A DNA stretch of 64,000 bases from an uncultured Erysipelotrichaceae bacterium (GTDB lineage Bacteria > Bacillota_I > Bacilli_A > RFN20 > CAG-826): assembly GCA_900314865.1 (NCBI GenBank), contig OMWW01000006.1, positions 1 through 64,000 of the forward strand, given 5' to 3'. Under the pieces are notes generated by a model. That model worked only from the letters and a program-made list of their open reading frames with translations, had not been told where the DNA came from and made no database searches. Shown here in pieces: positions 1-64,000 of the stretch. The position numbers and the translations under genes are program-made. Position 1 is the stretch's first letter. Every line of letters starts with the position of its first letter.

Positions 1-2169
1 GGAAATGGAATGCCTTCCTCATCTTTAGGTATGATTGGTGACTCTTACATTAATTTAGAGAACTGGGATTTCTATGTTAAAGAGGAATCTGGTTGGGTTT
101 TAAGTGGAAATATTAAAGGCGCTCAAGGTATCCAAGGTCCTCAAGGCGAAACCGGTGCTCAAGGTCCACAAGGCGAGCAAGGTATTCAAGGTGAAGCCGG
201 ACAACAAGGTGAAAAAGGAGATACTGGTGTTTCAATCACTTCAACGTATATTGATGATAACGGAGATTTAATTGTTACATTATCTGACGAACAAGTTATT
301 AATGCTGGACATATTAAAGATACAAATAAACAAATAGTTAAGTTCTATTGCGATGATTTATTAGTTGATACACAATTAGTGGATCATGGTGAAAAAATAC
401 AATTACCAGTTTTAGAAGATTTTTTAATTAAACATTGGTATATCGATAAAGAATTTGAATATGAATGGTCATGGTATGGACATGTTGTTACTGAAGATAT
501 GTCTTTATATGGCAAATATGTTGCCGTTGAAAAGCACATTTCTTATGACAAGGACAAGGAAATAACAATTGATGAATATGGATTTGGAAGCGCATATGAC
601 GACAATAGAGAAATATGTGTTTCAAAGGCGGTTGAAACTGCTGAATATTTAATAACTTTAGAAAATAGAGGCATTTGCTTTAATAAAGAAGAAATCGGAT
701 TGATTAATCATATTACAGTTAATATTGATTCTGAAGGATTTGAATCAGCGAAAATTTATTTTGGAAACACCCCTATGTCATTTGAACATTCTTTTGTTTT
801 AAGTGGCGGTACTAACGTTTTAGAGTTAGATGGTAATGAATATTTCACTATTCAAAATACAGGTACTAATCCAATTAATGTCAATAGTATTGATATATCT
901 TATGAGAGAAAAACTATTTATGTTAACGACGAATTACCAACAGTGGTTATCAACACCAAGAATTCAAAGCCAATAACATCAAGAACTGAATATGTTGACT
1001 GTACAGTTTCTACTATTGGTGCTAATAAAGATGTAAGTGATTTAAAAGCCGAAATTAAAATTAGAGGTAATACGACTTCAGGATGTCCTAAGAAGCCATA
1101 TCGTATTAAGTTAAATAAGAAAAACTCTTTATTTGGTTATGAAAAAGCAAAGAACTGGGTTCTTCTTGCAGATTATATGGATGGTTCTGACATGCACAAT
1201 TATTCAGCTCTTAAATTTGCAAAAATGATTAGAGGAGAAGATTCCTTTGGCGTTAACCCTTTGCACGTTAACGTTATTCTAAATGGTGAAAATATTGGAT
1301 TATATGAATTCGGAGAACATATCGATGCTAAAGAAGGCAGACTAAATATTGAGCAAGAAAATATTTGGGAAAAGAGTTTTAATGAGATTAACTTCTATAT
1401 CGAGAGAGATTTTTCAACCTCTATTGATTGGACAGAGATTGAAGGTGAAACTTTCTTTAGAGTTCCTTTGGATAATTATTATTTAGATGAATATGTTTTT
1501 GCTTTAAAGTATCCGGAAAAAGAAGATTTTGAAGAAGAACTTGATAATGGCGAAGTTGACACTCACGAAGAAGAGTTCCAATCATTCTTTAATTCTTTAA
1601 AGAATTACATGACTGAAATTTGCAATAAATTTATTGATTACTCTATTGATAAGAACTGTTTTAATGAAATAGAGTCAAGTGTAGATGTTGTTTCATTAGC
1701 TACTTATGCGATAATTGACCAAGCGTTTAATGAGGCTGACCATGGTAAAAAATCCTTTAAAATGTATCGAACCGATGGCGGACCATTAAAATTTGGTCCT
1801 AACTGGGACTATGATTCTTGTTCGTATGGATTGCCATATCAAGGAACCTATGTTTTAAATCCATTTGAAGTTGGTTCAAAAAGCTTTACAGCTACATATT
1901 TTGCAGAAAGATGGGGTTACTTACTTTTCTCTGACTTAAAAAATGGTAGACCAATATTTAATTCTATTTGGAACGATATACCTTTATCTCAAATAAACGA
2001 TTTTATTGATGATCAATTAGAAGAGTTGATTAAAATTTCACAAGCATCAATTTATGATTGTGGACTTTGGATGGATCAACAATATTATAGTTTGTTTGAT
2101 AATAGATTATATTACTTTGAATGGATAAAAAATCAATTACCATATCTCTACAATTTTTATAACAATTAG
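1..2169 (+). CDS. CotH-kinase protein with collagen-like tract (5' part outside window)
   Basis: The frame is open from base 1 (G-N-G before the first Met at base 10), so the gene very probably starts upstream of the window and is partial. Near the visible N-terminus is a module GDSYIxLxNWDxY...GWxLxGNIKG that also occurs in the CotH protein at 13,087, followed by about 12 Gly-X-Y triplets (GIQGPQGETG type). The middle has beta-rich segments without recognised domains. The C-terminal half matches the CotH kinase fold: IKIRGNTT, KKPYRIKL, a WVLLADYMDGS-like stretch, EHIDAKEGRL, and the acidic FGPNWDYDSCSYG motif near the end. CotH proteins are atypical protein kinases; in Bacillus they act on spore-coat proteins, and surface forms are widespread in Firmicutes. 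The product is presumably an anchored surface protein like its paralogue, which carries a lipobox. The substrate is unknown. Confidence 0.8.
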   Translation, partial: GNGMPSSSLGMIGDSYINLENWDFYVKEESGWVLSGNIKGAQGIQGPQGETGAQGPQGEQGIQGEAGQQGEKGDTGVSITSTYIDDNGDLIVTLSDEQVINAGHIKDTNKQIVKFYCDDLLVDTQLVDHGEKIQLPVLEDFLIKHWYIDKEFEYEWSWYGHVVTEDMSLYGKYVAVEKHISYDKDKEITIDEYGFGSAYDDNREICVSKAVETAEYLITLENRGICFNKEEIGLINHITVNIDSEGFESAKIYFGNTPMSFEHSFVLSGGTNVLELDGNEYFTIQNTGTNPINVNSIDISYERKTIYVNDELPTVVINTKNSKPITSRTEYVDCTVSTIGANKDVSDLKAEIKIRGNTTSGCPKKPYRIKLNKKNSLFGYEKAKNWVLLADYMDGSDMHNYSALKFAKMIRGEDSFGVNPLHVNVILNGENIGLYEFGEHIDAKEGRLNIEQENIWEKSFNEINFYIERDFSTSIDWTEIEGETFFRVPLDNYYLDEYVFALKYPEKEDFEEELDNGEVDTHEEEFQSFFNSLKNYMTEICNKFIDYSIDKNCFNEIESSVDVVSLATYAIIDQAFNEADHGKKSFKMYRTDGGPLKFGPNWDYDSCSYGLPYQGTYVLNPFEVGSKSFTATYFAERWGYLLFSDLKNGRPIFNSIWNDIPLSQINDFIDDQLEELIKISQASIYDCGLWMDQQYYSLFDNRLYYFEWIKNQLPYLYNFYNN

Positions 2170-2215
2170 TAGTATTAGATAATTGATATTTATGTTTATT
2201 ATCTTAAGTCATTAT

Positions 2216-3847
2216 TTATAAGGTAATGTTAAGCGCTGGTTGAACTGCAATTTGTCCGTTATTAACTCCAGCTTCATTTAGCATACCTAGTCTATTCACT
2301 TTTGAGATAGATAATTTGTTGTTGCCACTTTCCTCACAATAAGCAGACCTTGTATAAACGTTTGTCATATACATAAATTCTTCGTCTGTAGAATAATAAC
2401 AACGAGTTGCTCTTATATAATCGGTTGATTTAACGTTTCTTGTTGTTTTATCAGCAGGATCTGGCGAGAATCCATATTCAGGAGTTATATAATCTTTATA
2501 ACTCAACAGATAAACTTTATCGTCTGTATCTCCACAGTCAACTATTTCTTCAGGGTTTATAGTAGTGGAAGGAGAATTATCTATATGAGTGATATTGATA
2601 TAAGAATCATTGTATGAGAAAGCATAATTTATAAATGTGTTATTTAACCATTCCCTAACAGAACTATATTTGTAATTGTTTGGGTAGATGATTTCTCCAT
2701 CAATTATTCGATTTGATGTCACATAATTGAAACTAGTGATATCTAATGCCATTTCAGATAGAAGCATTAGATTGCTATTGTCTTCTTGTATAGCTTTCCA
2801 TCTGATTGGCTCTATTTTAAACCAATAAAGATTGCTCTCTATAATTTCGTCTCCATTATCAAAATTACGAATTGGTAATAATTCTCCGCTTGAATCTCTA
2901 GCAAGGCTTGCTATTACTGGAGTGTAATACTCATGATTATAGTAGTAAATGTTGTTGCCTGTCGCTATTGGAAATGATTGAATTTTGTTTATCAATTCTT
3001 CGTCATTTATATTACTTTGTGGATACATTCCATATGTGTAGATTTTATTATTTGAATCAACTAATTTTGGGATAACTCCATGGTTTAAATTCCATTCATT
3101 TTCTTCTTCGTCAGACATATATTTTGCATATATGATTATATCTTTTGTTTTATCGTTTTTAAATGAATAAACATGATCGGTGGATAATAAGATATTGTTA
3201 TTATCATACCAGCCTTTGAAGAGGTGAAATTTATTATTCTCAGGTATGTTATATAAGGTGAGGTATTCTGAATTTCTATCAGCTGATCTCACTTCTGCCT
3301 TTCCACGAGTTAAATCTAGGCTAACAGCTTTAACGTTTGTAATCCAATTTGCCTCAAACAGTACATTGCCATTTGAACCAGGCAATATTTTATCTATTCT
3401 TTCACCTTGTAGATTAAACCAACCACCAAAAATAGCTTCATCTTTATAGGGAACTGTTAATTCTAGCTCATCTTCAATAGTGTATGTTGTTGGGAATGTA
3501 TCTTTAAACATACCACCATTCAAATTGTAATAAATCGAATAATTCATTACAGTCCATTGTGCAGTTAATTTCATATCGCCTTTTACTCTATCACCTGCAA
3601 AGTTCCATTTTGTTCTAGAATCGCTGTTCCATTGATAGACATAATATCCTAACTTATATGAAACTGGTTCTTCTAATAAATCGCCTTCTTTAACTGTGAT
3701 TGTTTGTACAGGAGTTCCTCCATCAGTGTCAAATCGTACAGTATAGGTCTCTTTATTTGTGTTCTTAATTAAATAAAAAATACCTGCCGCAGCAGCGGCG
3801 GTGAGACAAACATTTAAAGCGATGATAATAATTTTTGCTATTTTCAT
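2216..3847 (-). CDS. Membrane-anchored surface protein with InlB-type repeats and a DUF6273-like C-terminus
   Basis: 543 residues. An N-terminal hydrophobic segment (residues 5-27) serves as signal anchor. Residues about 35-170 hold two or three Listeria-Bacteroides (InlB B) repeats of the form YTVRFDTDGGTPV...LTAQW and YSIYYNLNGG...FEANW. The C-terminal half contains IEPIRWKAI, LLLSEMALD and SVREWLNNTF, the pattern of DUF6273-type domains common on Firmicutes surface proteins. No catalytic motif is apparent. The gene converges with the CotH gene ending at 2169; between them is only a weak 7-bp inverted repeat (2177-2204). It starts at an ATG with no SD and a TATAAT box (3858-3863 on the minus strand) 10 bases upstream. 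Adhesion or ligand binding is inference from repeat type. Confidence 0.7.
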   Translation of the reverse strand: MKIAKIIIIALNVCLTAAAAAGIFYLIKNTNKETYTVRFDTDGGTPVQTITVKEGDLLEEPVSYKLGYYVYQWNSDSRTKWNFAGDRVKGDMKLTAQWTVMNYSIYYNLNGGMFKDTFPTTYTIEDELELTVPYKDEAIFGGWFNLQGERIDKILPGSNGNVLFEANWITNVKAVSLDLTRGKAEVRSADRNSEYLTLYNIPENNKFHLFKGWYDNNNILLSTDHVYSFKNDKTKDIIIYAKYMSDEEENEWNLNHGVIPKLVDSNNKIYTYGMYPQSNINDEELINKIQSFPIATGNNIYYYNHEYYTPVIASLARDSSGELLPIRNFDNGDEIIESNLYWFKIEPIRWKAIQEDNSNLMLLSEMALDITSFNYVTSNRIIDGEIIYPNNYKYSSVREWLNNTFINYAFSYNDSYINITHIDNSPSTTINPEEIVDCGDTDDKVYLLSYKDYITPEYGFSPDPADKTTRNVKSTDYIRATRCYYSTDEEFMYMTNVYTRSAYCEESGNNKLSISKVNRLGMLNEAGVNNGQIAVQPALNITL

Positions 3848-3857
3848 AACGATATAT

Positions 3858-3863
3858 ATTATA
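3858..3863 (-). promoter_or_regulatory. -10 box close to the start of the InlB-repeat gene
   Basis: TATAAT on the minus strand ends 10 bases before the ATG at 3847. No SD lies between, so the expected transcript would have a leader of only about 3 bases. No convincing -35 is visible. Confidence 0.45.
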
Positions 3864-4001
3864 CATAAAAGTTGTTAATATACAAAAATTAACAACTAAA
3901 TTATTTAAATAGTTGAACATTTTTACTTGATGTTGATAATTACATTATATGTAGTTAGAATTTATAAGATTACCTTTAATAAAAGGAGAGAATAATGGCC
4001 T

Positions 4002-4970
4002 ATGCAGAATATGGATATACCTGTATGTTTGTTCACGTGGAAAAGATGGGATACCGTCGAAAGAATTATTTCTAGACTTAAAGAAGCAAATATTAAAAAG
4101 ATTTATGTTAAATCTGATTGTTGGAGAAATGACAACGAAAAAGAACTTGTTTTAAATGTTAGAGCAAATTTGAAGAAAGCTTTTGATTGGGACTGCGATG
4201 TAACATTTATGTTTGCAGACGAGAACCAAGGGGTTTATAAGCAAATCGGTTTAGGCGCAATTGAAATCTTTAAAAAGGAGAAAATGTGTATTTTCATCGA
4301 AGATGATAATTTGCCAGAAGTCAGCTTTTTTAATTATTGCAAAGAGCTTCTCTTAAAATATGAAAAAGACGAGCAAGTTTTTATGATTGCGGGAACCAAT
4401 TATTCTGGAAAATGGATGAAATGCACGGATGATTATATGTTTGTAAAAGCCTTGCTTCCTTGCGGATGGGCATCTTGGTCGTCCAAATTTATCAAATATT
4501 ACGATAAAACTTTAGAATGGTTTGATTCCAAGGATAATTGTAAAAAGTACTTGTCTTTTTATAAATCTAAACCATTAGCAAAGCAACAACTGGGATCAAT
4601 TACGGCTGAAAGAAAATTATTCTTATCTGAAGGAAGATTTAGATCTTGGGATTATCACGCAATTGCGTCTATTATGGTAAACGATTTATTGGTTATATCT
4701 CCTAGAAACAATCTTATAACAAATATTGGGGTTGATGAATTTGGAATACACAACCTTAAAAAGCCCAAGAAAAATGTTATGACTAAAAGATTTTGCGAGG
4801 TCGAATCATATCCGCTCCCTGTCCCTATCGAAAAGCATCCTTTAACTATAAAGATAGATAAAAAGTATCAAAAGTATTGTGACAAAATTATCACATATCC
4901 TTTATGGCTTAGAATTAAAAACAGATTGTCTATAATATATAGGCATTTTGTTCCTAGAAGAGCAAAATGA
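4002..4970 (+). CDS. HlpA-like glycosyltransferase
   Basis: 322 residues. It begins DIPVCLFTWKRWDTV and has ADENQGV, an acidic FIEDDNLP motif (residues about 98-106, DXD-like sugar-nucleotide/metal site) and CGWASWSSKF, all in the same order as in the transferase at 37,545 (NQGCD, VLEDDCVP, WGWGSWKRF). These patterns are typical of the GT-A fold 'hemolytic protein HlpA-like' glycosyltransferases of capsule loci. Acceptor and donor are unknown. Start choice is awkward: AAAAGGAG (3981-3988) has ideal spacing to an ATG at 3995, but that frame closes after about 26 codons. The in-frame ATGs are 4002 and 4011. The gene is convergent with 4971. Confidence 0.75.
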   Translation: MQNMDIPVCLFTWKRWDTVERIISRLKEANIKKIYVKSDCWRNDNEKELVLNVRANLKKAFDWDCDVTFMFADENQGVYKQIGLGAIEIFKKEKMCIFIEDDNLPEVSFFNYCKELLLKYEKDEQVFMIAGTNYSGKWMKCTDDYMFVKALLPCGWASWSSKFIKYYDKTLEWFDSKDNCKKYLSFYKSKPLAKQQLGSITAERKLFLSEGRFRSWDYHAIASIMVNDLLVISPRNNLITNIGVDEFGIHNLKKPKKNVMTKRFCEVESYPLPVPIEKHPLTIKIDKKYQKYCDKIITYPLWLRIKNRLSIIYRHFVPRRAK

Positions 4971-6167
4971 TTAATAATTAAATTCAGAATTGTTCTCCTT
5001 TTCTTTAAACAAAGAAACAACGATTCTTTTTTGCCTAAAGAGAATATAAACAAGTGCTGCAAGAGTAATAACACCTGCTATTATCGTGGATATCAAATTA
5101 ATCATCGGTATTTCTGCATTACCTATTTTTAAAGGACTGAATTTGAAAATGATAAAAATTATTGCAGATATCAAAATGATGGATAACGAAATTAATCCAG
5201 TTATAACGTTATTTCTCTTTTTACATTCATCCCTTAGGTTAATATTTTTCAACACATCAGGGAAAGTTATATAAAACACAACAGTTAAAATTATTGATAA
5301 AAATAGTAATAAAATCGCCATTGTAATTCTATTATTAGATAAATAATAGTTTTCTATTGCGGATATATCATTGTTTAATGTTGAACCTTCGATTGCGTTA
5401 TAGTTGAAATCAAACGCAAAATTATTCTTGTATGAAAAATTCTTTAAATATGAATATTTGTTTCCGTTGTTTGATGATCCAGTAGAAAACATTGAAATAG
5501 CCTTGGTTGGTTTAAATTGCAGAAGAGAATCTTCGTGCATAATAATTGATTCTCCAAACGCTTTCTTTAATCCATCACCTCGACACCTATACCCTGTATT
5601 TTTTGGATAAATGCCAGTTAAGTATGTTCCACCTATTGTTAATGTTTTTGTTACACCATTTACCAAAATAGTAATTTTTTGACCAGATGCACTTTTTGCT
5701 CCGGTACCATCCATAATTAATTCTTCAAGTTCAGATGATATGTATACAACATCATTGTTTTCTTTAAAATATTTCCAAGTTGAACTCGAATATATATGCA
5801 TTGTGTCATAGTTACTGTCATAGTAATTTGATTCTAAAATAGTAATATTTTCACCAATATAATTTAAGCAAGATATTTTTGCATTAAATTCTGCTTTTGA
5901 TAGTTGATTATATAATATTTCATCAAACGACGCTTTTGCAGAGTTGACATTACTGATATTGCCTTCGTTATAATAATTAACCGTGCCAAATAGAGCTTCA
6001 CCACAGTTTTGTTTGCTACACTCATCATCAATAAGTTTAGTTAGTGCTTGAGATGGATTGCTTTGAAAATATGAGCCTGAAAAAACAGCACAAACCAAAG
6101 AGCCACAATATGAAAGAATTGATAAAGACAAGAAAATTGCTGTACTAGTTTTTTTATTTATTTTCAT
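4971..6167 (-). CDS. Membrane protein of the polysaccharide locus, possible MacB-like ectodomain
   Basis: 398 residues. One N-terminal membrane segment (residues 9-31), an extracytoplasmic domain of about 240 residues, then three predicted membrane helices (about 281-300, 321-345, 353-378). The ectodomain contains VVYISSELEELI...GQKITILVNG...LTIGGTYLTGIY, which resembles the periplasmic core of MacB/FtsX-type permeases, but the membrane topology differs and no ATPase is adjacent. That likeness is weak. The start (SD GGAG inside the upstream gene) overlaps the end of the Wzy-Wzx gene by 14 bp, implying translational coupling and a role in export or assembly of the same polymer. Function is not recognised. 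Confidence 0.5.
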   Translation of the reverse strand: MKINKKTSTAIFLSLSILSYCGSLVCAVFSGSYFQSNPSQALTKLIDDECSKQNCGEALFGTVNYYNEGNISNVNSAKASFDEILYNQLSKAEFNAKISCLNYIGENITILESNYYDSNYDTMHIYSSSTWKYFKENNDVVYISSELEELIMDGTGAKSASGQKITILVNGVTKTLTIGGTYLTGIYPKNTGYRCRGDGLKKAFGESIIMHEDSLLQFKPTKAISMFSTGSSNNGNKYSYLKNFSYKNNFAFDFNYNAIEGSTLNNDISAIENYYLSNNRITMAILLLFLSIILTVVFYITFPDVLKNINLRDECKKRNNVITGLISLSIILISAIIFIIFKFSPLKIGNAEIPMINLISTIIAGVITLAALVYILFRQKRIVVSLFKEKENNSEFNY

Positions 6168-8847
6168 TTGAGCATTCTCCTATTTTCTTTAACTTTTTCA
6201 ACTCTTTAATCACGATAAATATTTCTCCTGCTATTAGTGGTATGAATGCGATAATGTTGACAATAAGAACCGAATACCACGTCGCGTTTTCTTTGAAAAG
6301 GATTAAAAGCAAACAACCTGATACTTTTAAAACTGCGCATATTGAGAAAAATATTATTTGCCACTTAATTACTGATAATCCATTAAGCACAACAGAAAAT
6401 AAAGACACCAGCATCCATTCAATAATGAATACATCAAAAAGTATGACAACGATATAATCAACTGTCATCGCCTCTTCTCCCAGCCAGAAATTAATGAATG
6501 GTTGGAACACAACTGATAGTCCTACAAGAATCACAACGAATGCGATCATGTATAAGAATAATTTTTTAATATTGGCTCCTATCATTCCAACATTTCCCTC
6601 TTCCTTTTCTTTTGTGACAATAGCCCAGTATGGAAGAGTAACAATAGAAAACAACTGGAATATCATGCTGAATGGTTTGTAATAGTTTGTATATTCAACT
6701 ACTTGGGTAGGACCAAAAATACTTGTTATGAATGTTTCATTCGTTGAATTTATCAAAAGCAAAAGCAATTGAATTACAAAGAAACCAATTCCAAGTGTGC
6801 TGACTTCTTTAATTGACTTTTTGCTTGCGTATTTAAAAGATGGAGCGCAGCCTTTAAAATCAAACATGAATGTAAAAATGGTGCCAACTAAAAGTGGAAC
6901 ATTAATTGTAAATACATATGCGATTGCAATAGAAAGCAACAGTACGTTTGAGTTTGAACTCTTAAAAATAACTGCAAATATCATCAATAAAACCGTCGAT
7001 AAAAGGGAAAACGTACTTGATAGAGCTTGCTTTTGTTTTGCCTGAAGAAGCGAATTCACATTCTTTAAACTGAATTCAAGACAAATTGATAAACACACCA
7101 AGAACGTCGAAAGTTTAAGTATGGTTGGACTGATAACGCTTTCATCAATTTGAAAGAAAGCGTTTAAATTTGAAAAGAATACGATAGGTGTTAGTATCAA
7201 CAAAACAAGAAGACTAATGGCAGATGTCGATAAATAAGTCGAAGATATTAGTTCTCTTTGCTTTTCTTTGTCACCATTAACGATATATTTAATTATTTTG
7301 TTCTTCAACCCGTTTCCAAGACCGAGATCAAAAGATATGATCATAGCCATAATTGATAAAACTGATAACCAAACACCCAAAACAGCGTTATCATTAAAAT
7401 ACGATCTATAAATTGGATATGAGAAAAATCCGAATATTAAAGCCATTCCTCTAATAATTAGAGATGTAGAGATATTTCTCTTTAAAATAGAAGCATCATC
7501 GTTTTTCACAAATGATGATACAACACAATTTTCGTTTGGTTTTTCATATCCCAATGCAACTGTGTCTTTATCTAATCCCTCTTTGATGAAAAGAAACATT
7601 AATATCCAATCAAATATAATGCCAGCGTGTGGCTCTTTGTTCATTAAAATCAAGAAAAGGAACGTGAATATAATTTTGTTCTCAACCTCTATACCCTTGA
7701 CCATCCAAAGAGCAAAAAAGAAGAAAAAGATAAATGCAATTCCAAGTATGCCAAACTGAGATAAATAGAAAGTTAATGTTGATGTTTGAGCCATTCCTGG
7801 CATCATTTCTTCAAACATGCGGTCCGCGGTCTCTAATCCGTTACCCCATACTGGGCTCTTCAGCCAAATTTTAAAGTTAGTAAATGGTGATTGAAATCTA
7901 TCAGGATCGAGCAGTCTAATACTGCCATTCTTTGTAACCATTTTTGAAAAGACATCTGGGAAAGCAGAAGCAAGACTAGTGATTATTTTGTCTGAGAAGA
8001 AGAAAAAGCAGATAATTGTTCCGAAAATCAGCACATATAAAGCAACAGTTATTGGGAAACTTTTAACTTTCTTGTTAACTACAAATATCAAAACAAGAAC
8101 CATTAGCAAATATCCAAACGTTGACTTAGTTAGTATCAACGACACTACATAAATAATAATGTAGAACCATCTAATTTTTTTGTGGACAACTATTTCAAAA
8201 GAAAGCGCCAAAAGAATAAATGTTGCAAGTAATCCAGGTTCCCAAAAAGGACCTTGCATTCTCGTATCTATTCTTGCTTGAAAGGCTAAGTAAAAATAGT
8301 TTTCATAAACCGTTCCTTTTGGATTTGTAAATGTTGGGAATGGAGTTAATGCAATGTTAAAAGCAAATTGAAAAATATAGAAAAATATCGCTATTAGACA
8401 AACAATAAGCAAACCTGTTTGGAATACACTAATAAACTTTTTTAAATTGAATAGTTTAGCAATCATATAAGCGCATAGTATTCTAATGAAGAAAGTTGCA
8501 TATGATATAAAACTAGATAGTTCTCCCGAACAGAACATTGTCAAAATTGTGGAAAAACCAAATATACAAACAGCTATAAAAGCCCATGTCGGTTTACGTT
8601 TTTTAAACCTATTTAATATCACTCCAGGATCAACAGTAATTGCAAAAATAAAACCAACAATAAAGAAAGAAACAATCATAATAATTGTCTTTGCCATTGT
8701 TTCGACTGATAGATATGTTAATGTATATCCGCTATTGATTACTGTAATAACAAAAAGCAATACCGATAGAGAGATGTTAACAATTTTTTTCTTGTTAATA
8801 CTAGTAAACGATTTGAATTTATTTAAAAGTGATAAACCTAACGTCAT
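6154..8847 (-). CDS. Wzy-like polymerase fused to a Wzx-like flippase
   Basis: The open frame reaches 8886 with a TTG, but ATG 8847 (MTLGLSLLNKF) is preferred because a TATTAT box ends 7 bases upstream; product about 897 residues. The N-terminal half (to about residue 430) is polytopic with MQGPFWEPGLLATF, the FWEPG signature of O-antigen polymerases/ligases, and NFKIWLKSPVWGNGLE, also Wzy-like. After a short hydrophilic linker, a second polytopic half begins ILKRNISTSLIIRGMALIFG and continues with DLGLGNGLKNKI, the N-terminus of MOP-superfamily polysaccharide flippases. Wzx flips the lipid-linked repeat and Wzy polymerises it; the two are normally separate genes. There is no frameshift or internal stop. 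Fusion of the two activities is inference from sequence pattern. Confidence 0.7.
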   Translation of the reverse strand: MTLGLSLLNKFKSFTSINKKKIVNISLSVLLFVITVINSGYTLTYLSVETMAKTIIMIVSFFIVGFIFAITVDPGVILNRFKKRKPTWAFIAVCIFGFSTILTMFCSGELSSFISYATFFIRILCAYMIAKLFNLKKFISVFQTGLLIVCLIAIFFYIFQFAFNIALTPFPTFTNPKGTVYENYFYLAFQARIDTRMQGPFWEPGLLATFILLALSFEIVVHKKIRWFYIIIYVVSLILTKSTFGYLLMVLVLIFVVNKKVKSFPITVALYVLIFGTIICFFFFSDKIITSLASAFPDVFSKMVTKNGSIRLLDPDRFQSPFTNFKIWLKSPVWGNGLETADRMFEEMMPGMAQTSTLTFYLSQFGILGIAFIFFFFFALWMVKGIEVENKIIFTFLFLILMNKEPHAGIIFDWILMFLFIKEGLDKDTVALGYEKPNENCVVSSFVKNDDASILKRNISTSLIIRGMALIFGFFSYPIYRSYFNDNAVLGVWLSVLSIMAMIISFDLGLGNGLKNKIIKYIVNGDKEKQRELISSTYLSTSAISLLVLLILTPIVFFSNLNAFFQIDESVISPTILKLSTFLVCLSICLEFSLKNVNSLLQAKQKQALSSTFSLLSTVLLMIFAVIFKSSNSNVLLLSIAIAYVFTINVPLLVGTIFTFMFDFKGCAPSFKYASKKSIKEVSTLGIGFFVIQLLLLLINSTNETFITSIFGPTQVVEYTNYYKPFSMIFQLFSIVTLPYWAIVTKEKEEGNVGMIGANIKKLFLYMIAFVVILVGLSVVFQPFINFWLGEEAMTVDYIVVILFDVFIIEWMLVSLFSVVLNGLSVIKWQIIFFSICAVLKVSGCLLLILFKENATWYSVLIVNIIAFIPLIAGEIFIVIKELKKLKKIGECSNENK

Positions 8848-8854
8848 GAAATAA

Positions 8855-8860
8855 ATAATA
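8855..8860 (-). promoter_or_regulatory. -10 box placing transcription start at the ATG of the Wzy-Wzx gene
   Basis: TATTAT on the minus strand, followed by 7 bases and then ATG 8847. No SD is present. The predicted transcription start coincides with the A of the ATG. Confidence 0.4.
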
Positions 8861-8977
8861 CTAAATTTTAATTTTAAATTAAACAAAAAATAGTGACCTC
8901 AAGCAAACGAATTAGTGAAACACGTATGAAACTATACGGATTTTTAATTGCCATTTTATAATAAAATATATAAAATA

Positions 8978-8983
8978 TATAAA
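8978..8983 (+). promoter_or_regulatory. -10-like box just before the GT4 gene at 8992
   Basis: TATAAA followed by 8 bases and ATG 8992, no SD. It lies back to back with the minus-strand promoter at 8855. The surrounding stretch is repetitive A/T, so the exact box is uncertain. Confidence 0.3.
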
Positions 8984-8991
8984 AATTGAAC

Positions 8992-10137
8992 ATGAAAAAA
9001 GTTGTATTTGCATCTTTTGCAAAATTTCCTAGAGGAGATTCCAATGCCATACATTTTGTGAACATTGGAACTATTTTTTTGAATTTAGGATATGAAGTCC
9101 ACTTTGTTGGGTTTGGGAATGAAGATTTCAACGATGAATTTGGAGAATATCATTCATTGAAAACAGTCAAATCAAAAAACAATATAGTTGCAAAAGTTCT
9201 CAACCATTTAAATATGGAAAAAAAGGTTGCTGTTTTTTTAATGAAAAAATTTGCTGATGCCGATGTTATTATTTTTTCTGATTGTTTGAATAAAAAATGG
9301 TTTAGAAAAATAGCTGATTTTTATTCTAAAGTTAATCCGAAATCAAAGTTGATTATTTCAATGACTGAAGAATATGAAAAAGACGAATTTGATAAGATGG
9401 ACTATTTTGCAAAAAGAGGCCTAAAAAGAAATCAATATTTGAATAATGATTTCAACGATAAACGATTCCGTTTCATCTGTATTTCTAAGTTTTTAGAAGC
9501 CAAATTTAAGAATAGAGGTTTTAAAACCATTTATTTACCATTTACTTTTTCGAATTCTTTTATAGGTACAATTTGTCAAAAAGAACACGATTGTATAAAT
9601 TTTATTTACACCGGTTCTCCAAATAATAAGGATAGATTACTTTTGATTTTAAAAGCCTTTTCTTTGATTGAACAAAAAGGGTTTTGCTTGAGTGTTGTTG
9701 GAGTTGATGAAAAGTGGATTAAAGATAGAGACAATGATACTTTTCAAAAAATTAAGCACTTCACTACATTCTTCGGTAGGAAGGAATATGAATTTGTAAG
9801 AAGTGTTTACGAGACCGCTGATTTCTCCTTACTATTAAGAGACCCAAATAAAACATTCACAAAAGCTGGATGTCCAACAAAGATTGTTGAAAGCTTATTC
9901 TTTGGTGTTCCACCAATCACTAATTTGACTGGCGACCTAAAAGATTTTCTAATTGATATGGACAATTCGATAATTGTCAAAGATTGTTCCGCTGAATCTT
10001 TTGCTTTTTCTGTTGAGAGAGCACTTATGCAATCCGACAACTTGCAAGTAATGAAGTGTAATGCAAAAGAAACCGCACAAACACATTTAGAATCGTCGAA
10101 ATATATTGATAAAATTGTTGAAATTTTAGATAATTAA
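8992..10137 (+). CDS. GT4-type glycosyltransferase
   Basis: About 381 residues from ATG 8992 (an in-frame TTG lies at 8986). The N-terminal Rossmann half starts KKVVFASFAKFPRGDSNAIHFVNIG, and the C-terminal half has FIYTGSPNNKDRLLLILKAF and a late KAGCPTKIVESLFFGVPPITN, matching the E-x7-E donor-binding region of GT-B family 4 transferases. It is the first of four head-to-tail transferase genes (8992-13,063) with gaps or overlaps under 20 bp, consistent with one transcript building the repeat unit. Sugar specificity cannot be read from the sequence. Confidence 0.75.
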   Translation: MKKVVFASFAKFPRGDSNAIHFVNIGTIFLNLGYEVHFVGFGNEDFNDEFGEYHSLKTVKSKNNIVAKVLNHLNMEKKVAVFLMKKFADADVIIFSDCLNKKWFRKIADFYSKVNPKSKLIISMTEEYEKDEFDKMDYFAKRGLKRNQYLNNDFNDKRFRFICISKFLEAKFKNRGFKTIYLPFTFSNSFIGTICQKEHDCINFIYTGSPNNKDRLLLILKAFSLIEQKGFCLSVVGVDEKWIKDRDNDTFQKIKHFTTFFGRKEYEFVRSVYETADFSLLLRDPNKTFTKAGCPTKIVESLFFGVPPITNLTGDLKDFLIDMDNSIIVKDCSAESFAFSVERALMQSDNLQVMKCNAKETAQTHLESSKYIDKIVEILDN

Positions 10138-10142
10138 AACTT

Positions 10143-11231
10143 ATGGAAAGTAAAAAACTTATGATAGTCACTGTTTCTCTTGGCTCTGGCGGGCTTGAGA
10201 GAATGGTGGCCAATATTGCAAATAAATATATTGAAAAAGGTTGGAAGGTTTGTATTCTGGCTTTGTTAAATCCAGAAGGAAATGTTTTTGTAAAACTTGA
10301 TAAAGAAGTTGTCCATTACGACTTTAAAGATATAAGTAGCGCTTTTGCTTCATCTTTTGAAAAGGCTAGAAAAACAAAAAAATGGATTCGCTTTATTAGA
10401 CAGCACATTTGTGATTTTAGACCTGATTGTATTCTTGCTATGACTATTAAGATTGGATCCATGGTTGTAATAGCAAATAAAAAATACAAATCAAGAGTTG
10501 TTGTTAGAGAAATTAGTGATCCAAAATCAAAAGCTAGAAATCAACTAGTTAATAAGATTTGTTTTCATTTTTGCAAAAAAGCTGACGGATTTATTTTTCA
10601 AACAGAATGGGAAAAATCATGTTTCCCTAAAAAAATACAAAATATTGGGATGGTTATTCCAAACCCTGTTGTTTTAAAGACCAACGCAATCGAAGAAAAG
10701 CGTAAAGCTATTGTTACGATGGGTAGATTGCTTAATTTTCAAAAATGTCATGACGTTTTAATTAAATCATTCGCTATGTTTAATAAAAACTATCCAGAAT
10801 ACAAACTTGAAATTTATGGCGAAGGACCAGATTTAGAATTTGATCAAAAGTTAGCTAGTAAATTAAACGTGACAAACAACGTTATTTTCAAAGGCGCATG
10901 TAAAAACGTTCACGAGTTAATTGCTGATGCTTCTTGCTTTGTGATCACTTCTGATTTTGAGGGACTTTCCAACGCTCTACTCGAAGCATATTTGATGGGT
11001 ATTCCATGTATTACTAGCGATTGGCCAGGCGCCAAAGAAGTAGTTACGGATGGAGTTGATGGATTGGTTGTTAAACGTGGTGATATTAATGGCTTCGCAA
11101 ACGCTATGGAGTGTATTGTTGGAAACAAAGACAAAGCTTCTTTATTTAGTAAAAATGCTTGTAACAACATGAAGAAATATGATGCTGAAATTGTTTTTGA
11201 ATCCTATTTCAAGATGATTGAAGGAATTTAG
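10143..11231 (+). CDS. GT4 glycosyltransferase
   Basis: 362 residues, full length for the family. Starts with the typical MIVTVSLGSGGLERMVANIA (acceptor side, GGxER) and carries AIVTMGRLLNFQKCHDVLI, IYGEGPD and SDFEGLSNALLEAYLMGIPC, the canonical E-x7-E segment of GT-B retaining glycosyltransferases. It follows the previous gene by 5 bases without its own SD, so it is probably translationally coupled. It presumably adds a sugar to the lipid-linked repeat unit at the cytoplasmic membrane. Confidence 0.87.
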   Translation: MESKKLMIVTVSLGSGGLERMVANIANKYIEKGWKVCILALLNPEGNVFVKLDKEVVHYDFKDISSAFASSFEKARKTKKWIRFIRQHICDFRPDCILAMTIKIGSMVVIANKKYKSRVVVREISDPKSKARNQLVNKICFHFCKKADGFIFQTEWEKSCFPKKIQNIGMVIPNPVVLKTNAIEEKRKAIVTMGRLLNFQKCHDVLIKSFAMFNKNYPEYKLEIYGEGPDLEFDQKLASKLNVTNNVIFKGACKNVHELIADASCFVITSDFEGLSNALLEAYLMGIPCITSDWPGAKEVVTDGVDGLVVKRGDINGFANAMECIVGNKDKASLFSKNACNNMKKYDAEIVFESYFKMIEGI

Positions 11232-11232
11232 G

Positions 11233-12324
11233 ATGAGAGTTTTTTATTATAGTGTTTTCAATAACTACGGCGGCATAGAAAATTTTGCCAAGAATATTAT
11301 TTCTGCCGTTATTAATAAACGTGACGATGTTAAATACACAATAATATCTTCTAATGATAATTTCCCTTTTCAGGAACTTTTTATTTCGCTTGGATGCGAT
11401 ATTGAAATTGTTCCGTCTTTGAGAAAACCCAAGGCATTTTATAAAAAAATATTAAATATTTTTAAAACCGGTAATAAAGAAACAGATATTGTTCAAATTA
11501 ACATTTGTACATATAGAAACCCGTTAGTACATATGGCTGCCAAAAAAAGTGGTTTAAGAACAATCACTGTTGGACATTATTCTAATGTTGAAGGCAAATT
11601 AAAAATCCTTCATTACATAAATAGGTTTAAATATCGCAATTTTGGATTAAAGGTGTCTGTGAGCAATCACTGCAAGGATTTCACCTTTGGAAAAAAAGCA
11701 GACTCCATCATTATTGATAATGGTGTTGATTCTAAATTATTTGCGTTCAATGGCAAAATCCGAGAAGACTTTAGAAAAAAACTGAATATATCTGAAAACG
11801 AAATTCTTATTGGACAAGTTGGAAGATATTCTCCTGAAAAAAATCAGATGTTTACAATCGAACTCTTCAATCAAATATCTAGAAGATATTCTAATGTAAA
11901 ACTATGTTTTGTAGGTAATGGCGATTTTGCAAAAGTGAAAGAATACATTAAACAAAACAAGTTAGATAATAAAGTAATCATTGGACATGCCACATATCAA
12001 GATATTACTAATTGGTACAATTCATTTGATTTGTTTTTTATGCCTTCTAAACACGAGGCTTTTGGCTTAACTTTGCTTGAGGCCTTATCTAATGGATTAA
12101 CTTCTTTTGTTTCAAATAATGTTCCAACACTTGACGTTGATGGGCCTGTTTCATATCTTGAAAACGAAATTGACAAATGGCTTGATTGTTCTATCAATTT
12201 TATTAAGGCAATTAACCAGCCTTATCCACGTAAAAATTACATTCTCAACTCAAAATACTCATTAGATAGGTGTGCCAGCAAATATATTGATTTATACTTT
12301 AATTATGATAAATACAAAAAATGA
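11233..12324 (+). CDS. GT4 glycosyltransferase
   Basis: 363 residues from ATG 11233. That start is chosen over TTG 11218 because AAGGA (11221-11225) sits 7 bases upstream and the previous gene ends at 11231. It has RVFYYSVFNNYGGIENFAKN (GGIE as in GGxE acceptor loops), IGQVGRYSPEKNQMF, and MPSKHEAFGLTLLEALSNG (E-x7-E). Family membership is clear and specificity unknown. It overlaps the next gene by 20 bp. Confidence 0.87.
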   Translation: MRVFYYSVFNNYGGIENFAKNIISAVINKRDDVKYTIISSNDNFPFQELFISLGCDIEIVPSLRKPKAFYKKILNIFKTGNKETDIVQINICTYRNPLVHMAAKKSGLRTITVGHYSNVEGKLKILHYINRFKYRNFGLKVSVSNHCKDFTFGKKADSIIIDNGVDSKLFAFNGKIREDFRKKLNISENEILIGQVGRYSPEKNQMFTIELFNQISRRYSNVKLCFVGNGDFAKVKEYIKQNKLDNKVIIGHATYQDITNWYNSFDLFFMPSKHEAFGLTLLEALSNGLTSFVSNNVPTLDVDGPVSYLENEIDKWLDCSINFIKAINQPYPRKNYILNSKYSLDRCASKYIDLYFNYDKYKK

Positions 12325-13063
12325 TTTAGTTTCAATTATAATGCCACTATACAATTGTGAAAAATATGTTTCAGAATCTGTTTTAAGTGTTGTTAATCAA
12401 ACGTACAAAGACTGGGAACTTATTATTTGCGATGATTGTTCCACAGATAATTCTTATGAAATTGTGAAATCTCTTGAAAAGAAAGATAATAGAATACACG
12501 TTATAAAAAATGATGTAAATTCAGGGACTGCCACAGCAAGAAATCACGCTCTAGAATTAGCGAATGGCTCTTATGTCGCTTTCCTTGATTCTGATGACAC
12601 ATATGATGAACGCTTTTTGGAAAACCAATTAATATTTATTAAAAAGCACTCACCATTTGTTTTTTGCTCGTTTAGAAGAAAAGCTTCAAAAAGCTTAAGC
12701 GTGTACAACGTTCCAAAAAAAGCGACTTATAAGAAAATATTGAAAGGATCTTGTCTAACTCCTCTTAGCGTTTTTATGTCGAGAGACTTGATAGGCGAAA
12801 CAAGATTTCGCGCAGATTCTAAAGTTGAAGACTTTGTTTTCTTCTGTGAGTTACTAAAAAAGATAAAAAACGCTGATGGAAATCCTAAAGTTTTAGCCAC
12901 ATATAGAATTGTGCAAAATTCAAAATCCAGAAACAAAAAAGCACTGATTAAAAAAATGTGGATTGTTTACCACAAGGAATTGGGATTCAATATATTTACT
13001 TCTGCTTTTTACCTTTTTTGTTGGGCGGTTCATGGTTTATATAAGTATCGTAATGTTAAATAA
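12305..13063 (+). CDS. GT2-family glycosyltransferase
   Basis: About 252 residues from ATG 12305 (MINTKNDLV); an in-frame GTG at 12272 would lie deep inside the previous gene. The N-terminus is classic GT2/GT-A: VSIIMPLYNCEKYVSESVLS, LIICDDCSTDNS, SGTATARNHAL and the DXD-like FLDSDDTYD. The C-terminus is short, with a hydrophobic stretch (IFTSAFYLFCWAVHGLY) that may associate with the membrane. Inverting sugar transfer onto the lipid-linked repeat is the expected role. Last of the four-gene transferase run. Confidence 0.87.
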   Translation: MINTKNDLVSIIMPLYNCEKYVSESVLSVVNQTYKDWELIICDDCSTDNSYEIVKSLEKKDNRIHVIKNDVNSGTATARNHALELANGSYVAFLDSDDTYDERFLENQLIFIKKHSPFVFCSFRRKASKSLSVYNVPKKATYKKILKGSCLTPLSVFMSRDLIGETRFRADSKVEDFVFFCELLKKIKNADGNPKVLATYRIVQNSKSRNKKALIKKMWIVYHKELGFNIFTSAFYLFCWAVHGLYKYRNVK

Positions 13064-13086
13064 TTATTAAATTTTCGGAGGAAAAT

Positions 13087-15732
13087 ATGAAGAAGAATAT
13101 TTTAGCTGTTTCGTTGTTATTTGCCCTTCTTTTAGGCTCTTGTTCAGGTCAATCAAGCGTTGGCCCTCAAGGAATTCAAGGTCCTAAGGGTGAACAGGGC
13201 GAAACTGGCCCTCAAGGTCCTCAAGGTGAACAAGGTATCCAAGGTGAAACCGGTCCGCAAGGCATTCCTGGACAAGACGGTTCATCTTTATTAAACGGTT
13301 ATGGAATCCCAGATAACTTGCTTGGCAATGAAGGCGATTCTTATATTGACTTAATAAATTGGGATTATTACACAAAGGACGAGAATGGATGGGCTCTTAA
13401 AGGAAACATCAAAGGTGAACAAGGCTCACAAGGGGCCGAAGGTTTGTCTGCTTATCAGATATATAAGAATTCTCATCCAGAATATGATAAAACCGAGCAA
13501 GAATGGCTCGATGATTTAATTAACGGAAGACTTGGTAATAAAAAAATTCATGTGGTGACTTTTAATAGTTGTGGTGGTTCTTCTGTCGAACAGCAATTCG
13601 TTTTACACGGAGAGAAAGCCCAAAAACCTGAACAACCAATAAAAACAAAGTGTAAGTTTGTAGATTGGGTTGATGAAAATAATGATCACTGGGTCTTTAA
13701 TGGTTTTTCAATAACTGAAGATATTACATTAAATGCTGTCTGGTCTGAAGATTTTGATTATAGCAAGATAAGAGTTAATGAAATTTGCTCAAAAAATAGA
13801 AAAAGTTTTGTTGATAAATATGGGGAAGATAGTGACTGGATAGAACTATATAATTCCAGTAATTCCGTTGTTAATTTGGAAGGATGTGGTTTGTCAAATT
13901 CTAGTGACAATCCGTATTTACTGACTTTTGATGATTTTGAAATTGAACCAGAAAGCTATGTCGTTATTTCTGCGTCTGGAAGAGAAAATAACAAATATAA
14001 TGGCGAGTATCACGCCCCATTTACTTTATCTCAAAAGAAGAGTGGTACAATTATTTTTTCTGCTCCATATGGTGTTGTAGATACTGTTGATTATCCTGCT
14101 TTAAAGGATGATATTTCGTATGGATATATTGGTGAAGAGTATTCAATGTTGATGCCTTCTCCTGGTCAAGACAATGAAGCCAAATATGTAGAAAAGCAAA
14201 TCCTTCCTGCACCAGTTTTTTCAGTTTCTTCTGGAATTTATCAAGATGAATTTGATTTAACATTAACTTCTGAAAATGGATATCACATTTATTACACTCT
14301 TGATTCGGGTAGCCCAACCGAACTTTCAGAGTTATATAACGAGCCAATTCATATTTATGATAAATCGGATGAACCAAATGTTTTATCTGCAAGAAATGAC
14401 ACATATGGTTCTAGTTCGCCATATACTCCTACTTCTCCTGTTAGAAAGTGTATGGTTGTTAGAGCTATTTGCTATGATGACGAAGGAAATTACTCGCCAG
14501 TTGTAAGCTCCTCATATTGGATTGGTCAAGATGATTTTATAAACACAGGTGTTTCTGTAACTTCTATTAATACCGACTTTGATAATTTATTTGGATTAGA
14601 AAAAGGAATATATGGACGCGGTAAAATCTGGGAAGATTGGAGAAATTCTGAAGAATATAGTCCAGATGTGCCTGCATGGAATCAACCAGCCAATTACACT
14701 CAAAAGGGATTCGATTGGGAGCGAATGGCGAATATAACATATTTGAATGAAAAACATAATCTTAAATGTGAACAATCTATTGGCCTAAGGATTAAAGGTG
14801 GTACCACTAGAACATTCCCTAAGAAAAGTTTTAATTTATATTCGAGATTTTTATATGACGGTAAAACTAAATTTGATTATAAATTCAATGGAAAGAAGTG
14901 CGAAAAAATATCACTAAGAGCGGGTGGAAACGACACTGATTTATTAATCACAGACCCAATTAATTCAATGGTAGCCAAACATTATAACTTTAATTTTGAT
15001 ACTCAAGATACTTCGCCAACATATGTTTACTTAAATGGCGAATTTTGGGGCATCTATTTCATCACTGATGCCTATGATTCAAAATTTATCGAAGAAAAAT
15101 ATGATGTTGAAGATTCAATCGTTTGGAAAGCAACAGAAATTGAAGAAGGATATCAATCTGATATTTCGTATTTTGACGAAGCACAATCTTTTGTTAATTC
15201 AAATCTTTTAACGGAAGATGGATTTGAATTATTTGGTCAGAAGTTTTCTGTTGAAAGCATGGTTGATGCCATCATATTCCAATCTTATATAGATAATACC
15301 GACTTTTATCTTTTTGGATCTAATTCGTCATACTGGAGAAGTAGAAATGTTGATCAAAGCATTGCTTGTTCAGATGGAAAATTTAGGTTCATGCTTTATG
15401 ACACGGATTATTCTTTAGGAAGACAGACTAGTTATTCTAGTTATCCAAAATTATTTGAAAGACTGAAGTCTAGTTACACTAGATATCTACTTGAATCGCC
15501 AAATATGTTAGCGATGATTAAACAAAGAGCACAAGAAATGGTCGCAATGCTTTCAAGTCAAGAGTGTCTAGACTTGGTGGAGAATTATTATCTTGATGTG
15601 AAACCTTTAATCGAACTTGATAATATTAGATACGGACACTCTGCTTCATCAAGTTTGAATAGATGGAATACTATAAATGAATTTTTGAATAATAGAGCTT
15701 CTTATTATTTGTCGTTCATTGATGAACTATAG
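13087..15732 (+). CDS. CotH-kinase lipoprotein with collagen-like, InlB, lamin-tail and chitobiase-like domains
   Basis: 881 residues, strong SD (GGAGG, 7 bases). Signal peptide with lipobox LLGSC, so Cys19 is the predicted lipidated residue. Then 13 Gly-X-Y triplets (residues about 26-64), the GDSYIDLINWDYYTKDENGW module shared with the gene at base 1, an InlB-type repeat (VVTFNSCGG...LNAVW, about 155-220), a lamin-tail domain (IRVNEICSKN...DSDWIELYN...YGYIGEEYSMLMPSPG, about 228-365), a chitobiase C-terminal-like fold (FSVSSGIYQDEF...HIYYTLDSGSP, about 375-480) and a CotH kinase domain (GLRIKGGTTRTFPKKSF, ISLRAGGNDTD, FMLYDTDYSLG) to the end. Extracellular, attached to the membrane. Order and presence of domains are read from sequence; the kinase substrate is unknown. 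Confidence 0.85.
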   Translation: MKKNILAVSLLFALLLGSCSGQSSVGPQGIQGPKGEQGETGPQGPQGEQGIQGETGPQGIPGQDGSSLLNGYGIPDNLLGNEGDSYIDLINWDYYTKDENGWALKGNIKGEQGSQGAEGLSAYQIYKNSHPEYDKTEQEWLDDLINGRLGNKKIHVVTFNSCGGSSVEQQFVLHGEKAQKPEQPIKTKCKFVDWVDENNDHWVFNGFSITEDITLNAVWSEDFDYSKIRVNEICSKNRKSFVDKYGEDSDWIELYNSSNSVVNLEGCGLSNSSDNPYLLTFDDFEIEPESYVVISASGRENNKYNGEYHAPFTLSQKKSGTIIFSAPYGVVDTVDYPALKDDISYGYIGEEYSMLMPSPGQDNEAKYVEKQILPAPVFSVSSGIYQDEFDLTLTSENGYHIYYTLDSGSPTELSELYNEPIHIYDKSDEPNVLSARNDTYGSSSPYTPTSPVRKCMVVRAICYDDEGNYSPVVSSSYWIGQDDFINTGVSVTSINTDFDNLFGLEKGIYGRGKIWEDWRNSEEYSPDVPAWNQPANYTQKGFDWERMANITYLNEKHNLKCEQSIGLRIKGGTTRTFPKKSFNLYSRFLYDGKTKFDYKFNGKKCEKISLRAGGNDTDLLITDPINSMVAKHYNFNFDTQDTSPTYVYLNGEFWGIYFITDAYDSKFIEEKYDVEDSIVWKATEIEEGYQSDISYFDEAQSFVNSNLLTEDGFELFGQKFSVESMVDAIIFQSYIDNTDFYLFGSNSSYWRSRNVDQSIACSDGKFRFMLYDTDYSLGRQTSYSSYPKLFERLKSSYTRYLLESPNMLAMIKQRAQEMVAMLSSQECLDLVENYYLDVKPLIELDNIRYGHSASSSLNRWNTINEFLNNRASYYLSFIDEL

Positions 15733-15822
15733 TTTTAATTATTATTAAGGTTGAAACGCAATTTCATATAATATATAATTCAAATCTAGTTGCCGTAAAT
15801 TAAGTAACGAAACGAAAACAAT

Positions 15823-16440
15823 ATGTATAGTTTTTTAAAGAGAACATTCGATATTATATCTTCACTATTGTTACTAATAGTTATTTCGTGGTTGTTTTTG
15901 ATTTTGGTAATTATTAATACGTTCGCTACAAAAGGAGCTCCAATTTACATTGATAGAAGAATTGGAAAAAATAAGAAAGAACTTAAACTTTTAAAATTTA
16001 GGTCAATGTATAAGGACGCAAATACTAAGCCTGAAAAATACTTAAGTGCTGAGCAATTAGAACAGTGGAAAAAAGAAAGAAAAGTTGAAAATGATCCAAG
16101 AATAACTTGCTTTGGCAAAATCATTAGAAAAACATCACTTGATGAACTTCCTCAGTTAATCAACATTTTTATTGGATCTATGTCTGTTGTGGGTCCACGG
16201 CCTATCACAAAAAAAGAAATGGAAGACAATTACAGTTCTGAACAAATCAAATTACTTGTTTCTGTAAGACCTGGATTAATTTCAAACTGGGGTGTCAATG
16301 GTCGTAATAATGTTTCATATGATGATGGAGCAAGGCAAAAACTCGAGCTTCAGTATTTTGATAAAAAATCGTTATTATACGACTTAAAATTAATTTTCAA
16401 AGCTGTTGGTGTTGTCTTCTCGACAAAGGGCGCAAAATAG
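15823..16440 (+). CDS. Monotopic phosphoglycosyl transferase (bacterial sugar transferase)
   Basis: 205 residues, the usual size of small-form enzymes such as PglC/EpsL. One N-terminal re-entrant hydrophobic segment (residues 10-34), then APIYIDRRIGKNKKELKLLKFRSM, the catalytic-core TSLDELPQLINIFIGSMSVVGPRP (DE dyad) and RPGLISNWGVNGRNN. The family moves a sugar-1-phosphate from a nucleotide sugar to undecaprenyl phosphate, starting each repeat unit. It is probably the initiating enzyme of this locus. Confidence 0.9.
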   Translation: MYSFLKRTFDIISSLLLLIVISWLFLILVIINTFATKGAPIYIDRRIGKNKKELKLLKFRSMYKDANTKPEKYLSAEQLEQWKKERKVENDPRITCFGKIIRKTSLDELPQLINIFIGSMSVVGPRPITKKEMEDNYSSEQIKLLVSVRPGLISNWGVNGRNNVSYDDGARQKLELQYFDKKSLLYDLKLIFKAVGVVFSTKGAK

Positions 16441-16459
16441 TAAAAATTTTATAAAACTC

Positions 16460-16485
16460 AAAAAAGTAGCAAAAACTACTTTTTT
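16460..16485. terminator. Convergent bidirectional terminator
   Basis: A 10-bp stem (AAAAAAGTAG, 16460-16469, with CTACTTTTTT, 16476-16485) around a 6-base loop. A/T tracts on both sides give a U-run for the sugar transferase (plus) and for the acyltransferase (minus). The downstream arm overlaps the stop codon of the minus-strand gene. Confidence 0.75.
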
Positions 16486-16997
16486 CTTCTTGGATTTAAT
16501 TTATGCATTTCTTCTAAACTTTGCCAATATCGAGGATTACCCCCGCATTTAATTAGATCAATCTTTTGAGAATACTTATCAAAAGAGTTTATTATCTTTG
16601 CCGGCATTCCGGCTACAACACTGTTGTCTGAGATATCTTTTGTTACCACGGATCTGGCTCCGATAATCACATTATTTCCTATTGTAACGCCAGGCATTAT
16701 CATTGCTCCCATTCCAATAACAACGTTGTTGCCAACTTTGATATTTCCACAAATTACAAAATTCTTTTCAGGAAAAAGCAATGTTCCCATATCGTGTGTT
16801 AAGAATTGTACATCTATTCCTATAAAAACGTTATTACCAACTGTAACAAGCCATGGCTCTGTTGAAAACATTCCTGGCTTTGGCTGATATATTATGACAT
16901 TGTTTCCAAATTTTACTCCACGCTTTTTAAAAAACTTTATGGCGTTTCGCTTGCATCTAATAACTGATATTAAGTGAGAAATATTTTGCTTAATCAT
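16476..16997 (-). CDS. Hexapeptide-repeat acyltransferase
   Basis: 173 residues with left-handed beta-helix repeats ([37 protein letters not shown]) and the family end pattern [10 protein letters not shown]. The catalytic histidine is likely the one in FLTHDMGT (about residue 68). CysE/WcaF/LacA-type enzymes transfer acetyl from acetyl-CoA to a sugar or serine; here a sugar O-acetyl transferase for the polysaccharide is the simplest reading. ATG start with SD CAGGAG. It stands alone on the minus strand inside the plus-strand cluster. Confidence 0.85.
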
Positions 16998-17149
16998 GGT
17001 TTTCTCCTGAAATTATTTTTCTTTATCATAACATAATTGTTGAATAGTGAATTAGTTTAACCTATTTATATTTTATTAATAATTGGATCATATTTATAAA
17101 CATTTGCAAAACAATAACAATAAATATATATTTATTTAGAGGTTAAACC

Positions 17150-18358
17150 ATGAAAATAGCATTAGCAGGAACAGGATATGTTGGATTAAGCAATGCGATA
17201 ATCTTATCTCAACATAATAAAGTATTCGCAGTAGATGTCATCAAAGCGAAAGTTGACTTAATCAACTCTAAAAAGTCTCCAATTGTTGATAAAGAGATTG
17301 AAGAGTATTTAGCAACTAAAGATTTAGACTTAATCGCTACTATTGATGCTGAAAAAGCATATAGAGAAGTAGATTTAGTTATTATTGCTACTCCTACTAA
17401 CTACGATAGTGAAACTAACAAATTTGATACCTCTTCAGTTGAATCAGTTATTGAACAAGTTAAAAGAGTGAATCCTAATGCGTGGATCATTGTTAAATCC
17501 ACTGTTGGGGTTGGCTTTACTCTTACCGCTAGAACAGAACATAAATATGATAAGATTCTCTTCTCTCCAGAATTCTTAAGAGAAGGGAAAGCGTTATACG
17601 ATAACCTTTATCCAAGTAGAATAGTGGTTGGTGTTCCTGAAAAGAAAGAACCATATTTATCTAAAGCTAAAGAATTTGCAGAATTACTTAAACAAGGTGC
17701 GATTAAAGAGAATATTGATGTTCATATCTTAGGGTGTACTGAAGCTGAGGCTGTTAAGTTATTTGCTAATACCTATTTAGCGTTACGTGTTGCCTATTTT
17801 AATGAATTAGATACATTTGCACAAACCAAAGGTTTAGACTCTTTAGATATCATTAAAGGTGTATGTGGTGATCCTCGTATTGGAGATTTCTATAACAACC
17901 CATCTTTTGGTTATGGTGGATATTGTTTACCTAAAGACACGAAAGAACTTAAAGCTAACTTCCAAGATGTACCAGAGAATTTGATATCTGCGATTGTGGA
18001 ATCAAATAGAACGAGAAAAGACTTTATTGCTGATAGGGTACTTAAACTTGCGGGATATAAAAATGATGGTAAAGATAATATCGTTGTTGGTATATATCGT
18101 TTAACCATGAAAAGTGGATCAGATAACTTTAGAGCGTCCTCTATTCAAGGAGTAATGAAACGCTTGCACGCGAAAGGTGTAAAGATTGTTATTTATGAAC
18201 CAACACTTAAAGACGAAGAATTCTTTAACTGCAAAGTTATTAGAGACTTTAATGAGTTTAAAAAATTATCTAAAGTCATTATTGCGAATAGATACGATAG
18301 TTCTTTGGATGATGTTGATGATAAAGTTTATACAAGAGATTTATTGAGGAGAGACTAA
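17150..18358 (+). CDS. ugd: UDP-glucose 6-dehydrogenase
   Basis: 402 residues, the length of the shorter Ugd class. N-terminal NAD fold [16 protein letters not shown] (GxGxxG), the ATPTNYD loop, [14 protein letters not shown], and the catalytic GGYCLPKDT with Cys259. It oxidises UDP-glucose to UDP-glucuronate with two NAD+. SD AGAGG 7 bases from the ATG. The downstream epimerase at 20,063 could turn the product into UDP-galacturonate; an OLD nuclease gene separates the two. Other UDP-sugar 6-dehydrogenases share these motifs, so substrate is a family-level call. Confidence 0.88.
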
Positions 18359-18361
18359 TTT

Positions 18362-20062
18362 GTGAAATTAAAAAACATTTCCATACAAAATTTTCGAAGT
18401 ATAACTTCTACTGAAAAATTAGAGCTTTCTGATTATTGTATTTTGCTTGGCAAAAACAACGAAGGCAAAACAAATGTATTAAAAGCATTAAGCTTTGCGA
18501 TGTACGCTATTAGACAAATAAGAGTAAATGGTAGAAGAGGGGCATATCGCTCCGAGAATTATTATTCTTTTAAAAGAGATTATCCTGTTAGTTTGCTAGA
18601 GGATAAAAACGCTAAGCCAACATCTTTTGTTCTAACTTTTCAACTTAGCGAAGAAGATATTGCTTCCTTTTATGAAACAACTAAACTGCATAATAATGGT
18701 TATATTTGTGTAGAAATTGTTTTTCCTAAGAGTGACAATTCATATGATCAACCACAGATTTTTCTTAAAGAAAAAAGAGGAAGAGGTGGTAGCTCATATA
18801 AGGCTCATATTCAAGACATTCTTGCTTTCCTTCTTAATAATATTTCTTTTCAATATATTCCTGCTGTTAGAACTGCTGATAATTCTTTTGATGTCATAAG
18901 AAGCCTTATAAGAAATGTTCTATATACATTGGATGAAGATGATGAATATAAAAGCGCAATTGATTTGATTGTTTCAAAAAGAAATGAGCTTGTTGATAAA
19001 CTCGGTTCTGTTTTAAAAGACAAAATCAAAACATTTATCCCGTCAGTATCTGATATTGAAATATCATTAGGAAGTTCGCGTGATTTGGATATAGATTTTG
19101 ATGATTCTATTAGGTTTGTTATAGATGATGGTAATAAAACTAGTATTCAGTATAAAGGAGATGGTATTAAAAGTTTGGCGGCACTTGCTCTTCTTTATAG
19201 CACAAAAACAGCAAAACAGTCTCAAATAATTGCTATTGAGGAACCAGAATCTCATCTTCATTATGAGGCAATTCATCAAATTGATGCTGTTTTACGTGAT
19301 CTTTCCAAGACAAACCAAGTAATTGTAACAACGCACAATCCTGTTTTTATTAATAAAGATGATGTTACCAGCAATATAATAATTGACAAAGGCATAGGCA
19401 AAAAGGCAACCTCCATAAGTGAAATTAGAGATTTGATGGGCATTCGTATATCTGATAGTTTATTCTATTCTGATAAGGTTGTGTTAGTAGAAGGCGAGGA
19501 TGATAAAATATCGCTTTCACATATTATGTCGCTATTAGATTTGGAATTAGGTGAGTCAATAAAGAAAAATGAAATTTCTTTTTCTGCTGTTGGCGGGGCA
19601 AGTAAACTCCCATATGTATGTACTTTATTATCTAATTGGTTAGTAAAGTACTGTGCGATTGTAGATTATGATAAAGCAGGAATGGCGTCGCTTAATAATT
19701 GTCTAAACAAAGGGTTTTTAACTCCAAAAAATTCGTATTCTCCAATTGCTTTTAACTCTAAAAAAGAAAATGAGTTTGAAGATTTTTTGAATGTCGAAAT
19801 ATACAAGAATTATATTTTTGATAATTATGGAGTGAGTGTCGAATGTGCTAGATTCAATAAAAAGAATAAAAAATGGTCTGATAGATTAAGTGATGCTTTT
19901 GCTGAAAGCGGAAAATTGTTAGATGAAACAACGAAAGCTATCATTAAAACAAATATTGCGAAAATTATTTCTTTAAAGAACGATATTAATCAAATATTAC
20001 TGCCGAGTTATATTACGATTTTTCAAAATATCGCTTCATCGATAAAAAAGGAGCTTTTGTAA
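18362..20062 (+). CDS. OLD-family ATP-dependent endonuclease
   Basis: 566 residues, GTG start 3 bases after ugd with a GAGGAG SD inside the ugd end. SMC/RecF-like ATPase: NISIQNFRSI, Walker A GKNNEGKTN (residues 30-38), a signature-like QYKGDGIKSLAALALL, Walker B IIAIEEPESHLH and a switch VTTHNPVF. From about residue 370 a TOPRIM domain follows: VVLVEGEDDK (metal-binding Glu), AVGGASKL, CAIVDYDKAG. OLD nucleases cut DNA and several protect against phages, for example with GajB (Gabija) or in retron contexts; no partner helicase is seen here. The stop TAA abuts the ATG of the epimerase, so it is translated inside the sugar-nucleotide operon. Confidence 0.87.
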   Translation: MKLKNISIQNFRSITSTEKLELSDYCILLGKNNEGKTNVLKALSFAMYAIRQIRVNGRRGAYRSENYYSFKRDYPVSLLEDKNAKPTSFVLTFQLSEEDIASFYETTKLHNNGYICVEIVFPKSDNSYDQPQIFLKEKRGRGGSSYKAHIQDILAFLLNNISFQYIPAVRTADNSFDVIRSLIRNVLYTLDEDDEYKSAIDLIVSKRNELVDKLGSVLKDKIKTFIPSVSDIEISLGSSRDLDIDFDDSIRFVIDDGNKTSIQYKGDGIKSLAALALLYSTKTAKQSQIIAIEEPESHLHYEAIHQIDAVLRDLSKTNQVIVTTHNPVFINKDDVTSNIIIDKGIGKKATSISEIRDLMGIRISDSLFYSDKVVLVEGEDDKISLSHIMSLLDLELGESIKKNEISFSAVGGASKLPYVCTLLSNWLVKYCAIVDYDKAGMASLNNCLNKGFLTPKNSYSPIAFNSKKENEFEDFLNVEIYKNYIFDNYGVSVECARFNKKNKKWSDRLSDAFAESGKLLDETTKAIIKTNIAKIISLKNDINQILLPSYITIFQNIASSIKKELL

Positions 20063-21088
20063 ATGAGAATTTTAATATCTGGTGCAGCAGGTTTTATAGG
20101 AGCGTTTCTATGCAAACGTCTTTTAGAGACCACCAAAGATGAAATTATAGGTATTGATAATCTTAATGATTATTATGATGCATCTTTAAAGGAAGAACGT
20201 TTAAAGATGCTTTCATCTTTTAAAAACTTTAAGTTTATTAAAGGCGATATATCTGATAAAGCATTTATTGATAAATTATTTAACGAATATCGTTTTGATA
20301 TAGTAGTGAATTTAGCTGCTCAAGCAGGAGTGAGATATTCTATTGATCATCCTGACGTCTACATCAATTCAAACATTATTGGCTTCTATAACATATTGGA
20401 GGCCTGTAGATATCATATGCCTCAGCATTTAGTGTACGCCTCCAGTTCTTCTGTATATGGTGGAAATACAAAGGTACCATTTTCTACAGATGATAAGGTA
20501 GATAATCCAGTAAGTTTATATGCTGCTACTAAGAAGTCTAATGAATTATTAGCCCATGCCTATAGCAAGCTATATAACATACCTACTACAGGACTTAGAT
20601 TTTTTACTGTATATGGTCCAATGGGCAGACCCGATATGGCATACTTTAGTTTTACTAATAAGTTAATTAAAGGTGAAACAATAGAAATATTTAATTATGG
20701 CAATTGTAAACGTGATTTTACATATGTTGATGATATTGTTGAAGGTGTAATTCGTGTAATGAATAAAGCACCAGAGAAAAAGAATGGTGAAGACGGATTG
20801 CCTATTCCTCCATACAAGATCTACAACATCGGTAATAATAACCCAGAAAATCTGTTAGATTTCGTTAGTATATTATCTGAAGAACTTGTTAGAGCGGGCG
20901 TCTTACAAAAAGATTATGATTTTGAAGCACATAAAAAGTTAGTGCCAATGCAAAAAGGTGATGTTCCTGTGACATACGCTGATACAAGTGATTTAGAGAG
21001 AGATTTTGGATATAAACCTTCAACAAGTTTAAGAGAAGGATTAAGACAATTCTCAGAATGGTATTATAAGTTCTATATTAAGAAGTAG
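20063..21088 (+). CDS. NAD-dependent epimerase, probable UDP-glucuronate 4-epimerase
   Basis: 341 residues, extended SDR. GAAGFIG at residues 7-13, ASSSSVYG, catalytic YAATK (Tyr153, Lys157), RFFTVYGPMGRPDMAYF and a CKRDFTYVDDIVEG motif typical of UDP-glucuronate 4-epimerases (LpsL/CapI type), with the matching genomic neighbour ugd. The product would be UDP-galacturonate for the polysaccharide. UDP-glucose 4-epimerase activity cannot be fully excluded. The ATG follows the nuclease stop directly; SD AAAGGAG lies within the nuclease end. Confidence 0.85.
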   Translation: MRILISGAAGFIGAFLCKRLLETTKDEIIGIDNLNDYYDASLKEERLKMLSSFKNFKFIKGDISDKAFIDKLFNEYRFDIVVNLAAQAGVRYSIDHPDVYINSNIIGFYNILEACRYHMPQHLVYASSSSVYGGNTKVPFSTDDKVDNPVSLYAATKKSNELLAHAYSKLYNIPTTGLRFFTVYGPMGRPDMAYFSFTNKLIKGETIEIFNYGNCKRDFTYVDDIVEGVIRVMNKAPEKKNGEDGLPIPPYKIYNIGNNNPENLLDFVSILSEELVRAGVLQKDYDFEAHKKLVPMQKGDVPVTYADTSDLERDFGYKPSTSLREGLRQFSEWYYKFYIKK

Positions 21089-21108
21089 TGGTTACGCCAC
21101 TTCTTTTT
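21081..21108 (+). terminator. Terminator after the epimerase gene
   Basis: An 11-bp stem with one mismatch (AGAAGTAGTGG with CCACTTCTTTT), short loop, then a T-run. It overlaps the epimerase stop codon and marks the left edge of the island. Confidence 0.7.
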
Positions 21109-21113
21109 AAAAA

Positions 21114-21205
21114 ATGCTTGGCTCGTGTTTAAATTATTGTGGTGGATTGGCCTAGATATTTTACAAACACTCACCGAACAAAAACTGAAAATGTTATCTT
21201 TTATG
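21114..21205 (+). repeat. Direct repeat copy 1: fossil of a GT4 gene segment
   Basis: 92 bases nearly identical to 23738-23829; the first 36 bases differ at one position. Read with small frame corrections it encodes N-A-W-L-V-F ... D-I-L-Q-T-L-T-E-Q ... K-T-E-N-V-I-F-Y, the middle of a GT4 glycosyltransferase. The same segment in copy 2 runs straight into a preserved GT4 C-terminus. Copy 1 has lost one A in the A-run after the TEQ codons and stops matching GT4 after the FY codons. Confidence 0.75.
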
Positions 21206-21294
21206 CCTTTTATATGTTTAAAATAATTAATGAAATTAAAGTTTAATGTAATTATATTTATTTATAGCCTAGAGTAAAGCAAGTCAAAAGTTTT

Positions 21295-22095
21295 ATGAAA
21301 AATTATAAATATGCAATTAATACCTTTTACGATAAATATTTATATAGCACTGATATCAGTGATATTCTCGATTTATATTTAACTGATGAAGCAAATAATG
21401 ATTCAGACCTTAAAAAAGTTCAAACTGTGTTAGCGTGTTTTCATGGTGAATTAAATTATTATTTTGAGTGTCTAAACGCAAGAATTAAAGGAAATCGCTA
21501 TTTTGCGGCGCAACCAAGTAGAGAACTTATCAATTTGGTTAATGATGTTTTTGAGTTTGGGTCTGCTCTAAAGAATAGCCCATATAATTTTAAAACAACT
21601 AAACAATGCTATGCATTATTAAAAACAGCGCAAGGCTTTTTACAAGAAAGTGGCGGAAGCGAGATTCCTCCTGATACTCAGCCATTACTGTTGCCAAAAT
21701 ACTCACCCATATTCGACCTTAATTATATAAAAGAAATGTCTAAAGAGAAAAATCCAACAGTTGAACTGATTAGAATAATTTCAAAAGTATCTACAAATGA
21801 TACCGAATACTCCAAAATGTCAACGGACGAAAAATTGGAAAAACTAAATATGTGCATTGAATATTTACTTAAAACTAACGGCAAATATATCCATCTAGAT
21901 TACAAACTTATTTTTGGTGACTTTGTTAACGAGAAAGATATTGTTTTGTATAGAAACACTACAAATTGCTTTAGGCATGGTTCAGAAGACGCTATAAAAT
22001 CTCGCGCCATTTTAGACAATGACTATAAGATTTTTTTAATTGAATATGGAATGCTAGTCGTTCAGTCCCTACTATCGTATCTAAAAAAAGATTAG
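21295..22095 (+). CDS. Unknown protein, possibly HEPN-like
   Basis: 266 residues, mostly helical, no signal or membrane segment. Near the C-terminus RNTTNCFRHG resembles the R-N...H-G active-site loop of HEPN ribonucleases, though the Arg-His spacing (R-x7-H) is longer than the usual R-x4-6-H. The rest, including an acidic N-terminal region, matches nothing I recognise. The ATG has no SD; start chosen as the first ATG of the frame. It is the first gene of a module enclosed by the two GT4 fossils, which suggests horizontal arrival. A defence role is inference only. Confidence 0.45.
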   Translation: MKNYKYAINTFYDKYLYSTDISDILDLYLTDEANNDSDLKKVQTVLACFHGELNYYFECLNARIKGNRYFAAQPSRELINLVNDVFEFGSALKNSPYNFKTTKQCYALLKTAQGFLQESGGSEIPPDTQPLLLPKYSPIFDLNYIKEMSKEKNPTVELIRIISKVSTNDTEYSKMSTDEKLEKLNMCIEYLLKTNGKYIHLDYKLIFGDFVNEKDIVLYRNTTNCFRHGSEDAIKSRAILDNDYKIFLIEYGMLVVQSLLSYLKKD

Positions 22096-22132
22096 TAAAG
22101 TTGTCAAAAACGGTTATTTGGTAATATTATAT

Positions 22133-22654
22133 TTAAAAATTTAAATATTTTTTAAAATATTTATTAACAGTTTTATCACTTTCAAACAACTCCAATTCTG
22201 CTTTGCTTATTTTACTTTTTAGATATTCTATTAAATATGCAAACGAACTTTTTTTGTTGTTTTTTCTACTCCAATGATATATGTTCCATAAATAACATTT
22301 ACAATCATAATTGGTGACCGATCTATAGAGTTCGTATTCAAATATTTCAAACTCTTTCTTACTTAATAATTTTTTTGCTCTTAAAAAACAAACGTAGTTT
22401 AAATGAGATAGAAAATTATCTATATTTGACTCAATGGGCGAACCATGAAATTTCTCATCATACCACGTGATATCATAATCAAGCAGATATTCAATTTGTG
22501 AGAGTTCTGTATTACCCCTCATTGCTTTTAGCAAATCGCTTACAAATTCTGCTCTTTTAATCTTCTTTGTTTGATTAATTTGAAGATATGTTAAAACAAT
22601 CCCTAATATGGCTATGGCAGCCGCGACAATTCCAATTATGCTTTCTTCTTTCAT
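22133..22654 (-). CDS. Small membrane-anchored protein (DUF4760-like)
   Basis: 173 residues. One N-terminal membrane helix (residues 6-24, IIGIVAAAIAILGIVLTYL), then a helical cytoplasmic domain with SQIEYLLDYDITWYDEKF and FLSHLNYVCFLRAKKLLSKKEFEIFEYE. This layout is shared by many small proteins of defence and mobile islands annotated as DUF4760 or as hypothetical. It is transcribed divergently from the MBL gene with 50 bp between the starts; minus-strand SD GGGAGAA is present. Function unknown. Confidence 0.5.
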   Translation of the reverse strand: MKEESIIGIVAAAIAILGIVLTYLQINQTKKIKRAEFVSDLLKAMRGNTELSQIEYLLDYDITWYDEKFHGSPIESNIDNFLSHLNYVCFLRAKKLLSKKEFEIFEYELYRSVTNYDCKCYLWNIYHWSRKNNKKSSFAYLIEYLKSKISKAELELFESDKTVNKYFKKYLNF

Positions 22655-22704
22655 TTTCTTTTCTCCCTACCACATTACATATTATTATATAAAGGGTAGA
22701 TGTT

Positions 22705-23724
22705 ATGATGTGCAATTTCTTTAATTTTTTTCCAGTAGGACAAGGGTTATTCTATTACGGTTCGTTAAACTTTGGTGAATTTACATTTGCTTATGATTGT
22801 GGAACCATAACACACGAAGTTGATTTGTCTAACCATATCTCTAAAGTGGTTAAATTGAATGGTGGCAATAAATTAGATTTCCTTGCTATTTCACATTTTC
22901 ATTGGGATCATGTTAGTGGTGTAGAGCAATTGGAAAACTTGGTGGGATTTAAACATGTATATTTGCCATATTTATCTAGCAATTCAACGATTAGAAACTT
23001 TGTCATTGGGATTCAACTATTTGAAGACACGCAAGAGTTTGATGAAAGGAGATTATCTACTTATCGCTTTTTGATAAACCTATACAATAGAGATAATAGA
23101 AATTTAGAGCCTGGGTCTGGTTATATACCGCATCCAAATTGGGTATTTAAATATTTTAATAAAGAAATCAAACCAAAATTATGTGAACTATTATTAGAAA
23201 AGATAGAAAAGTTATTAATTAAATATAGTGTAACGAATGTTATAGATTTATTTAAAGTTGGTAAATTTAAAGAGTTAAGGGAAGCATATTTAGAAGTATT
23301 TAAAAATAGTGAACTAAATGATACTTCTTTATTACTACTTCATTATCCTGAAATTAATAATCATTTTTATGAAACAAGGTACTATCCAAATGATTGTGGG
23401 ACAATTATAAATGAAGGAACGCATCATCATTTTTATCCATATACCTTATTAACTGGTGACATTTTATTTGATGACAATCTTGCAAAAGATGTTATTAATA
23501 GCTATCCAACAGGTGTATCTGGAATAGTTCAAGTCCCTCACCACGGCTCTAAATATAACTGGTCATCTCTTATAAATCGATTCCCATCGTTTAATTGTTA
23601 TGTTGTTAACTATGGAACAACAAATAAGTTTGGACATCCAGATTATTTATTAAGAACCCATGTTCCGTCGCATAAGTTTTTTGATAATAATGAATTTAAA
23701 GGATTTTTATATCAAATAATTTAA
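22705..23724 (+). CDS. Metallo-beta-lactamase-fold hydrolase
   Basis: 339 residues. The metal-binding motif SHFHWDH (His64, His66, Asp68, His69), a later TGDILFDDN and PHHGSKYNW give the full MBL metal set as in ComEC-type MBL domains, but no membrane helices are present, so it is a soluble enzyme, likely a phosphodiesterase or nuclease. Two tandem ATGs (22705, 22708) follow AAAGGG. Stand-alone ComEC-like MBL proteins occur in several defence-associated gene pairs. Substrate unknown. Confidence 0.72.
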   Translation: MMCNFFNFFPVGQGLFYYGSLNFGEFTFAYDCGTITHEVDLSNHISKVVKLNGGNKLDFLAISHFHWDHVSGVEQLENLVGFKHVYLPYLSSNSTIRNFVIGIQLFEDTQEFDERRLSTYRFLINLYNRDNRNLEPGSGYIPHPNWVFKYFNKEIKPKLCELLLEKIEKLLIKYSVTNVIDLFKVGKFKELREAYLEVFKNSELNDTSLLLLHYPEINNHFYETRYYPNDCGTIINEGTHHHFYPYTLLTGDILFDDNLAKDVINSYPTGVSGIVQVPHHGSKYNWSSLINRFPSFNCYVVNYGTTNKFGHPDYLLRTHVPSHKFFDNNEFKGFLYQII

Positions 23725-23733
23725 TTTATCGCA

Positions 23734-24191
23734 AACGATGCCTGGCTCGTGTTTAAATTATTGTGGTGGATTGTCTAGATGTTCTACAAACACTCGCCGA
23801 ATAAAAAACTGACAACATTATCTTTTATGGTCAAAGACCATTGGAAGATACGCCTGCGTTATATAAGATTGCAGACGCTATGCTTGTTACATTGGAAGAT
23901 AAACCATACGCGAATATGACTATACCAGGAAAGGTTCAATCATATATGGCGGTTGGTAAACCTATTATTGGTGCGATTAATGGTAGCTGCGCTAATTTTA
24001 TAAAGAATAATGATGTTGGATTTGCTTGTTCATCTGGTGACAGCAAGGGTCTAGCAAACCTCATTAAGAGTTTAGAATTAAGAGAGTTGAAATTGATTGG
24101 CAAACATTCTAAAGATGTTTACTTTAAGAAATATAGTAAGTCTATTTTTATGAGTAGATTGATTTCAACATTGGAGTCAATGAAGAAATAA
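23734..24191 (+). pseudogene. C-terminal remnant of a GT4 glycosyltransferase
   Basis: The intact part (about 23841-24191) reads DTPALYKIADAMLVTLEDK, TIPGKVQSYMAVGKPIIGAI and FACSSGDSKGLANLI, the C-terminal third of a WbuB/WcaI-type GT4 enzyme. Reading upstream in the same frame gives D-V-L-Q-T-L-A-E, a TAA where the other copy has CAA, then K-T-D-N-I-I-F-Y-G-Q-R-P-L-E, so coding sequence extends into the 92-base repeat. Further up, N-D-A-W-L-V-F is recovered in another frame. The catalytic N-terminal half is absent. Dead gene. Confidence 0.8.
23738..23829 (+). repeat. Direct repeat copy 2: fossil of a GT4 gene segment
   Basis: Second copy of the 92-base repeat (copy 1 at 21114). It is continuous with the preserved GT4 C-terminus and carries a TAA for CAA change and a one-base deletion (GTC for GGCC). 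The two copies flank the gene trio at 21295-23724. Confidence 0.75.
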
Positions 24192-24251
24192 AACCTACAT
24201 TTCTTTAATAACCGAATATCTATAATTCGCCATTTGCCCATTCTTCCTAGT

Positions 24252-24398
24252 TTAAAGAGATTCGACAAATCTTTTTTCTTTTTGAACAATAGAAGGAAAC
24301 AACTTTCTAAATTCATCTTTTGATGTTTCTTTCTTACACTTGGCTATAATTAGCTCGTAGTTAGGCAAAACAATCATCTTGTAGTGGTGAACATCCAT
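24252..24398 (-). CDS. Possible 48-residue ORF, perhaps a gene remnant
   Basis: Minus-strand ORF starting M-D-V-H-H-Y-K-M-I-V-L-P-N-Y and ending K-R-F-V-E-S-L. The same frame continues past the TAA as T-R-K-N-G-Q-M-A-N-Y-R-Y-S-V-I-K-E-M, which looks protein-like, so this may be a longer gene broken by a stop. No SD is visible. The rest of 24192-24475 shows no other feature apart from the -10 of the next gene. Confidence 0.2.
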   Translation of the reverse strand: MDVHHYKMIVLPNYELIIAKCKKETSKDEFRKLFPSIVQKEKRFVESL

Positions 24399-24453
24399 TA
24401 AATATGTAGTCAAATACCTAATATTAAATATTTAATGCACAGTATATTTGTTA

Positions 24454-24459
24454 TATAAT
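24454..24459 (+). promoter_or_regulatory. -10 box for the membrane protein gene at 24476
   Basis: TATAAT, 16 bases before the ATG. The expected leader is about 10 bases with no SD. Confidence 0.4.
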
Positions 24460-24475
24460 AAATAAACATTTCATT

Positions 24476-25267
24476 ATGAAAACATATAAAGTATTTATTA
24501 ACATCGCTTTGATTTCTGCACTTGTGTTTTTGAGTGTTTCCATTATTTTATGGGTTATGCTTGTTATTTATTCTTTTATAAATACAGGTTTTATTGTTGA
24601 CACTAATAACTTTGATATTGTTTATCGCATCGCCCTTATTTCTACAACTATTACTTTTGGTCTTTTTACAATTCAGTTTACTTTAAGATCATTACAAAAC
24701 GCTTTATCAGATAAGCGAAGCAAAGAATTGATTAGGACAAATGATTTACTTAACGATTATATGGAACTTGCTTCTTCTCCAAGATTCCTATTCGTTAAAT
24801 CTGTTTGTCGTGAATTAAGTGATATTTTTAATTTTGGTACATCATTTGATAATTTTGAAAACACTCAAAAAGATTTTGTTAATATACTTCTCAGTTTATT
24901 AGCAAACTCATCTAAGAGTTTTAGCGCTGAGCTTATCAATGCTTCCAAAGCCTATATTTATAGATCTACGATTGATAACGACAGTCCTGAATGGTTTAAG
25001 TCCACGTACACTAACGACAAAATGTATGAATACTTTATGTCTTCTTATGTTGCAATTGAAAATAAATTCGAAGTATTTTCATATCAATATATCAATAAAT
25101 CTGTCGATGATAATTTGTTTGAAGAACAATTATTAAACGATATACGTTTCTTTTATCTATTCCACCTCTTGTTTGTGGGGCTTGGTATGATCACAAATGA
25201 TTGTAAATCGATTTCTTATCAAGCCATAAGGATATTTAAAGAAAAAAATGATAAAATAAAAAAGTAG
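24476..25267 (+). CDS. Two-helix membrane protein of unknown function
   Basis: 263 residues. Two N-terminal membrane helices (residues 7-36 and 49-70) followed by a cytoplasmic helical domain of about 190 residues (SLQNALSDKRSKELIRTNDLLNDY onward). This layout, two helices plus a soluble domain, is common among membrane effectors and DUF proteins of defence islands, but no named family is recognised. It ends 12 bases before a small gene with a strong SD, suggesting a shared transcript. Confidence 0.45.
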   Translation: MKTYKVFINIALISALVFLSVSIILWVMLVIYSFINTGFIVDTNNFDIVYRIALISTTITFGLFTIQFTLRSLQNALSDKRSKELIRTNDLLNDYMELASSPRFLFVKSVCRELSDIFNFGTSFDNFENTQKDFVNILLSLLANSSKSFSAELINASKAYIYRSTIDNDSPEWFKSTYTNDKMYEYFMSSYVAIENKFEVFSYQYINKSVDDNLFEEQLLNDIRFFYLFHLLFVGLGMITNDCKSISYQAIRIFKEKNDKIKK

Positions 25268-25279
25268 GAGGTATTTATT

Positions 25280-25483
25280 ATGAGCACATCATCAAGTTAT
25301 AAGAATTTGGAAAAAGTAATTTCTAATTTGAAAAAGAATAACTACAAAGCAGAGACTAATGCTTTTTACAATGAGGAGCTACGTGTAAATGCTTCTGGAA
25401 ACGTTTATATTGTTGAAAATAACAATGGTGAGGAAAAGGTATCTTCTGATCAAATTCTTAAATTAATAAACGCTAGAAGATAA
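25280..25483 (+). CDS. Small protein of unknown function
   Basis: 67 residues, ideal SD (AGGAGG, 8 bases). Ser-rich N-terminus, then a compact alternating segment NASGNVYIVENNNGEEKVSS and a short C-terminal helix. No family recognised. The strong SD and tight spacing to the upstream membrane protein argue that it is translated, possibly as its partner. Confidence 0.5.
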   Translation: MSTSSSYKNLEKVISNLKKNNYKAETNAFYNEELRVNASGNVYIVENNNGEEKVSSDQILKLINARR

Positions 25484-25496
25484 TGTTTTTAAAAAC

Positions 25497-25583
25497 GGAG
25501 GATTACCCAAGAGGCTGAAGGGGACCGGTTGATAGCGGTTAGGTTCAGAAATGGGCGCAAGGGTTCGAATCCCTTATCCTCCT
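25497..25583 (+). tRNA. tRNA-Ser(UGA)-like gene with abnormal anticodon arm
   Basis: Class II tRNA shape: 7-bp acceptor stem (GGAGGAT with ATCCTCC), CCC/GGG D stem with GGCTGAA as in tRNA-Ser, long variable arm, T arm AAGGG-TTCGAAT-CCCTT. The anticodon arm is one base shorter than the usual 17: ACCG (25524-25527) pairs with CGGT (25536-25539), leaving an 8-base loop GTTGATAG that contains U-UGA. CCA is not encoded; a T-run follows directly. Either a degenerate gene or a functional tRNA with an enlarged loop. The 25584-25842 gap shows only an 8-bp inverted repeat (TGTAACAA/TTGTTACA) and AT-rich promoter-like sequence. Confidence 0.65.
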
Positions 25584-25842
25584 TTTTATTTTCTGATATT
25601 TTAATAATTTCTTATTTAGTGCGCTGTAACAAGTCAAGACTTCATAAAACCTCATTATTGTTTATGCTTTGTTACAAAACTGGCCTAGCCTTCTAATCTA
25701 TGTCATTTTGCATTTGCTTTTCCTACAATCGACTTGCAAATGTGTATCATTTAACATAGCAGGTTTAATAGTCGATAAAAATGTGATAAAAATATAAATA
25801 GTATATATATTAAAGGCTCTTTTGAGATGGAGGAATATATTA

Positions 25843-26271
25843 ATGGAAAAAGAAAAAGCATTAGAAATTTGGGATATTCTGTTTGGCAAAGACACTCTTT
25901 GGGTTCAAGATTGTTTTGGAACATGGATGTATCGTGAAGATTATGGCGATACAGAGAAGAAAAGGGTCCGACCCGGAAATACTAAAGAGTATAAATATGG
26001 CTGGGAAATAGACCACATCAGACCAAAAAGTGATTTTGGGGAGAACGCTGACTCAGATTTATTAAATAATTATGAGATTATGCAATGGAGTAATAACAGA
26101 ACCAAAGGTAATGATTACCCACAGTTTGAGATTAATGATGTGAAATATAAAGTTGTGAAGTGTGATATTTGTGGAAATAAAGGCTTAAAAGGATACGGAA
26201 TAGTTAATTCAGAAGGAAAAAGAATTGATTGGAAAGGCAGAAATAATAAGTATTTTACTAGAAATAAGTAA
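25843..26271 (+). CDS. HNH endonuclease
   Basis: 142 residues from ATG 25843, chosen over TTG 25822 because GGAGG lies about 9 bases upstream. It contains WEIDHIRPKSDFG, LLNNYEIMQWSNNRTKGN, the His-Asn-Asn set of HNH nucleases (Asp-His pair, central Asn, final NxxKGN). The C-terminal part has a single CDICG pair, too little for a zinc finger alone. Small stand-alone HNH enzymes nick or cut DNA. It lies 122 bp before the KAP NTPase gene and may be functionally linked. Confidence 0.75.
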   Translation: MEKEKALEIWDILFGKDTLWVQDCFGTWMYREDYGDTEKKRVRPGNTKEYKYGWEIDHIRPKSDFGENADSDLLNNYEIMQWSNNRTKGNDYPQFEINDVKYKVVKCDICGNKGLKGYGIVNSEGKRIDWKGRNNKYFTRNK

Positions 26272-26393
26272 TCACGAAGTTGTTGTAAAAACAATCTGAT
26301 TAATCATTTTAACAATTATCTTTATTAATAATTGATGATTTGAGAAAACGCATAGTATTTTGGCATATATTTTAGTAATTAGAGAAAAATCCA

Positions 26394-28175
26394 ATGAACA
26401 TACAAGACATAAAAGAAATTATAAAAGAAGTTATCAAAAACAAAACTTATTGCAAATCGGTTTTGATAGATGGACCGTGGGGTTGTGGAAAGACCACTGC
26501 GGTTAAAGATGCAATTAAAGACTTAACAGAAGAGGTTGTTTCTAAGAAGAAATTGGTTTATCAGTCTCTATTTGGAATTAAAGATGTTTCTGAATTAGTG
26601 GCGTGTTTTTCTTATGCAGGCAAAATCATATATTCAGTAACAAAATCGATTGCCAGTCCATTTACTAAACTAATTCCAATTGTTGGAGAACAAATCAAAG
26701 AAGGTATAGATAATTCAACGGCTTTGTTTTCGCCACGTCCTTCAAAAAAGAAGGATACTATCTTCATATTTGATGATTTAGAAAGAGCAGATGAGTCCCT
26801 TTCTTATATAGCGTTACTTGGGTTTTTTAATCAATTGATTATGAGAGGTTGCAGAATAATTTGTATTTCTTCCCTTGACGACTTATCAAGATTAGATTCT
26901 GAAAGAAAAATAGGCTTGGATGCTTTTTTAGAAAAGGCGTTTGACAGAATCTTATATATTAATGAAGATCCTGAAGATATTATTATTAAACTTTTTGAAG
27001 ATAACGAAAAAACAAAAAACTGCATACGACAATGTGTTGATATGTTTGAAAGCAACATTCGCTTAGCTATGAAGGCCCACAGGTTACTATCTGATGTCTA
27101 TGAAAATTCAAAAGAATTTAAATATGACCTAAGTAAAAAATATAACGACTTACAAATTTTGAAATCAACCATATGTTCAATTAAAGCTATTTATTTCTTT
27201 GAAAGAGAGAAAAAAGAAAAGAATGACAATAGTAAAATAACAAATGTATATGAGGATTTGCTATCAATCCATCAATCAAAGCAGCTAGCTTCTAGAGTTT
27301 CTAAGAATATCAATAATGTAATTAAACAAGATGAATTGTATTACGTTCCAGAAGAAATTGCCGACATTAAAATACTTGCTAGATGTTTGTGTATGGCCGA
27401 AGTTCACAAAGATTATAGTGAACTTATTAAAAACTTTTCCTCTAATAATGAAAAAGAAAAAATAAATATCTTAGATACTTCTGTATTCTATTTGGATGAC
27501 GAAGGAAAGAGAAGCGCTTTTTTAAAGTTTAAGAAGGATACATTGGAAGGGACCGCAACCATTAATAGGCAATATATTGATAGATTTGCCGAGTTCTTAA
27601 AATATACTGATTTCGACTTGAAAGATGATGGACTTATTGATTGTGTTATTTCAACAGTTGTTGATAAATACTTAAATGGAGACACAAGTGCATATGATAG
27701 ACTCCAAGATTATACCAACTTCCCTAACGAAACTAACAATCCTAAAATCATGGATGAGGTATTTGAAGAGGTTTCACAAAAGCTGCACAAAACAGAAACA
27801 GAATCTATAGAGTTAAAAATGAAAGATGCATTTGAAAAAGAAGATTATACTTTTTTATTAGATTTGTTGCATGATGTTGAACATTATAAAAAGCCAGAAC
27901 ATATTAGAAAAGAAATAAAACGCATTCTCATTAACAATAATTTTTATTTTCCAGATTTAAGCAAAAATATTGATTATGAATCATGGTCATATTGCCATCA
28001 AGTTGCAAAAATTTCAAAAGGTGATAACGATATGTCACACAAGTTTATTAATTTACTAAAAGAGGAAGTATCAAAACATAAAGATAGTAAATCCGCTATC
28101 GATAGAGCCAAAGCGCTTGTGCAATATAATTTTGATGCCGAAACGTTTAAAGAGTTTGTGGCTTATTGTGATTAA
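26394..28175 (+). CDS. KAP-family P-loop NTPase
   Basis: 593 residues. Walker A GPWGCGKTT (residues 27-35), Walker B IFIFDDLERAD (about 123-133), sensor-like IICISSLDD. The order and the DDLER sequence fit the KAP group of STAND-like NTPases. A segment SYAGKIIYSVTKSIASPFTKLIPIVG (about 76-100), in the usual KAP insertion position, could be weakly membrane-associated. Beyond residue 180 the protein is helical without recognised motif. KAP NTPases are recurrent in phage-defence islands, where they are thought to sense or gate an effector. The SD is poor (GAGAAAAA). Confidence 0.72.
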   Translation: MNIQDIKEIIKEVIKNKTYCKSVLIDGPWGCGKTTAVKDAIKDLTEEVVSKKKLVYQSLFGIKDVSELVACFSYAGKIIYSVTKSIASPFTKLIPIVGEQIKEGIDNSTALFSPRPSKKKDTIFIFDDLERADESLSYIALLGFFNQLIMRGCRIICISSLDDLSRLDSERKIGLDAFLEKAFDRILYINEDPEDIIIKLFEDNEKTKNCIRQCVDMFESNIRLAMKAHRLLSDVYENSKEFKYDLSKKYNDLQILKSTICSIKAIYFFEREKKEKNDNSKITNVYEDLLSIHQSKQLASRVSKNINNVIKQDELYYVPEEIADIKILARCLCMAEVHKDYSELIKNFSSNNEKEKINILDTSVFYLDDEGKRSAFLKFKKDTLEGTATINRQYIDRFAEFLKYTDFDLKDDGLIDCVISTVVDKYLNGDTSAYDRLQDYTNFPNETNNPKIMDEVFEEVSQKLHKTETESIELKMKDAFEKEDYTFLLDLLHDVEHYKKPEHIRKEIKRILINNNFYFPDLSKNIDYESWSYCHQVAKISKGDNDMSHKFINLLKEEVSKHKDSKSAIDRAKALVQYNFDAETFKEFVAYCD

Positions 28176-28562
28176 TTGCGATTATTCGTATTTTTTGCCA
28201 CGTTACCCCGGAACTTTGTTCCCTGGTAACCGCTTTAACATTGATAACTACCTTATCGCATAATTCTTTTAAGATATAAAGACAGATGTTATATTCGTAT
28301 GGGGGTTTCTTATCAAAGATAATCTTATCTTTATTGTGCATAGCGATACCTGTTCCTTATGTAATATAAGTCCATCAAAAAAGCGAATAATTCAAGTTAT
28401 AATTCTGTAAATAGCTGTCTATGTAATAGACATTAGAAAGTTTATAAATTATTATATTAGAAGAAAAAATACCGAATTATATAGTGCCAATTAGTATTAT
28501 TACACATGTGTTAATTATGGTTTTTGGAATAGTGTGTTGGCAAAACACAAGGAGGACTTTGC
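28176..28562. other. Intergenic stretch with one strong hairpin and a doubtful minus-strand ORF
   Basis: 387 bases without a convincing gene. A hairpin at 28202-28230 (GTTACC...GGAAC/GTTCC...GGTAAC, 11 of 13 pairs, TTT loop) has no U-run on either side. A minus-strand frame (28147-28341, 64 codons) includes E-L-C-D-K-V-V-I-N-V and W-Q-K-I-R-I, faintly like the end of a large serine recombinase, but has no SD and overlaps the KAP gene. AT-rich promoter-like sequence precedes the next gene. Confidence 0.4.
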
Positions 28563-29279
28563 ATGGCTTCGATTAAGAAAGTATTTGAAAATATTAAAGA
28601 CGATTTGACTAATTCTGTGCAAGAACGAAAAAACATTAAAATCCTTGAAGCCAAAGGTATAATTGTCACTGATTTTAGAATTTGTAATGGTTCAAAGCAA
28701 GATTTGTATGTATCAGGAAATATCGACACAAGCGAAAAGAAAATATTCTTTGCTTCAAGACGAACTATTGAAATTGGGACAATTTTGGTTGATAAACTTC
28801 TTAATCTTTATCAAATAAAAGCATCAACGTATGATAAAAATAGACTGTTTGATGAAGATGTAGTGACAACGATTTGCGACTATGATTTGTATGTGCCAAA
28901 TAATCCGGCGAGAAATGTGATTAATCAGAGTGCAAATATTTTTCAGGGTTTTTCTGATAATTCCTTTAATAATATAGGCACCCTCGTACTAAATGTTGAG
29001 CAAAAAGCAACAATTGAACAATCTATAAGTATTGCTCAAATGGTTGAAACTGTAGAGGACGAAGCTAAGTATAGGTATAATCCAGTCAAGAATATATTTT
29101 CGTTTTTAGAATTGATAAATAAAATTCTTAAAGGAATTGAAACGATTGATAAATTAGAAGATAAATTGGTGCAAGGTATATTGAAGGAAACCTCATCGTT
29201 TTTAAAGGACATGATTTTAATGTTAATAAAAAATATAAAAAATAAAGCCGATGAGAGCGGTCATTTCAATGATAAATGA
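28563..29279 (+). CDS. Unknown protein upstream of the HEPN gene
   Basis: 238 residues, strong SD (AAGGAGG). Residues 1-115 look alpha/beta (ILEAKGIIVTDFRICNG, YDLYVPNNPARN); the C-terminal 110 are long helices (VEQKATIEQSISIAQMVE; FSFLELINKILKGIETIDKL) that could oligomerise. No transmembrane segment is certain, although FLKDMILMLIKNIK is hydrophobic. The end overlaps the next gene by up to 29 bp, so the two are probably translated together and may form a two-component system. Not a family I recognise. Confidence 0.5.
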   Translation: MASIKKVFENIKDDLTNSVQERKNIKILEAKGIIVTDFRICNGSKQDLYVSGNIDTSEKKIFFASRRTIEIGTILVDKLLNLYQIKASTYDKNRLFDEDVVTTICDYDLYVPNNPARNVINQSANIFQGFSDNSFNNIGTLVLNVEQKATIEQSISIAQMVETVEDEAKYRYNPVKNIFSFLELINKILKGIETIDKLEDKLVQGILKETSSFLKDMILMLIKNIKNKADESGHFNDK

Positions 29280-30639
29280 TTTCAGTGACTACATGAATGG
29301 AACACTTACTTTTCTAAATTCTAACTGTTATTTTTCTTTTGATGGTAAAACACTAGAGATTTATTGTGTTAATGGCGAAGCTAGAATAATTTTATGGGAG
29401 AAACTAGCTGATGGTTCTTGCGTTTCTGCCAAGAAAGAAATACCAAGCAATAGACTTGAGGGCCATTCTTTTGATTTAAATGCAGATGTTGTTTTTTATA
29501 TTGATTCCAAAGGATATGGCTATCATGGTAGCATAGACACTGAAAAAGTTATCCTTAAAATCAATGTCTTAAAGTACATAACAATTAAGAGTAAGATTTG
29601 CGATAAGAACATTCTTGTTTTTAGCTCTAAACAGTTTCATAAATTTTTATATTTATTTCCGCAATATAATCTCACTTTAAGGCACGAAGACAAAATTGCT
29701 GACATCACATACAAATCGGCCGTTTCATCAGACAAAGCTGAATTTACGTTTAAGGGTAAGAAATTTGTGGCCTATCCCTGCCCAACAATTAACACCCAAG
29801 GGAATAAGTTTGATTTTATTCCTGAAATTCATATAGTGTGCGATGAATCGTTGGAGGAAACAGAAATGCTTTCGCTAGTTGAAATTCTATACAAAATCAT
29901 TTCTTTTTTGTTTATGAGAGTCAACATTATTCCAGACAGTATTTATTGTTGTTCCAACAATCTTCAACATAATATTTTTTATCGTAAAGCAACTGACTAT
30001 ATCGAAGAAAAAGAAGATGTGAATTCTATTATAAAATATGGATTTATTAGATGGAACACAGTTTACAAGAACTTCCAAAAGATTATTGATGATTTTATCG
30101 ATGGAAACGCAGATACAAAACACCTTGGCAATTCATCAGAATCAAGAAAATGGATTGACTTTAAAAAAGTATCCACCATATCATCTTTTTTTGAATCTAC
30201 TTATGCTCTTATTTATGGAAACAAACCAAACCATAGAACATCTACTCAAAAGAATATAGATACAATTATTGAAACCTTATTGCCTCTAAAAGATAAAGGG
30301 AACAGAAAAATGGGTGACACTATAGATTATTTAATTAAGCAGTTAGATCATGTGTCGTTAGAAACGAAGATACAAAAAGTGCTGAATGAATACGACGGTT
30401 ATTTACGCGCTATCAAAAAAGAATTCGGGCTTGAGAATAATAGTGTAACCGAAATTGCTGGTATCTGTGCGCAAACAAGAAATTGGACCGATCACGGTGA
30501 TAAAAGGGCGGCAATTAATCCATTTATTGCATCGTGTTTTGCCTATTTGACTTGTGCGACTTATGCTATGTATTTAAAAAGATGGGGAATAGATGATAAG
30601 TTTATTGCCAATGCGCTTTTAGAACTGTATATGGTATAA
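29251..30639 (+). CDS. ApeA-like protein with C-terminal HEPN domain
   Basis: 462 residues (ATG 29251; ATG 29269 is an alternative with less overlap). The N-terminal half is beta-rich, beginning near MNGTLTFLNSNCYFSF. The C-terminal part is helical with RNWTDHGDKR (about residue 410), the R-x4-H catalytic loop of HEPN ribonucleases of the Apea type, followed by two helices ending AMYLKRWG. ApeA-type proteins are abortive-infection nucleases acting on RNA. The N-terminal likeness to the ApeA sensing domain is only suggestive. Overlap with 28563-29279 indicates co-translation. Confidence 0.6.
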   Translation: MRAVISMINDFSDYMNGTLTFLNSNCYFSFDGKTLEIYCVNGEARIILWEKLADGSCVSAKKEIPSNRLEGHSFDLNADVVFYIDSKGYGYHGSIDTEKVILKINVLKYITIKSKICDKNILVFSSKQFHKFLYLFPQYNLTLRHEDKIADITYKSAVSSDKAEFTFKGKKFVAYPCPTINTQGNKFDFIPEIHIVCDESLEETEMLSLVEILYKIISFLFMRVNIIPDSIYCCSNNLQHNIFYRKATDYIEEKEDVNSIIKYGFIRWNTVYKNFQKIIDDFIDGNADTKHLGNSSESRKWIDFKKVSTISSFFESTYALIYGNKPNHRTSTQKNIDTIIETLLPLKDKGNRKMGDTIDYLIKQLDHVSLETKIQKVLNEYDGYLRAIKKEFGLENNSVTEIAGICAQTRNWTDHGDKRAAINPFIASCFAYLTCATYAMYLKRWGIDDKFIANALLELYMV

Positions 30640-30739
30640 ATGTTTATAGATAAATTGCATAGTATAAAGAAAACAAAGATCAATATCTTTCACGAAATTC
30701 GTAATTTTAATTGCGGGTCAGTTCTAAACAACTAAAACA

Positions 30740-30979
30740 ATGATAAATAAAGACAACAGATTCTTTAGAGAATTGCTTGAGATATTGAGCGAACAAACAA
30801 AGATTGAATGTTTAAAGAATTTGGAAGTTTTAAAAGAACTTGCTGAAGGACATAAAGACTCATATATTACCGCTCATCTTTTAGCAGAATACAATCGTAT
30901 AGCCTTTGTTGGGCTGATCACATTATTAAATAAGGAAGCAATCGAGAATAACATTCGAAATATGCTGATGGGATTATAA
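30740..30979 (+). CDS. Small helical protein of unknown function
   Basis: 79 residues, all helical, no cysteines, no recognised family (ELLEILSEQTKIECLKNL, AHLLAEYNRIAFVGLITLL). No SD. Identical 12-base strings GATAAATTGCAT occur on both sides (near 30650 and 31040). It may be a genuine small gene or a remnant. Confidence 0.3.
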   Translation: MINKDNRFFRELLEILSEQTKIECLKNLEVLKELAEGHKDSYITAHLLAEYNRIAFVGLITLLNKEAIENNIRNMLMGL

Positions 30980-31086
30980 AACTTGAGATAAGTGGCCGTT
31001 ATGGCATAAAAATATCAAAATATTGTAAATTATTGTGCGATAAATTGCATTTAACTAGAAAAAAAGATAATATAGAATCAGAAAAT

Positions 31087-32331
31087 ATGAAAAAGAAGCT
31101 TTACAAAAGAGAAAATTATTTATCTAGAATCAGACCTTTTTACCATGAAAATGATTTAATTAAAGTTATTACTGGTGTTCGTAGATCCGGAAAATCTTCC
31201 ATCATGCAAATGATAAGTGAAGAATTAATTGATGGTGGCATTAATCCTAATAACATTATTTATATTGATTTAGATAAAAGAGGATATACAAAGATTAAAA
31301 CTCCGGACGTTCTTGAAGAATTGATTGATAAACTATCCAAAGGAATAAAAGGCACTAAGTATTTATTTATTGATGAGATTCAAAATGTTAAAGATTTTGA
31401 GAGAATGATAAATGCGTTTAGAGTTGAAGAAGATTATTCAATTTTCATAACTGGCAGTAATTCCTATCTTCTCAGCGGAGAATTGATGACGCATCTTACT
31501 GGTCGATATCTAGAATTCGAGGTATTTCCTCTTAATTTCCATGAGTATCTTGATATGAAGAAATTTTACAAGATGACAATTGATGGAAATCTTTCTATTG
31601 AACTAGATCGCTATATTCTTGAAGGTGGTTTTCCAAGAACTTTGTTCTTACCTGATAGTGCTGCCAAAAAAGTTTATATTAGCGAAATAGTGAATGAAAT
31701 CTTTAAAAAAGATATTAAAAAACGAGTAAAGATTAAAAATGTTGAAGTCTTTAATTTGGTTAGGGACTACATTGTTAATAATTATGGTGCAACAACTAGT
31801 ATTAACAATATTGTTAAGGATTTAAATAAAAATGGCATTGCTATTCAGTTCCGTACAGTTGCAAAATATATCCAACATTTAGTGGATGCCAAAATTATCT
31901 ATGAATGTAGCAGATTCGATATGAAGTCTAGAAAGATTTTCCAGAATGAAAAGAAATATTATTTAGCCGATTTATCGTTTGCTCAATTTACAAATCCAAA
32001 TAGCAAGATTAATTATGGTCCAGCATTGGAGAATGTAACGTATCTCTACGCCAAATCTAAAAACTACGATGTTTCAGTTGGTAGAATTGGCACATTAGAA
32101 TGTGACTTCATCTTGAAAGATTTGTTTCTAAATTATTCTTATGTTCAAGTTGCTTATACAATTCTTAGCAGTGAAGATACAGAAAATAGAGAATATGCTC
32201 CTTTGGAGAAGATTCAAGATAATTTCCCAAAATTTGTGCTAACAACAGATTTCTTAATTCAAAAAAGAAAAGGAATCATACATGATAATCTGATGTTGTT
32301 TATGAAAAACGATAAGATTTTTACTAGATAA
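31087..32331 (+). CDS. AAA+ ATPase of the DUF4143 type
   Basis: 414 residues from ATG 31087. Walker A GVRRSGKSS (residues 30-38), Walker B YLFIDEIQN (92-100) with the arginine-containing ITGSNSYLLSGEL sensor and GRYLEFEVFPLNFHEYL, the hallmark order of the large AAA_14/DUF4143 family. The C-terminal half ends with a nuclease-like region (VGRIGTLECDFIL...YVQVAYTI), where the E-x-D...Q-V-A pattern resembles a PD-(D/E)XK core, common for DUF4143. Biological role of the family is unsettled; it is abundant in gut bacteria and mobile regions. The alternative TTG at 31033 lacks support. Confidence 0.8.
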   Translation: MKKKLYKRENYLSRIRPFYHENDLIKVITGVRRSGKSSIMQMISEELIDGGINPNNIIYIDLDKRGYTKIKTPDVLEELIDKLSKGIKGTKYLFIDEIQNVKDFERMINAFRVEEDYSIFITGSNSYLLSGELMTHLTGRYLEFEVFPLNFHEYLDMKKFYKMTIDGNLSIELDRYILEGGFPRTLFLPDSAAKKVYISEIVNEIFKKDIKKRVKIKNVEVFNLVRDYIVNNYGATTSINNIVKDLNKNGIAIQFRTVAKYIQHLVDAKIIYECSRFDMKSRKIFQNEKKYYLADLSFAQFTNPNSKINYGPALENVTYLYAKSKNYDVSVGRIGTLECDFILKDLFLNYSYVQVAYTILSSEDTENREYAPLEKIQDNFPKFVLTTDFLIQKRKGIIHDNLMLFMKNDKIFTR

Positions 32332-32347
32332 TAAAAGGAGAGTGCTA

Positions 32348-34324
32348 ATGAGAAGAAATTTTTCAATGAATATTAATGGTAAAGTCAATAATTATCGATT
32401 AACAAAAAATGATTCACTTATGCCTCTATTTGAAGCAATCGCTAATTCTATTTTTTCAATTAACCAAAGAAAAGAGAACGATTCTGATTTCGAAGGAAAA
32501 ATAGAAATTGAATTATTGAGAGAAAATGTTTTGTTTGATGATTACAAGGATAGCCCAATTGCTCAATTTATTGTTAGAGACAACGGCATTGGCTTCACCG
32601 ATGAAAATATGGATTCTTTTATGACCTCCGATTCTCGCCTGAAAGAGAAATATGGCGGAAAAGGAAACGGGAGGTTTTCATGACTTAAAGTTTTTAATGT
32701 TGTTGAAGTTGAAAGCGTTTACAAAGATGATAACAAATTCTATAAGAGATCATTTGCTTTTGGTAAAAGCACAGACATCATAGAAGATTCTGTTGCTGAA
32801 ATTGTTGAAAATGAGTTGATGACCACAATCAAAATGATTGGCATAAATGATAATTTTAAAAAGCACATTCCTACAAACATCTTAACTATAGTTACAAAAA
32901 CAATAGAACACTTTGTAGTTTGCCTATTATCTGATAATTGTCCTAATATTTATCTAATTGATGAAGAAAATAATATTTGTATAAACGATAAATTTAGAAA
33001 TGATTATTTTGGTGATTCTAAGAAGGACACTTTTGTTATTGATAATTATTCTTTTAATATTACTCATTTGAAAATTAAGAGCCCTGAGTTTGGACAAAAT
33101 AAGTTGTATTATTGTGCAAACGACAGATTGGTTAAGAGCAAAAAAATTGATGAAAACATCACCGATCTTGATGAGACTATTTTTGTAAAGGAAGGTTTCT
33201 GGTATCTAGGTATATTAACGGGTGATTATTTAGATCAAAACGTTGATTATAACAGACAATCTTTTTCAATTGATGAGGATAGCGATTTTGATATATCTAT
33301 AAACAAAATGACAAGAGAAGCTGTTTCCAAAGCCAAAGTGTTTTTGGCTGGGTATTTAGAAAAAGCAAGCGCAGAAAAAATGCAAAGAGTAATTGAATAT
33401 ACAACTAAACAAGCTCCTGAATATAGATATTTACTAAATAGAAAGAAAGATGAAATTAGTAAGCTAAAGCCGGGGCTTAGCGACGAAGAACTCGATGACT
33501 CACTATTTAAGATTAAAAGAGATTTAGAAAAAGAGGTAAAACAAGACTGCGACGTTGTTCTTCAGAAAATAGAAGATAACGGTTTAGATGATTCTTTTGA
33601 ACAAGAGCTTGTTGAAACAATTAGCAAAGTTTCAGAAATGAATAAATCAGCTCTAACTAATTACATAGCCAAAAGAAAAATCATCATTGAATTTTTTAAA
33701 AAAGCACTCAGAAAAAGAGAAAATGGAAAATATGAACTTGAAAAAGTCATTCATAATTTAGTGTTTCCAATGAAAACAACGAACGAATCGTGTAGTTATG
33801 AAAATCACAATCTGTGGCTAATTGATGAAAAACTATCATATTCTGTTTATGTTGCTTCAGATATCACGCTAGGGAATGATCCAGAAAATAATAGACCAGA
33901 TATACTTGTTTGTGATAGTCCTGTCGTTATTTGTGATGATGATGAATCGACATTTTATAATACGATTTCAATTTTTGAAATAAAACGACCTCAAAGAGAT
34001 GATTATACAATTGAGGACAACCCATATACACAATTGATTAAATACCTTGAAAAAATACAAAAAGGAGATGCTTTAGATAAAAATGGTAGGCCGATAAGAG
34101 TTGGTAATAATACACAATATTTTCTTTATGCTGTTTGCGATATAACTCCTACTCTAAAGAACGTGATTAAAATGCTAGACTTTACCTATTTCGATAATGA
34201 AAAAGGAGCCTTTTTGTTCTCAAAGAATTATAACGCCTATATAGAACTAATATCGTTTGATAAAATGCTAAGTGATTCCGAATTGCGTAATAAAGTATTC
34301 TTTAAAAAGCTTGGCATTGAATAA
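32348..34324 (+). pseudogene. GHKL-ATPase with C-terminal nuclease-like domain, interrupted by one in-frame TGA
   Basis: A single continuous frame apart from TGA at 32681-32683. Start ATG 32348 with AAGGAG. The N-terminal ATPase shows FEAIANSI (N box), VRDNGIGF (G1) and GGKGNGRFS (G2), then TGA, then L-K-V-F-N-V-V-E-V-E-S. In relatives a Trp occupies this position (G-R-F-x-W-L-K), so a TGG to TGA change is likely. The remainder (about 545 codons) is undamaged: a helical middle region and a C-terminal RPDILVCDSP...SIFEIKRPQRD, a PD-(D/E)XK-like core. Downstream restart at TTG 32816 or ATG 32819 is possible. No SD is seen there. Confidence 0.75.
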
Positions 34325-34375
34325 CCTTTATAAATAATCCAGATATATAACAATAAGAATAATGGCCTTTTTTGG

Positions 34376-34630
34376 TTGGGATTATTATAGTCTGCTAACA
34401 ATCTTCTTAACTCCCAATTCAGTTTTTATCTACTTTTTCAACATTTGGATTGATATAGTCGAATCAGCTTTACACTAAAATCGGCTTTTGTACTACTATC
34501 AGTGTATCTCACAATTAATACACTATATTATTCAATAATATAGTATATAGGATTAACACACCAATAATTGGGATTATTATAGTCGGAATAATTTGTACCA
34601 AATAAAAATTAGGGATTATTACAGTACGTT
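34376..34630 (+). repeat. Dispersed direct repeats, core GGGATTATTATAGTC
   Basis: Four same-strand copies with starts near 34377, 34449, 34571 and 34613: GGGATTATTATAGTC (two exact copies), a looser GGATTGATATAGTC, and GGGATTATTACAGTA. Spacing is irregular (about 72, 122 and 42 bases), unlike a CRISPR array. They may be binding sites for a regulator of the flanking gene or relics of a longer repeat. Confidence 0.5.
34522..34544. promoter_or_regulatory. Perfect palindrome, candidate operator
   Basis: ACTATATTATT, a single C, then AATAATATAGT: 11-bp arms with perfect symmetry, inside the repeat cluster and 230 bases upstream of the PIN-like gene. The symmetry suits a dimeric DNA-binding protein; no T-run follows, so it is not a terminator. 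Confidence 0.4.
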
Positions 34631-34774
34631 AAAGACAAATAACAGTTTTTTATATCTTATTTTTGTCTTATTTTTTTAACACCATATAATTTTTGCATTA
34701 AATTTGATGATTTCTTTTATTTCTTGTATTCCTATGTTGTTATATACGATATAATTTTGAAAGGTAAGTTTTGT

Positions 34775-36838
34775 ATGGAAGACAGCGGTAAAATAACATT
34801 TAATCAAATCTGCAACACTGCTATTTTGAGAAGTGGTGCCATGAGAAATAAAAATTCTTTTGAATTATTAGAAAATTTGGCCACGACTTTAATTGAGTAT
34901 AAAAAATACGACAGTTTTGTAAGAGATACTTTCAATAATGATTTTTATGAATTTTATCATCTAAATTTACCACCAATTGTTCTTGGTGAAGTTCTAAATA
35001 GATTGGTCTCAAAAAAACTAATCAAGAAAAAAGATAAAGATATTTTTATTGTTGATTCTACTGAAGCTTCTAAAATTAATGGTTTAAACGAGCTTGAGTC
35101 GTTTACTCAGGATAGAAATGTCCTTGTAACTTTTTTAAATGATTATTTACTTTCAAATGGCGTAAAACTTGATCGTGAAAACACTGAAATATTACTGACC
35201 AAACATATTGAAGATAGCCTATCAATTTTAGGCGATCCTTCTAATAGAAGTGTTCAATTAAATACTACTGAGCAATTTTTGGTTGATTCTTTCGTTAAAG
35301 AGCTTAAAAGAAATGATGAGAATGGATATTATAGTATTTACAAGAAAATATTGTTTGGTAGATTACTTGCTGCTTTTATTGTTAACAATTCCAATGCTTT
35401 GGATACAACCATTACGATTCTTGATAAGTTGGTTCTTTATCTTGATACTGGAGTAGTGTTTAATTTGCTTGGGCTTGACAACTATTCAACAAAAACCGAA
35501 TACCTAGATATGATAAGTACTCTGCAAGGATTGGGTGCGAAAATAAGGATTTTTAGTCATGTTTATGATGAGGTATACGACATTATTAGTGGAAGTAAAT
35601 ATTGGATAAATAATTACCAGTATTCTTCTAGTAACGCTTCTCGAGTTGCCGAATATTTTATATCAAACAAATTTACGTCCGAAGATATAGATGAATATCT
35701 TTTGAAATTAGAAAGCAAGTTCAAAGAACTGGACATTGAAATAGATGATTATGAGATTGATTACAATGAACCTGACCAATATGGATTGTATGAAGAAAAT
35801 GTATTTAAAAAAATTAAAAACCAATACATTTTAACTGGCGGTTATCAAGAAAATAAGGATGACACCTATCGAATTGACGCCAAATCCATTTATTCAATAC
35901 ACAAAATGAGAAGAGGTAAAAAATACAGAAAACTAAATGACGCAGGATATATTCTTCTTACAACAAACAAAGGAATAGCCAAAGTAGCAAGAGAATGCAC
36001 TGTTGGTGGTGCAAACTCAATCGCATATGTAATTACAGATGCATATTTAAGCATGCTTTTGTTCCTTGCCTATCCAAATTATTCTGATGAAACAAATATG
36101 CGTTTTTTAATTCCTGCTGCTTACCACGCTTTTAGGCCTAGCAAAGAATTATTAATTAAGATGGAAACAGTTTTAAGAGACTTAAATAAACGTGGCGTTA
36201 TGTCTGAAAAAGAAGTGTTTTCTTGGATTTCTAATATTGCTCTTGGGGAAGAGGTGCTTGCCGTTACAAACAACGATCCGGAGTTATTTGATGAATCCAC
36301 TCCAGAAAAAGTTATTGAAAAAATAAAAAAGGAAGCTTCGGAAAAGGTTTCTAAATCGCAGGAAGAAGCAAATAATTTGGTTATAAGAGCTAATGAGCAA
36401 TCGGAAGAATCTTTGAAACTATATTTAGAAACGGAAGAAGCTCGTAAGAAGTTGGTGAATGAGCTAAATGAAAAAGATGAAAAAGAATTGACTCTAATTC
36501 AGGAAAGAAAAAAAGACATCGAAACAAAATCTACAAAAAAGATAAAAATATTAAGCATTACCTACTTTGTTGTTTGCTTGTTAATTATAGCCACGATTTG
36601 TACTTCTTTGGCTGTTTTGTCTGATTATCTGATTAAATCAGATTATTCTAAGTGGCTTTCATATCTTATTTCTTCCGCTGTTACAATTGTTTTAGGTCTA
36701 TTATCTTTTCATTTTTTGTTTTCAAGTTGTTGCCTGCTTGCTTCTAAAGCGGTTAAAACAAAAAAATATACAAGCTTAATTAAGAACCTTTCCGATAAAA
36801 TAAACACATTAAACAATCAAATTGCAAACAGAAAATAA
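34775..36838 (+). CDS. PIN-like nuclease domain protein with coiled coil and C-terminal membrane helices
   Basis: About 687 residues from ATG 34775 (SD AAAGG); the frame opens earlier at TTG 34724. Residues about 215-420 look like a PIN-type nuclease: LVLYLDTGVVFNLLG (first Asp), HVYDEVYDII (Glu), RIDAKSIYSI (Asp) and GYILLTTNKGIAKVAR. A charged coiled coil (about 530-590, EKIKKEASEKVSKSQEEANN) leads to two membrane helices (about 592-615 and 630-660) and a short tail. A membrane-tethered nuclease of this kind would fit an abortive-infection effector, but that is inference. Family not named with certainty. Confidence 0.6.
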   Translation: MEDSGKITFNQICNTAILRSGAMRNKNSFELLENLATTLIEYKKYDSFVRDTFNNDFYEFYHLNLPPIVLGEVLNRLVSKKLIKKKDKDIFIVDSTEASKINGLNELESFTQDRNVLVTFLNDYLLSNGVKLDRENTEILLTKHIEDSLSILGDPSNRSVQLNTTEQFLVDSFVKELKRNDENGYYSIYKKILFGRLLAAFIVNNSNALDTTITILDKLVLYLDTGVVFNLLGLDNYSTKTEYLDMISTLQGLGAKIRIFSHVYDEVYDIISGSKYWINNYQYSSSNASRVAEYFISNKFTSEDIDEYLLKLESKFKELDIEIDDYEIDYNEPDQYGLYEENVFKKIKNQYILTGGYQENKDDTYRIDAKSIYSIHKMRRGKKYRKLNDAGYILLTTNKGIAKVARECTVGGANSIAYVITDAYLSMLLFLAYPNYSDETNMRFLIPAAYHAFRPSKELLIKMETVLRDLNKRGVMSEKEVFSWISNIALGEEVLAVTNNDPELFDESTPEKVIEKIKKEASEKVSKSQEEANNLVIRANEQSEESLKLYLETEEARKKLVNELNEKDEKELTLIQERKKDIETKSTKKIKILSITYFVVCLLIIATICTSLAVLSDYLIKSDYSKWLSYLISSAVTIVLGLLSFHFLFSSCCLLASKAVKTKKYTSLIKNLSDKINTLNNQIANRK

Positions 36839-36845
36839 AAAAGCT

Positions 36846-37538
36846 ATGGTAAAGAAGATTCATTATTGTTGGTTTGGAGGAAAACCAAAACCAAAGAAAA
36901 TTAGAAAATGCATCGCAAGCTGGAAAAAATATTTTCCAGATTTTGAGATTATTGAATGGAACGAATCTAACTTTGATATTAACTGCTGTGAATATGTGAA
37001 GAATGCCTATAACCTCAAAAAGTGGGCGTATGTCTCTGACTATTGTCGCTTACTTAAACTCTATGAACATGGAGGGCTCTACTTCGACACGGACGTTGAA
37101 GTTATCAAAAGATTCAAAGATGAATTCTTTAATACTCCTTTTGTGACTCTTGAAATTGCAGAGTATGTTGCGATTGGGATGGGTGGTACTATATACGTAG
37201 AAAAGAATGATCCATTCTGTAAAGCGTTGCTCGATTCTTATGAAGGAGAATCATCTTTAGAAAAAGCAGAAGGAAGTAGATTCACTAAATCCATATGTGA
37301 CAGAGCGTATGACTATTTCATCCAATATGGATTTGTGAGAGAAGATAAGTTCCAATATTTAAATGGATATACTTTATATCCAAGCGAATATTTTTCTCCT
37401 CTTAACAATCTTACTCAAAAGATGCATAAGACAAAGAATACATATTCTATTCATTACTATATTGGAAGTTGGTTCACCTTTGGTGAGAAGTTGCATAACT
37501 GGTTTTATAGACTAGAAAAGAAATTACATATTAAATAA
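36846..37538 (+). CDS. GT32-type glycosyltransferase
   Basis: 230 residues from ATG 36846. It starts KKIHYCWFGGKPKPKKIRKC and has the DXD segment YEHGGLYFDTDVEVIK (about residue 80), as in OCH1/capsular GT32 enzymes that transfer mannose, galactose or glucose. First gene after the island; polysaccharide synthesis resumes here. It lies 7 bases upstream of the HlpA-like gene. No SD. Confidence 0.87.
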   Translation: MVKKIHYCWFGGKPKPKKIRKCIASWKKYFPDFEIIEWNESNFDINCCEYVKNAYNLKKWAYVSDYCRLLKLYEHGGLYFDTDVEVIKRFKDEFFNTPFVTLEIAEYVAIGMGGTIYVEKNDPFCKALLDSYEGESSLEKAEGSRFTKSICDRAYDYFIQYGFVREDKFQYLNGYTLYPSEYFSPLNNLTQKMHKTKNTYSIHYYIGSWFTFGEKLHNWFYRLEKKLHIK

Positions 37539-37544
37539 ATAAAC

Positions 37545-38501
37545 ATGAGTTACGATATTCCAATCCTTTTAGAGTTTTACGCTAGACCAGATAAATTCAT
37601 CTATGTTTTTGAAGCGGTCAAAAAGATGAAACCTAAATATCTTTATCTATATCAAGATGCGCCTAGAAGCGAAAAAGATAAAGAAGGTTGTCAAAGATGT
37701 AGAGAGATTGTTAACTCTATTGATTGGGACTGTGAAGTTAAAACCTTTTATCAAGACATAAATCAAGGTTGTGACCCAAGTGGATGGTTAGCACAGTCCT
37801 GGTTCTTCTCTCAAGTTGAATATGGAATTGTCTTAGAAGATGACTGTGTTCCTAATGAATCATTCTTTCTATTTATGAAAGAAAATCTTATTAAATATAA
37901 AGATGATAATGATATTGCTTATATAAGTGGGATGAATGTTTTGGATGATTATGAAAATAAGATAGAACCAGGCTCTTCCTATTTCTTCACTAAATACGGA
38001 AGTACATGGGGTTGGGGAAGTTGGAAAAGATTCTATTCAAAATGTGACTCGTCATATTCTTGGCTTGATGATGAAAAGCAGTTACAAGAAATCATTAATG
38101 ATTTCACTAATAAGAAAACATGTGAAGACTATATCGCTTTAGCAAGAATAAGAAAAAAAGAAGGCAAAGCCTATTTTGAGACTATTCTAACCGCGAACGT
38201 AAGACTTCATCATCAAATGGAAATTGTTCCTACTCACAATATGATTTCTAATATTGGGATTGGTGATTTTGGTACTCATAGCGCTTCTTCTTTAAAAAGA
38301 TTACATCCAAAAATCAGAAAGATGTTTTTTAAGAAACAATATGATTATGAATTTCCTTTAATTCATCCTACTAAAAAAGAAATCAATGTTGGTTATGAAA
38401 AAGATATGTCAAAAGCCTGGCCTAGATGTAAACTTTCCTATAAGTATTACGCACTTAAATATGAAATAGGAAGAAGACTATTTCCAAAACGATATAAATA
38501 A
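37545..38501 (+). CDS. HlpA-like glycosyltransferase, paralogue of 4002
   Basis: 318 residues. DIPILLEFYARPDKFIYVFE, YQDINQGCDPSGW, the acidic GIVLEDDCVPNESF and STWGWGSWKRFYS align in order with the transferase at 4002-4970. GT-A-like sugar transferase of capsule loci; substrate unknown. It sits directly behind the GT32 gene and ends before a hairpin. Confidence 0.77.
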   Translation: MSYDIPILLEFYARPDKFIYVFEAVKKMKPKYLYLYQDAPRSEKDKEGCQRCREIVNSIDWDCEVKTFYQDINQGCDPSGWLAQSWFFSQVEYGIVLEDDCVPNESFFLFMKENLIKYKDDNDIAYISGMNVLDDYENKIEPGSSYFFTKYGSTWGWGSWKRFYSKCDSSYSWLDDEKQLQEIINDFTNKKTCEDYIALARIRKKEGKAYFETILTANVRLHHQMEIVPTHNMISNIGIGDFGTHSASSLKRLHPKIRKMFFKKQYDYEFPLIHPTKKEINVGYEKDMSKAWPRCKLSYKYYALKYEIGRRLFPKRYK

Positions 38502-38504
38502 TAT

Positions 38505-38526
38505 GGAGTGAATATTCACTCCTTTT
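38505..38526 (+). terminator. Hairpin between the HlpA-like and acyltransferase genes
   Basis: Perfect palindrome GGAGTGAATATTCACTCC followed by TTTT, a short intrinsic terminator or attenuator. The next ATG is only 8 bases after the T-run, leaving no room for a separate promoter between them, so read-through or an internal start must express the acyltransferase. Confidence 0.6.
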
Positions 38527-38533
38527 ATGTATT

Positions 38534-39577
38534 ATGAAAGAAAGAATATTTTATTTAGATATTATTAGAGTAGTAGCGATGACTCTTGTCACTCTCCTTC
38601 ATAGTGTTGCGGACACTTTTTTAAGAAGTGGAGCGGGTTCACCTCTATTCAATATATCTAATGTCTTATATTGTTTAGCCTCTATAGGAGTGTTACTTTT
38701 TGTCTATATAAGTGGAGCAATCTTTTTAGATGAAAAATATGAATTAACATGTAGGAAGTTAGCTAAACATATATTGAGATTAGTTATCTTCTTCATCTTC
38801 TGGAGTGTGATATATACCTCTATTTTTGATATCTTCTTTCCTCTAAGAGAGGGGTTAACATTAAATGTCACCAATATCTTTAAAACATTCTTTAAAGGTT
38901 TTTATCATCTTTGGTATATCTATCTTATTATCTTCTTATATCTAATTACTCCTTTATTAAGGAGATTTATCAAAAAAGAACATATCAAAAAGATAGGTGT
39001 AGTGGTCACTCTTCTTTTATTAGTAGTGTCTTCCATTTCTTTAACTTTTAGATTATTAATCGCATATCGAATATATGATTTATCAATATTTGTTATTTAT
39101 GATAAATATCACTTAGATTTTATTGTTCTATTTCCTCTTATTTATATACTCGGTTATTTACTTCATAACATTGAATTTAATAGATGGAAATATGTTATCT
39201 ATATCTTAGGTGTTTTAGGCTTTATATCCTCAATCATTGGTAACACTTATTTGAAGTCATTTGGGATCCGTTCAATTGATTATGGTTATACGCATGCTGA
39301 TAGTCCAATGATGATTTTATCATCATTATCATTATTTATACTTATCAAAAGTATTATTAAAAAAGAATATAAGATCATTACATTTTTATCTTCTTTGTCC
39401 TTAGGTATTTATGGGAGTCACCCAATGTTTTGTGTATTCTCCTATATGATATTAGATAACATTAACAATATAAGTGGGTATTTATATATTCCTATCACCT
39501 TTATTTTTGCCTTTATTTGTTCTGTTTTATTGTCTTATATTTTTTCTAAGATTCCATATCTAAAAAGAATCGTATAG
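38534..39577 (+). CDS. Acyltransferase family 3 membrane protein
   Basis: 347 residues, about ten membrane helices. FYLDIIRVVAMTLVTLLHS carries the R...H pattern of AT3 proteins (catalytic-site His near residue 23), followed by FVYISGAIFL and HLWYIYLIIFLYLITPLL. Such proteins O-acetylate (or succinylate) exopolysaccharides or lipid-linked sugars. Last gene of the polysaccharide locus. No SD close to the ATG. Confidence 0.87.
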   Translation: MKERIFYLDIIRVVAMTLVTLLHSVADTFLRSGAGSPLFNISNVLYCLASIGVLLFVYISGAIFLDEKYELTCRKLAKHILRLVIFFIFWSVIYTSIFDIFFPLREGLTLNVTNIFKTFFKGFYHLWYIYLIIFLYLITPLLRRFIKKEHIKKIGVVVTLLLLVVSSISLTFRLLIAYRIYDLSIFVIYDKYHLDFIVLFPLIYILGYLLHNIEFNRWKYVIYILGVLGFISSIIGNTYLKSFGIRSIDYGYTHADSPMMILSSLSLFILIKSIIKKEYKIITFLSSLSLGIYGSHPMFCVFSYMILDNINNISGYLYIPITFIFAFICSVLLSYIFSKIPYLKRIV

Positions 39578-39612
39578 TAAAAAGAAATATACTTAATATA
39601 TTTACTTGGTAT

Positions 39613-39618
39613 ATAATC
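39613..39618 (+). promoter_or_regulatory. -10 box for the VTT-PlsC gene
   Basis: TATAAT, 8 bases before ATG 39627, with no SD in between. The expected start point is at or 1-2 bases before the ATG. A -35 is not clear. Confidence 0.5.
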
Positions 39619-39626
39619 ATTCACGC

Positions 39627-41498
39627 ATGGGAAAAAGAAAAATTTCTAAGAAATCATTAATTGAAAGAATTGTCGTACTCACTATCGTGGTCGCGGTTAT
39701 TTTGATGTTGGTGCTTTTCTTAAAAGATATCTTTATTCCTTTAATCAAATATCAAGCTAGTAATAATAGAGAGGCCGCCGAAGCTTTATTAAGAGATAAC
39801 GGAATCTTAGGCTATATCGCGGTTCCTGTTATTGAGGCTCTTCAAATGGTGGTCATCTTTATTCCAGCCGAATTCATTCAAATCACCTCTGGTATGTCTT
39901 TCCCGGCCTGGCAAGCCATATTATTATGTGATTTAGGTGTTTGTTTAGGGGCTTCTTTAATTTACCTCATCATCAACGTTTTCCGTTTCAAAGGTGATAT
40001 CTTAGCAAGAAGTGAATCGAAGATCGCTCAATATGAAAAAGTAAGCAAGAACCGTTCTACTTTGCTTATGATGGTGTTACTTTTCATCATGCCGATTGTT
40101 CCTTTTGGAGCGATTTGTTATTACGGAAGTAGCAAGAAACCAACATATTGGAAATATATCCTTACTGTCGCTTTAGCGGTATTACCATCTATATGTACTT
40201 CTATTTTGATGGGTTATGCGATTACTGAGGCCATTAGCGGTACTTGGCCAGTTTGGGCGCTAGTGCTCACCATCATTGGAGGAGGGGCAGTTCTCTTACT
40301 CTTACTTTTATTCGTGTTACATCAATTCTTCTTTAAACACAACGATAACACTCCTTACTCTTGGTTTTATGGAATCATCATTTCTATGATTTCGAAATTC
40401 TTGATGTTTAAAGTGAAATACAAAGTCATCAACCAAGAAAAGATGAATGAAGTGGGGGGACAATATGTCGTTCTCGCTAATCACCACACATGGTTTGACT
40501 TTATGGGTGTTCATAAGTTAGACCCAAATATGCGTTATGCGATGGTGATGAATAATCACTTGTTCCATGCGCCTATTGTTGGTAAATGGTTTACTAGAAG
40601 TGGCTGTATTCCTAAGAAGTTATTCGCCCCTGATATTCCTTGTGCGGTCAAGTTATTAAACGCCAAAAATAGTGGTTACTCTATTGCGATGTTCCCAGAA
40701 GCTAGACTATCCACTGATGGAGGTCCTTCATATATCAATTCTGCGACTGCTTCACTTGCCAAGAAGCTTGATTTACCTGTTGTTCTTGTCCAACTCCGTG
40801 GAGGTTATTTCATCAAACCTAAATGGAGAAAGAAGATGAAACGTGGAACTTATCAAATTGAAGTGATGCGTGTTATTCAACCAAATGAATTAGAAGCTAT
40901 GGAAGTTGAAGAGATTCAATCAATTATTCAAGAGAATCTTTCTTTCAACGAATTTGATAACAAAGATTTGAAATTCAAAAGTGGTAATAAGGCTAGTGGA
41001 CTTGAAGATATTTTATATAGATGTAAAGACTGTGGAACTTTATATTCCACTTATTCTAAAGGTAATTATTTAAAATGCTCAAAATGTGGTAAGACATATA
41101 ACATTCTTCCTAATTATCAATTCGATGATAGTAAGACTCATAACATCTATGAATATTATCAAGATATGAAAGAGTTAGAAATGAAAGAGATTGATGACAT
41201 CAATCTTGATATTGAAGTAGATGTGAAGATCTACACTGATAACAAGAAGAAATATCGAACTGATAAAGGTGTTTTCCATTTTGATAAAGACAAAGTGTAT
41301 TTCAAATCCTCAGAGAGTGATTTCTATTTTGAATATTTGACCTCTCAGCTAGAAGGAATAGCCTACTCTGTTAGAGAAGAATTTGAAATGTATTATAAAG
41401 ATGAACTCTATTATTTTTATCCTAAAGAAGAAAACCGAAAAGTTGTTACTAGAGTAGCCTTATTGTTTGAGGCTAATAAATCACGTTTAAGTAACTAA
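39627..41498 (+). CDS. VTT/DedA-type membrane domain fused to PlsC acyltransferase and a zinc ribbon
   Basis: 623 residues from ATG 39627. Residues 15-235 form a VTT (SNARE-associated/DedA) domain: VIFIPAEFIQITSGMSF, a glycine-rich re-entrant region and LLFIMPIVPFGAICYYG. Residues about 260-420 are a PlsC-type acyltransferase with NHHTWFD (H-x4-D, residue about 284) and FPEARLS (about 355). Residues about 465-485 have two CxxC pairs (CKDCG...CSKCG), a zinc ribbon; a C-terminal beta-rich tail follows. PlsC makes phosphatidic acid from lysophosphatidic acid; VTT proteins move lipids across membranes. The fusion suggests coupled acylation and flipping or a dedicated lipid remodeller. Confidence 0.8.
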   Translation: MGKRKISKKSLIERIVVLTIVVAVILMLVLFLKDIFIPLIKYQASNNREAAEALLRDNGILGYIAVPVIEALQMVVIFIPAEFIQITSGMSFPAWQAILLCDLGVCLGASLIYLIINVFRFKGDILARSESKIAQYEKVSKNRSTLLMMVLLFIMPIVPFGAICYYGSSKKPTYWKYILTVALAVLPSICTSILMGYAITEAISGTWPVWALVLTIIGGGAVLLLLLLFVLHQFFFKHNDNTPYSWFYGIIISMISKFLMFKVKYKVINQEKMNEVGGQYVVLANHHTWFDFMGVHKLDPNMRYAMVMNNHLFHAPIVGKWFTRSGCIPKKLFAPDIPCAVKLLNAKNSGYSIAMFPEARLSTDGGPSYINSATASLAKKLDLPVVLVQLRGGYFIKPKWRKKMKRGTYQIEVMRVIQPNELEAMEVEEIQSIIQENLSFNEFDNKDLKFKSGNKASGLEDILYRCKDCGTLYSTYSKGNYLKCSKCGKTYNILPNYQFDDSKTHNIYEYYQDMKELEMKEIDDINLDIEVDVKIYTDNKKKYRTDKGVFHFDKDKVYFKSSESDFYFEYLTSQLEGIAYSVREEFEMYYKDELYYFYPKEENRKVVTRVALLFEANKSRLSN

Positions 41499-41509
41499 CT
41501 TGGTTACTT
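41489..41509 (+). other. Hairpin after the VTT-PlsC gene
   Basis: AAGTAAC/GTTACTT, 7-bp stem, 7-base loop, overlapping the stop codon. No U-run, and the -10 of the next gene begins 7 bases later, so it is a weak terminator at best. Confidence 0.3.
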
Positions 41510-41512
41510 ATA

Positions 41513-41521
41513 TGCTATATT
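41513..41521 (+). promoter_or_regulatory. Extended -10 box for the YbhN-like gene
   Basis: TGCTATATT (TGn plus -10) ends 7 bases before ATG 41529; no SD. Predicts a leaderless or nearly leaderless mRNA. Confidence 0.5.
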
Positions 41522-41528
41522 ATTGAAG

Positions 41529-42662
41529 ATGCCAATAAGTTCAAAAGATATCCGAAAACAAATAATCAGATATGTTATATATTTGATTTTTGTTTTATCT
41601 TTGACCGCTTTAGCGTTTTATCTCACGGTTGGAAAAAACGTTAATCTAATTTGGGAAACACTTAAAAGTGCGAATGTTTGGTATATAGTGGCGATCTTTA
41701 TAATTGTTCTTGGCTGCATTTTAGCGAGATCAATTGTTGTCTATTTCTTAACCCGGATATTTGAAAAAGATTATTTCTTTCATAGAGCGATTGCGATTGA
41801 TCAAGTTGGTTCTTTATATCGTATGGTGACTCCTGCAGGTTTAGGGGGGCATGTTATGGAAACCTATACCTACTATAAACAAGGTATAAGAGTTAGTAAC
41901 GCTCTTTCCATTATTGCGATGTATTCTATTGTCTATCAAGTAGTGTTAATCCTTTATGGATTAATCTCTATTATATGTAAACATCAAGTCATTAATGAGA
42001 TTGGTTATATTTCTATCTCCTTTAATGGAGGAAGTAATAACGTTCCTTTATGGCTACTTATCTCAATCGGCTTTGCCTTTAACGTCCTTTCAATTGGCGT
42101 TATTCTTCTTATCTCTTATTGGAATGGCTTCTTTCGTTTCATTAGAGGTCCAATTGTGAGATTCCTTCATAAAATCAAACTCTTAAAAGAAGTGGAAAAA
42201 CATCAAGAACATTTAGATGCGGCGGTCATCAACTTTAGAAACAACTTAAAGACTTTATTTAAACATATTCCAACTTTACTCATCTGTATCGTCTTCTTTT
42301 TTATCTACATCACAATTTCTTACTCCGTTCCATATATCTGTGGTTTATCTTTAGGAAATGCATCAATGTATGCGAATTACTGGGATAGTGTGCTTCTATC
42401 TAACATCCATCAAATGGTGACTTGTATCATTCCTATTCCAGGAAGTTCGGTGATATCCGAGATGTTCTTCCTTCAACTCTTCTCTCCTAGCGCTGGTCCT
42501 TCATTCTACGATAATGAGGTCATCGCTCGCGCATCATTACTCTTATGGAGAAGTTTGATGTTTATCTTCCCATTATTTATCGCATCCTTATATACGATTA
42601 TTTATCGCCCAAGAAAGAGAAATAACAATGAAAATCCAAAAGATCAAAATCTTGAAGAATAA
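41529..42662 (+). CDS. YbhN/LPG-synthase-type transmembrane protein
   Basis: 377 residues from ATG 41529, polytopic (about eight helices). SLYRMVTPAGLGGHVMETYTYYK and IPIPGSSVISEMFFLQLF are the conserved patterns of the UPF0104/lysylphosphatidylglycerol-synthase membrane region. There is no MprF synthase domain, so a stand-alone lipid flippase-like protein is likely. It follows a lipid acyltransferase gene and overlaps recX by 35 bp. Confidence 0.82.
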   Translation: MPISSKDIRKQIIRYVIYLIFVLSLTALAFYLTVGKNVNLIWETLKSANVWYIVAIFIIVLGCILARSIVVYFLTRIFEKDYFFHRAIAIDQVGSLYRMVTPAGLGGHVMETYTYYKQGIRVSNALSIIAMYSIVYQVVLILYGLISIICKHQVINEIGYISISFNGGSNNVPLWLLISIGFAFNVLSIGVILLISYWNGFFRFIRGPIVRFLHKIKLLKEVEKHQEHLDAAVINFRNNLKTLFKHIPTLLICIVFFFIYITISYSVPYICGLSLGNASMYANYWDSVLLSNIHQMVTCIIPIPGSSVISEMFFLQLFSPSAGPSFYDNEVIARASLLLWRSLMFIFPLFIASLYTIIYRPRKRNNNENPKDQNLEE

Positions 42663-43395
42663 AGTTGTGGTCTCTTTTGAAAAGGAGAAATTAGAGTTAG
42701 ACAAAGAAGTCTACCCTAATTTTTATCTATATGAAGGAAAAGAAATTAGTCTTAAAGAATATAAAAGTATCAAAGAATATAACAATATCGCATCTTTACT
42801 CAAATACGCGATGCGTATTCGTCAAAAAAGTTTATATTCTGAATATGCCTTAAGAAGTAAATTATATGATAAAGGTGGAAATAAAAAAGAAGTAGATAAA
42901 GTGATATCAACCTTAAAAGGATATGACCTAATTGATGATAAAGCTTTTGTCTTAGAGTATGTTGAATACTATAACTCTAAACTATACGGCAAAAATAAGA
43001 TTATCCAGAAGTTAGAGGAAAAAGGAATCTTTAAAGAGAATATTTCTAAATCATGTTTCTCCTTAAGTACCGAAAACAAAAAAGCAAAAGCGTTACTTCC
43101 TAAGCTTGAAAAGAAATATGAAAAATATAACTTCAAAGAAAAGAAAGACCATATCTATCGCGCATATTTAGAGCAAGGTTATGATTTAGAGATCGCTTTA
43201 AAATACGTAGAGATGGTGAAAGAAAGTTCATCCATAGATGAAGAGGATAAACTCAAACGCGATTATGAGAAAGCCACGATTCGTTTATCTCGTAAATATA
43301 GTGGGAAAGAATTAAAAGAAAAAATCTTACAAGCGTTATTAACTAAAGGATATAAATTCAATATGATTTACCCCTTACTAGAAAGGAACAAATAA
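42628..43395 (+). CDS. recX: Regulatory protein RecX
   Basis: 255 residues, typical for Firmicutes RecX. Three-helix repeats: LLKYAMRIRQKSLYSEYALRSKL, VISTLKGYDLIDDKAFVLEY, YGKNKIIQKLEEKGI, then two later repeats ending ILQALLTKGYKFNMI. RecX modulates RecA filaments in recombination. It starts inside the YbhN-like gene (35-bp overlap), and yhaM follows by 3 bases, so it is likely co-transcribed with both. Confidence 0.85.
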   Translation: MKIQKIKILKNKVVVSFEKEKLELDKEVYPNFYLYEGKEISLKEYKSIKEYNNIASLLKYAMRIRQKSLYSEYALRSKLYDKGGNKKEVDKVISTLKGYDLIDDKAFVLEYVEYYNSKLYGKNKIIQKLEEKGIFKENISKSCFSLSTENKKAKALLPKLEKKYEKYNFKEKKDHIYRAYLEQGYDLEIALKYVEMVKESSSIDEEDKLKRDYEKATIRLSRKYSGKELKEKILQALLTKGYKFNMIYPLLERNK

Positions 43396-43398
43396 TAT

Positions 43399-44331
43399 AT
43401 GCGATTAATTAAAGAATTAAATGACGGTGATCGTCTTATCATTCAAGCTTTAGTGGGCTCTGTTAATCAAGGGACCAATAAAAGTGGATCTCCATATCTA
43501 AATGTGGAATTAAGAGACTCTAGTGGCTCAATTAATAGCAAGAAATGGGAAGTTGAAGACAACGATTACGACACATTCGTGTCTGGTAATATTGTCGAAG
43601 TAATGATGGAAGTCATTAAATATAATGACGCGCTTCAAGGAAAAATCATAAATGCGAAATTACTTAATAACGAACAAATCGATGTCGCTAGATTCATAAA
43701 AGCGCCACCTATAGCAAAAGAAGAATTAATTAGTAGATGGAATAACCTTGTTAACTCTATTAAAGATAAAGACTGCAAGGCTATCTTGGATTATTTTATT
43801 AAGAAATTTGGGGAGAAGATTTTTGTCGCTCCTGCAGCGGCCTCTGTCCATCACGAATTCTCAAGTGGATTATTGATGCACTCTGTCTCTTTAGCGGAGC
43901 ACGCAGATTATTTCTCAAAATTCTATCACGATATTAATCGTGACTTAATTGTGACAGGCGCATTACTCCATGACTTTGGTAAGATGATTGAATTAGTTGG
44001 TCCTGCGGTGTATCACTACTCAGTGGAAGGAAAACTACTTGGCCATATTTCCATTATGTGTGGAGAGTTAAGAATTGCTCAAAAAGAATTAGGAATCACA
44101 AGTGAAGTGCCTTTACTTCTTGAACATATTGTTCTTTCTCATCATGGACAATATGAATTCGGTTCTCCAGTTCTTCCATTAACTAGAGAAGCCTTATTAA
44201 TCTCGATGATTGATAACCTTGATAGCAAGATGTTAGTCCTTGATAAAGCGTTAGAAGATGTGAAACCTGGTGAATTCACTCAAAAGATCTTCCCACTTGA
44301 TAACAGAATGTTCTATAAACCCATTAAATAG
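43399..44331 (+). CDS. yhaM: 3'-5' exoribonuclease YhaM
   Basis: 310 residues, family length. N-terminal OB-fold (GDRLIIQALVGSVNQGTNKSG, residues about 10-90), then an HD domain: HHEFSSGLLMHSVS, GALLHDFGK (metal-binding His-Asp), GHISIM, HIVLSHHGQYEFGSPVLP. YhaM trims RNA and some DNA 3' ends in Bacillota. SD AAAGGA. A clear terminator follows. Confidence 0.92.
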   Translation: MRLIKELNDGDRLIIQALVGSVNQGTNKSGSPYLNVELRDSSGSINSKKWEVEDNDYDTFVSGNIVEVMMEVIKYNDALQGKIINAKLLNNEQIDVARFIKAPPIAKEELISRWNNLVNSIKDKDCKAILDYFIKKFGEKIFVAPAAASVHHEFSSGLLMHSVSLAEHADYFSKFYHDINRDLIVTGALLHDFGKMIELVGPAVYHYSVEGKLLGHISIMCGELRIAQKELGITSEVPLLLEHIVLSHHGQYEFGSPVLPLTREALLISMIDNLDSKMLVLDKALEDVKPGEFTQKIFPLDNRMFYKPIK

Positions 44332-44348
44332 ACTATTTAAGGCAAATT

Positions 44349-44386
44349 AAAAGGAGAAACGGCTAAACACTGGTTTCTCCTTTTTT
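44349..44386. terminator. Strong terminator after yhaM, probably bidirectional
   Basis: 12-bp stem AAAAGGAGAAAC/GTTTCTCCTTTT, 12-base loop, then T-run. The reverse strand also has a U-rich tail, so it can end the minus-strand pair at 44393-45704. Confidence 0.85.
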
Positions 44387-44392
44387 AGTGGC

Positions 44393-44863
44393 TTAGAATT
44401 CGATTTTGTAGAGTTTTTTGAACTCCGAATATTTGTCTTCAATATTTATATTGTTAATCTCAAATACTTCTATTATTGCGTCTTCAATTGGAAGAGAATG
44501 TAGAGTCCGATAATTGTTCTTTAATAAACACGGCTTTATATAGTTATATAGAGTTGCGGAACTATACCCAGTTAAGTAAGATGCTGTGCGGTAGAAATAA
44601 CCGATGTAATACATCACTGGATAGGAGAATAACTCTCCTTCTTTTTTGTTAATCTTCCCACTAATCGTATTGAATAGTTCAATCTCTGATATTCCCGATA
44701 TATCAAGATTTAAATCATCGATATATTTCACTTCTTGAGACAGCATATATGAACGGATGAATTTTTTTGATGGTAGACCTGAAGCAACACTGTTTTCAAA
44801 GATACGAGCCTGAGACTCCGCTAAAGAGTGGGAAAGAGAATCAACACTTCTTAAAAATTTCAT
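44393..44863 (-). CDS. Partner protein of the HTH/ADP-ribosyltransferase-like gene
   Basis: 156 residues, helical, with PVMYYIGYFYRTASYLTGYSSATLYNYI and EDAIIEVFEINNI. Not a family I can name. Its start lies 23 bp inside the upstream HTH-DUF3990-like gene, a layout usual for toxin-antitoxin partners. It could be the antitoxin or an accessory factor. Confidence 0.5.
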   Translation of the reverse strand: MKFLRSVDSLSHSLAESQARIFENSVASGLPSKKFIRSYMLSQEVKYIDDLNLDISGISEIELFNTISGKINKKEGELFSYPVMYYIGYFYRTASYLTGYSSATLYNYIKPCLLKNNYRTLHSLPIEDAIIEVFEINNINIEDKYSEFKKLYKIEF

Positions 44864-45704
44864 CGATGTATTTTCCTTTTCTTCGATATTTTTCTATTGA
44901 TAAAGCAGCTTTATTTCTACCTTGATTTGAGGTTGTGGTTTTAGTATTTAGATAGTCTTCTTTTTCTTTCTCACAGATAAACATTCTTTCGATTAACATT
45001 AAGTTATTGATTGCTTTTTGGCTTTTGAAAACATATTGTTTTCCTAAATTGTTAGCACTTAAAGCGTGAAGACATTGTTCATCAGTAATCTTTCTTAACC
45101 CAAAAGCAGTTAAAGTATCATACATTTGATTATCCGCGATTGGGGCGATGATATAATCGATGTCTTTTAATTCATTAACGATATTAAGAACTTCTTCATT
45201 AGGAATATAGTCTTTAAACATTCCTCTAAAATATAGAATCGCGTACATCCATTCTCTATCAACTTTGAATTCTTTATATTTCAATTTCTTGTGGTTCTTG
45301 AAGAAGAAAGAATATATAGAGCCAGTAGGATATTCACAAATCCAAGAAGCAGAAGAATCAAAGCTATCTCCTAGATAGAAGCCCGCTCCAAAATCTTTTG
45401 TCCCATTTAAATGATGAGGATCAAGATCACCTTTGATTTCGTATTTTGCTCCATGGAAAAGTAAGAGATTATCTTTTTTGTTATCTAAGAAGAGCATCTC
45501 TTTTGCTTTGTTTAAATAGAAGTTCTTTTTATAAGGATAGGAATATATCTTTTCTAACGCTGAATCATGAGGAAAAGTTTCTTCGCCTTCGTATCTAGCG
45601 ATATTCGATCTTGATAGACCGATTTCTCTAGCAAACTTACTTTGAGTGAGGTTGAAGAGTTTTCTGATTGTTTGAATATCTTTTTTAACGTTGAATGTTT
45701 TCAT
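44841..45704 (-). CDS. XRE-type HTH protein with DUF3990-like ADP-ribosyltransferase domain
   Basis: 287 residues from ATG 45704 (TTG 45710 is in frame). Residues about 5-55: XRE helix-turn-helix (IRKLFNLTQSKFAREIGLSRSN). Residues about 80-200: LLLFHGAKYEIKG, FGAGFYLGDSFDSSASW, DREWMYAILYFRG, the His/Gly-x-Gly-Phe-Tyr pattern of DUF3990 proteins, which look like ADP-ribosyltransferases (FHGA and GAGFYL loops). Fusion of a repressor-like HTH to the toxin fold and overlap with the partner gene support an autoregulated toxin-antitoxin unit. Enzymatic activity is inference. Confidence 0.6.
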   Translation of the reverse strand: MKTFNVKKDIQTIRKLFNLTQSKFAREIGLSRSNIARYEGEETFPHDSALEKIYSYPYKKNFYLNKAKEMLFLDNKKDNLLLFHGAKYEIKGDLDPHHLNGTKDFGAGFYLGDSFDSSASWICEYPTGSIYSFFFKNHKKLKYKEFKVDREWMYAILYFRGMFKDYIPNEEVLNIVNELKDIDYIIAPIADNQMYDTLTAFGLRKITDEQCLHALSANNLGKQYVFKSQKAINNLMLIERMFICEKEKEDYLNTKTTTSNQGRNKAALSIEKYRRKGKYIDEIFKKC

Positions 45705-45712
45705 AAACAAAT

Positions 45713-45728
45713 TGTAGCAAATGCTACA
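45713..45728. promoter_or_regulatory. Palindromic operator overlapping the -10 of the HTH-ART gene
   Basis: TGTAGCAAATGCTACA: 6-bp arms, 4-base centre. On the minus strand it contains TGCTACAAT, an extended -10 ending 8 bases before ATG 45704, so a bound repressor would block the promoter. A half site TTTGTAGCAA recurs at about 45793, and a second palindrome (ATTATAGC-TTT-GCTATAAT, 45762-45780) lies between. Autoregulation by the encoded HTH is the natural reading. Confidence 0.55.
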
Positions 45729-45821
45729 TTTTATTTCAATTGCCTACTTTATCTACGTATTATTATAGCTTTGCTATAATGTTGTGATTCAATTTGTAGC
45801 AAGTGGGTTTTTAAATATGAA

Positions 45822-45858
45822 AAAATACCTCTTTCCAAGGTCCGGATTGAGGTATTTT
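45822..45858 (-). terminator. Terminator after the HIT gene
   Basis: 10-bp stem AAAATACCTC/GAGGTATTTT with a 17-base loop, followed on the minus strand by a T-run, just downstream of the HIT stop codon. Confidence 0.8.
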
Positions 45859-45864
45859 GACTAC

Positions 45865-46278
45865 TTAGATGAGTTCTTTTTTGATTTGTTTCGCAAGCGC
45901 TGGAAGGTTTAGATCTTCGGTGTTTTGTTTCATCTCTAAGATAAAGCCTTCATTTCCTTCATAGCGAGGAATGACGTGGACATGGAAATGCATGACGGTT
46001 TGTCCTGCGGCGGGATAACAGTTAGTGAGAATATTCACGCCTTTCGCATTTAAGTATTTGATATCTACTTGGCCAATCCTTTGAGCGACATCCATGACTT
46101 TGTGCATTTCTTCTTGAGGGATGGTTAGGAAGTTATCGTAATGTTTCTTTGAGACCACTAAAGCGTGTCCTTTAGTAACTTGAGAAATGTCTAAGAATGC
46201 GAGAACATCATCATCCTCATATAATTTGTGACATGGAATTTCTCCATCAATAATTTTACAGAAAATATCTTTTTCCAT
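45865..46278 (-). CDS. HIT-family nucleotide hydrolase (HinT-like)
   Basis: 137 residues. DIFCKIIDGEIPCHKLYEDD at the N-terminus and the histidine triad HFHVHVIPR near residue 100, standard HINT-branch features. These enzymes cleave nucleoside phosphoramidates and related AMP-conjugates. SD AGAAGG. A monocistronic unit with its own terminator. Confidence 0.93.
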   Translation of the reverse strand: MEKDIFCKIIDGEIPCHKLYEDDDVLAFLDISQVTKGHALVVSKKHYDNFLTIPQEEMHKVMDVAQRIGQVDIKYLNAKGVNILTNCYPAAGQTVMHFHVHVIPRYEGNEGFILEMKQNTEDLNLPALAKQIKKELI

Positions 46279-46335
46279 TTATATCACCTTCTATCATTCT
46301 CATTTTAATAATGAGAGAGTCTTTTTTCAAACAAA

Positions 46336-46362
46336 AACCAGATAGAATTTATCTACCTGGTT
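46336..46362 (-). terminator. Terminator after the PrsA-like pair
   Basis: 11-bp stem (AACCAGGTAGA with TCTATCTGGTT, one G-U pair), 5-base loop, then TTTTTG on the minus strand. Confidence 0.8.
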
Positions 46363-46371
46363 GATTGCGTC

Positions 46372-48387
46372 TTATTTGAATAAGTCTGGGTAATTGTCCT
46401 TGAAGTAATTAAGGATCACTTGGTCGTGATAGAAGAGAGACATCTTCTTTAACCAGTATTCCTTACTTAAGGATGAATAGCTACCAGTTTCCGCGACTTT
46501 CTTAGAGACTTCTTCAATAATTTCTTGAAGGACTTTAGTGCCTCTAGTTGTGGAATAGGAGTAGTCACCTTTACTTCTAAGCTTATTATCTCTAACAGCT
46601 TCGATGACTTGGACTACATAGTAGGCATCGCTATCACGGTACATGATGTCGCCACCAAATGGTTCATTACTTTCGATGTTGTTACCATCAAATTTGAGGA
46701 AGTAAGCACCATTAATTGAGCAGAGATATTTACTTTCGTTAACATCTAAGGTGGTTCTTATTTTGTATTCGTGGTTAGCGTCTTCTTGGAATCTATCTTT
46801 TGTTTTTAAGGTTTGATAGTTTTCTTTGATGATTTCTGGATCAGTACCATCACCGACTTCCATTTTCGCGTTACCAACTGTAGCGGTGAATAATCTCTTA
46901 TTGATTTCACCAGCGCTATCTAAAGATGGTTGAGAAGATTGAATGTACCAATCTTTGAAGATGGTCTTATTTTGGTCAAGTTTGACTTTTTCTCTTCTTA
47001 AACCTTCTTCAGCAGAGATCTTACCTTTATCGGTGAATTTGTCCGCTAAAGTGGCGTCATAATCATCGTAGGTGGTGTTAGCCAAGAAATCATTATAGTC
47101 TGTCATAAGATCGCCGTATTTGGTGTTTTCATAGAAATCACCATCATCGGATTTCTTATAGATATCACTACCAGTTGCTTGAATGTTTTCCATAATGGAA
47201 ACGATGTATTTTTCAGTAGTGGTTCTTTCATCTTCTGCTTTAGCTTGAGCAGCAGTGATGACATCGTATTGACCTTTATTAATTGTTGCGTAGGCATCAA
47301 ATAATTGATCGTAGTAATCAGTAATGACTTCTGGGTCTGTTCTAAGTTCACCAGTTGGGACGACATCATCAGAATAATATAAACGGTTGATGAGGTCTTT
47401 AGCTAACGCATCAGCGTTATTGGTGAAATCAGAATATCTTTCAAGTTTGAGAACATTGATCTTTCTAGCACGGCTATCTCTAACAACAGAGATTTGTTCG
47501 TCTAAAAGATATTGTTCTACTAATAAATCCTTATAAACATCTGGGATGATTTTATCTTGGATGTAAGTGAATTCACCTTTTTGATAGAAATCTTTGTGGA
47601 GTAATCCATTAGGATTGGTATCAGTGATGAATAAGTCTTTCTTTTCAAGGGCGTAGTCCACTAAGACGAGTGGGAGTTTATCAACAATAACTCCGCCTTC
47701 TTCGTGATAACGGAGATCTCTAGCGCTTGCAAAGTCAACTTTGTTGTCACTATCTTTATATAAAGATTTAACGTATTCGTATTCGTCAAAGAAGTTATTG
47801 CTTGTAGCACTGGAACCAGTGACTTTAGAATATAAAGCTTCTTTAACACGGAGTTCGATGGCTTCGAATTTGGACTCTAAGGTCTTTCTTTCAAAGTCAG
47901 AGACTGGCCAATCTGGTTTTGTGTCATCGACTTCTTTATCATCATCGTCGATGTGTTTTCCATCAGCGTCTCTTTTCCAGTAAACTTTGTGTTCTCTGAT
48001 GAACATATCAATTACTTCGTGAGAGGCACTTGAGGCATCGGCATAAGCTTCGCTTAGGGTGATGTAGGTATCACCGTAATCTTTAGCGGTGACTTTGTCA
48101 TATGAACCATAGATACTTTCAGCGTATTTGACTAAGACTTTTTCTAACACTCTGGTTTTGGCTTCACCGTCATGCATTGCATCGACGATGATCTTCATGA
48201 TGTTGTTATAAATGTCTTTAGAATGTTCTTTGCCTTCAGCATCAGTAATGGTGATGACAGCATCGTTATAGTTATGTGGTTTAGCGTAAATGGCATCCGC
48301 GGATGTATCTTCGCTACCACAGCTAGCTAAAGCAAGTACTCCAAGCAATGAAAGAACTGCTAATTTAGGAAATTTCTTATTTGGCAT
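46372..48387 (-). CDS. Large lipoprotein, PrsA/SurA-like (second of a pair)
   Basis: 671 residues from ATG 48387 (strong SD GGAGGAG); the longer open frame to 48444 has no SD. Signal peptide and lipobox LALASC (Cys near residue 23). The mature part is highly charged and helical with DLINRLYYSDDVVPTG and YLCSINGAYFLKF; a canonical parvulin HI..V motif is not obvious. Its pairing with the parvulin-like lipoprotein upstream (start overlaps that gene's end by 11 bp) suggests an extracellular foldase or chaperone role. A degenerate foldase is my best reading. Confidence 0.6.
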   Translation of the reverse strand: MPNKKFPKLAVLSLLGVLALASCGSEDTSADAIYAKPHNYNDAVITITDAEGKEHSKDIYNNIMKIIVDAMHDGEAKTRVLEKVLVKYAESIYGSYDKVTAKDYGDTYITLSEAYADASSASHEVIDMFIREHKVYWKRDADGKHIDDDDKEVDDTKPDWPVSDFERKTLESKFEAIELRVKEALYSKVTGSSATSNNFFDEYEYVKSLYKDSDNKVDFASARDLRYHEEGGVIVDKLPLVLVDYALEKKDLFITDTNPNGLLHKDFYQKGEFTYIQDKIIPDVYKDLLVEQYLLDEQISVVRDSRARKINVLKLERYSDFTNNADALAKDLINRLYYSDDVVPTGELRTDPEVITDYYDQLFDAYATINKGQYDVITAAQAKAEDERTTTEKYIVSIMENIQATGSDIYKKSDDGDFYENTKYGDLMTDYNDFLANTTYDDYDATLADKFTDKGKISAEEGLRREKVKLDQNKTIFKDWYIQSSQPSLDSAGEINKRLFTATVGNAKMEVGDGTDPEIIKENYQTLKTKDRFQEDANHEYKIRTTLDVNESKYLCSINGAYFLKFDGNNIESNEPFGGDIMYRDSDAYYVVQVIEAVRDNKLRSKGDYSYSTTRGTKVLQEIIEEVSKKVAETGSYSSLSKEYWLKKMSLFYHDQVILNYFKDNYPDLFK

Positions 48388-50443
48388 AATATTCTCCTCC
48401 TTCTTGGAATTCTTTTCTAGCGGCTTCAACAGTGGTTTTATCATAGCCTGGATCTGTTGGTTTTAAGTTCGCGGTCATCCATGTTTGAACGGCCTTGTTA
48501 CTTAATAAGGCGCCTGTAATACTTCTTAAGTAGTTTTGGCTCTTGAGTTGTTTGATGTAATCTTCCCAAGAGGAATTGATACTTTCGAGGTTGGATTCAA
48601 ATTTGTTTGCTCTTAATTTAGCGATATTCGCTTTAATGTTTTTAGAAACAGTAGCTCCTTCAGAGGAATCAAACCATGTGATCTTATCTTCGCCGATTTC
48701 TTCAATCATTGTTTCATAAACACGATAATCGTAAGCAGCGTCAAATGTATCACCGGAATCAGAACCACTGAGTTTGTTTTTGATAGTGTCTGCTCTATTT
48801 GTATAGTAGGAAGGATCGTTCTTATTTTCCCAGTTAACATAGCTCATTTCTGGGTAATCGGCGGAAGAGCCTGGAACTTCTACTGTGTAATAGTCTTGTA
48901 ATGAGACTTCGGATTTTGGTTTAACTGTTTTTGATCCGTCATCTTCAGTAACAGTGTAATTTGTAACATCGTTAGTGCCTTTGAAGACGGACTTTCTCAT
49001 AACCATGAAGTGAATTCCATAGGATGAACGAACACCGATGATAACATCGTTATTCTTATCTGTGAGGATTCCAACTTTGTTGGATTCACTGTCAAGCTTA
49101 TTAAAGTTAGGAATAATGTCGGTTTGGAAGTTATCAGCAAGTTTTAAATCACCACTATTAAAGTTATGAACTTTGGTAGAGACTTTGCCGTCAACATCTA
49201 AACTTTCAATATCTTCATTTGTAATAACAAATGGGGAACGGAAGTTTAAGAATTGATTGAAGATAACGTTACGTGGATAGACGGATTCACCGGAATCCAT
49301 TTTAAAGTTAGCTTCATCTTCTTCAGCGTATTGACCTAATTTTCTAAAGACATCGTATGGAACAGAAGCGATACCTTCAAATTTGTCGGTATCTGCATAA
49401 CCACTGATGGCGGTCTTGACATCTTCGACCATTTCTTTTTCAACTAAGTCGACGACTTTTTCTTCTTTAATAGAACTGTGGCTACCATCAATATCGGTTG
49501 TTCCAACTTTGACAGTTGCATCGCTATCTAAGCCAAAGGCTTGGTAAATTTCATCATTATCGGCATCTTCAGCGTTTACACCACTTAATAAGGCGTCATA
49601 AGCGTAAATACCAAGTTTGAATTCATTAACAAAGCTTGTTTGGGTGGACATAATTCCAGCATCACCGTAATCGGAAGCGGAACTATCTTCACTTTCTTGG
49701 AAGGCAACTTCTTCAAAGGAATAAGAACCATCGATTAATTTACGAACTGTAGCCCAAAGTTTTTTGGCTTCAGATTCGCTGATCTTTGCACGGCTATAAT
49801 CGTCCGCGTCTGCGCTTAATTTAACTAAGACGTGGAGGATGTGATATGGGAATACGGAACTGTATTCTTGATCTCCGCCTTGCTCTAAACTACTCCATGT
49901 AGAATCAACACCGATGTATTGATCTTTGAGGGTAGGTAAGTTTTTCTTTAAATACCAATCGTTGAGCGCTTCTTTTTCAAGTTCATAAATGAAATGTTGC
50001 TTTAATCCGTTAAGATCTGAGACATTGAATGACTTATAGATCTTATCCATTTCTGCATCATAATCACCGTCTGAACCAGCATTATCGCTAGCGACTTGTT
50101 GTTGGGCACTGACTTTGTCATTAGCTTCTTTTTCAATAGAAGTATACGCTCTTAATTCTTGGTCTTTTTCACTTAAACCTTTATATTCATAACGGATTAA
50201 GGATTCAAGAACTGCGTTATAGAACAAAGTGGTACCTGCAGAATCATTGCCATACTCGCTATAGAACTTATCAATATTGATTTCAATTTTTTCGGATGAG
50301 CTATTATATCCGATGAAATCAACGATTGAGGTACTACTTTCAGAGATGCGAACTGTTTCAGTAGTTTCATCTCCACAAGAAGTTAAAGCGAGAGCAGCGA
50401 TGAAACTAGTAACTAAACCAAGTGAGATTTTGTTTTTCTTCAT
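48377..50443 (-). CDS. PrsA-like foldase lipoprotein
   Basis: 688 residues, more than twice the size of B. subtilis PrsA. Signal peptide with lipobox ALTSC (Cys23). A SurA-N-like helical region is followed by a parvulin-like stretch: VFPYHILHVLVKL, SYSFEEVAFQESEDSSASDYGDAGIM and FVNEFKLG (about residues 195-280), the order seen in rotamase domains. PrsA helps secreted proteins fold outside the membrane; the giant subtilase nearby is a possible client. SD AAAGGAG. Confidence 0.68.
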   Translation of the reverse strand: MKKNKISLGLVTSFIAALALTSCGDETTETVRISESSTSIVDFIGYNSSSEKIEINIDKFYSEYGNDSAGTTLFYNAVLESLIRYEYKGLSEKDQELRAYTSIEKEANDKVSAQQQVASDNAGSDGDYDAEMDKIYKSFNVSDLNGLKQHFIYELEKEALNDWYLKKNLPTLKDQYIGVDSTWSSLEQGGDQEYSSVFPYHILHVLVKLSADADDYSRAKISESEAKKLWATVRKLIDGSYSFEEVAFQESEDSSASDYGDAGIMSTQTSFVNEFKLGIYAYDALLSGVNAEDADNDEIYQAFGLDSDATVKVGTTDIDGSHSSIKEEKVVDLVEKEMVEDVKTAISGYADTDKFEGIASVPYDVFRKLGQYAEEDEANFKMDSGESVYPRNVIFNQFLNFRSPFVITNEDIESLDVDGKVSTKVHNFNSGDLKLADNFQTDIIPNFNKLDSESNKVGILTDKNNDVIIGVRSSYGIHFMVMRKSVFKGTNDVTNYTVTEDDGSKTVKPKSEVSLQDYYTVEVPGSSADYPEMSYVNWENKNDPSYYTNRADTIKNKLSGSDSGDTFDAAYDYRVYETMIEEIGEDKITWFDSSEGATVSKNIKANIAKLRANKFESNLESINSSWEDYIKQLKSQNYLRSITGALLSNKAVQTWMTANLKPTDPGYDKTTVEAARKEFQEGGEYYAK

Positions 50444-50628
50444 CTTGCTTTTTCTCCTTTTCTAAAATACATAGCGAGTATATTTTACTCACATACAAAT
50501 ACGCGTGCAATAATAATTTTAATTATTTCGTACGTATATAGGCTCATATGCGAACCAAATTTTCTTATTATATTATTTGATATTGCTTCATTTAAGGTTT
50601 TAAAATATTACGGCGTTGAGGTAGAGAT

Positions 50629-51450
50629 ATGGCTACACTAAAAATCAAAGATCTTCACGTTGAAGTCGAAGGAAAAGAAATTCTTAAAGGCGTTACTTGT
50701 AATATCTCAGAAGGAGAAACAGTCGCTCTTTTAGGTCCGAATGGACATGGCAAATCCACATTATTAAATGTTATTATGGGACATCCTCGTTATAAAATAA
50801 CGAGTGGCACCATATACCTTGATGATATCAATCTTACCAATATGAGCACTGATGAACGTGCAAAAGCAGGTTTATTTTTAGCATTACAAAACCCTGCAGA
50901 AGTTCCAGGTGTCATCAATAGTGATTTCCTTAGAGCGGCAGTCAACGCGACCAGTGAAGAAAAAATCTCTACATACAAGTTTTATAAAATGTTAGACGGG
51001 GCGACTAAAGAATTAAAAATGCCATTTGATTTAGCTACCAGAAGTCTTAATGAAGGATTTTCTGGAGGAGAAAAGAAGAGAAATGAGATTCTTCAACTTC
51101 TTTTACTCAATCCAAAAATCGCAATGTTAGATGAAATTGACTCTGGTTTAGACGTTGATGCGATTCAAGTTGTCGCTGATGTTATTAACAAAGAAGAAAA
51201 CAAAGGAATGGGATTTTTAGTCATCTCTCACTATGCGAGATTATTTGATTTAATCCAACCTACAAGAGCGTTAGTGATGATTAATGGACGTATCGTTTTA
51301 GATGGTGACAAATCACTCATTAAACGCATTGATCAAAACGGTTATGAATTTATTAAAACTGAGTTAGGTATTTCTATTGAAAAAGAGCAAGCTCAAATGA
51401 ACGAAGTTTCTATTGGTAGCTGTGCGGTAAAAGAAGCGATTAAAAAGTAA
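50629..51450 (+). CDS. sufC: SUF system ATPase SufC
   Basis: 273 residues. ABC ATPase: Walker A GPNGHGKST (residues about 36-44), Q loop LALQNPAEVPG (typical SufC), signature FSGGEKKRNE and Walker B IAMLDEIDSGLD, switch VISHYARL. With SufB and SufD it forms the scaffold that builds Fe-S clusters in the cytosol. SD GAGG. First gene of sufCDSUB-mnmG-rsmG; divergent from the PrsA-like genes over a 185-bp promoter region. Confidence 0.97.
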   Translation: MATLKIKDLHVEVEGKEILKGVTCNISEGETVALLGPNGHGKSTLLNVIMGHPRYKITSGTIYLDDINLTNMSTDERAKAGLFLALQNPAEVPGVINSDFLRAAVNATSEEKISTYKFYKMLDGATKELKMPFDLATRSLNEGFSGGEKKRNEILQLLLLNPKIAMLDEIDSGLDVDAIQVVADVINKEENKGMGFLVISHYARLFDLIQPTRALVMINGRIVLDGDKSLIKRIDQNGYEFIKTELGISIEKEQAQMNEVSIGSCAVKEAIKK

Positions 51451-51451
51451 T

Positions 51452-52219
51452 ATGGAAAGAATCATTGTTAAGGACAATTTAGAATATAAAGTTAATGGGA
51501 ATTTTGCTTCTCTTTCTTTTGAAGTTGTCTCTAACAAAGAGGTGTCTTTATTTGTCAGTGATTTTGAGTGTCTAGAAGAGCTTAATTTCGAGGTTCAAGA
51601 TGGGGCCACCTTACACCTATCAATGTTTGCCAAAAAACTCATCAATTCTTTAAAAATAACTGCAAATATTGGAGAAAATTCGAAAATTATCGTACATTTT
51701 GCAGATTTTACTATTGAGAAGAATCACCTTGATGCTTCTATAAATCTTAATAAATATAACGCGTGTGCGGAATGGCATTTAGCCTCTTTATCCACTCTCA
51801 AAGATGATAAAGAAATCGCCGTCTCAATTTACCATAATTCTAGTGACACTCATGGAAGAATTGATAATTATGGAGTGTGTAAAGATAATAGCAAACTTAT
51901 CTTCTCTGGAATCTCTCATATTTTAAAGGGATGCCATCGTTCTACTAGCCATCAAAACGCAAAAATTGTGGTCTTTGATAATGACTGTAAAGCGATTGCA
52001 AAACCTATTCTTAAAATCGATGAAAATGATATTGAAGCGAGCCACGCAGCTGTGGTTGGAAAAGTGAGTGATGAGCACATCTTCTATTTAACCTCCAGAG
52101 GCTTATCTGAAGAAGAAGCAAAAATGCTTATTACATTAGGTTATCTTAAACCTATTTTAAAAGGTTTTGATGAAGCAAAGGCTAATGAAATCAACGAATT
52201 AATCGAAGGAAGACTATAA
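51452..52219 (+). CDS. sufD: SUF scaffold component SufD (short form)
   Basis: 255 residues, well below the about 430 of classical SufD. It retains the C-terminal SufBD core: STLKDDKEIAVSIYHN, SGISHILKGCHRSTSHQNAK and ASHAAVVGKVSDEHIFYLTSRGLSEEEAKMLI. The N-terminal helical domain is largely missing. One base separates it from sufC and one from sufS. It pairs with SufB; the short form is probably normal for this lineage. Confidence 0.9.
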   Translation: MERIIVKDNLEYKVNGNFASLSFEVVSNKEVSLFVSDFECLEELNFEVQDGATLHLSMFAKKLINSLKITANIGENSKIIVHFADFTIEKNHLDASINLNKYNACAEWHLASLSTLKDDKEIAVSIYHNSSDTHGRIDNYGVCKDNSKLIFSGISHILKGCHRSTSHQNAKIVVFDNDCKAIAKPILKIDENDIEASHAAVVGKVSDEHIFYLTSRGLSEEEAKMLITLGYLKPILKGFDEAKANEINELIEGRL

Positions 52220-52220
52220 A

Positions 52221-53456
52221 ATGTACGACATTAATAAGATTCGTAATGATTTTCCAATGTTGAATAATAAAACTATGCAAGGTAAACCACTTGTGTATTT
52301 AGATAATGCTTCAACAACCTTTAAGCCACAATGCGTTATTGATGAAATGAATAAATATTATCTTGAGATGAATGCGAATAGTCATCGTGGAGATTATGAC
52401 CTTTGCTATAACATGGACATGGAAGTTCTCTTAGCTAGAAAAACTATTGCTAAGTTTATTAATTCTGAAGTTAATGAAGTTGTCTTTACTAGTGGTGATA
52501 CAGAAGCCTTAAATCTAGTAGCCTATGGCTACGCTTTAGAATTCCTTAAAAAAGGAGATAAGATTCTTATTTCAATTGAAGAACATGCTTCAAACGTTTT
52601 ACCTTGGTATCGCGTTTGTGAATTAACAGGCGCAGATATAGCGTTTGTTGAATTAGATAATAAAAGAGTCACTATTGATGGAGTGAAGAAAGCCTTCAAA
52701 GAAAACAAAAACATTAAGATTGTCGCTTTAGCGCATGTTGGTAATGTTTTAGGTTATGAAATAGATGCAAAAGAAATAGCTAAAGTTTGTCACGATAATG
52801 GTGCGATCTTTGTTCTTGATGGAGCACAGTCCGTACCACATAATCTAGTTGACTTTAAAGATTTGGATGTTGATTTCTTAACATTCTCCGCTCATAAGAT
52901 GTGTGGGCCTACTGGTATTGGTTGTTTAATTGGTAAATACGATTTACTTCAAAAGATGGCGACTTTCCACACTGGTGGAGGAATGAATGTCACTTTTAAA
53001 AGTAATGGAGAAGTTATTCCGTTAGATGCCCCTAGTAAGTTTGAAGCTGGCACTTTAAATCTTTCTGGTATTATGGGATTTAAAAAAGCAGTGGAATATT
53101 TAAGTGAACTTGGATTGGAAAATATTCATAAACATGACCAAGAATTATTTGATTATGCCCTTAATAAATTAAAAGGACACGATCATATAATTATTTATAA
53201 TGAAGACGCGCGTAATGGGATTATCTCCTTTAATATTAAAGGAGTGTTCGCTCAAGACGAAGCAACCTTACTTAACTCAAAAGGTATTGCCGTTAGAAGT
53301 GGACAACATTGCGCAAAAATGATCGATGAAGTAATTGGAGAACCTGCTACAGTTAGGATGTCCACTTACTTATATACATCAAAAGAAGATATTGATGTCT
53401 TTTGTGAAAATTTAATCAATGGAGGAGATATTTTAGATGCCTATTTCTTTAACTAA
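52221..53456 (+). CDS. sufS: Cysteine desulfurase SufS
   Basis: 411 residues. PLP lysine in SAHKMCGP (Lys226), catalytic Cys364 in VRSGQHCAK, NASTTFKP near the N-terminus and a GGGMN loop. It removes sulfur from cysteine as a persulfide and passes it to SufU. Type II desulfurase. It overlaps sufU by 20 bp. Confidence 0.97.
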   Translation: MYDINKIRNDFPMLNNKTMQGKPLVYLDNASTTFKPQCVIDEMNKYYLEMNANSHRGDYDLCYNMDMEVLLARKTIAKFINSEVNEVVFTSGDTEALNLVAYGYALEFLKKGDKILISIEEHASNVLPWYRVCELTGADIAFVELDNKRVTIDGVKKAFKENKNIKIVALAHVGNVLGYEIDAKEIAKVCHDNGAIFVLDGAQSVPHNLVDFKDLDVDFLTFSAHKMCGPTGIGCLIGKYDLLQKMATFHTGGGMNVTFKSNGEVIPLDAPSKFEAGTLNLSGIMGFKKAVEYLSELGLENIHKHDQELFDYALNKLKGHDHIIIYNEDARNGIISFNIKGVFAQDEATLLNSKGIAVRSGQHCAKMIDEVIGEPATVRMSTYLYTSKEDIDVFCENLINGGDILDAYFFN

Positions 53457-53871
53457 TGAAATGATGAGGTCCATTATTATGGACCATTCATCTAATCCTT
53501 CAAATAAGCACACTCCTTCTGGAGAAGGATATCAAAGTGTGCATATGCATTCTGATAACTGTATTGATGACCTCAATATCTATTTAAAGATTGAAAACAA
53601 TATTGTTAAGGATGCTTGTTTTGATGGTATTGCGTGTACCATTTCTCTTTCTAGCACTGATATTATGTGTGACTTAATAAAAGGAAAGAGCAAAGAAGAA
53701 GCACTTTATATGATTGAACAATATAATCACATGATGCATGAAGAACCATTTGATGACGAAGTTCTTGATGAAGCGATTGTTTTTATCAATACTTCTAAAC
53801 AAGCCGCACGTATTAGATGTGCCACAATTGGTTGGAACGCTGCAGATAATATCTTAAAAGGTAACAAATAA
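53437..53871 (+). CDS. sufU: Sulfur-transfer protein SufU
   Basis: 144 residues. Zinc ligands present: Cys and Asp in SDNCIDDL, Cys in [11 protein letters not shown], Cys in [10 protein letters not shown], matching Cys41/Asp43/Cys66/Cys128 of B. subtilis SufU (the usual Gly after the first Cys is Ile here). It accepts persulfide sulfur from SufS. SD GGAGGAG within sufS; the stop overlaps the sufB ATG. Confidence 0.93.
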
Positions 53872-55268
53872 TGGTAGACGATATTAAGTTCCAAGAAGAT
53901 TATAAATTTGGTTTCAAAGACGAAGATGTTTCTATATTAAAAACCGCGAAAGGTTTAACTGAAGAAACGGTTCGCCAAATTTCAGAGTACAAAAACGAAC
54001 CAGATTGGATGCTCGAGTTTCGTCTTAACGCGCTTAAAAGCTTTAAAGCGATGCCTCTTCCTAAATATGGACCAGATCTAACTGGCTTAGATTTTGATTC
54101 ATTCACTTATTTCACTAGACCAAGTGAAAAAGAGGTTAAAAACTGGGATGAAGTTCCTGAGACAATCAAGAATACTTTTACTAAACTTGGTATTCCAGAA
54201 GCTGAACAGAAATATTTAAGTGGTGTTTCCACTCAATATGAATCTGAAGTTGTCTATCATAACATGCTTAAAGAGATTGAAGAGAAGGGAGTTATCTTCC
54301 TTTCTACCGATATGGCCTTAAAGCTATATCCTGATTTATTTAAGAAATATTTTTCTACAGTTATACCTGTTGCTGATAATAAGTTCTCTGCACTTAATGG
54401 AGCAGTGTGGTCTGGTGGCTCATTTATCTACGTTCCAAAAGGTGTTCATTTAGATAAACCACTTCAATCTTATTTCAGAATTAATAATGAAAAGAGTGGA
54501 CAATTTGAACGTACTTTAATCATTGTTGATGAGGGCGCAGATGTCCATTATGTTGAAGGTTGTACCGCTCCTACTTATTCCAAAGAATCTTTACATGCTG
54601 CGGTGGTGGAAATCATCGTTCTTAAAGGTGGAAAATGTAGATACTCCACAGTGCAAAATTGGAGCACAAATATTGTAAATTTAGTGACAAAACGGGCAGT
54701 TTGTTTTGAAAATGCGCAAATGGAATGGATTGATGGTAACATCGGTAGCCAAGTCAATATGAAGTATCCAGCTTGCATTTTAAAAGGCCGTGGAGCAAAG
54801 GGTACATGTATCTCAATTGCAGTCGCTGGTAAGGGTCAATTTCAAGACGCTGGAGCACGTATGATTCATGAAGCTGATGATACAACTAGCACCATCATTT
54901 CTAAGTCAATTGTGAAGAATGGTGGAGTTGCTAATTATCGTGGAACAGTTAGACATAAAGAGAATGCTAAAAACTGTCGTAGTCACGTTGAATGTGACAC
55001 TTTAATTCTTGATCATTTATCAAAAAGTGACACCATTCCAAACAATGACGTTAGAAACAATACAAGTTATATCGAACACGAGGCAACTGTCTCAAAAATT
55101 AATGAAGATCAACTATTCTATTTAATGAGTAGAGGAATTTCAGAAAAAGACGCTACTCAAATGATTATTATGGGCTTTATTGAACCATTTTCTAGGGAAT
55201 TACCGATGGAATATGCGGTTGAATTGAACCAATTAATCAAAATGGATATGGAAGGTAGTGTAGGATAA
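53871..55268 (+). CDS. sufB: Fe-S scaffold protein SufB
   Basis: 465 residues, full length. Family landmarks: [64 protein letters not shown] and the C-terminal [19 protein letters not shown]. It carries the nascent cluster in the SufBCD complex. TAATG overlap with sufU. mnmG follows by 1 base. Confidence 0.97.
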
Positions 55269-55269
55269 T

Positions 55270-57144
55270 ATGGATTACCAAATTATTGTCGTTGGAGGAG
55301 GTCATGCTGGCTTAGAAGCTGCTTTTAGTAGTGCTCATATGGGCATGAAAACACTTTTGATTTCTTTAAACCTCAAAATGATGGGTAATATGCCATGTAA
55401 TCCTTCTATTGGTGGTTCTGCTAAGGGCATCGTTGTTAGAGAAATTGATGCTTTAGGTGGAATGATGGGTATTGCTGCTGATCATCATTATCTTCAAATG
55501 AAGATGCTTAATACTGGTAAAGGCCCTGGAGTTCAATGTTTAAGAGCCCAACAAGATAAATTAGAATATCCTGCTTATTTACAACAAATGGCGGAGTCAA
55601 CTCCAAATCTTTCTTTGAAAGAAGGAGAAGTTGTTGGTTTGCTTCATGATGATAACAAAGTCACTGGAGTCATTTTAAGAAGTGGTGAACAAATTACTAG
55701 TGACGTGGTTATTCTTTCTACTGGTACTTACATGGAAAGTTATATCTTCCGTGGACATAACAAAACTAGTGCGGGTCCTGATGGAGAAAAGCCATCCATT
55801 GGACTTTCTGCATGTTTAAGAGAAATGGGAGTGGAAACTTATAGGCTTAAAACTGGCACCCCACCTCGTATTAGAAAAGATTCAATTGATTTCTCAAAAG
55901 CACAAATTGAACCAGGTACTCCTGGCCATTTAGCGTTTTCATATATGACAAAGGAATTTATTCCTTTAGACGAACAGGAAGTTTGTTATTTAATTTACAC
56001 AAATAAGAATACGCACGATATCATACGTAAACATTTAGATGAAACAGCGTTATATTCAGGCAACATCGTAGGTGTTGGTCCTAGATATTGTCCTTCTATT
56101 GAAAGCAAAATCATGACTTTTAAGGACAAAGAAAGACATCAACTATTTTTAGAACCTGAAAGTAGATACACTGATTCTATTTATCTTCAAGGTTTCTCTA
56201 CTTCTATGAGTGAAGAAGTACAAGAATTAATGGTGAGATCTTTACCAGGTTTTGAAAACGCAGTGTTTCTTAAATATGCGTATGCGATTGAATACGATGC
56301 GATTAGAACTGAAGAATATAAAATGAATCTAGAACTAAAGAAATGGCCTGGTTTATTTATTGCTGGACAGATTTGTGGAACTTCTGGATACGAAGAAGCA
56401 GCCGCTTTAGGCCTAATGGCGGGTATTAATGCTTCAAGAAAGCTTCAAGGAAAAGAGCCTCTTATTTTAAGAAGAGATCAATCTTATATTGGCGTTATGA
56501 TCGATGATTTAGTGACTAAGGGCACTGAAGAGCCTTATCGTTTACTTTCCTCACGAGCGGAATTCCGTTTGTTATTAAGACACGATAACGCGGATTTAAG
56601 ATTAACTGAGATTGGACATGATATTGGTCTTATTTCTGAAGAGAGATATGACTACTTTTTAAATAAGAAAAAGAACATTGAAGAAGTAACTAAAATACTT
56701 GAATCTACTTATTTAGGAAAAAGACCAGAAATTGAAAAATACGTGGTTTCTTTAGGGTTTAACGAACTAAAAGGTGGTGTTTTAGCGTCGGAACTTCTTA
56801 AGCGTCCAAACGTTAAATATGTAGAAATATCTAAGTTTATTCCTGAGCTTGATAAGTATGATTTAGATGAACAAACCATCGAAGAGATTGAAATCATTGA
56901 GAAATATGAAGGCTATATTGTTAAGCAAAAACGTGATAGTCAAAACGCGATTAAACTTGAAGAGCTTAAGATTCCTAGTGATATCGATTATTTAAATATG
57001 AATGGCTTACGTTTAGAAGCTAGAGAAAAGCTCAATAAGATTAGGCCTTTAACTGTTGGACAAGCTAGTCGAGTGAGTGGAGTTAATCCTAGTGATATCT
57101 CTATGTTAATATTGAATATAAAGAAGATTCTTAATCATGAATAA
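55270..57144 (+). CDS. mnmG: tRNA uridine-5-carboxymethylaminomethyl modification enzyme MnmG
   Basis: 624 residues. FAD site YQIIVVGGGHAGLEAA, the MPCNPSIGGSAKG motif, RLKTGTPPRI, ARYTDSIYLQG-like ESRYTDSIYLQGFSTS, GTSGYEEAAALGLMAG and the C-terminal GQASRVSGVNPSDI. With MnmE it modifies the wobble uridine of several tRNAs. Immediately downstream of sufB, in the same operon; it overlaps rsmG by 8 bp. Confidence 0.97.
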   Translation: MDYQIIVVGGGHAGLEAAFSSAHMGMKTLLISLNLKMMGNMPCNPSIGGSAKGIVVREIDALGGMMGIAADHHYLQMKMLNTGKGPGVQCLRAQQDKLEYPAYLQQMAESTPNLSLKEGEVVGLLHDDNKVTGVILRSGEQITSDVVILSTGTYMESYIFRGHNKTSAGPDGEKPSIGLSACLREMGVETYRLKTGTPPRIRKDSIDFSKAQIEPGTPGHLAFSYMTKEFIPLDEQEVCYLIYTNKNTHDIIRKHLDETALYSGNIVGVGPRYCPSIESKIMTFKDKERHQLFLEPESRYTDSIYLQGFSTSMSEEVQELMVRSLPGFENAVFLKYAYAIEYDAIRTEEYKMNLELKKWPGLFIAGQICGTSGYEEAAALGLMAGINASRKLQGKEPLILRRDQSYIGVMIDDLVTKGTEEPYRLLSSRAEFRLLLRHDNADLRLTEIGHDIGLISEERYDYFLNKKKNIEEVTKILESTYLGKRPEIEKYVVSLGFNELKGGVLASELLKRPNVKYVEISKFIPELDKYDLDEQTIEEIEIIEKYEGYIVKQKRDSQNAIKLEELKIPSDIDYLNMNGLRLEAREKLNKIRPLTVGQASRVSGVNPSDISMLILNIKKILNHE

Positions 57145-57826
57145 GAAAGAGTTAGAAAAGTATCTATTAGATTTTGATCTAAATAATATAGATTCCTTTG
57201 AACATCTTTTAAAAGATACTTTAGCCACTAATAATAAATTTAATTTAACCGCGATTAAGGACGAAGAGAAATTTAGAGAGCTAATGATTCTTGACTCTTT
57301 ATATCCTTTACATTTATTAGATTTTAACGATAAAAAGGTTATTGATGTTGGTACCGGTGGCGGCTATCCTGGTTTACCTCTTGCTTTAGCAAGTAAAGGG
57401 GAATTTACTTTGTTAGATTCTACTAAAAAGAAAATTGACCATATCAATGAATATGTTAAAGAAAGCCACATAAATAATGTCGTTGGTGTTTGTGATCGCG
57501 CTGAAGAATTCGCTAAAAAGAATATTGAGAAATATGATATCGCGATCGCTAGAGCAGTCTCTTCTTTAAACATCTTAGTAGAAATTATTTTACCTTTATT
57601 AAAAATAGGTGGATTTTTTATCGCTATGAAAGGACTTAAAGGAAAAGAAGAAATTGAAGAAGCAAAAAAAGCGTTAAAAGAGTTAGGTGGAGAAGTCGTG
57701 GAGATTGATGAATTTGAACTTCCTGAAAGTAAAGAAGTTAGAATCAATATTTTAATTAAGAAAATAAAAACATCTCCGAAGAAATATCCTAGAGTTTATA
57801 AACAAATTATTGATAAACCTCTCTAA
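57137..57826 (+). CDS. rsmG: 16S rRNA (guanine527-N7)-methyltransferase RsmG
   Basis: 229 residues. KFNLTAIKDEEKFRELMILDSL at the N-terminus, SAM-binding VIDVGTGGGYPGLPLAL, DSTKKKI and AVSSLNILVE are typical of GidB/RsmG. It methylates G527 of 16S rRNA. mnmG-rsmG is a very common pair in bacteria; here it ends the suf operon. Confidence 0.95.
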   Translation: MNKKELEKYLLDFDLNNIDSFEHLLKDTLATNNKFNLTAIKDEEKFRELMILDSLYPLHLLDFNDKKVIDVGTGGGYPGLPLALASKGEFTLLDSTKKKIDHINEYVKESHINNVVGVCDRAEEFAKKNIEKYDIAIARAVSSLNILVEIILPLLKIGGFFIAMKGLKGKEEIEEAKKALKELGGEVVEIDEFELPESKEVRINILIKKIKTSPKKYPRVYKQIIDKPL

Positions 57827-57843
57827 TAATTATTAGAATATAG

Positions 57844-57951
57844 ATACTTCAGGGCAGCGAATTAACGCGACCGGCGGTACACCCCGCGAGCAGAAATGCA
57901 GGAACTTGTGAAATTCAAGTGGCGACAGTAAAGTCTGGATGGAAGAAGTAT
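57844..57951 (+). promoter_or_regulatory. FMN riboswitch (RFN element)
   Basis: P1 stem ATACTTC (57844-57850) with GAAGTAT (57945-57951). Conserved segments in order: AGGGCAG, CGACCGGCGGTA, CCCGCGAGC, TTGTGAAATTC, GGCGACAGTAAAGTCTGGATGG, of which the last is the strongest RFN signature. It binds FMN and controls the riboflavin transporter gene that starts 50 bases downstream. Confidence 0.96.
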
Positions 57952-57973
57952 TATAAGATTTATTTCTTATATT

Positions 57974-58001
57974 GTAGCCCCTGAAGCGAGGGCTATTTTT
58001 T
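57974..58001 (+). terminator. Riboswitch-controlled terminator that also covers the ribU SD
   Basis: Stem TAGCCC (57975-57980) with GGGCTA (57990-57995), loop CTGAAGCGA, then TTTTTT up to the ATG at 58002. The likely SD GAGG (57988-57991) lies partly in the 3' arm, so the hairpin can stop transcription and mask the ribosome site. A small TATAAG/CTTATA helix (57952-57970) may serve as the competing element. Confidence 0.85.
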
Positions 58002-58706
58002 ATGGAAAAATTTAACACATTTCGTATCATCTTTGCGTTTTTAGCACTTATCTTACTTTTAGTAAGTTTTGCTTTTAAGAATAGAAAAAAAATTGATATT
58101 AAATTTATGACAAGAACTGCAATATTTGCAGCGATGTCTACAATTTTATATACAGTTCCGTTTCTTAAATTTAAGTTACCATTCTTCCCGTCTTTCTTGG
58201 AGATTCATTTAGATGAAGTACCTCTACTTATTGCAGGATTTGCTTATGGTCCATTAAGTGGCATCTTTGCCTTATTAATTAAGACTATTATCAAATTACC
58301 AATGACCACTACAATGGGAGTTGGAGAACTCGCTGATTTTGTATATAGCTTATTCTTTATTGTTCCAAGCGCACTTATCTATCAAAAACACCGTAATATG
58401 AAAGGTGCTTTAGTGGGTTTAGGAGTAGGTACAATTACTCAAATCTTAGCAGCTTCATTTATTACCACCTTTGTCATTTTAGATTTCTATATGATCGTGA
58501 TGAATTTACCAAAAGAAGCGATTATGGGTATGGTCACAAAAGCAGGAATTCATATCGATAACTTGACGTGGCCGTTCTTCTTCTATGTAGGATTACCGTT
58601 TAACGCCTTAAAAGATGCGATGGTGGTCGCCTTAACATTGTTACTATATAAACGAATACATATCTTGGTGGAGAAAATACCGCAAAAAAGAGCACAAAAA
58701 AACTAG
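58002..58706 (+). CDS. ribU: Riboflavin ECF transporter S component RibU
   Basis: 234 residues, about six helices plus an extra N-terminal one (residues 6-23). TRTAIFAAMSTILYTVPFL, LEIHLDEVPLLIAGFAYGPLSG and FALLIKTIIKLPMT match RibU substrate-binding components; position behind an FMN riboswitch confirms the substrate. It needs the shared EcfAA'T module encoded elsewhere. Confidence 0.95.
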   Translation: MEKFNTFRIIFAFLALILLLVSFAFKNRKKIDIKFMTRTAIFAAMSTILYTVPFLKFKLPFFPSFLEIHLDEVPLLIAGFAYGPLSGIFALLIKTIIKLPMTTTMGVGELADFVYSLFFIVPSALIYQKHRNMKGALVGLGVGTITQILAASFITTFVILDFYMIVMNLPKEAIMGMVTKAGIHIDNLTWPFFFYVGLPFNALKDAMVVALTLLLYKRIHILVEKIPQKRAQKN

Positions 58707-58726
58707 ATCGTTATGGTCTAGTTTTT
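58698..58726. terminator. Terminator between ribU and ferredoxin genes
   Basis: 10-bp stem AAAAACTAGA/TCTAGTTTTT with a 9-base loop, A/T tracts on both sides; overlaps the ribU stop codon. Serves the plus strand and probably the convergent ferredoxin gene. Confidence 0.85.
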
Positions 58727-58735
58727 GTTATATCA

Positions 58736-58915
58736 TTACTCTTCAACAGAGATTGCACCAACTGGGCAGACACTAACGGCTTCTTCTTCGCCTTCCCCTG
58801 TAACAGCTTCTGCTAAGCCGGAATCACCGATAGCAAAATCATCTGGGTATGTACCTGCGCAACATCCGCAACCAATGCATAAGCTTTGATCGACTTTGAC
58901 TCTCTTTTTAGCCAT
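58736..58915 (-). CDS. 4Fe-4S ferredoxin
   Basis: 59 residues on the minus strand: starts MAKKRVKVDQSLCIGCGCC and ends VSVCPVGAISVEE. The four cluster ligands fit C13-x2-C16-x2-C19 and the later Cys-Pro; an extra Cys18 is next to the third. Acidic, single-cluster ferredoxin of the kind common in Bacillota, a small cytosolic electron carrier. Strong SD (AGGAGG, about 7 bases). Confidence 0.92.
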   Translation of the reverse strand: MAKKRVKVDQSLCIGCGCCAGTYPDDFAIGDSGLAEAVTGEGEEEAVSVCPVGAISVEE

Positions 58916-59000
58916 TGATATTTACCTCCTAGGTCTTAAGTCATTATATAACGACTATCTTCTTTTTGCTAAACATTAATTTATAAAATATTATTAATGT

Positions 59001-59657
59001 ATGAATATTGCTCTTATTGTCTTTGCGGGAACTGGTAGTAGGATGAATCTTTCGATCCCTAAACAATTCGTTAATGTTAAGGGAAAGGAACTATTTTGTT
59101 ACACTGTGGAAGTGTTTCAAAATCATCCTTTGATTGATGAAATTGTTTTAGTAACCCACAAAGACTATATTGAACATGTTAAAGAATTAACCAAGTCTTA
59201 TAACAAAGTTAAATACATCGTTAGTGGTGGTGATTCTCGTCAAGAATCAGTGAGATTAGGGTTAGAAGCACATCGATATTTTGATTCAGATAAAGTCCTT
59301 ATTCATGATGGGGATCGACCTCTTATAAACGCGACAATTATTAGTGAAAACCTTAAAGAACTCGACTATTTTGATGCGGTGTGTACCGCAATTAAGCATA
59401 AAGAAGCCGCCTCTTTTGTCTCTAATCTTGGTAGAAGCAAAGTGATTGGTGATGAAGAAATTGACGTTCAAACTCCTCAATCATTTAAATATGGAATTAT
59501 TAAGAAATATCACGAAGATAATAAAGGTGGAAATTTCTCTGATGATATAGGTTTGTTAGAGAAAGATATCGAAGTGAAATATGTTCAAGGCGACCCTCAT
59601 AATTTCAAAGTTACTCTTGATGTTGATTTAAAAGTTTTTGAATCTATGGTTAAATAG
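59001..59657 (+). CDS. ispD: IspD/TarI-type cytidylyltransferase
   Basis: 218 residues. ALIVFAGTGSRMNLSIPKQF (nucleotide loop), GGDSRQESVRLGL, VLIHDGDRPLI and DVQTPQSFKYG are the IspD/TarI signatures. IspD makes CDP-methylerythritol for isoprenoids; TarI makes CDP-ribitol for teichoic acid. Sequence alone does not decide, and no ispF or tarJ lies beside it. The symbol is therefore provisional. No SD; an AT-rich -10-like TATAAA lies 13 bases upstream. Confidence 0.8.
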   Translation: MNIALIVFAGTGSRMNLSIPKQFVNVKGKELFCYTVEVFQNHPLIDEIVLVTHKDYIEHVKELTKSYNKVKYIVSGGDSRQESVRLGLEAHRYFDSDKVLIHDGDRPLINATIISENLKELDYFDAVCTAIKHKEAASFVSNLGRSKVIGDEEIDVQTPQSFKYGIIKKYHEDNKGGNFSDDIGLLEKDIEVKYVQGDPHNFKVTLDVDLKVFESMVK

Positions 59658-59661
59658 TCAC

Positions 59662-60072
59662 ATGAAAAATTTGATTCTTAGTATTAAAAAACATCCAATT
59701 GCATATATCGTAACCTTCATTATCGGGTTACTTTTAGGACTTGTTCCTGTTCTTACACTCTACTTTGTAGAGAATCGCTCTCTTCACGGGGCATATAATG
59801 GAGCGGGTTATGCATTTTTAGGGATTCTCTTTTTTGGAGCGTTGATGTGGCTTGCTAATATGGGCACATATGACATTATGACTTATGGATTTTCACAAAT
59901 GTTTACATCTATGTTTTCTAAGAATCCAAACAAATATAATGACTTCGTTTCCTATAAGGAAGAGAAGAACAAAAAGAGAGATTTTGCTCCAAAATATTAT
60001 GTGGCGTTTTTATTTGCTGCAGTAGTATACGCGATTGTCACTTTGGTGCTTTATCTTTGCTACACAATTTAA
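59662..60072 (+). CDS. DUF3899-type membrane protein
   Basis: 136 residues from ATG 59662 (a longer frame starts inside ispD). Three membrane helices (about 13-35, 48-66, 112-134) with YAFLGILFFGALMWLANMGTYDIMTYG and the soluble KYNDFVSYKEEKNKKRDF loop, the DUF3899 pattern. Function of the family is unknown. 4 bases after ispD, hence same transcript. Confidence 0.75.
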   Translation: MKNLILSIKKHPIAYIVTFIIGLLLGLVPVLTLYFVENRSLHGAYNGAGYAFLGILFFGALMWLANMGTYDIMTYGFSQMFTSMFSKNPNKYNDFVSYKEEKNKKRDFAPKYYVAFLFAAVVYAIVTLVLYLCYTI

Positions 60073-60108
60073 CCTTTTTTGAAACTTAAATTTATTTAGT
60101 TTTGAGGG

Positions 60109-60137
60109 ACGAGAAGAGCGAAATTCTCGTTTTTTTG
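60109..60137 (+). terminator. Terminator after the DUF3899 gene
   Basis: 7-bp stem ACGAGAA/TTCTCGT, 8-base loop, T-run of eight. Confidence 0.85.
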
Positions 60138-60187
60138 TTTGCAATGCATACGCGCTTTATTATATATTATTTAGCAAATACTATTTA

Positions 60188-60206
60188 TGTGCGATACATA
60201 CGCACA
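60188..60206 (+). promoter_or_regulatory. Inverted repeat in the subtilase leader
   Basis: TGTGCG-ATACATA-CGCACA, 6-bp arms, 10 bases before the AGGAGG SD. A related string GCATACGCGC lies about 50 bases upstream. It may be a regulator site or an mRNA hairpin near the ribosome site. Confidence 0.4.
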
Positions 60207-60224
60207 AGAAAAGGAGGTAAAAAT

Positions 60225-63200
60225 ATGATTAAAGTCAACTTGCTCGCTGTACTATTTGCGGGAGTAGCAATGAGTGCAACCGCAGCACATGACGCTCAAC
60301 CTCACCAAGCTTTGAAAGAAAGAGACACAAGAATTATTGTTGAAGTCGATCGTAGCTTGAAGAATTTGAGTAAAGAAGGCATTGATAACACTCAAAATAT
60401 TGTCTTAAACCGTATTAAGAGTAATGTCACAAGTAACATTGAAGTTATCTCTCGTTATTCTTACTTAAACAACGCCTTTGCGATTTCCGTTAATGATGAT
60501 TATGTTGAGCAAATCAAATCATTACCAGGTGTTAAGAGTGTGACATATGATAAAGTCCACTTTAAAACCTATAGTGTTCCTACTGAAGGTGATTACGCGA
60601 CTGGCTCCATGTATGAAGCTATGGATACTGATGGAGACCATTCTGGAGACATCTATGGTGGCGAGGAAAACGTTTCCGCGACAACCATGAATAAACCAGA
60701 AGACACCAACGATGGTGAAGGAACAGTCGTCGCTATCCTTGATAACGAATTCTATCTCCGTACCGAACACAAAGAAGACGGCACAACCGTTCCAACATGG
60801 TATCACGAAGTTTATACCGAACTTCCTGAAGGCACCAATGTGAAATGGAAAACACGTCCTGATATTTCTGAAACATTTGCAGTTACTGATAGTAGAGTCA
60901 GAAATAAGATTAACGACAATCTTGGTAAAGAAGGTTCCTTGTACTTAAATAACAAAGTTCCTTATTACTTCGATTACGGTGGAGAAAGTAAACCAGATTC
61001 TCGTGGTAAGTTCTATGAAGACTTCGATGTCTCTAGTGAAATTACTTTCCATGGTAGCCACGTTTCTTCAATTACCGCTGCTAATGCCGAACATTACAAA
61101 GGCATTGCTCCAAAAGCTCAATTAGCGTTGATGAAAGTCTTCACTAACTTAGAAGCTGATGAAATTGAAAAGAAATTAGGCTTAGGCGATTCTACTGGTG
61201 CTTATGACATCCCATTATTAAACGCTCTTGAAGACTGTATGGCCTTAGGAGTTGATGGAATTAACATGTCCTTAGGTAGTGATCTTAACGACTTCGATTT
61301 AGATTCAATTACTTTAAAGACACTTCAAAATCTCTCGAATGCAGGTATTTTGACTTCCATCTCTGCTGGTAACGCTGGTAAAACATCTTATGCGTTTGCT
61401 GGTCCATATGGTAACTGGACAACCGATATGGTGGAAACTGGTATCTTAGGTAGTTATGCCAATAACCACAACTCCACATCTGTCGCGTCCTCTCACGCTT
61501 TAAAGAGTTACTACACAACCGCATTCAGATTCTCCGATAGATTAGTCGCTTATGAAGATCAAATCTTAACTGAAGGATTCTATGCTGGTTCATACACCAA
61601 AGAATACAAACTCGAAGATTTAATTACTGAAGAAAAACCAACCATCGATTACGTTTATTTTGATGGATTTGGTGTTGCTGGTGACTATACCGAAAGTGTT
61701 GATGGCAAAATCGTCGTCGTCAACCGTGGTCAAACCAGTTTCTCTGATAAATTAGAACAAGCTAGTGGTCATGGTGCAATAGGTCTTGTCATTATCAATA
61801 ACGACCCAACCAGCACTGACTTCAACTTCCATATTTCTTTAGGTGAAATCACTGATCCAGGTATGCCAATTGCCTTATGTTTGTTCTCTGACAAGCAATA
61901 CTTCAAACAAAATGCACATGGTACCTTAACCAAAGATAACTTCTTAGGTGATGATCACGTTCAAGATAATGTTAGAGCCGGTACCTTATCTACTTACTCC
62001 TCTGATGGTGCGACATTCGACTTAGATCTCAAACCAGACATCACCGCTCCTGGTGATAGCATTAGAGGTGCATGTCCTCCACAAACCAAAGAAGATAAGT
62101 TAGAAAGACCAACTTGGTCCTATACATTTATCTCTGGTACTTCTATGAGTGCTCCTAACTACGCTGGTGTTCAAGCCTTAATGCTCTCTAAAGAAACAAA
62201 GAGCTTCTATGGTGAAAACGCTGAAGTTAAGACTTTAGAAGATATCAATAAATACAAATCCACAATCGATATGAGAGTTGCCTCTACCGCAAATCCTCTT
62301 AACGATTATGAATATGATCCAGAATATTTCGAACTTAATGCTCCAAATACTCTTGATCCACTTGATCCAGCTAATGACGCCTATAAACTCTATAGAGTCT
62401 CCTCACCTCGTATTCAAGGCGCAGGCTTAGTTGACATCGATAGCGCTTATAACACTAAAGTCTACTTAAGTGGTTATGATTCCAACGTTGAAGGTCACTC
62501 CATCAACAGAACCAAGATCAATTTAAGAAACAATAGTGAAATCAATAGTGGTATTGTTCACCTTGAATTTGACGCTCATAACGAAGATAGCATCGCTCAC
62601 TCATATAACGTTAGCTACTCTATCCTTAGACCAGCCGTCAAATATAGCAACGAATTCGTTTCTAGTGAATATAACGTCTTAGATGAAATTGATTCCCTTG
62701 AAGCCTTCACTGGTTTCAAATCTTGGAAACAAGATATTATTCCAGATCAATCCGAACAAGGTTATCACGTTGACAATTACCTCTACACTGTTCCTGGTAA
62801 TGTCAAAGACAACGATGTATTCAAGATTTCTAAAGATATTGAATACTACGCTAACGAAGCCGACTTACCAACCTATAATCCAGAAACAGGTAAACTTGAA
62901 GGCGGTACAAAGACCTTATGGAAAGCTGGAAATTATGTCTATGATTCCTCAATCAACTCCATACAAAAGTGGAGAGTGTTAGACAAATATCCATATCAAT
63001 CCACTCAAGATACAATTATTGATACTGTTGACTTTGGCACTGTTGTTGTTGAAGCTAACGGAAGCACACATATCGATTTAGGTGCACATCAATTAAGTTC
63101 TACTGTCTTAGATGAAATCAATGAGTTCTTCGAATATGGCACATATTTAGAAGGATTTGTCACCATGACAGAAACTACTGATATTGAAAAGAAAATCGAC

Positions 63201-64000
63201 TTAAGTATCCCATGGATGGGATTCTACGCTGGCGAAGGCCGTGATTATGGCGATGCTCCAGTCGTGGAACCATTCGACTTCGATAAAGAAGAAGGAAAGA
63301 TTTATCCATCTGATTTAATCAATGATATCTCCTCCTCCTTAATGGGTAAGGGTAACGCTGACTTTGGTTCAACCATGGTTAGTGCCTATGTTGAAGAAGG
63401 CAAAGAATTCAACTTTGATCTCGTTCTTGATAACGATAACAACTTGAATAACATGGCCAAGAATTCTCCAACTATCAACCCAATGGGTGAATACACAGTT
63501 ACTAACGAAGATGGCTCAACCGAAACTAAGAAAGACGGTGACCACTTATACGCTGGTAACCCATATTACAGTAACACTATCGTCTTACAACAATACGTGA
63601 TGCGTTCTGTTATGGATAACTACTTCACCATTACCAATAAGGAAACTGGTCAAGTCTATTGTAAGAGTGTTCTCTTAGATTCTATCTATGATAGATACTA
63701 TGGTAGCGCTTCACAAATGGGCAAATATCCATTATTCAAGTCACATGTTGATCAATCCTTCATGTCCGGCGGTGTTATGGCCCATAGAGCGTACGCAATT
63801 ATACCTCTATATAATCCAAATAATGGTGTAGCCTTCCCAAGTGGCGATTACGAACTCAAGTTCAATTATCAATTAGCCGCTAACGAAGAATGGGTTTCTA
63901 AATCTTGCACACTCCACATTGATAGTGAATCACCAATGGTGAGCACCATCTCTAGTGGTGATGAAGTTTCCATCAAGATTAAAGATGCAAACTTAGAAAG
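60225..64000 (+). CDS. Large secreted subtilase (S8 serine protease), 3' end outside window
   Basis: Open from ATG 60225 (SD AAGGAGG) through the last base, over 1,258 residues visible. Signal peptide residues 1-20 (MIKVNLLAVLFAGVAMSATA). A propeptide inhibitor-like region follows (residues about 35-112, NAFAISVNDDYVEQIKSL). Catalytic set: Asp173 in VVAILDNEF, His276 in FHGSHVSSI, Asn383 in ISAGNAG, Ser640 in SGTSMSAPNYAG. A PA domain is inserted at about 490-560 (GKIVVVNRGQTSFSDKLEQASGHGA), as in lactocepin/C5a-peptidase enzymes; beyond residue 740 are Fn3-like beta domains. It digests extracellular proteins, perhaps host or dietary. The C-terminal anchor is not in view. Confidence 0.93.
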   Translation, partial: MIKVNLLAVLFAGVAMSATAAHDAQPHQALKERDTRIIVEVDRSLKNLSKEGIDNTQNIVLNRIKSNVTSNIEVISRYSYLNNAFAISVNDDYVEQIKSLPGVKSVTYDKVHFKTYSVPTEGDYATGSMYEAMDTDGDHSGDIYGGEENVSATTMNKPEDTNDGEGTVVAILDNEFYLRTEHKEDGTTVPTWYHEVYTELPEGTNVKWKTRPDISETFAVTDSRVRNKINDNLGKEGSLYLNNKVPYYFDYGGESKPDSRGKFYEDFDVSSEITFHGSHVSSITAANAEHYKGIAPKAQLALMKVFTNLEADEIEKKLGLGDSTGAYDIPLLNALEDCMALGVDGINMSLGSDLNDFDLDSITLKTLQNLSNAGILTSISAGNAGKTSYAFAGPYGNWTTDMVETGILGSYANNHNSTSVASSHALKSYYTTAFRFSDRLVAYEDQILTEGFYAGSYTKEYKLEDLITEEKPTIDYVYFDGFGVAGDYTESVDGKIVVVNRGQTSFSDKLEQASGHGAIGLVIINNDPTSTDFNFHISLGEITDPGMPIALCLFSDKQYFKQNAHGTLTKDNFLGDDHVQDNVRAGTLSTYSSDGATFDLDLKPDITAPGDSIRGACPPQTKEDKLERPTWSYTFISGTSMSAPNYAGVQALMLSKETKSFYGENAEVKTLEDINKYKSTIDMRVASTANPLNDYEYDPEYFELNAPNTLDPLDPANDAYKLYRVSSPRIQGAGLVDIDSAYNTKVYLSGYDSNVEGHSINRTKINLRNNSEINSGIVHLEFDAHNEDSIAHSYNVSYSILRPAVKYSNEFVSSEYNVLDEIDSLEAFTGFKSWKQDIIPDQSEQGYHVDNYLYTVPGNVKDNDVFKISKDIEYYANEADLPTYNPETGKLEGGTKTLWKAGNYVYDSSINSIQKWRVLDKYPYQSTQDTIIDTVDFGTVVVEANGSTHIDLGAHQLSSTVLDEINEFFEYGTYLEGFVTMTETTDIEKKIDLSIPWMGFYAGEGRDYGDAPVVEPFDFDKEEGKIYPSDLINDISSSLMGKGNADFGSTMVSAYVEEGKEFNFDLVLDNDNNLNNMAKNSPTINPMGEYTVTNEDGSTETKKDGDHLYAGNPYYSNTIVLQQYVMRSVMDNYFTITNKETGQVYCKSVLLDSIYDRYYGSASQMGKYPLFKSHVDQSFMSGGVMAHRAYAIIPLYNPNNGVAFPSGDYELKFNYQLAANEEWVSKSCTLHIDSESPMVSTISSGDEVSIKIKDANLE

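Follow-up and report, generated by a model that had tools for sequence, protein, structure and literature searches.

A short conserved DNA element joined to capsule-gene 3' fragments in defence-rich capsule loci of rumen Erysipelotrichaceae-type bacteria

We analysed a stretch of 64,000 nucleotides from an uncultured Erysipelotrichaceae bacterium (assembly GCA_900314865.1, contig OMWW01000006.1, positions 1 to 64,000; hereafter the window), in which a pair of direct repeats brackets three genes. Both repeats are mostly copies of a short DNA tag, which we call element E, and not broken sugar-transferase genes; the tag looks like the scar of a gene-exchange junction. E has conserved arms, sits at a characteristic position behind stop codons, forms junctions with the 3' part of capsule genes (X3', where X is the capsule gene), and is found doubled together with X3'. 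We infer from this arrangement that E is the end of a cassette, that E|X3' is a recombination scar and that the cargo is mobile. The most likely reading, to which we give a probability of roughly 45%, is that defence cassettes leave E|X3' behind as an attachment-site-like scar and that direct copies can recombine, so that cargo is dropped or exchanged.

The repeats lie at 21114-21205 and 23738-23829 on the forward strand, are 92 bp each and are 88% identical with two one-base gaps. Their local alignment score was 127, whereas none of 100 random pairs drawn from the window scored above 28, and the 92-bp sequence had significant matches at two places only in the 1.37-Mb genome. A preliminary description of this DNA had correctly reported the direct repeats, the three-gene module between them and the private damage of each copy, namely a TAA codon in copy 2 and a one-base loss in copy 1, both of which can be read from the sequence. 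It had also seen copy 2 continue into a GT4 glycosyltransferase gene, and it does so: a GT4 3' fragment at 23799-24191 (forward strand) corresponds to residues 270-399 of intact homologues of 395-399 amino acids, abuts E directly and is open except for an in-frame TAA near its start. The GT4 gene is a truncated one.

The same description took the whole 92 bp as GT4 coding sequence, which holds for the last 28-30 bp or so. When the DNA of intact GT4 genes from two relatives (L029, 399 aa; L030, 395 aa) was aligned to the window, the alignment began at base 62 of the repeat, with 82% identity. Bases 1 to about 64 showed no significant similarity to the matching segment of the intact genes (p ~0.2 for copy 2 and 0.08-0.11 for copy 1, from shuffled controls), a comparison that rules out GT4 coding across the entire repeat, and these bases, with different middles, are also present outside GT4 in relatives. 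The repeat therefore consists of E followed by about 28 bp of GT4 codons (K-T-x-N-x-I-F-Y; K-T-E-N-V-I-F-Y in copy 1), and the stretch once read as GT4 residues A-W-L-V-F ... L-Q-T-L is a chance resemblance.

E has the consensus AAACGATACCTGGCTCGTGTTT - N33..39 - AAACACTCGCCGAAA, about 72 bp in total, in which the inverted arms GGCTCGTGTTT and AAACACTCGCC surround a variable middle of 33-39 nt. The arms are constant and the middle varies in both length and sequence, with a short-middle form in genus g47. Copy 1 of the window occupies 21108-21179 (forward strand; covariance model R1, 69 bits, E-value 1e-15) and departs from the consensus twice in its arms, with ATGCTTGG and CTCACC. Copy 2, at 23732-23802 (forward strand; R1, 75 bits, E-value 2e-17), has perfect arms and begins 8 bp past the stop of cargo gene 3. 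As a test of independence, a sequence-only model was built from 19 copies from outside the window; it recovered copies 1 and 2 with E-values of 1.8e-9 and 5.4e-14.

Using R1 and a wider model, R2, on 224 genomes of the family, we found 28 strong copies of E in 16 genomes and 7 genera. All carriers are rumen Erysipelotrichaceae-type bacteria of this one family, and no E was found outside it in the order and phylum samples: a strict pattern was present in 8 of 279 genomes of the order (reversed-pattern control, 0), and a 392-genome sample of the phylum contained E in the window's own genus only. Occurrence within that genus is patchy (5 of 19 genomes). Viral contigs gave 19 pattern matches at chance-level scores, the best being 22 bits. 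A literature search returned nothing matching E, and the element is apparently undescribed.

The copies of E are located in capsule loci, with anti-phage defence systems between or beside them. The left neighbour gene is on the same strand as E in 26 of 28 cases, and a same-strand stop codon lies at most 40 bp before E in 14 of 28, compared with 11% of intergenic placements in the same loci (p = 4e-7). Most copies in genus g47 start 1-10 bp past the stop of unrelated, intact genes, and in the window copy 1 follows an intact NAD-dependent epimerase gene (20063-21088, forward strand) whose stop lies 20 bp before it. Where copies have different left neighbours, likeness between them begins only at AAACGAT.

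On the right-hand side, the next bases after about ten copies fall inside a capsule gene in the orientation of E, and the junctions are abrupt. The genes are GT4 (residues 270-399 behind window copy 2, 318-395 in G121, similar in G201), UDP-glucose dehydrogenase or UGDH (residues 337-400, twice in G221 and also in G218 and G220), a sugar transferase (from about residue 119, in G001) and an acyltransferase (C-terminus, on contig C2 of the window's own genome, G000). Nine of these pieces run toward the 3' end of the gene; the exception is at window copy 1, which keeps a 28-bp internal piece. No 5' parts of the abutting capsule genes were found nearby, and the window contains neither an intact GT4 nor a GT4 5' part. 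With the 5' part of X absent, these junctions need more than a simple insertion into X to explain them. An intact UGDH of this type was not found in G218, G220 or G221, two of which are only 71-77% complete. The UGDH C-terminal fragments behind E in these genomes (L149 4990-5187, L150 4263-4460, L091 8728-8924) are open, and most of their differences lie at third codon positions, with dN/dS of 0.06-0.11; they are either refreshed by exchange with intact genes or still translated.

Another genus has the layout of the window, [E-X3']-cargo-[E-X3'], with UGDH as X. There, in G221, a short E followed by the UGDH 3' end, stop codon included, occurs twice (88% identity over 244 bp), on either side of a single 185-aa gene that starts 3 bp past the first UGDH stop. 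In G033, three copies of E, all pointing the same way, set apart a KAP NTPase gene and a four-gene AriAB/AbiL block, and a 175-bp repeat (95% identical) follows two of the three. Given these like layouts in G221 and G033, we regard the window as one of a class and not as a single accident. Contig C2 of the window's own genome carries a second pair of E copies, separated by 2.6 kb; the only gene they enclose, of 737 aa, is a match to the candidate defence family PDC-S46 (3.7e-91). Flanking of cargo elsewhere, to which the preliminary description had tied its proposal, is thus seen at all three of these places.

Related rearrangements were observed in other loci. L079 (18182-18904) has two copies of E 0.94 kb apart around one intact sugar transferase, followed by a 3' fragment of another; possibly one capsule gene was replaced by another. 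In the relative L031, which is without the cargo, GT4 has decayed; no significant E was found at this GT4 fragment, and a weak, decayed candidate (17 bits) lies at 4673-4742. L031 also has a second, different duplication of a GT4 3' end (4610-4670 and 6546-6597) that flanks a two-gene insert of 1.9 kb. UGDH fused to an N-terminal helix-turn-helix domain is found in L032 (3506-4876), L080 (3988-5427) and L083 (8372-9721), and a truncated copy of this helix-turn-helix piece stands ahead of the GT4 tail in L031 (about 6420-6540).

The cargo of the window comprises gene 1 (21295-22095, forward strand, 266 aa), gene 2 (22133-22654, reverse strand, 173 aa, with an N-terminal hydrophobic segment) and gene 3 (22705-23724, forward strand, 339 aa), which has a metallo-beta-lactamase fold (PF00753, 2e-5). 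PADLOC returned no firm match for the three: nothing for gene 1, and at best a weak match of gene 3 to LmuA (6e-7). To judge from its sequence, a C-terminal RNTTNCFRH stretch in gene 1 may resemble an HEPN/Abi-type motif. Plasmids gave only partial matches to the metallo-beta-lactamase cargo protein, below 40% identity. Further defence-like genes, including ones for membrane proteins, lie downstream (24476-32331), among them a PDC-S49-like gene at 26394 and PDC-S01 at 31033 (4.6e-131), which makes the entire stretch a defence island within a capsule locus.

Over all the E-bearing loci, PADLOC matches beside or between copies of E include AriAB (1.6e-67), PDC-S53 (6e-249), DRT UG5-nitrilase (2.2e-135) and Tmn in two genomes (1.1e-58 and 3.4e-62), as well as a PifA-like NTPase, PDC-S46, PDC-S60, PD-T4-7, LmuB, AbiL, PD-Lambda-5 and other reverse transcriptases; they are to be read against a family background of generally defence-rich capsule loci, such as L031 with no clear E. 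Upstream in the window, UGDH (17150-18358, forward strand) is a capsule gene that serves as synteny anchor. Between its stop and the epimerase start, an OLD/GajA-like ATPase-TOPRIM gene (18362-20062, forward strand) fits exactly into 18358-20063 with no E; L031 lacks it and has UGDH and the epimerase adjacent. This gene is a clean, gene-precise insertion.

We propose that E contributes the cassette-end half to an attachment-site-like junction. A defence cassette with E at its end would be joined, near CGCC|GAA, to a point inside a capsule gene, and the right-hand scar of this event would be E|X3'. If cassettes were captured repeatedly at one E|X3', the result would be [E-X3']-cargo-[E-X3'], with GT4 as X and a three-gene cargo in the window, and with UGDH as X in G221. 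The doubling could also come from a circular molecule with cargo-E-X3' that integrated by one crossover, or, as a third route, from homology-facilitated illegitimate recombination (HFIR), in which case copy 1 would be the recipient's allele and copy 2 the donor's. Recombination between direct copies, either RecA-type or by a recombinase acting in trans, could then cause the cargo to be lost or swapped; the preliminary description was right that such exchange of the module could occur.

Some pairs of E share sequence downstream of E and none upstream, and the cargo-free L031 has a decayed GT4 with no significant E beside it; both observations count against the cassette-end proposal. No dedicated recombinase was found near any copy, except a broken serine recombinase about 5 kb from E in G022, and most of the genomes have only two tyrosine recombinases of Xer size and few or no serine recombinases. 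A Pfam scan of the cargo and of those neighbour proteins included in it revealed no transposase in or beside the unit, and we saw neither an excised circle nor an occupied/empty pair of strains. Since there is no recombinase beside E, and neither covariation nor a folding surplus within it, E is most safely called a conserved cassette-boundary element. A bolder idea, which we consider doubtful, is that it is the attachment site of an undescribed trans-acting system which captures and shuffles anti-phage defence cassettes in capsule loci of gut and rumen Bacilli, much as integrons do with resistance cassettes but through another site and enzyme. A short, searchable tag at the ends of defence cassettes would bear on how defence genes gather into islands and swap between strains; it would let islands be parsed into units and would link two phage-facing functions, the receptor capsule and intracellular defence; it would also be directly testable for recombination.

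The loci have points in common with integrative elements that target gene 3' ends (attR, tandem accretion). Cargo lies between direct repeats that terminate in the 3' fragment of a host gene, copies occur in tandem, and a displaced gene 3' fragment stands at one end of the cargo (GT4 in the window; UGDH in G221, G218 and G220). They differ in that no restored X lies beside the cargo in the window or G221, several different X genes are involved and no integrase is present.

Alternatively, RecA and illegitimate recombination after DNA uptake may have built the locus by HFIR, with E as a passive passenger or a regulatory sequence. A donor molecule carrying cargo-E-GT4 would have recombined by homology on the right and by an illegitimate joint on the left, 28 bp inside the recipient's own E-GT4. 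HFIR products resemble the window in that one homologous and one illegitimate joint leave a short duplication flanking foreign DNA, and the process is documented in competent bacteria (PMC3240628). The 88% identity would be explained, because the copies would be donor and recipient alleles, differing by 12% and each with its private damage. The lack of a recombinase near E, the GAA-type microhomology at the GT4 and UGDH junctions and the existence of capsule-gene 3' remnants without E (in L080 and L031) are also consistent with this scenario. However, it accounts neither for the conservation of the arms across 7 genera, nor for the position of E flush after stop codons, nor for the independent junctions with GT4, UGDH, sugar transferase and acyltransferase at one and the same edge of E, and we consider it somewhat unlikely.

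It is less probable that E is a regulatory RNA or DNA element, acting in transcript processing or antitermination or as an operator, which travels with capsule and defence operons and lies at the breakpoints incidentally. The tendency of E to follow a same-strand gene in capsule operons would fit, constant arms around a variable loop would suit recognition by RNA or protein, and JUMPstart/ops and LoaP-type elements are likewise short conserved sequences in polysaccharide loci, in the operon sense. Unlike these, E occurs several times per locus, is patchy between species, is accompanied by no NusG paralogue and does not stand at the operon start. G000, G001, G006, G012 and G013 each encode a single NusG; because these are E-bearing genomes of the genus, a LoaP-type antiterminator was rejected. 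Of the cells in the arms of E, 95.8% are paired, but the arms are almost invariant and show no compensatory change or covariation, and loop-shuffled controls have about the same folding energy, so a conserved hairpin or RNA structure is not supported. Rfam gave no match at gathering score. E is also absent from 14 of the 19 genomes of the genus, showing that the operon does not need it, and its abutment with truncated genes would be left unexplained.

The preliminary description had viewed the repeats as two fossils of one GT4 gene that arose by duplication and decay, which we now hold to be very improbable. The last 28 bp or so of each copy are indeed GT4 codons, and copy 2 runs on into GT4. 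However, about 64 of the 92 bases belong to the conserved element E, with its 28 copies in 16 genomes, which also abuts UGDH, sugar transferase and acyltransferase; each repeat is therefore a copy of E joined to the 3' sequence of GT4. These 64 bases are just what that description had named as the evidence that would count against it, a dispersed element with no relation to GT4.

Integrons and CALINs are similar in general design: small one-way accessory cassettes, here of defence genes, each have a short site near the stop codon with constant arms and a variable middle, in gene-then-site order and uniform orientation, and CALIN arrays also have no integrase nearby. Here, in contrast, cassettes are 1-11 kb and E abuts capsule-gene 3' fragments. 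That E is an integron attC site can be dismissed on defining features, since R'' (RYYYAAC) and R' (GTTRRRY) boxes occur in 0 of 21 copies on either strand and none of the 224 family genomes has an integron integrase (TIGR02249) above the curated cut-off, sub-threshold matches being mostly Xer-sized; a conserved hairpin is not supported either. For the same absence of boxes and integrase we do not file E under CALIN. Firmicutes have almost no integrons (PMC9024848).

One further sequence is shared between the window and L031. Positions 28203-28236 of the window and 4173-4206 of L031 are identical over 34 bp and contain the inverted repeat CCCCGGAACTTTGTTCCCTGG. A small, recurring ORF in antisense, x-KNRFIIDKNQPYEYNI-x, adjoins this repeat and has relatives directly after E in G006, G022 and G159.
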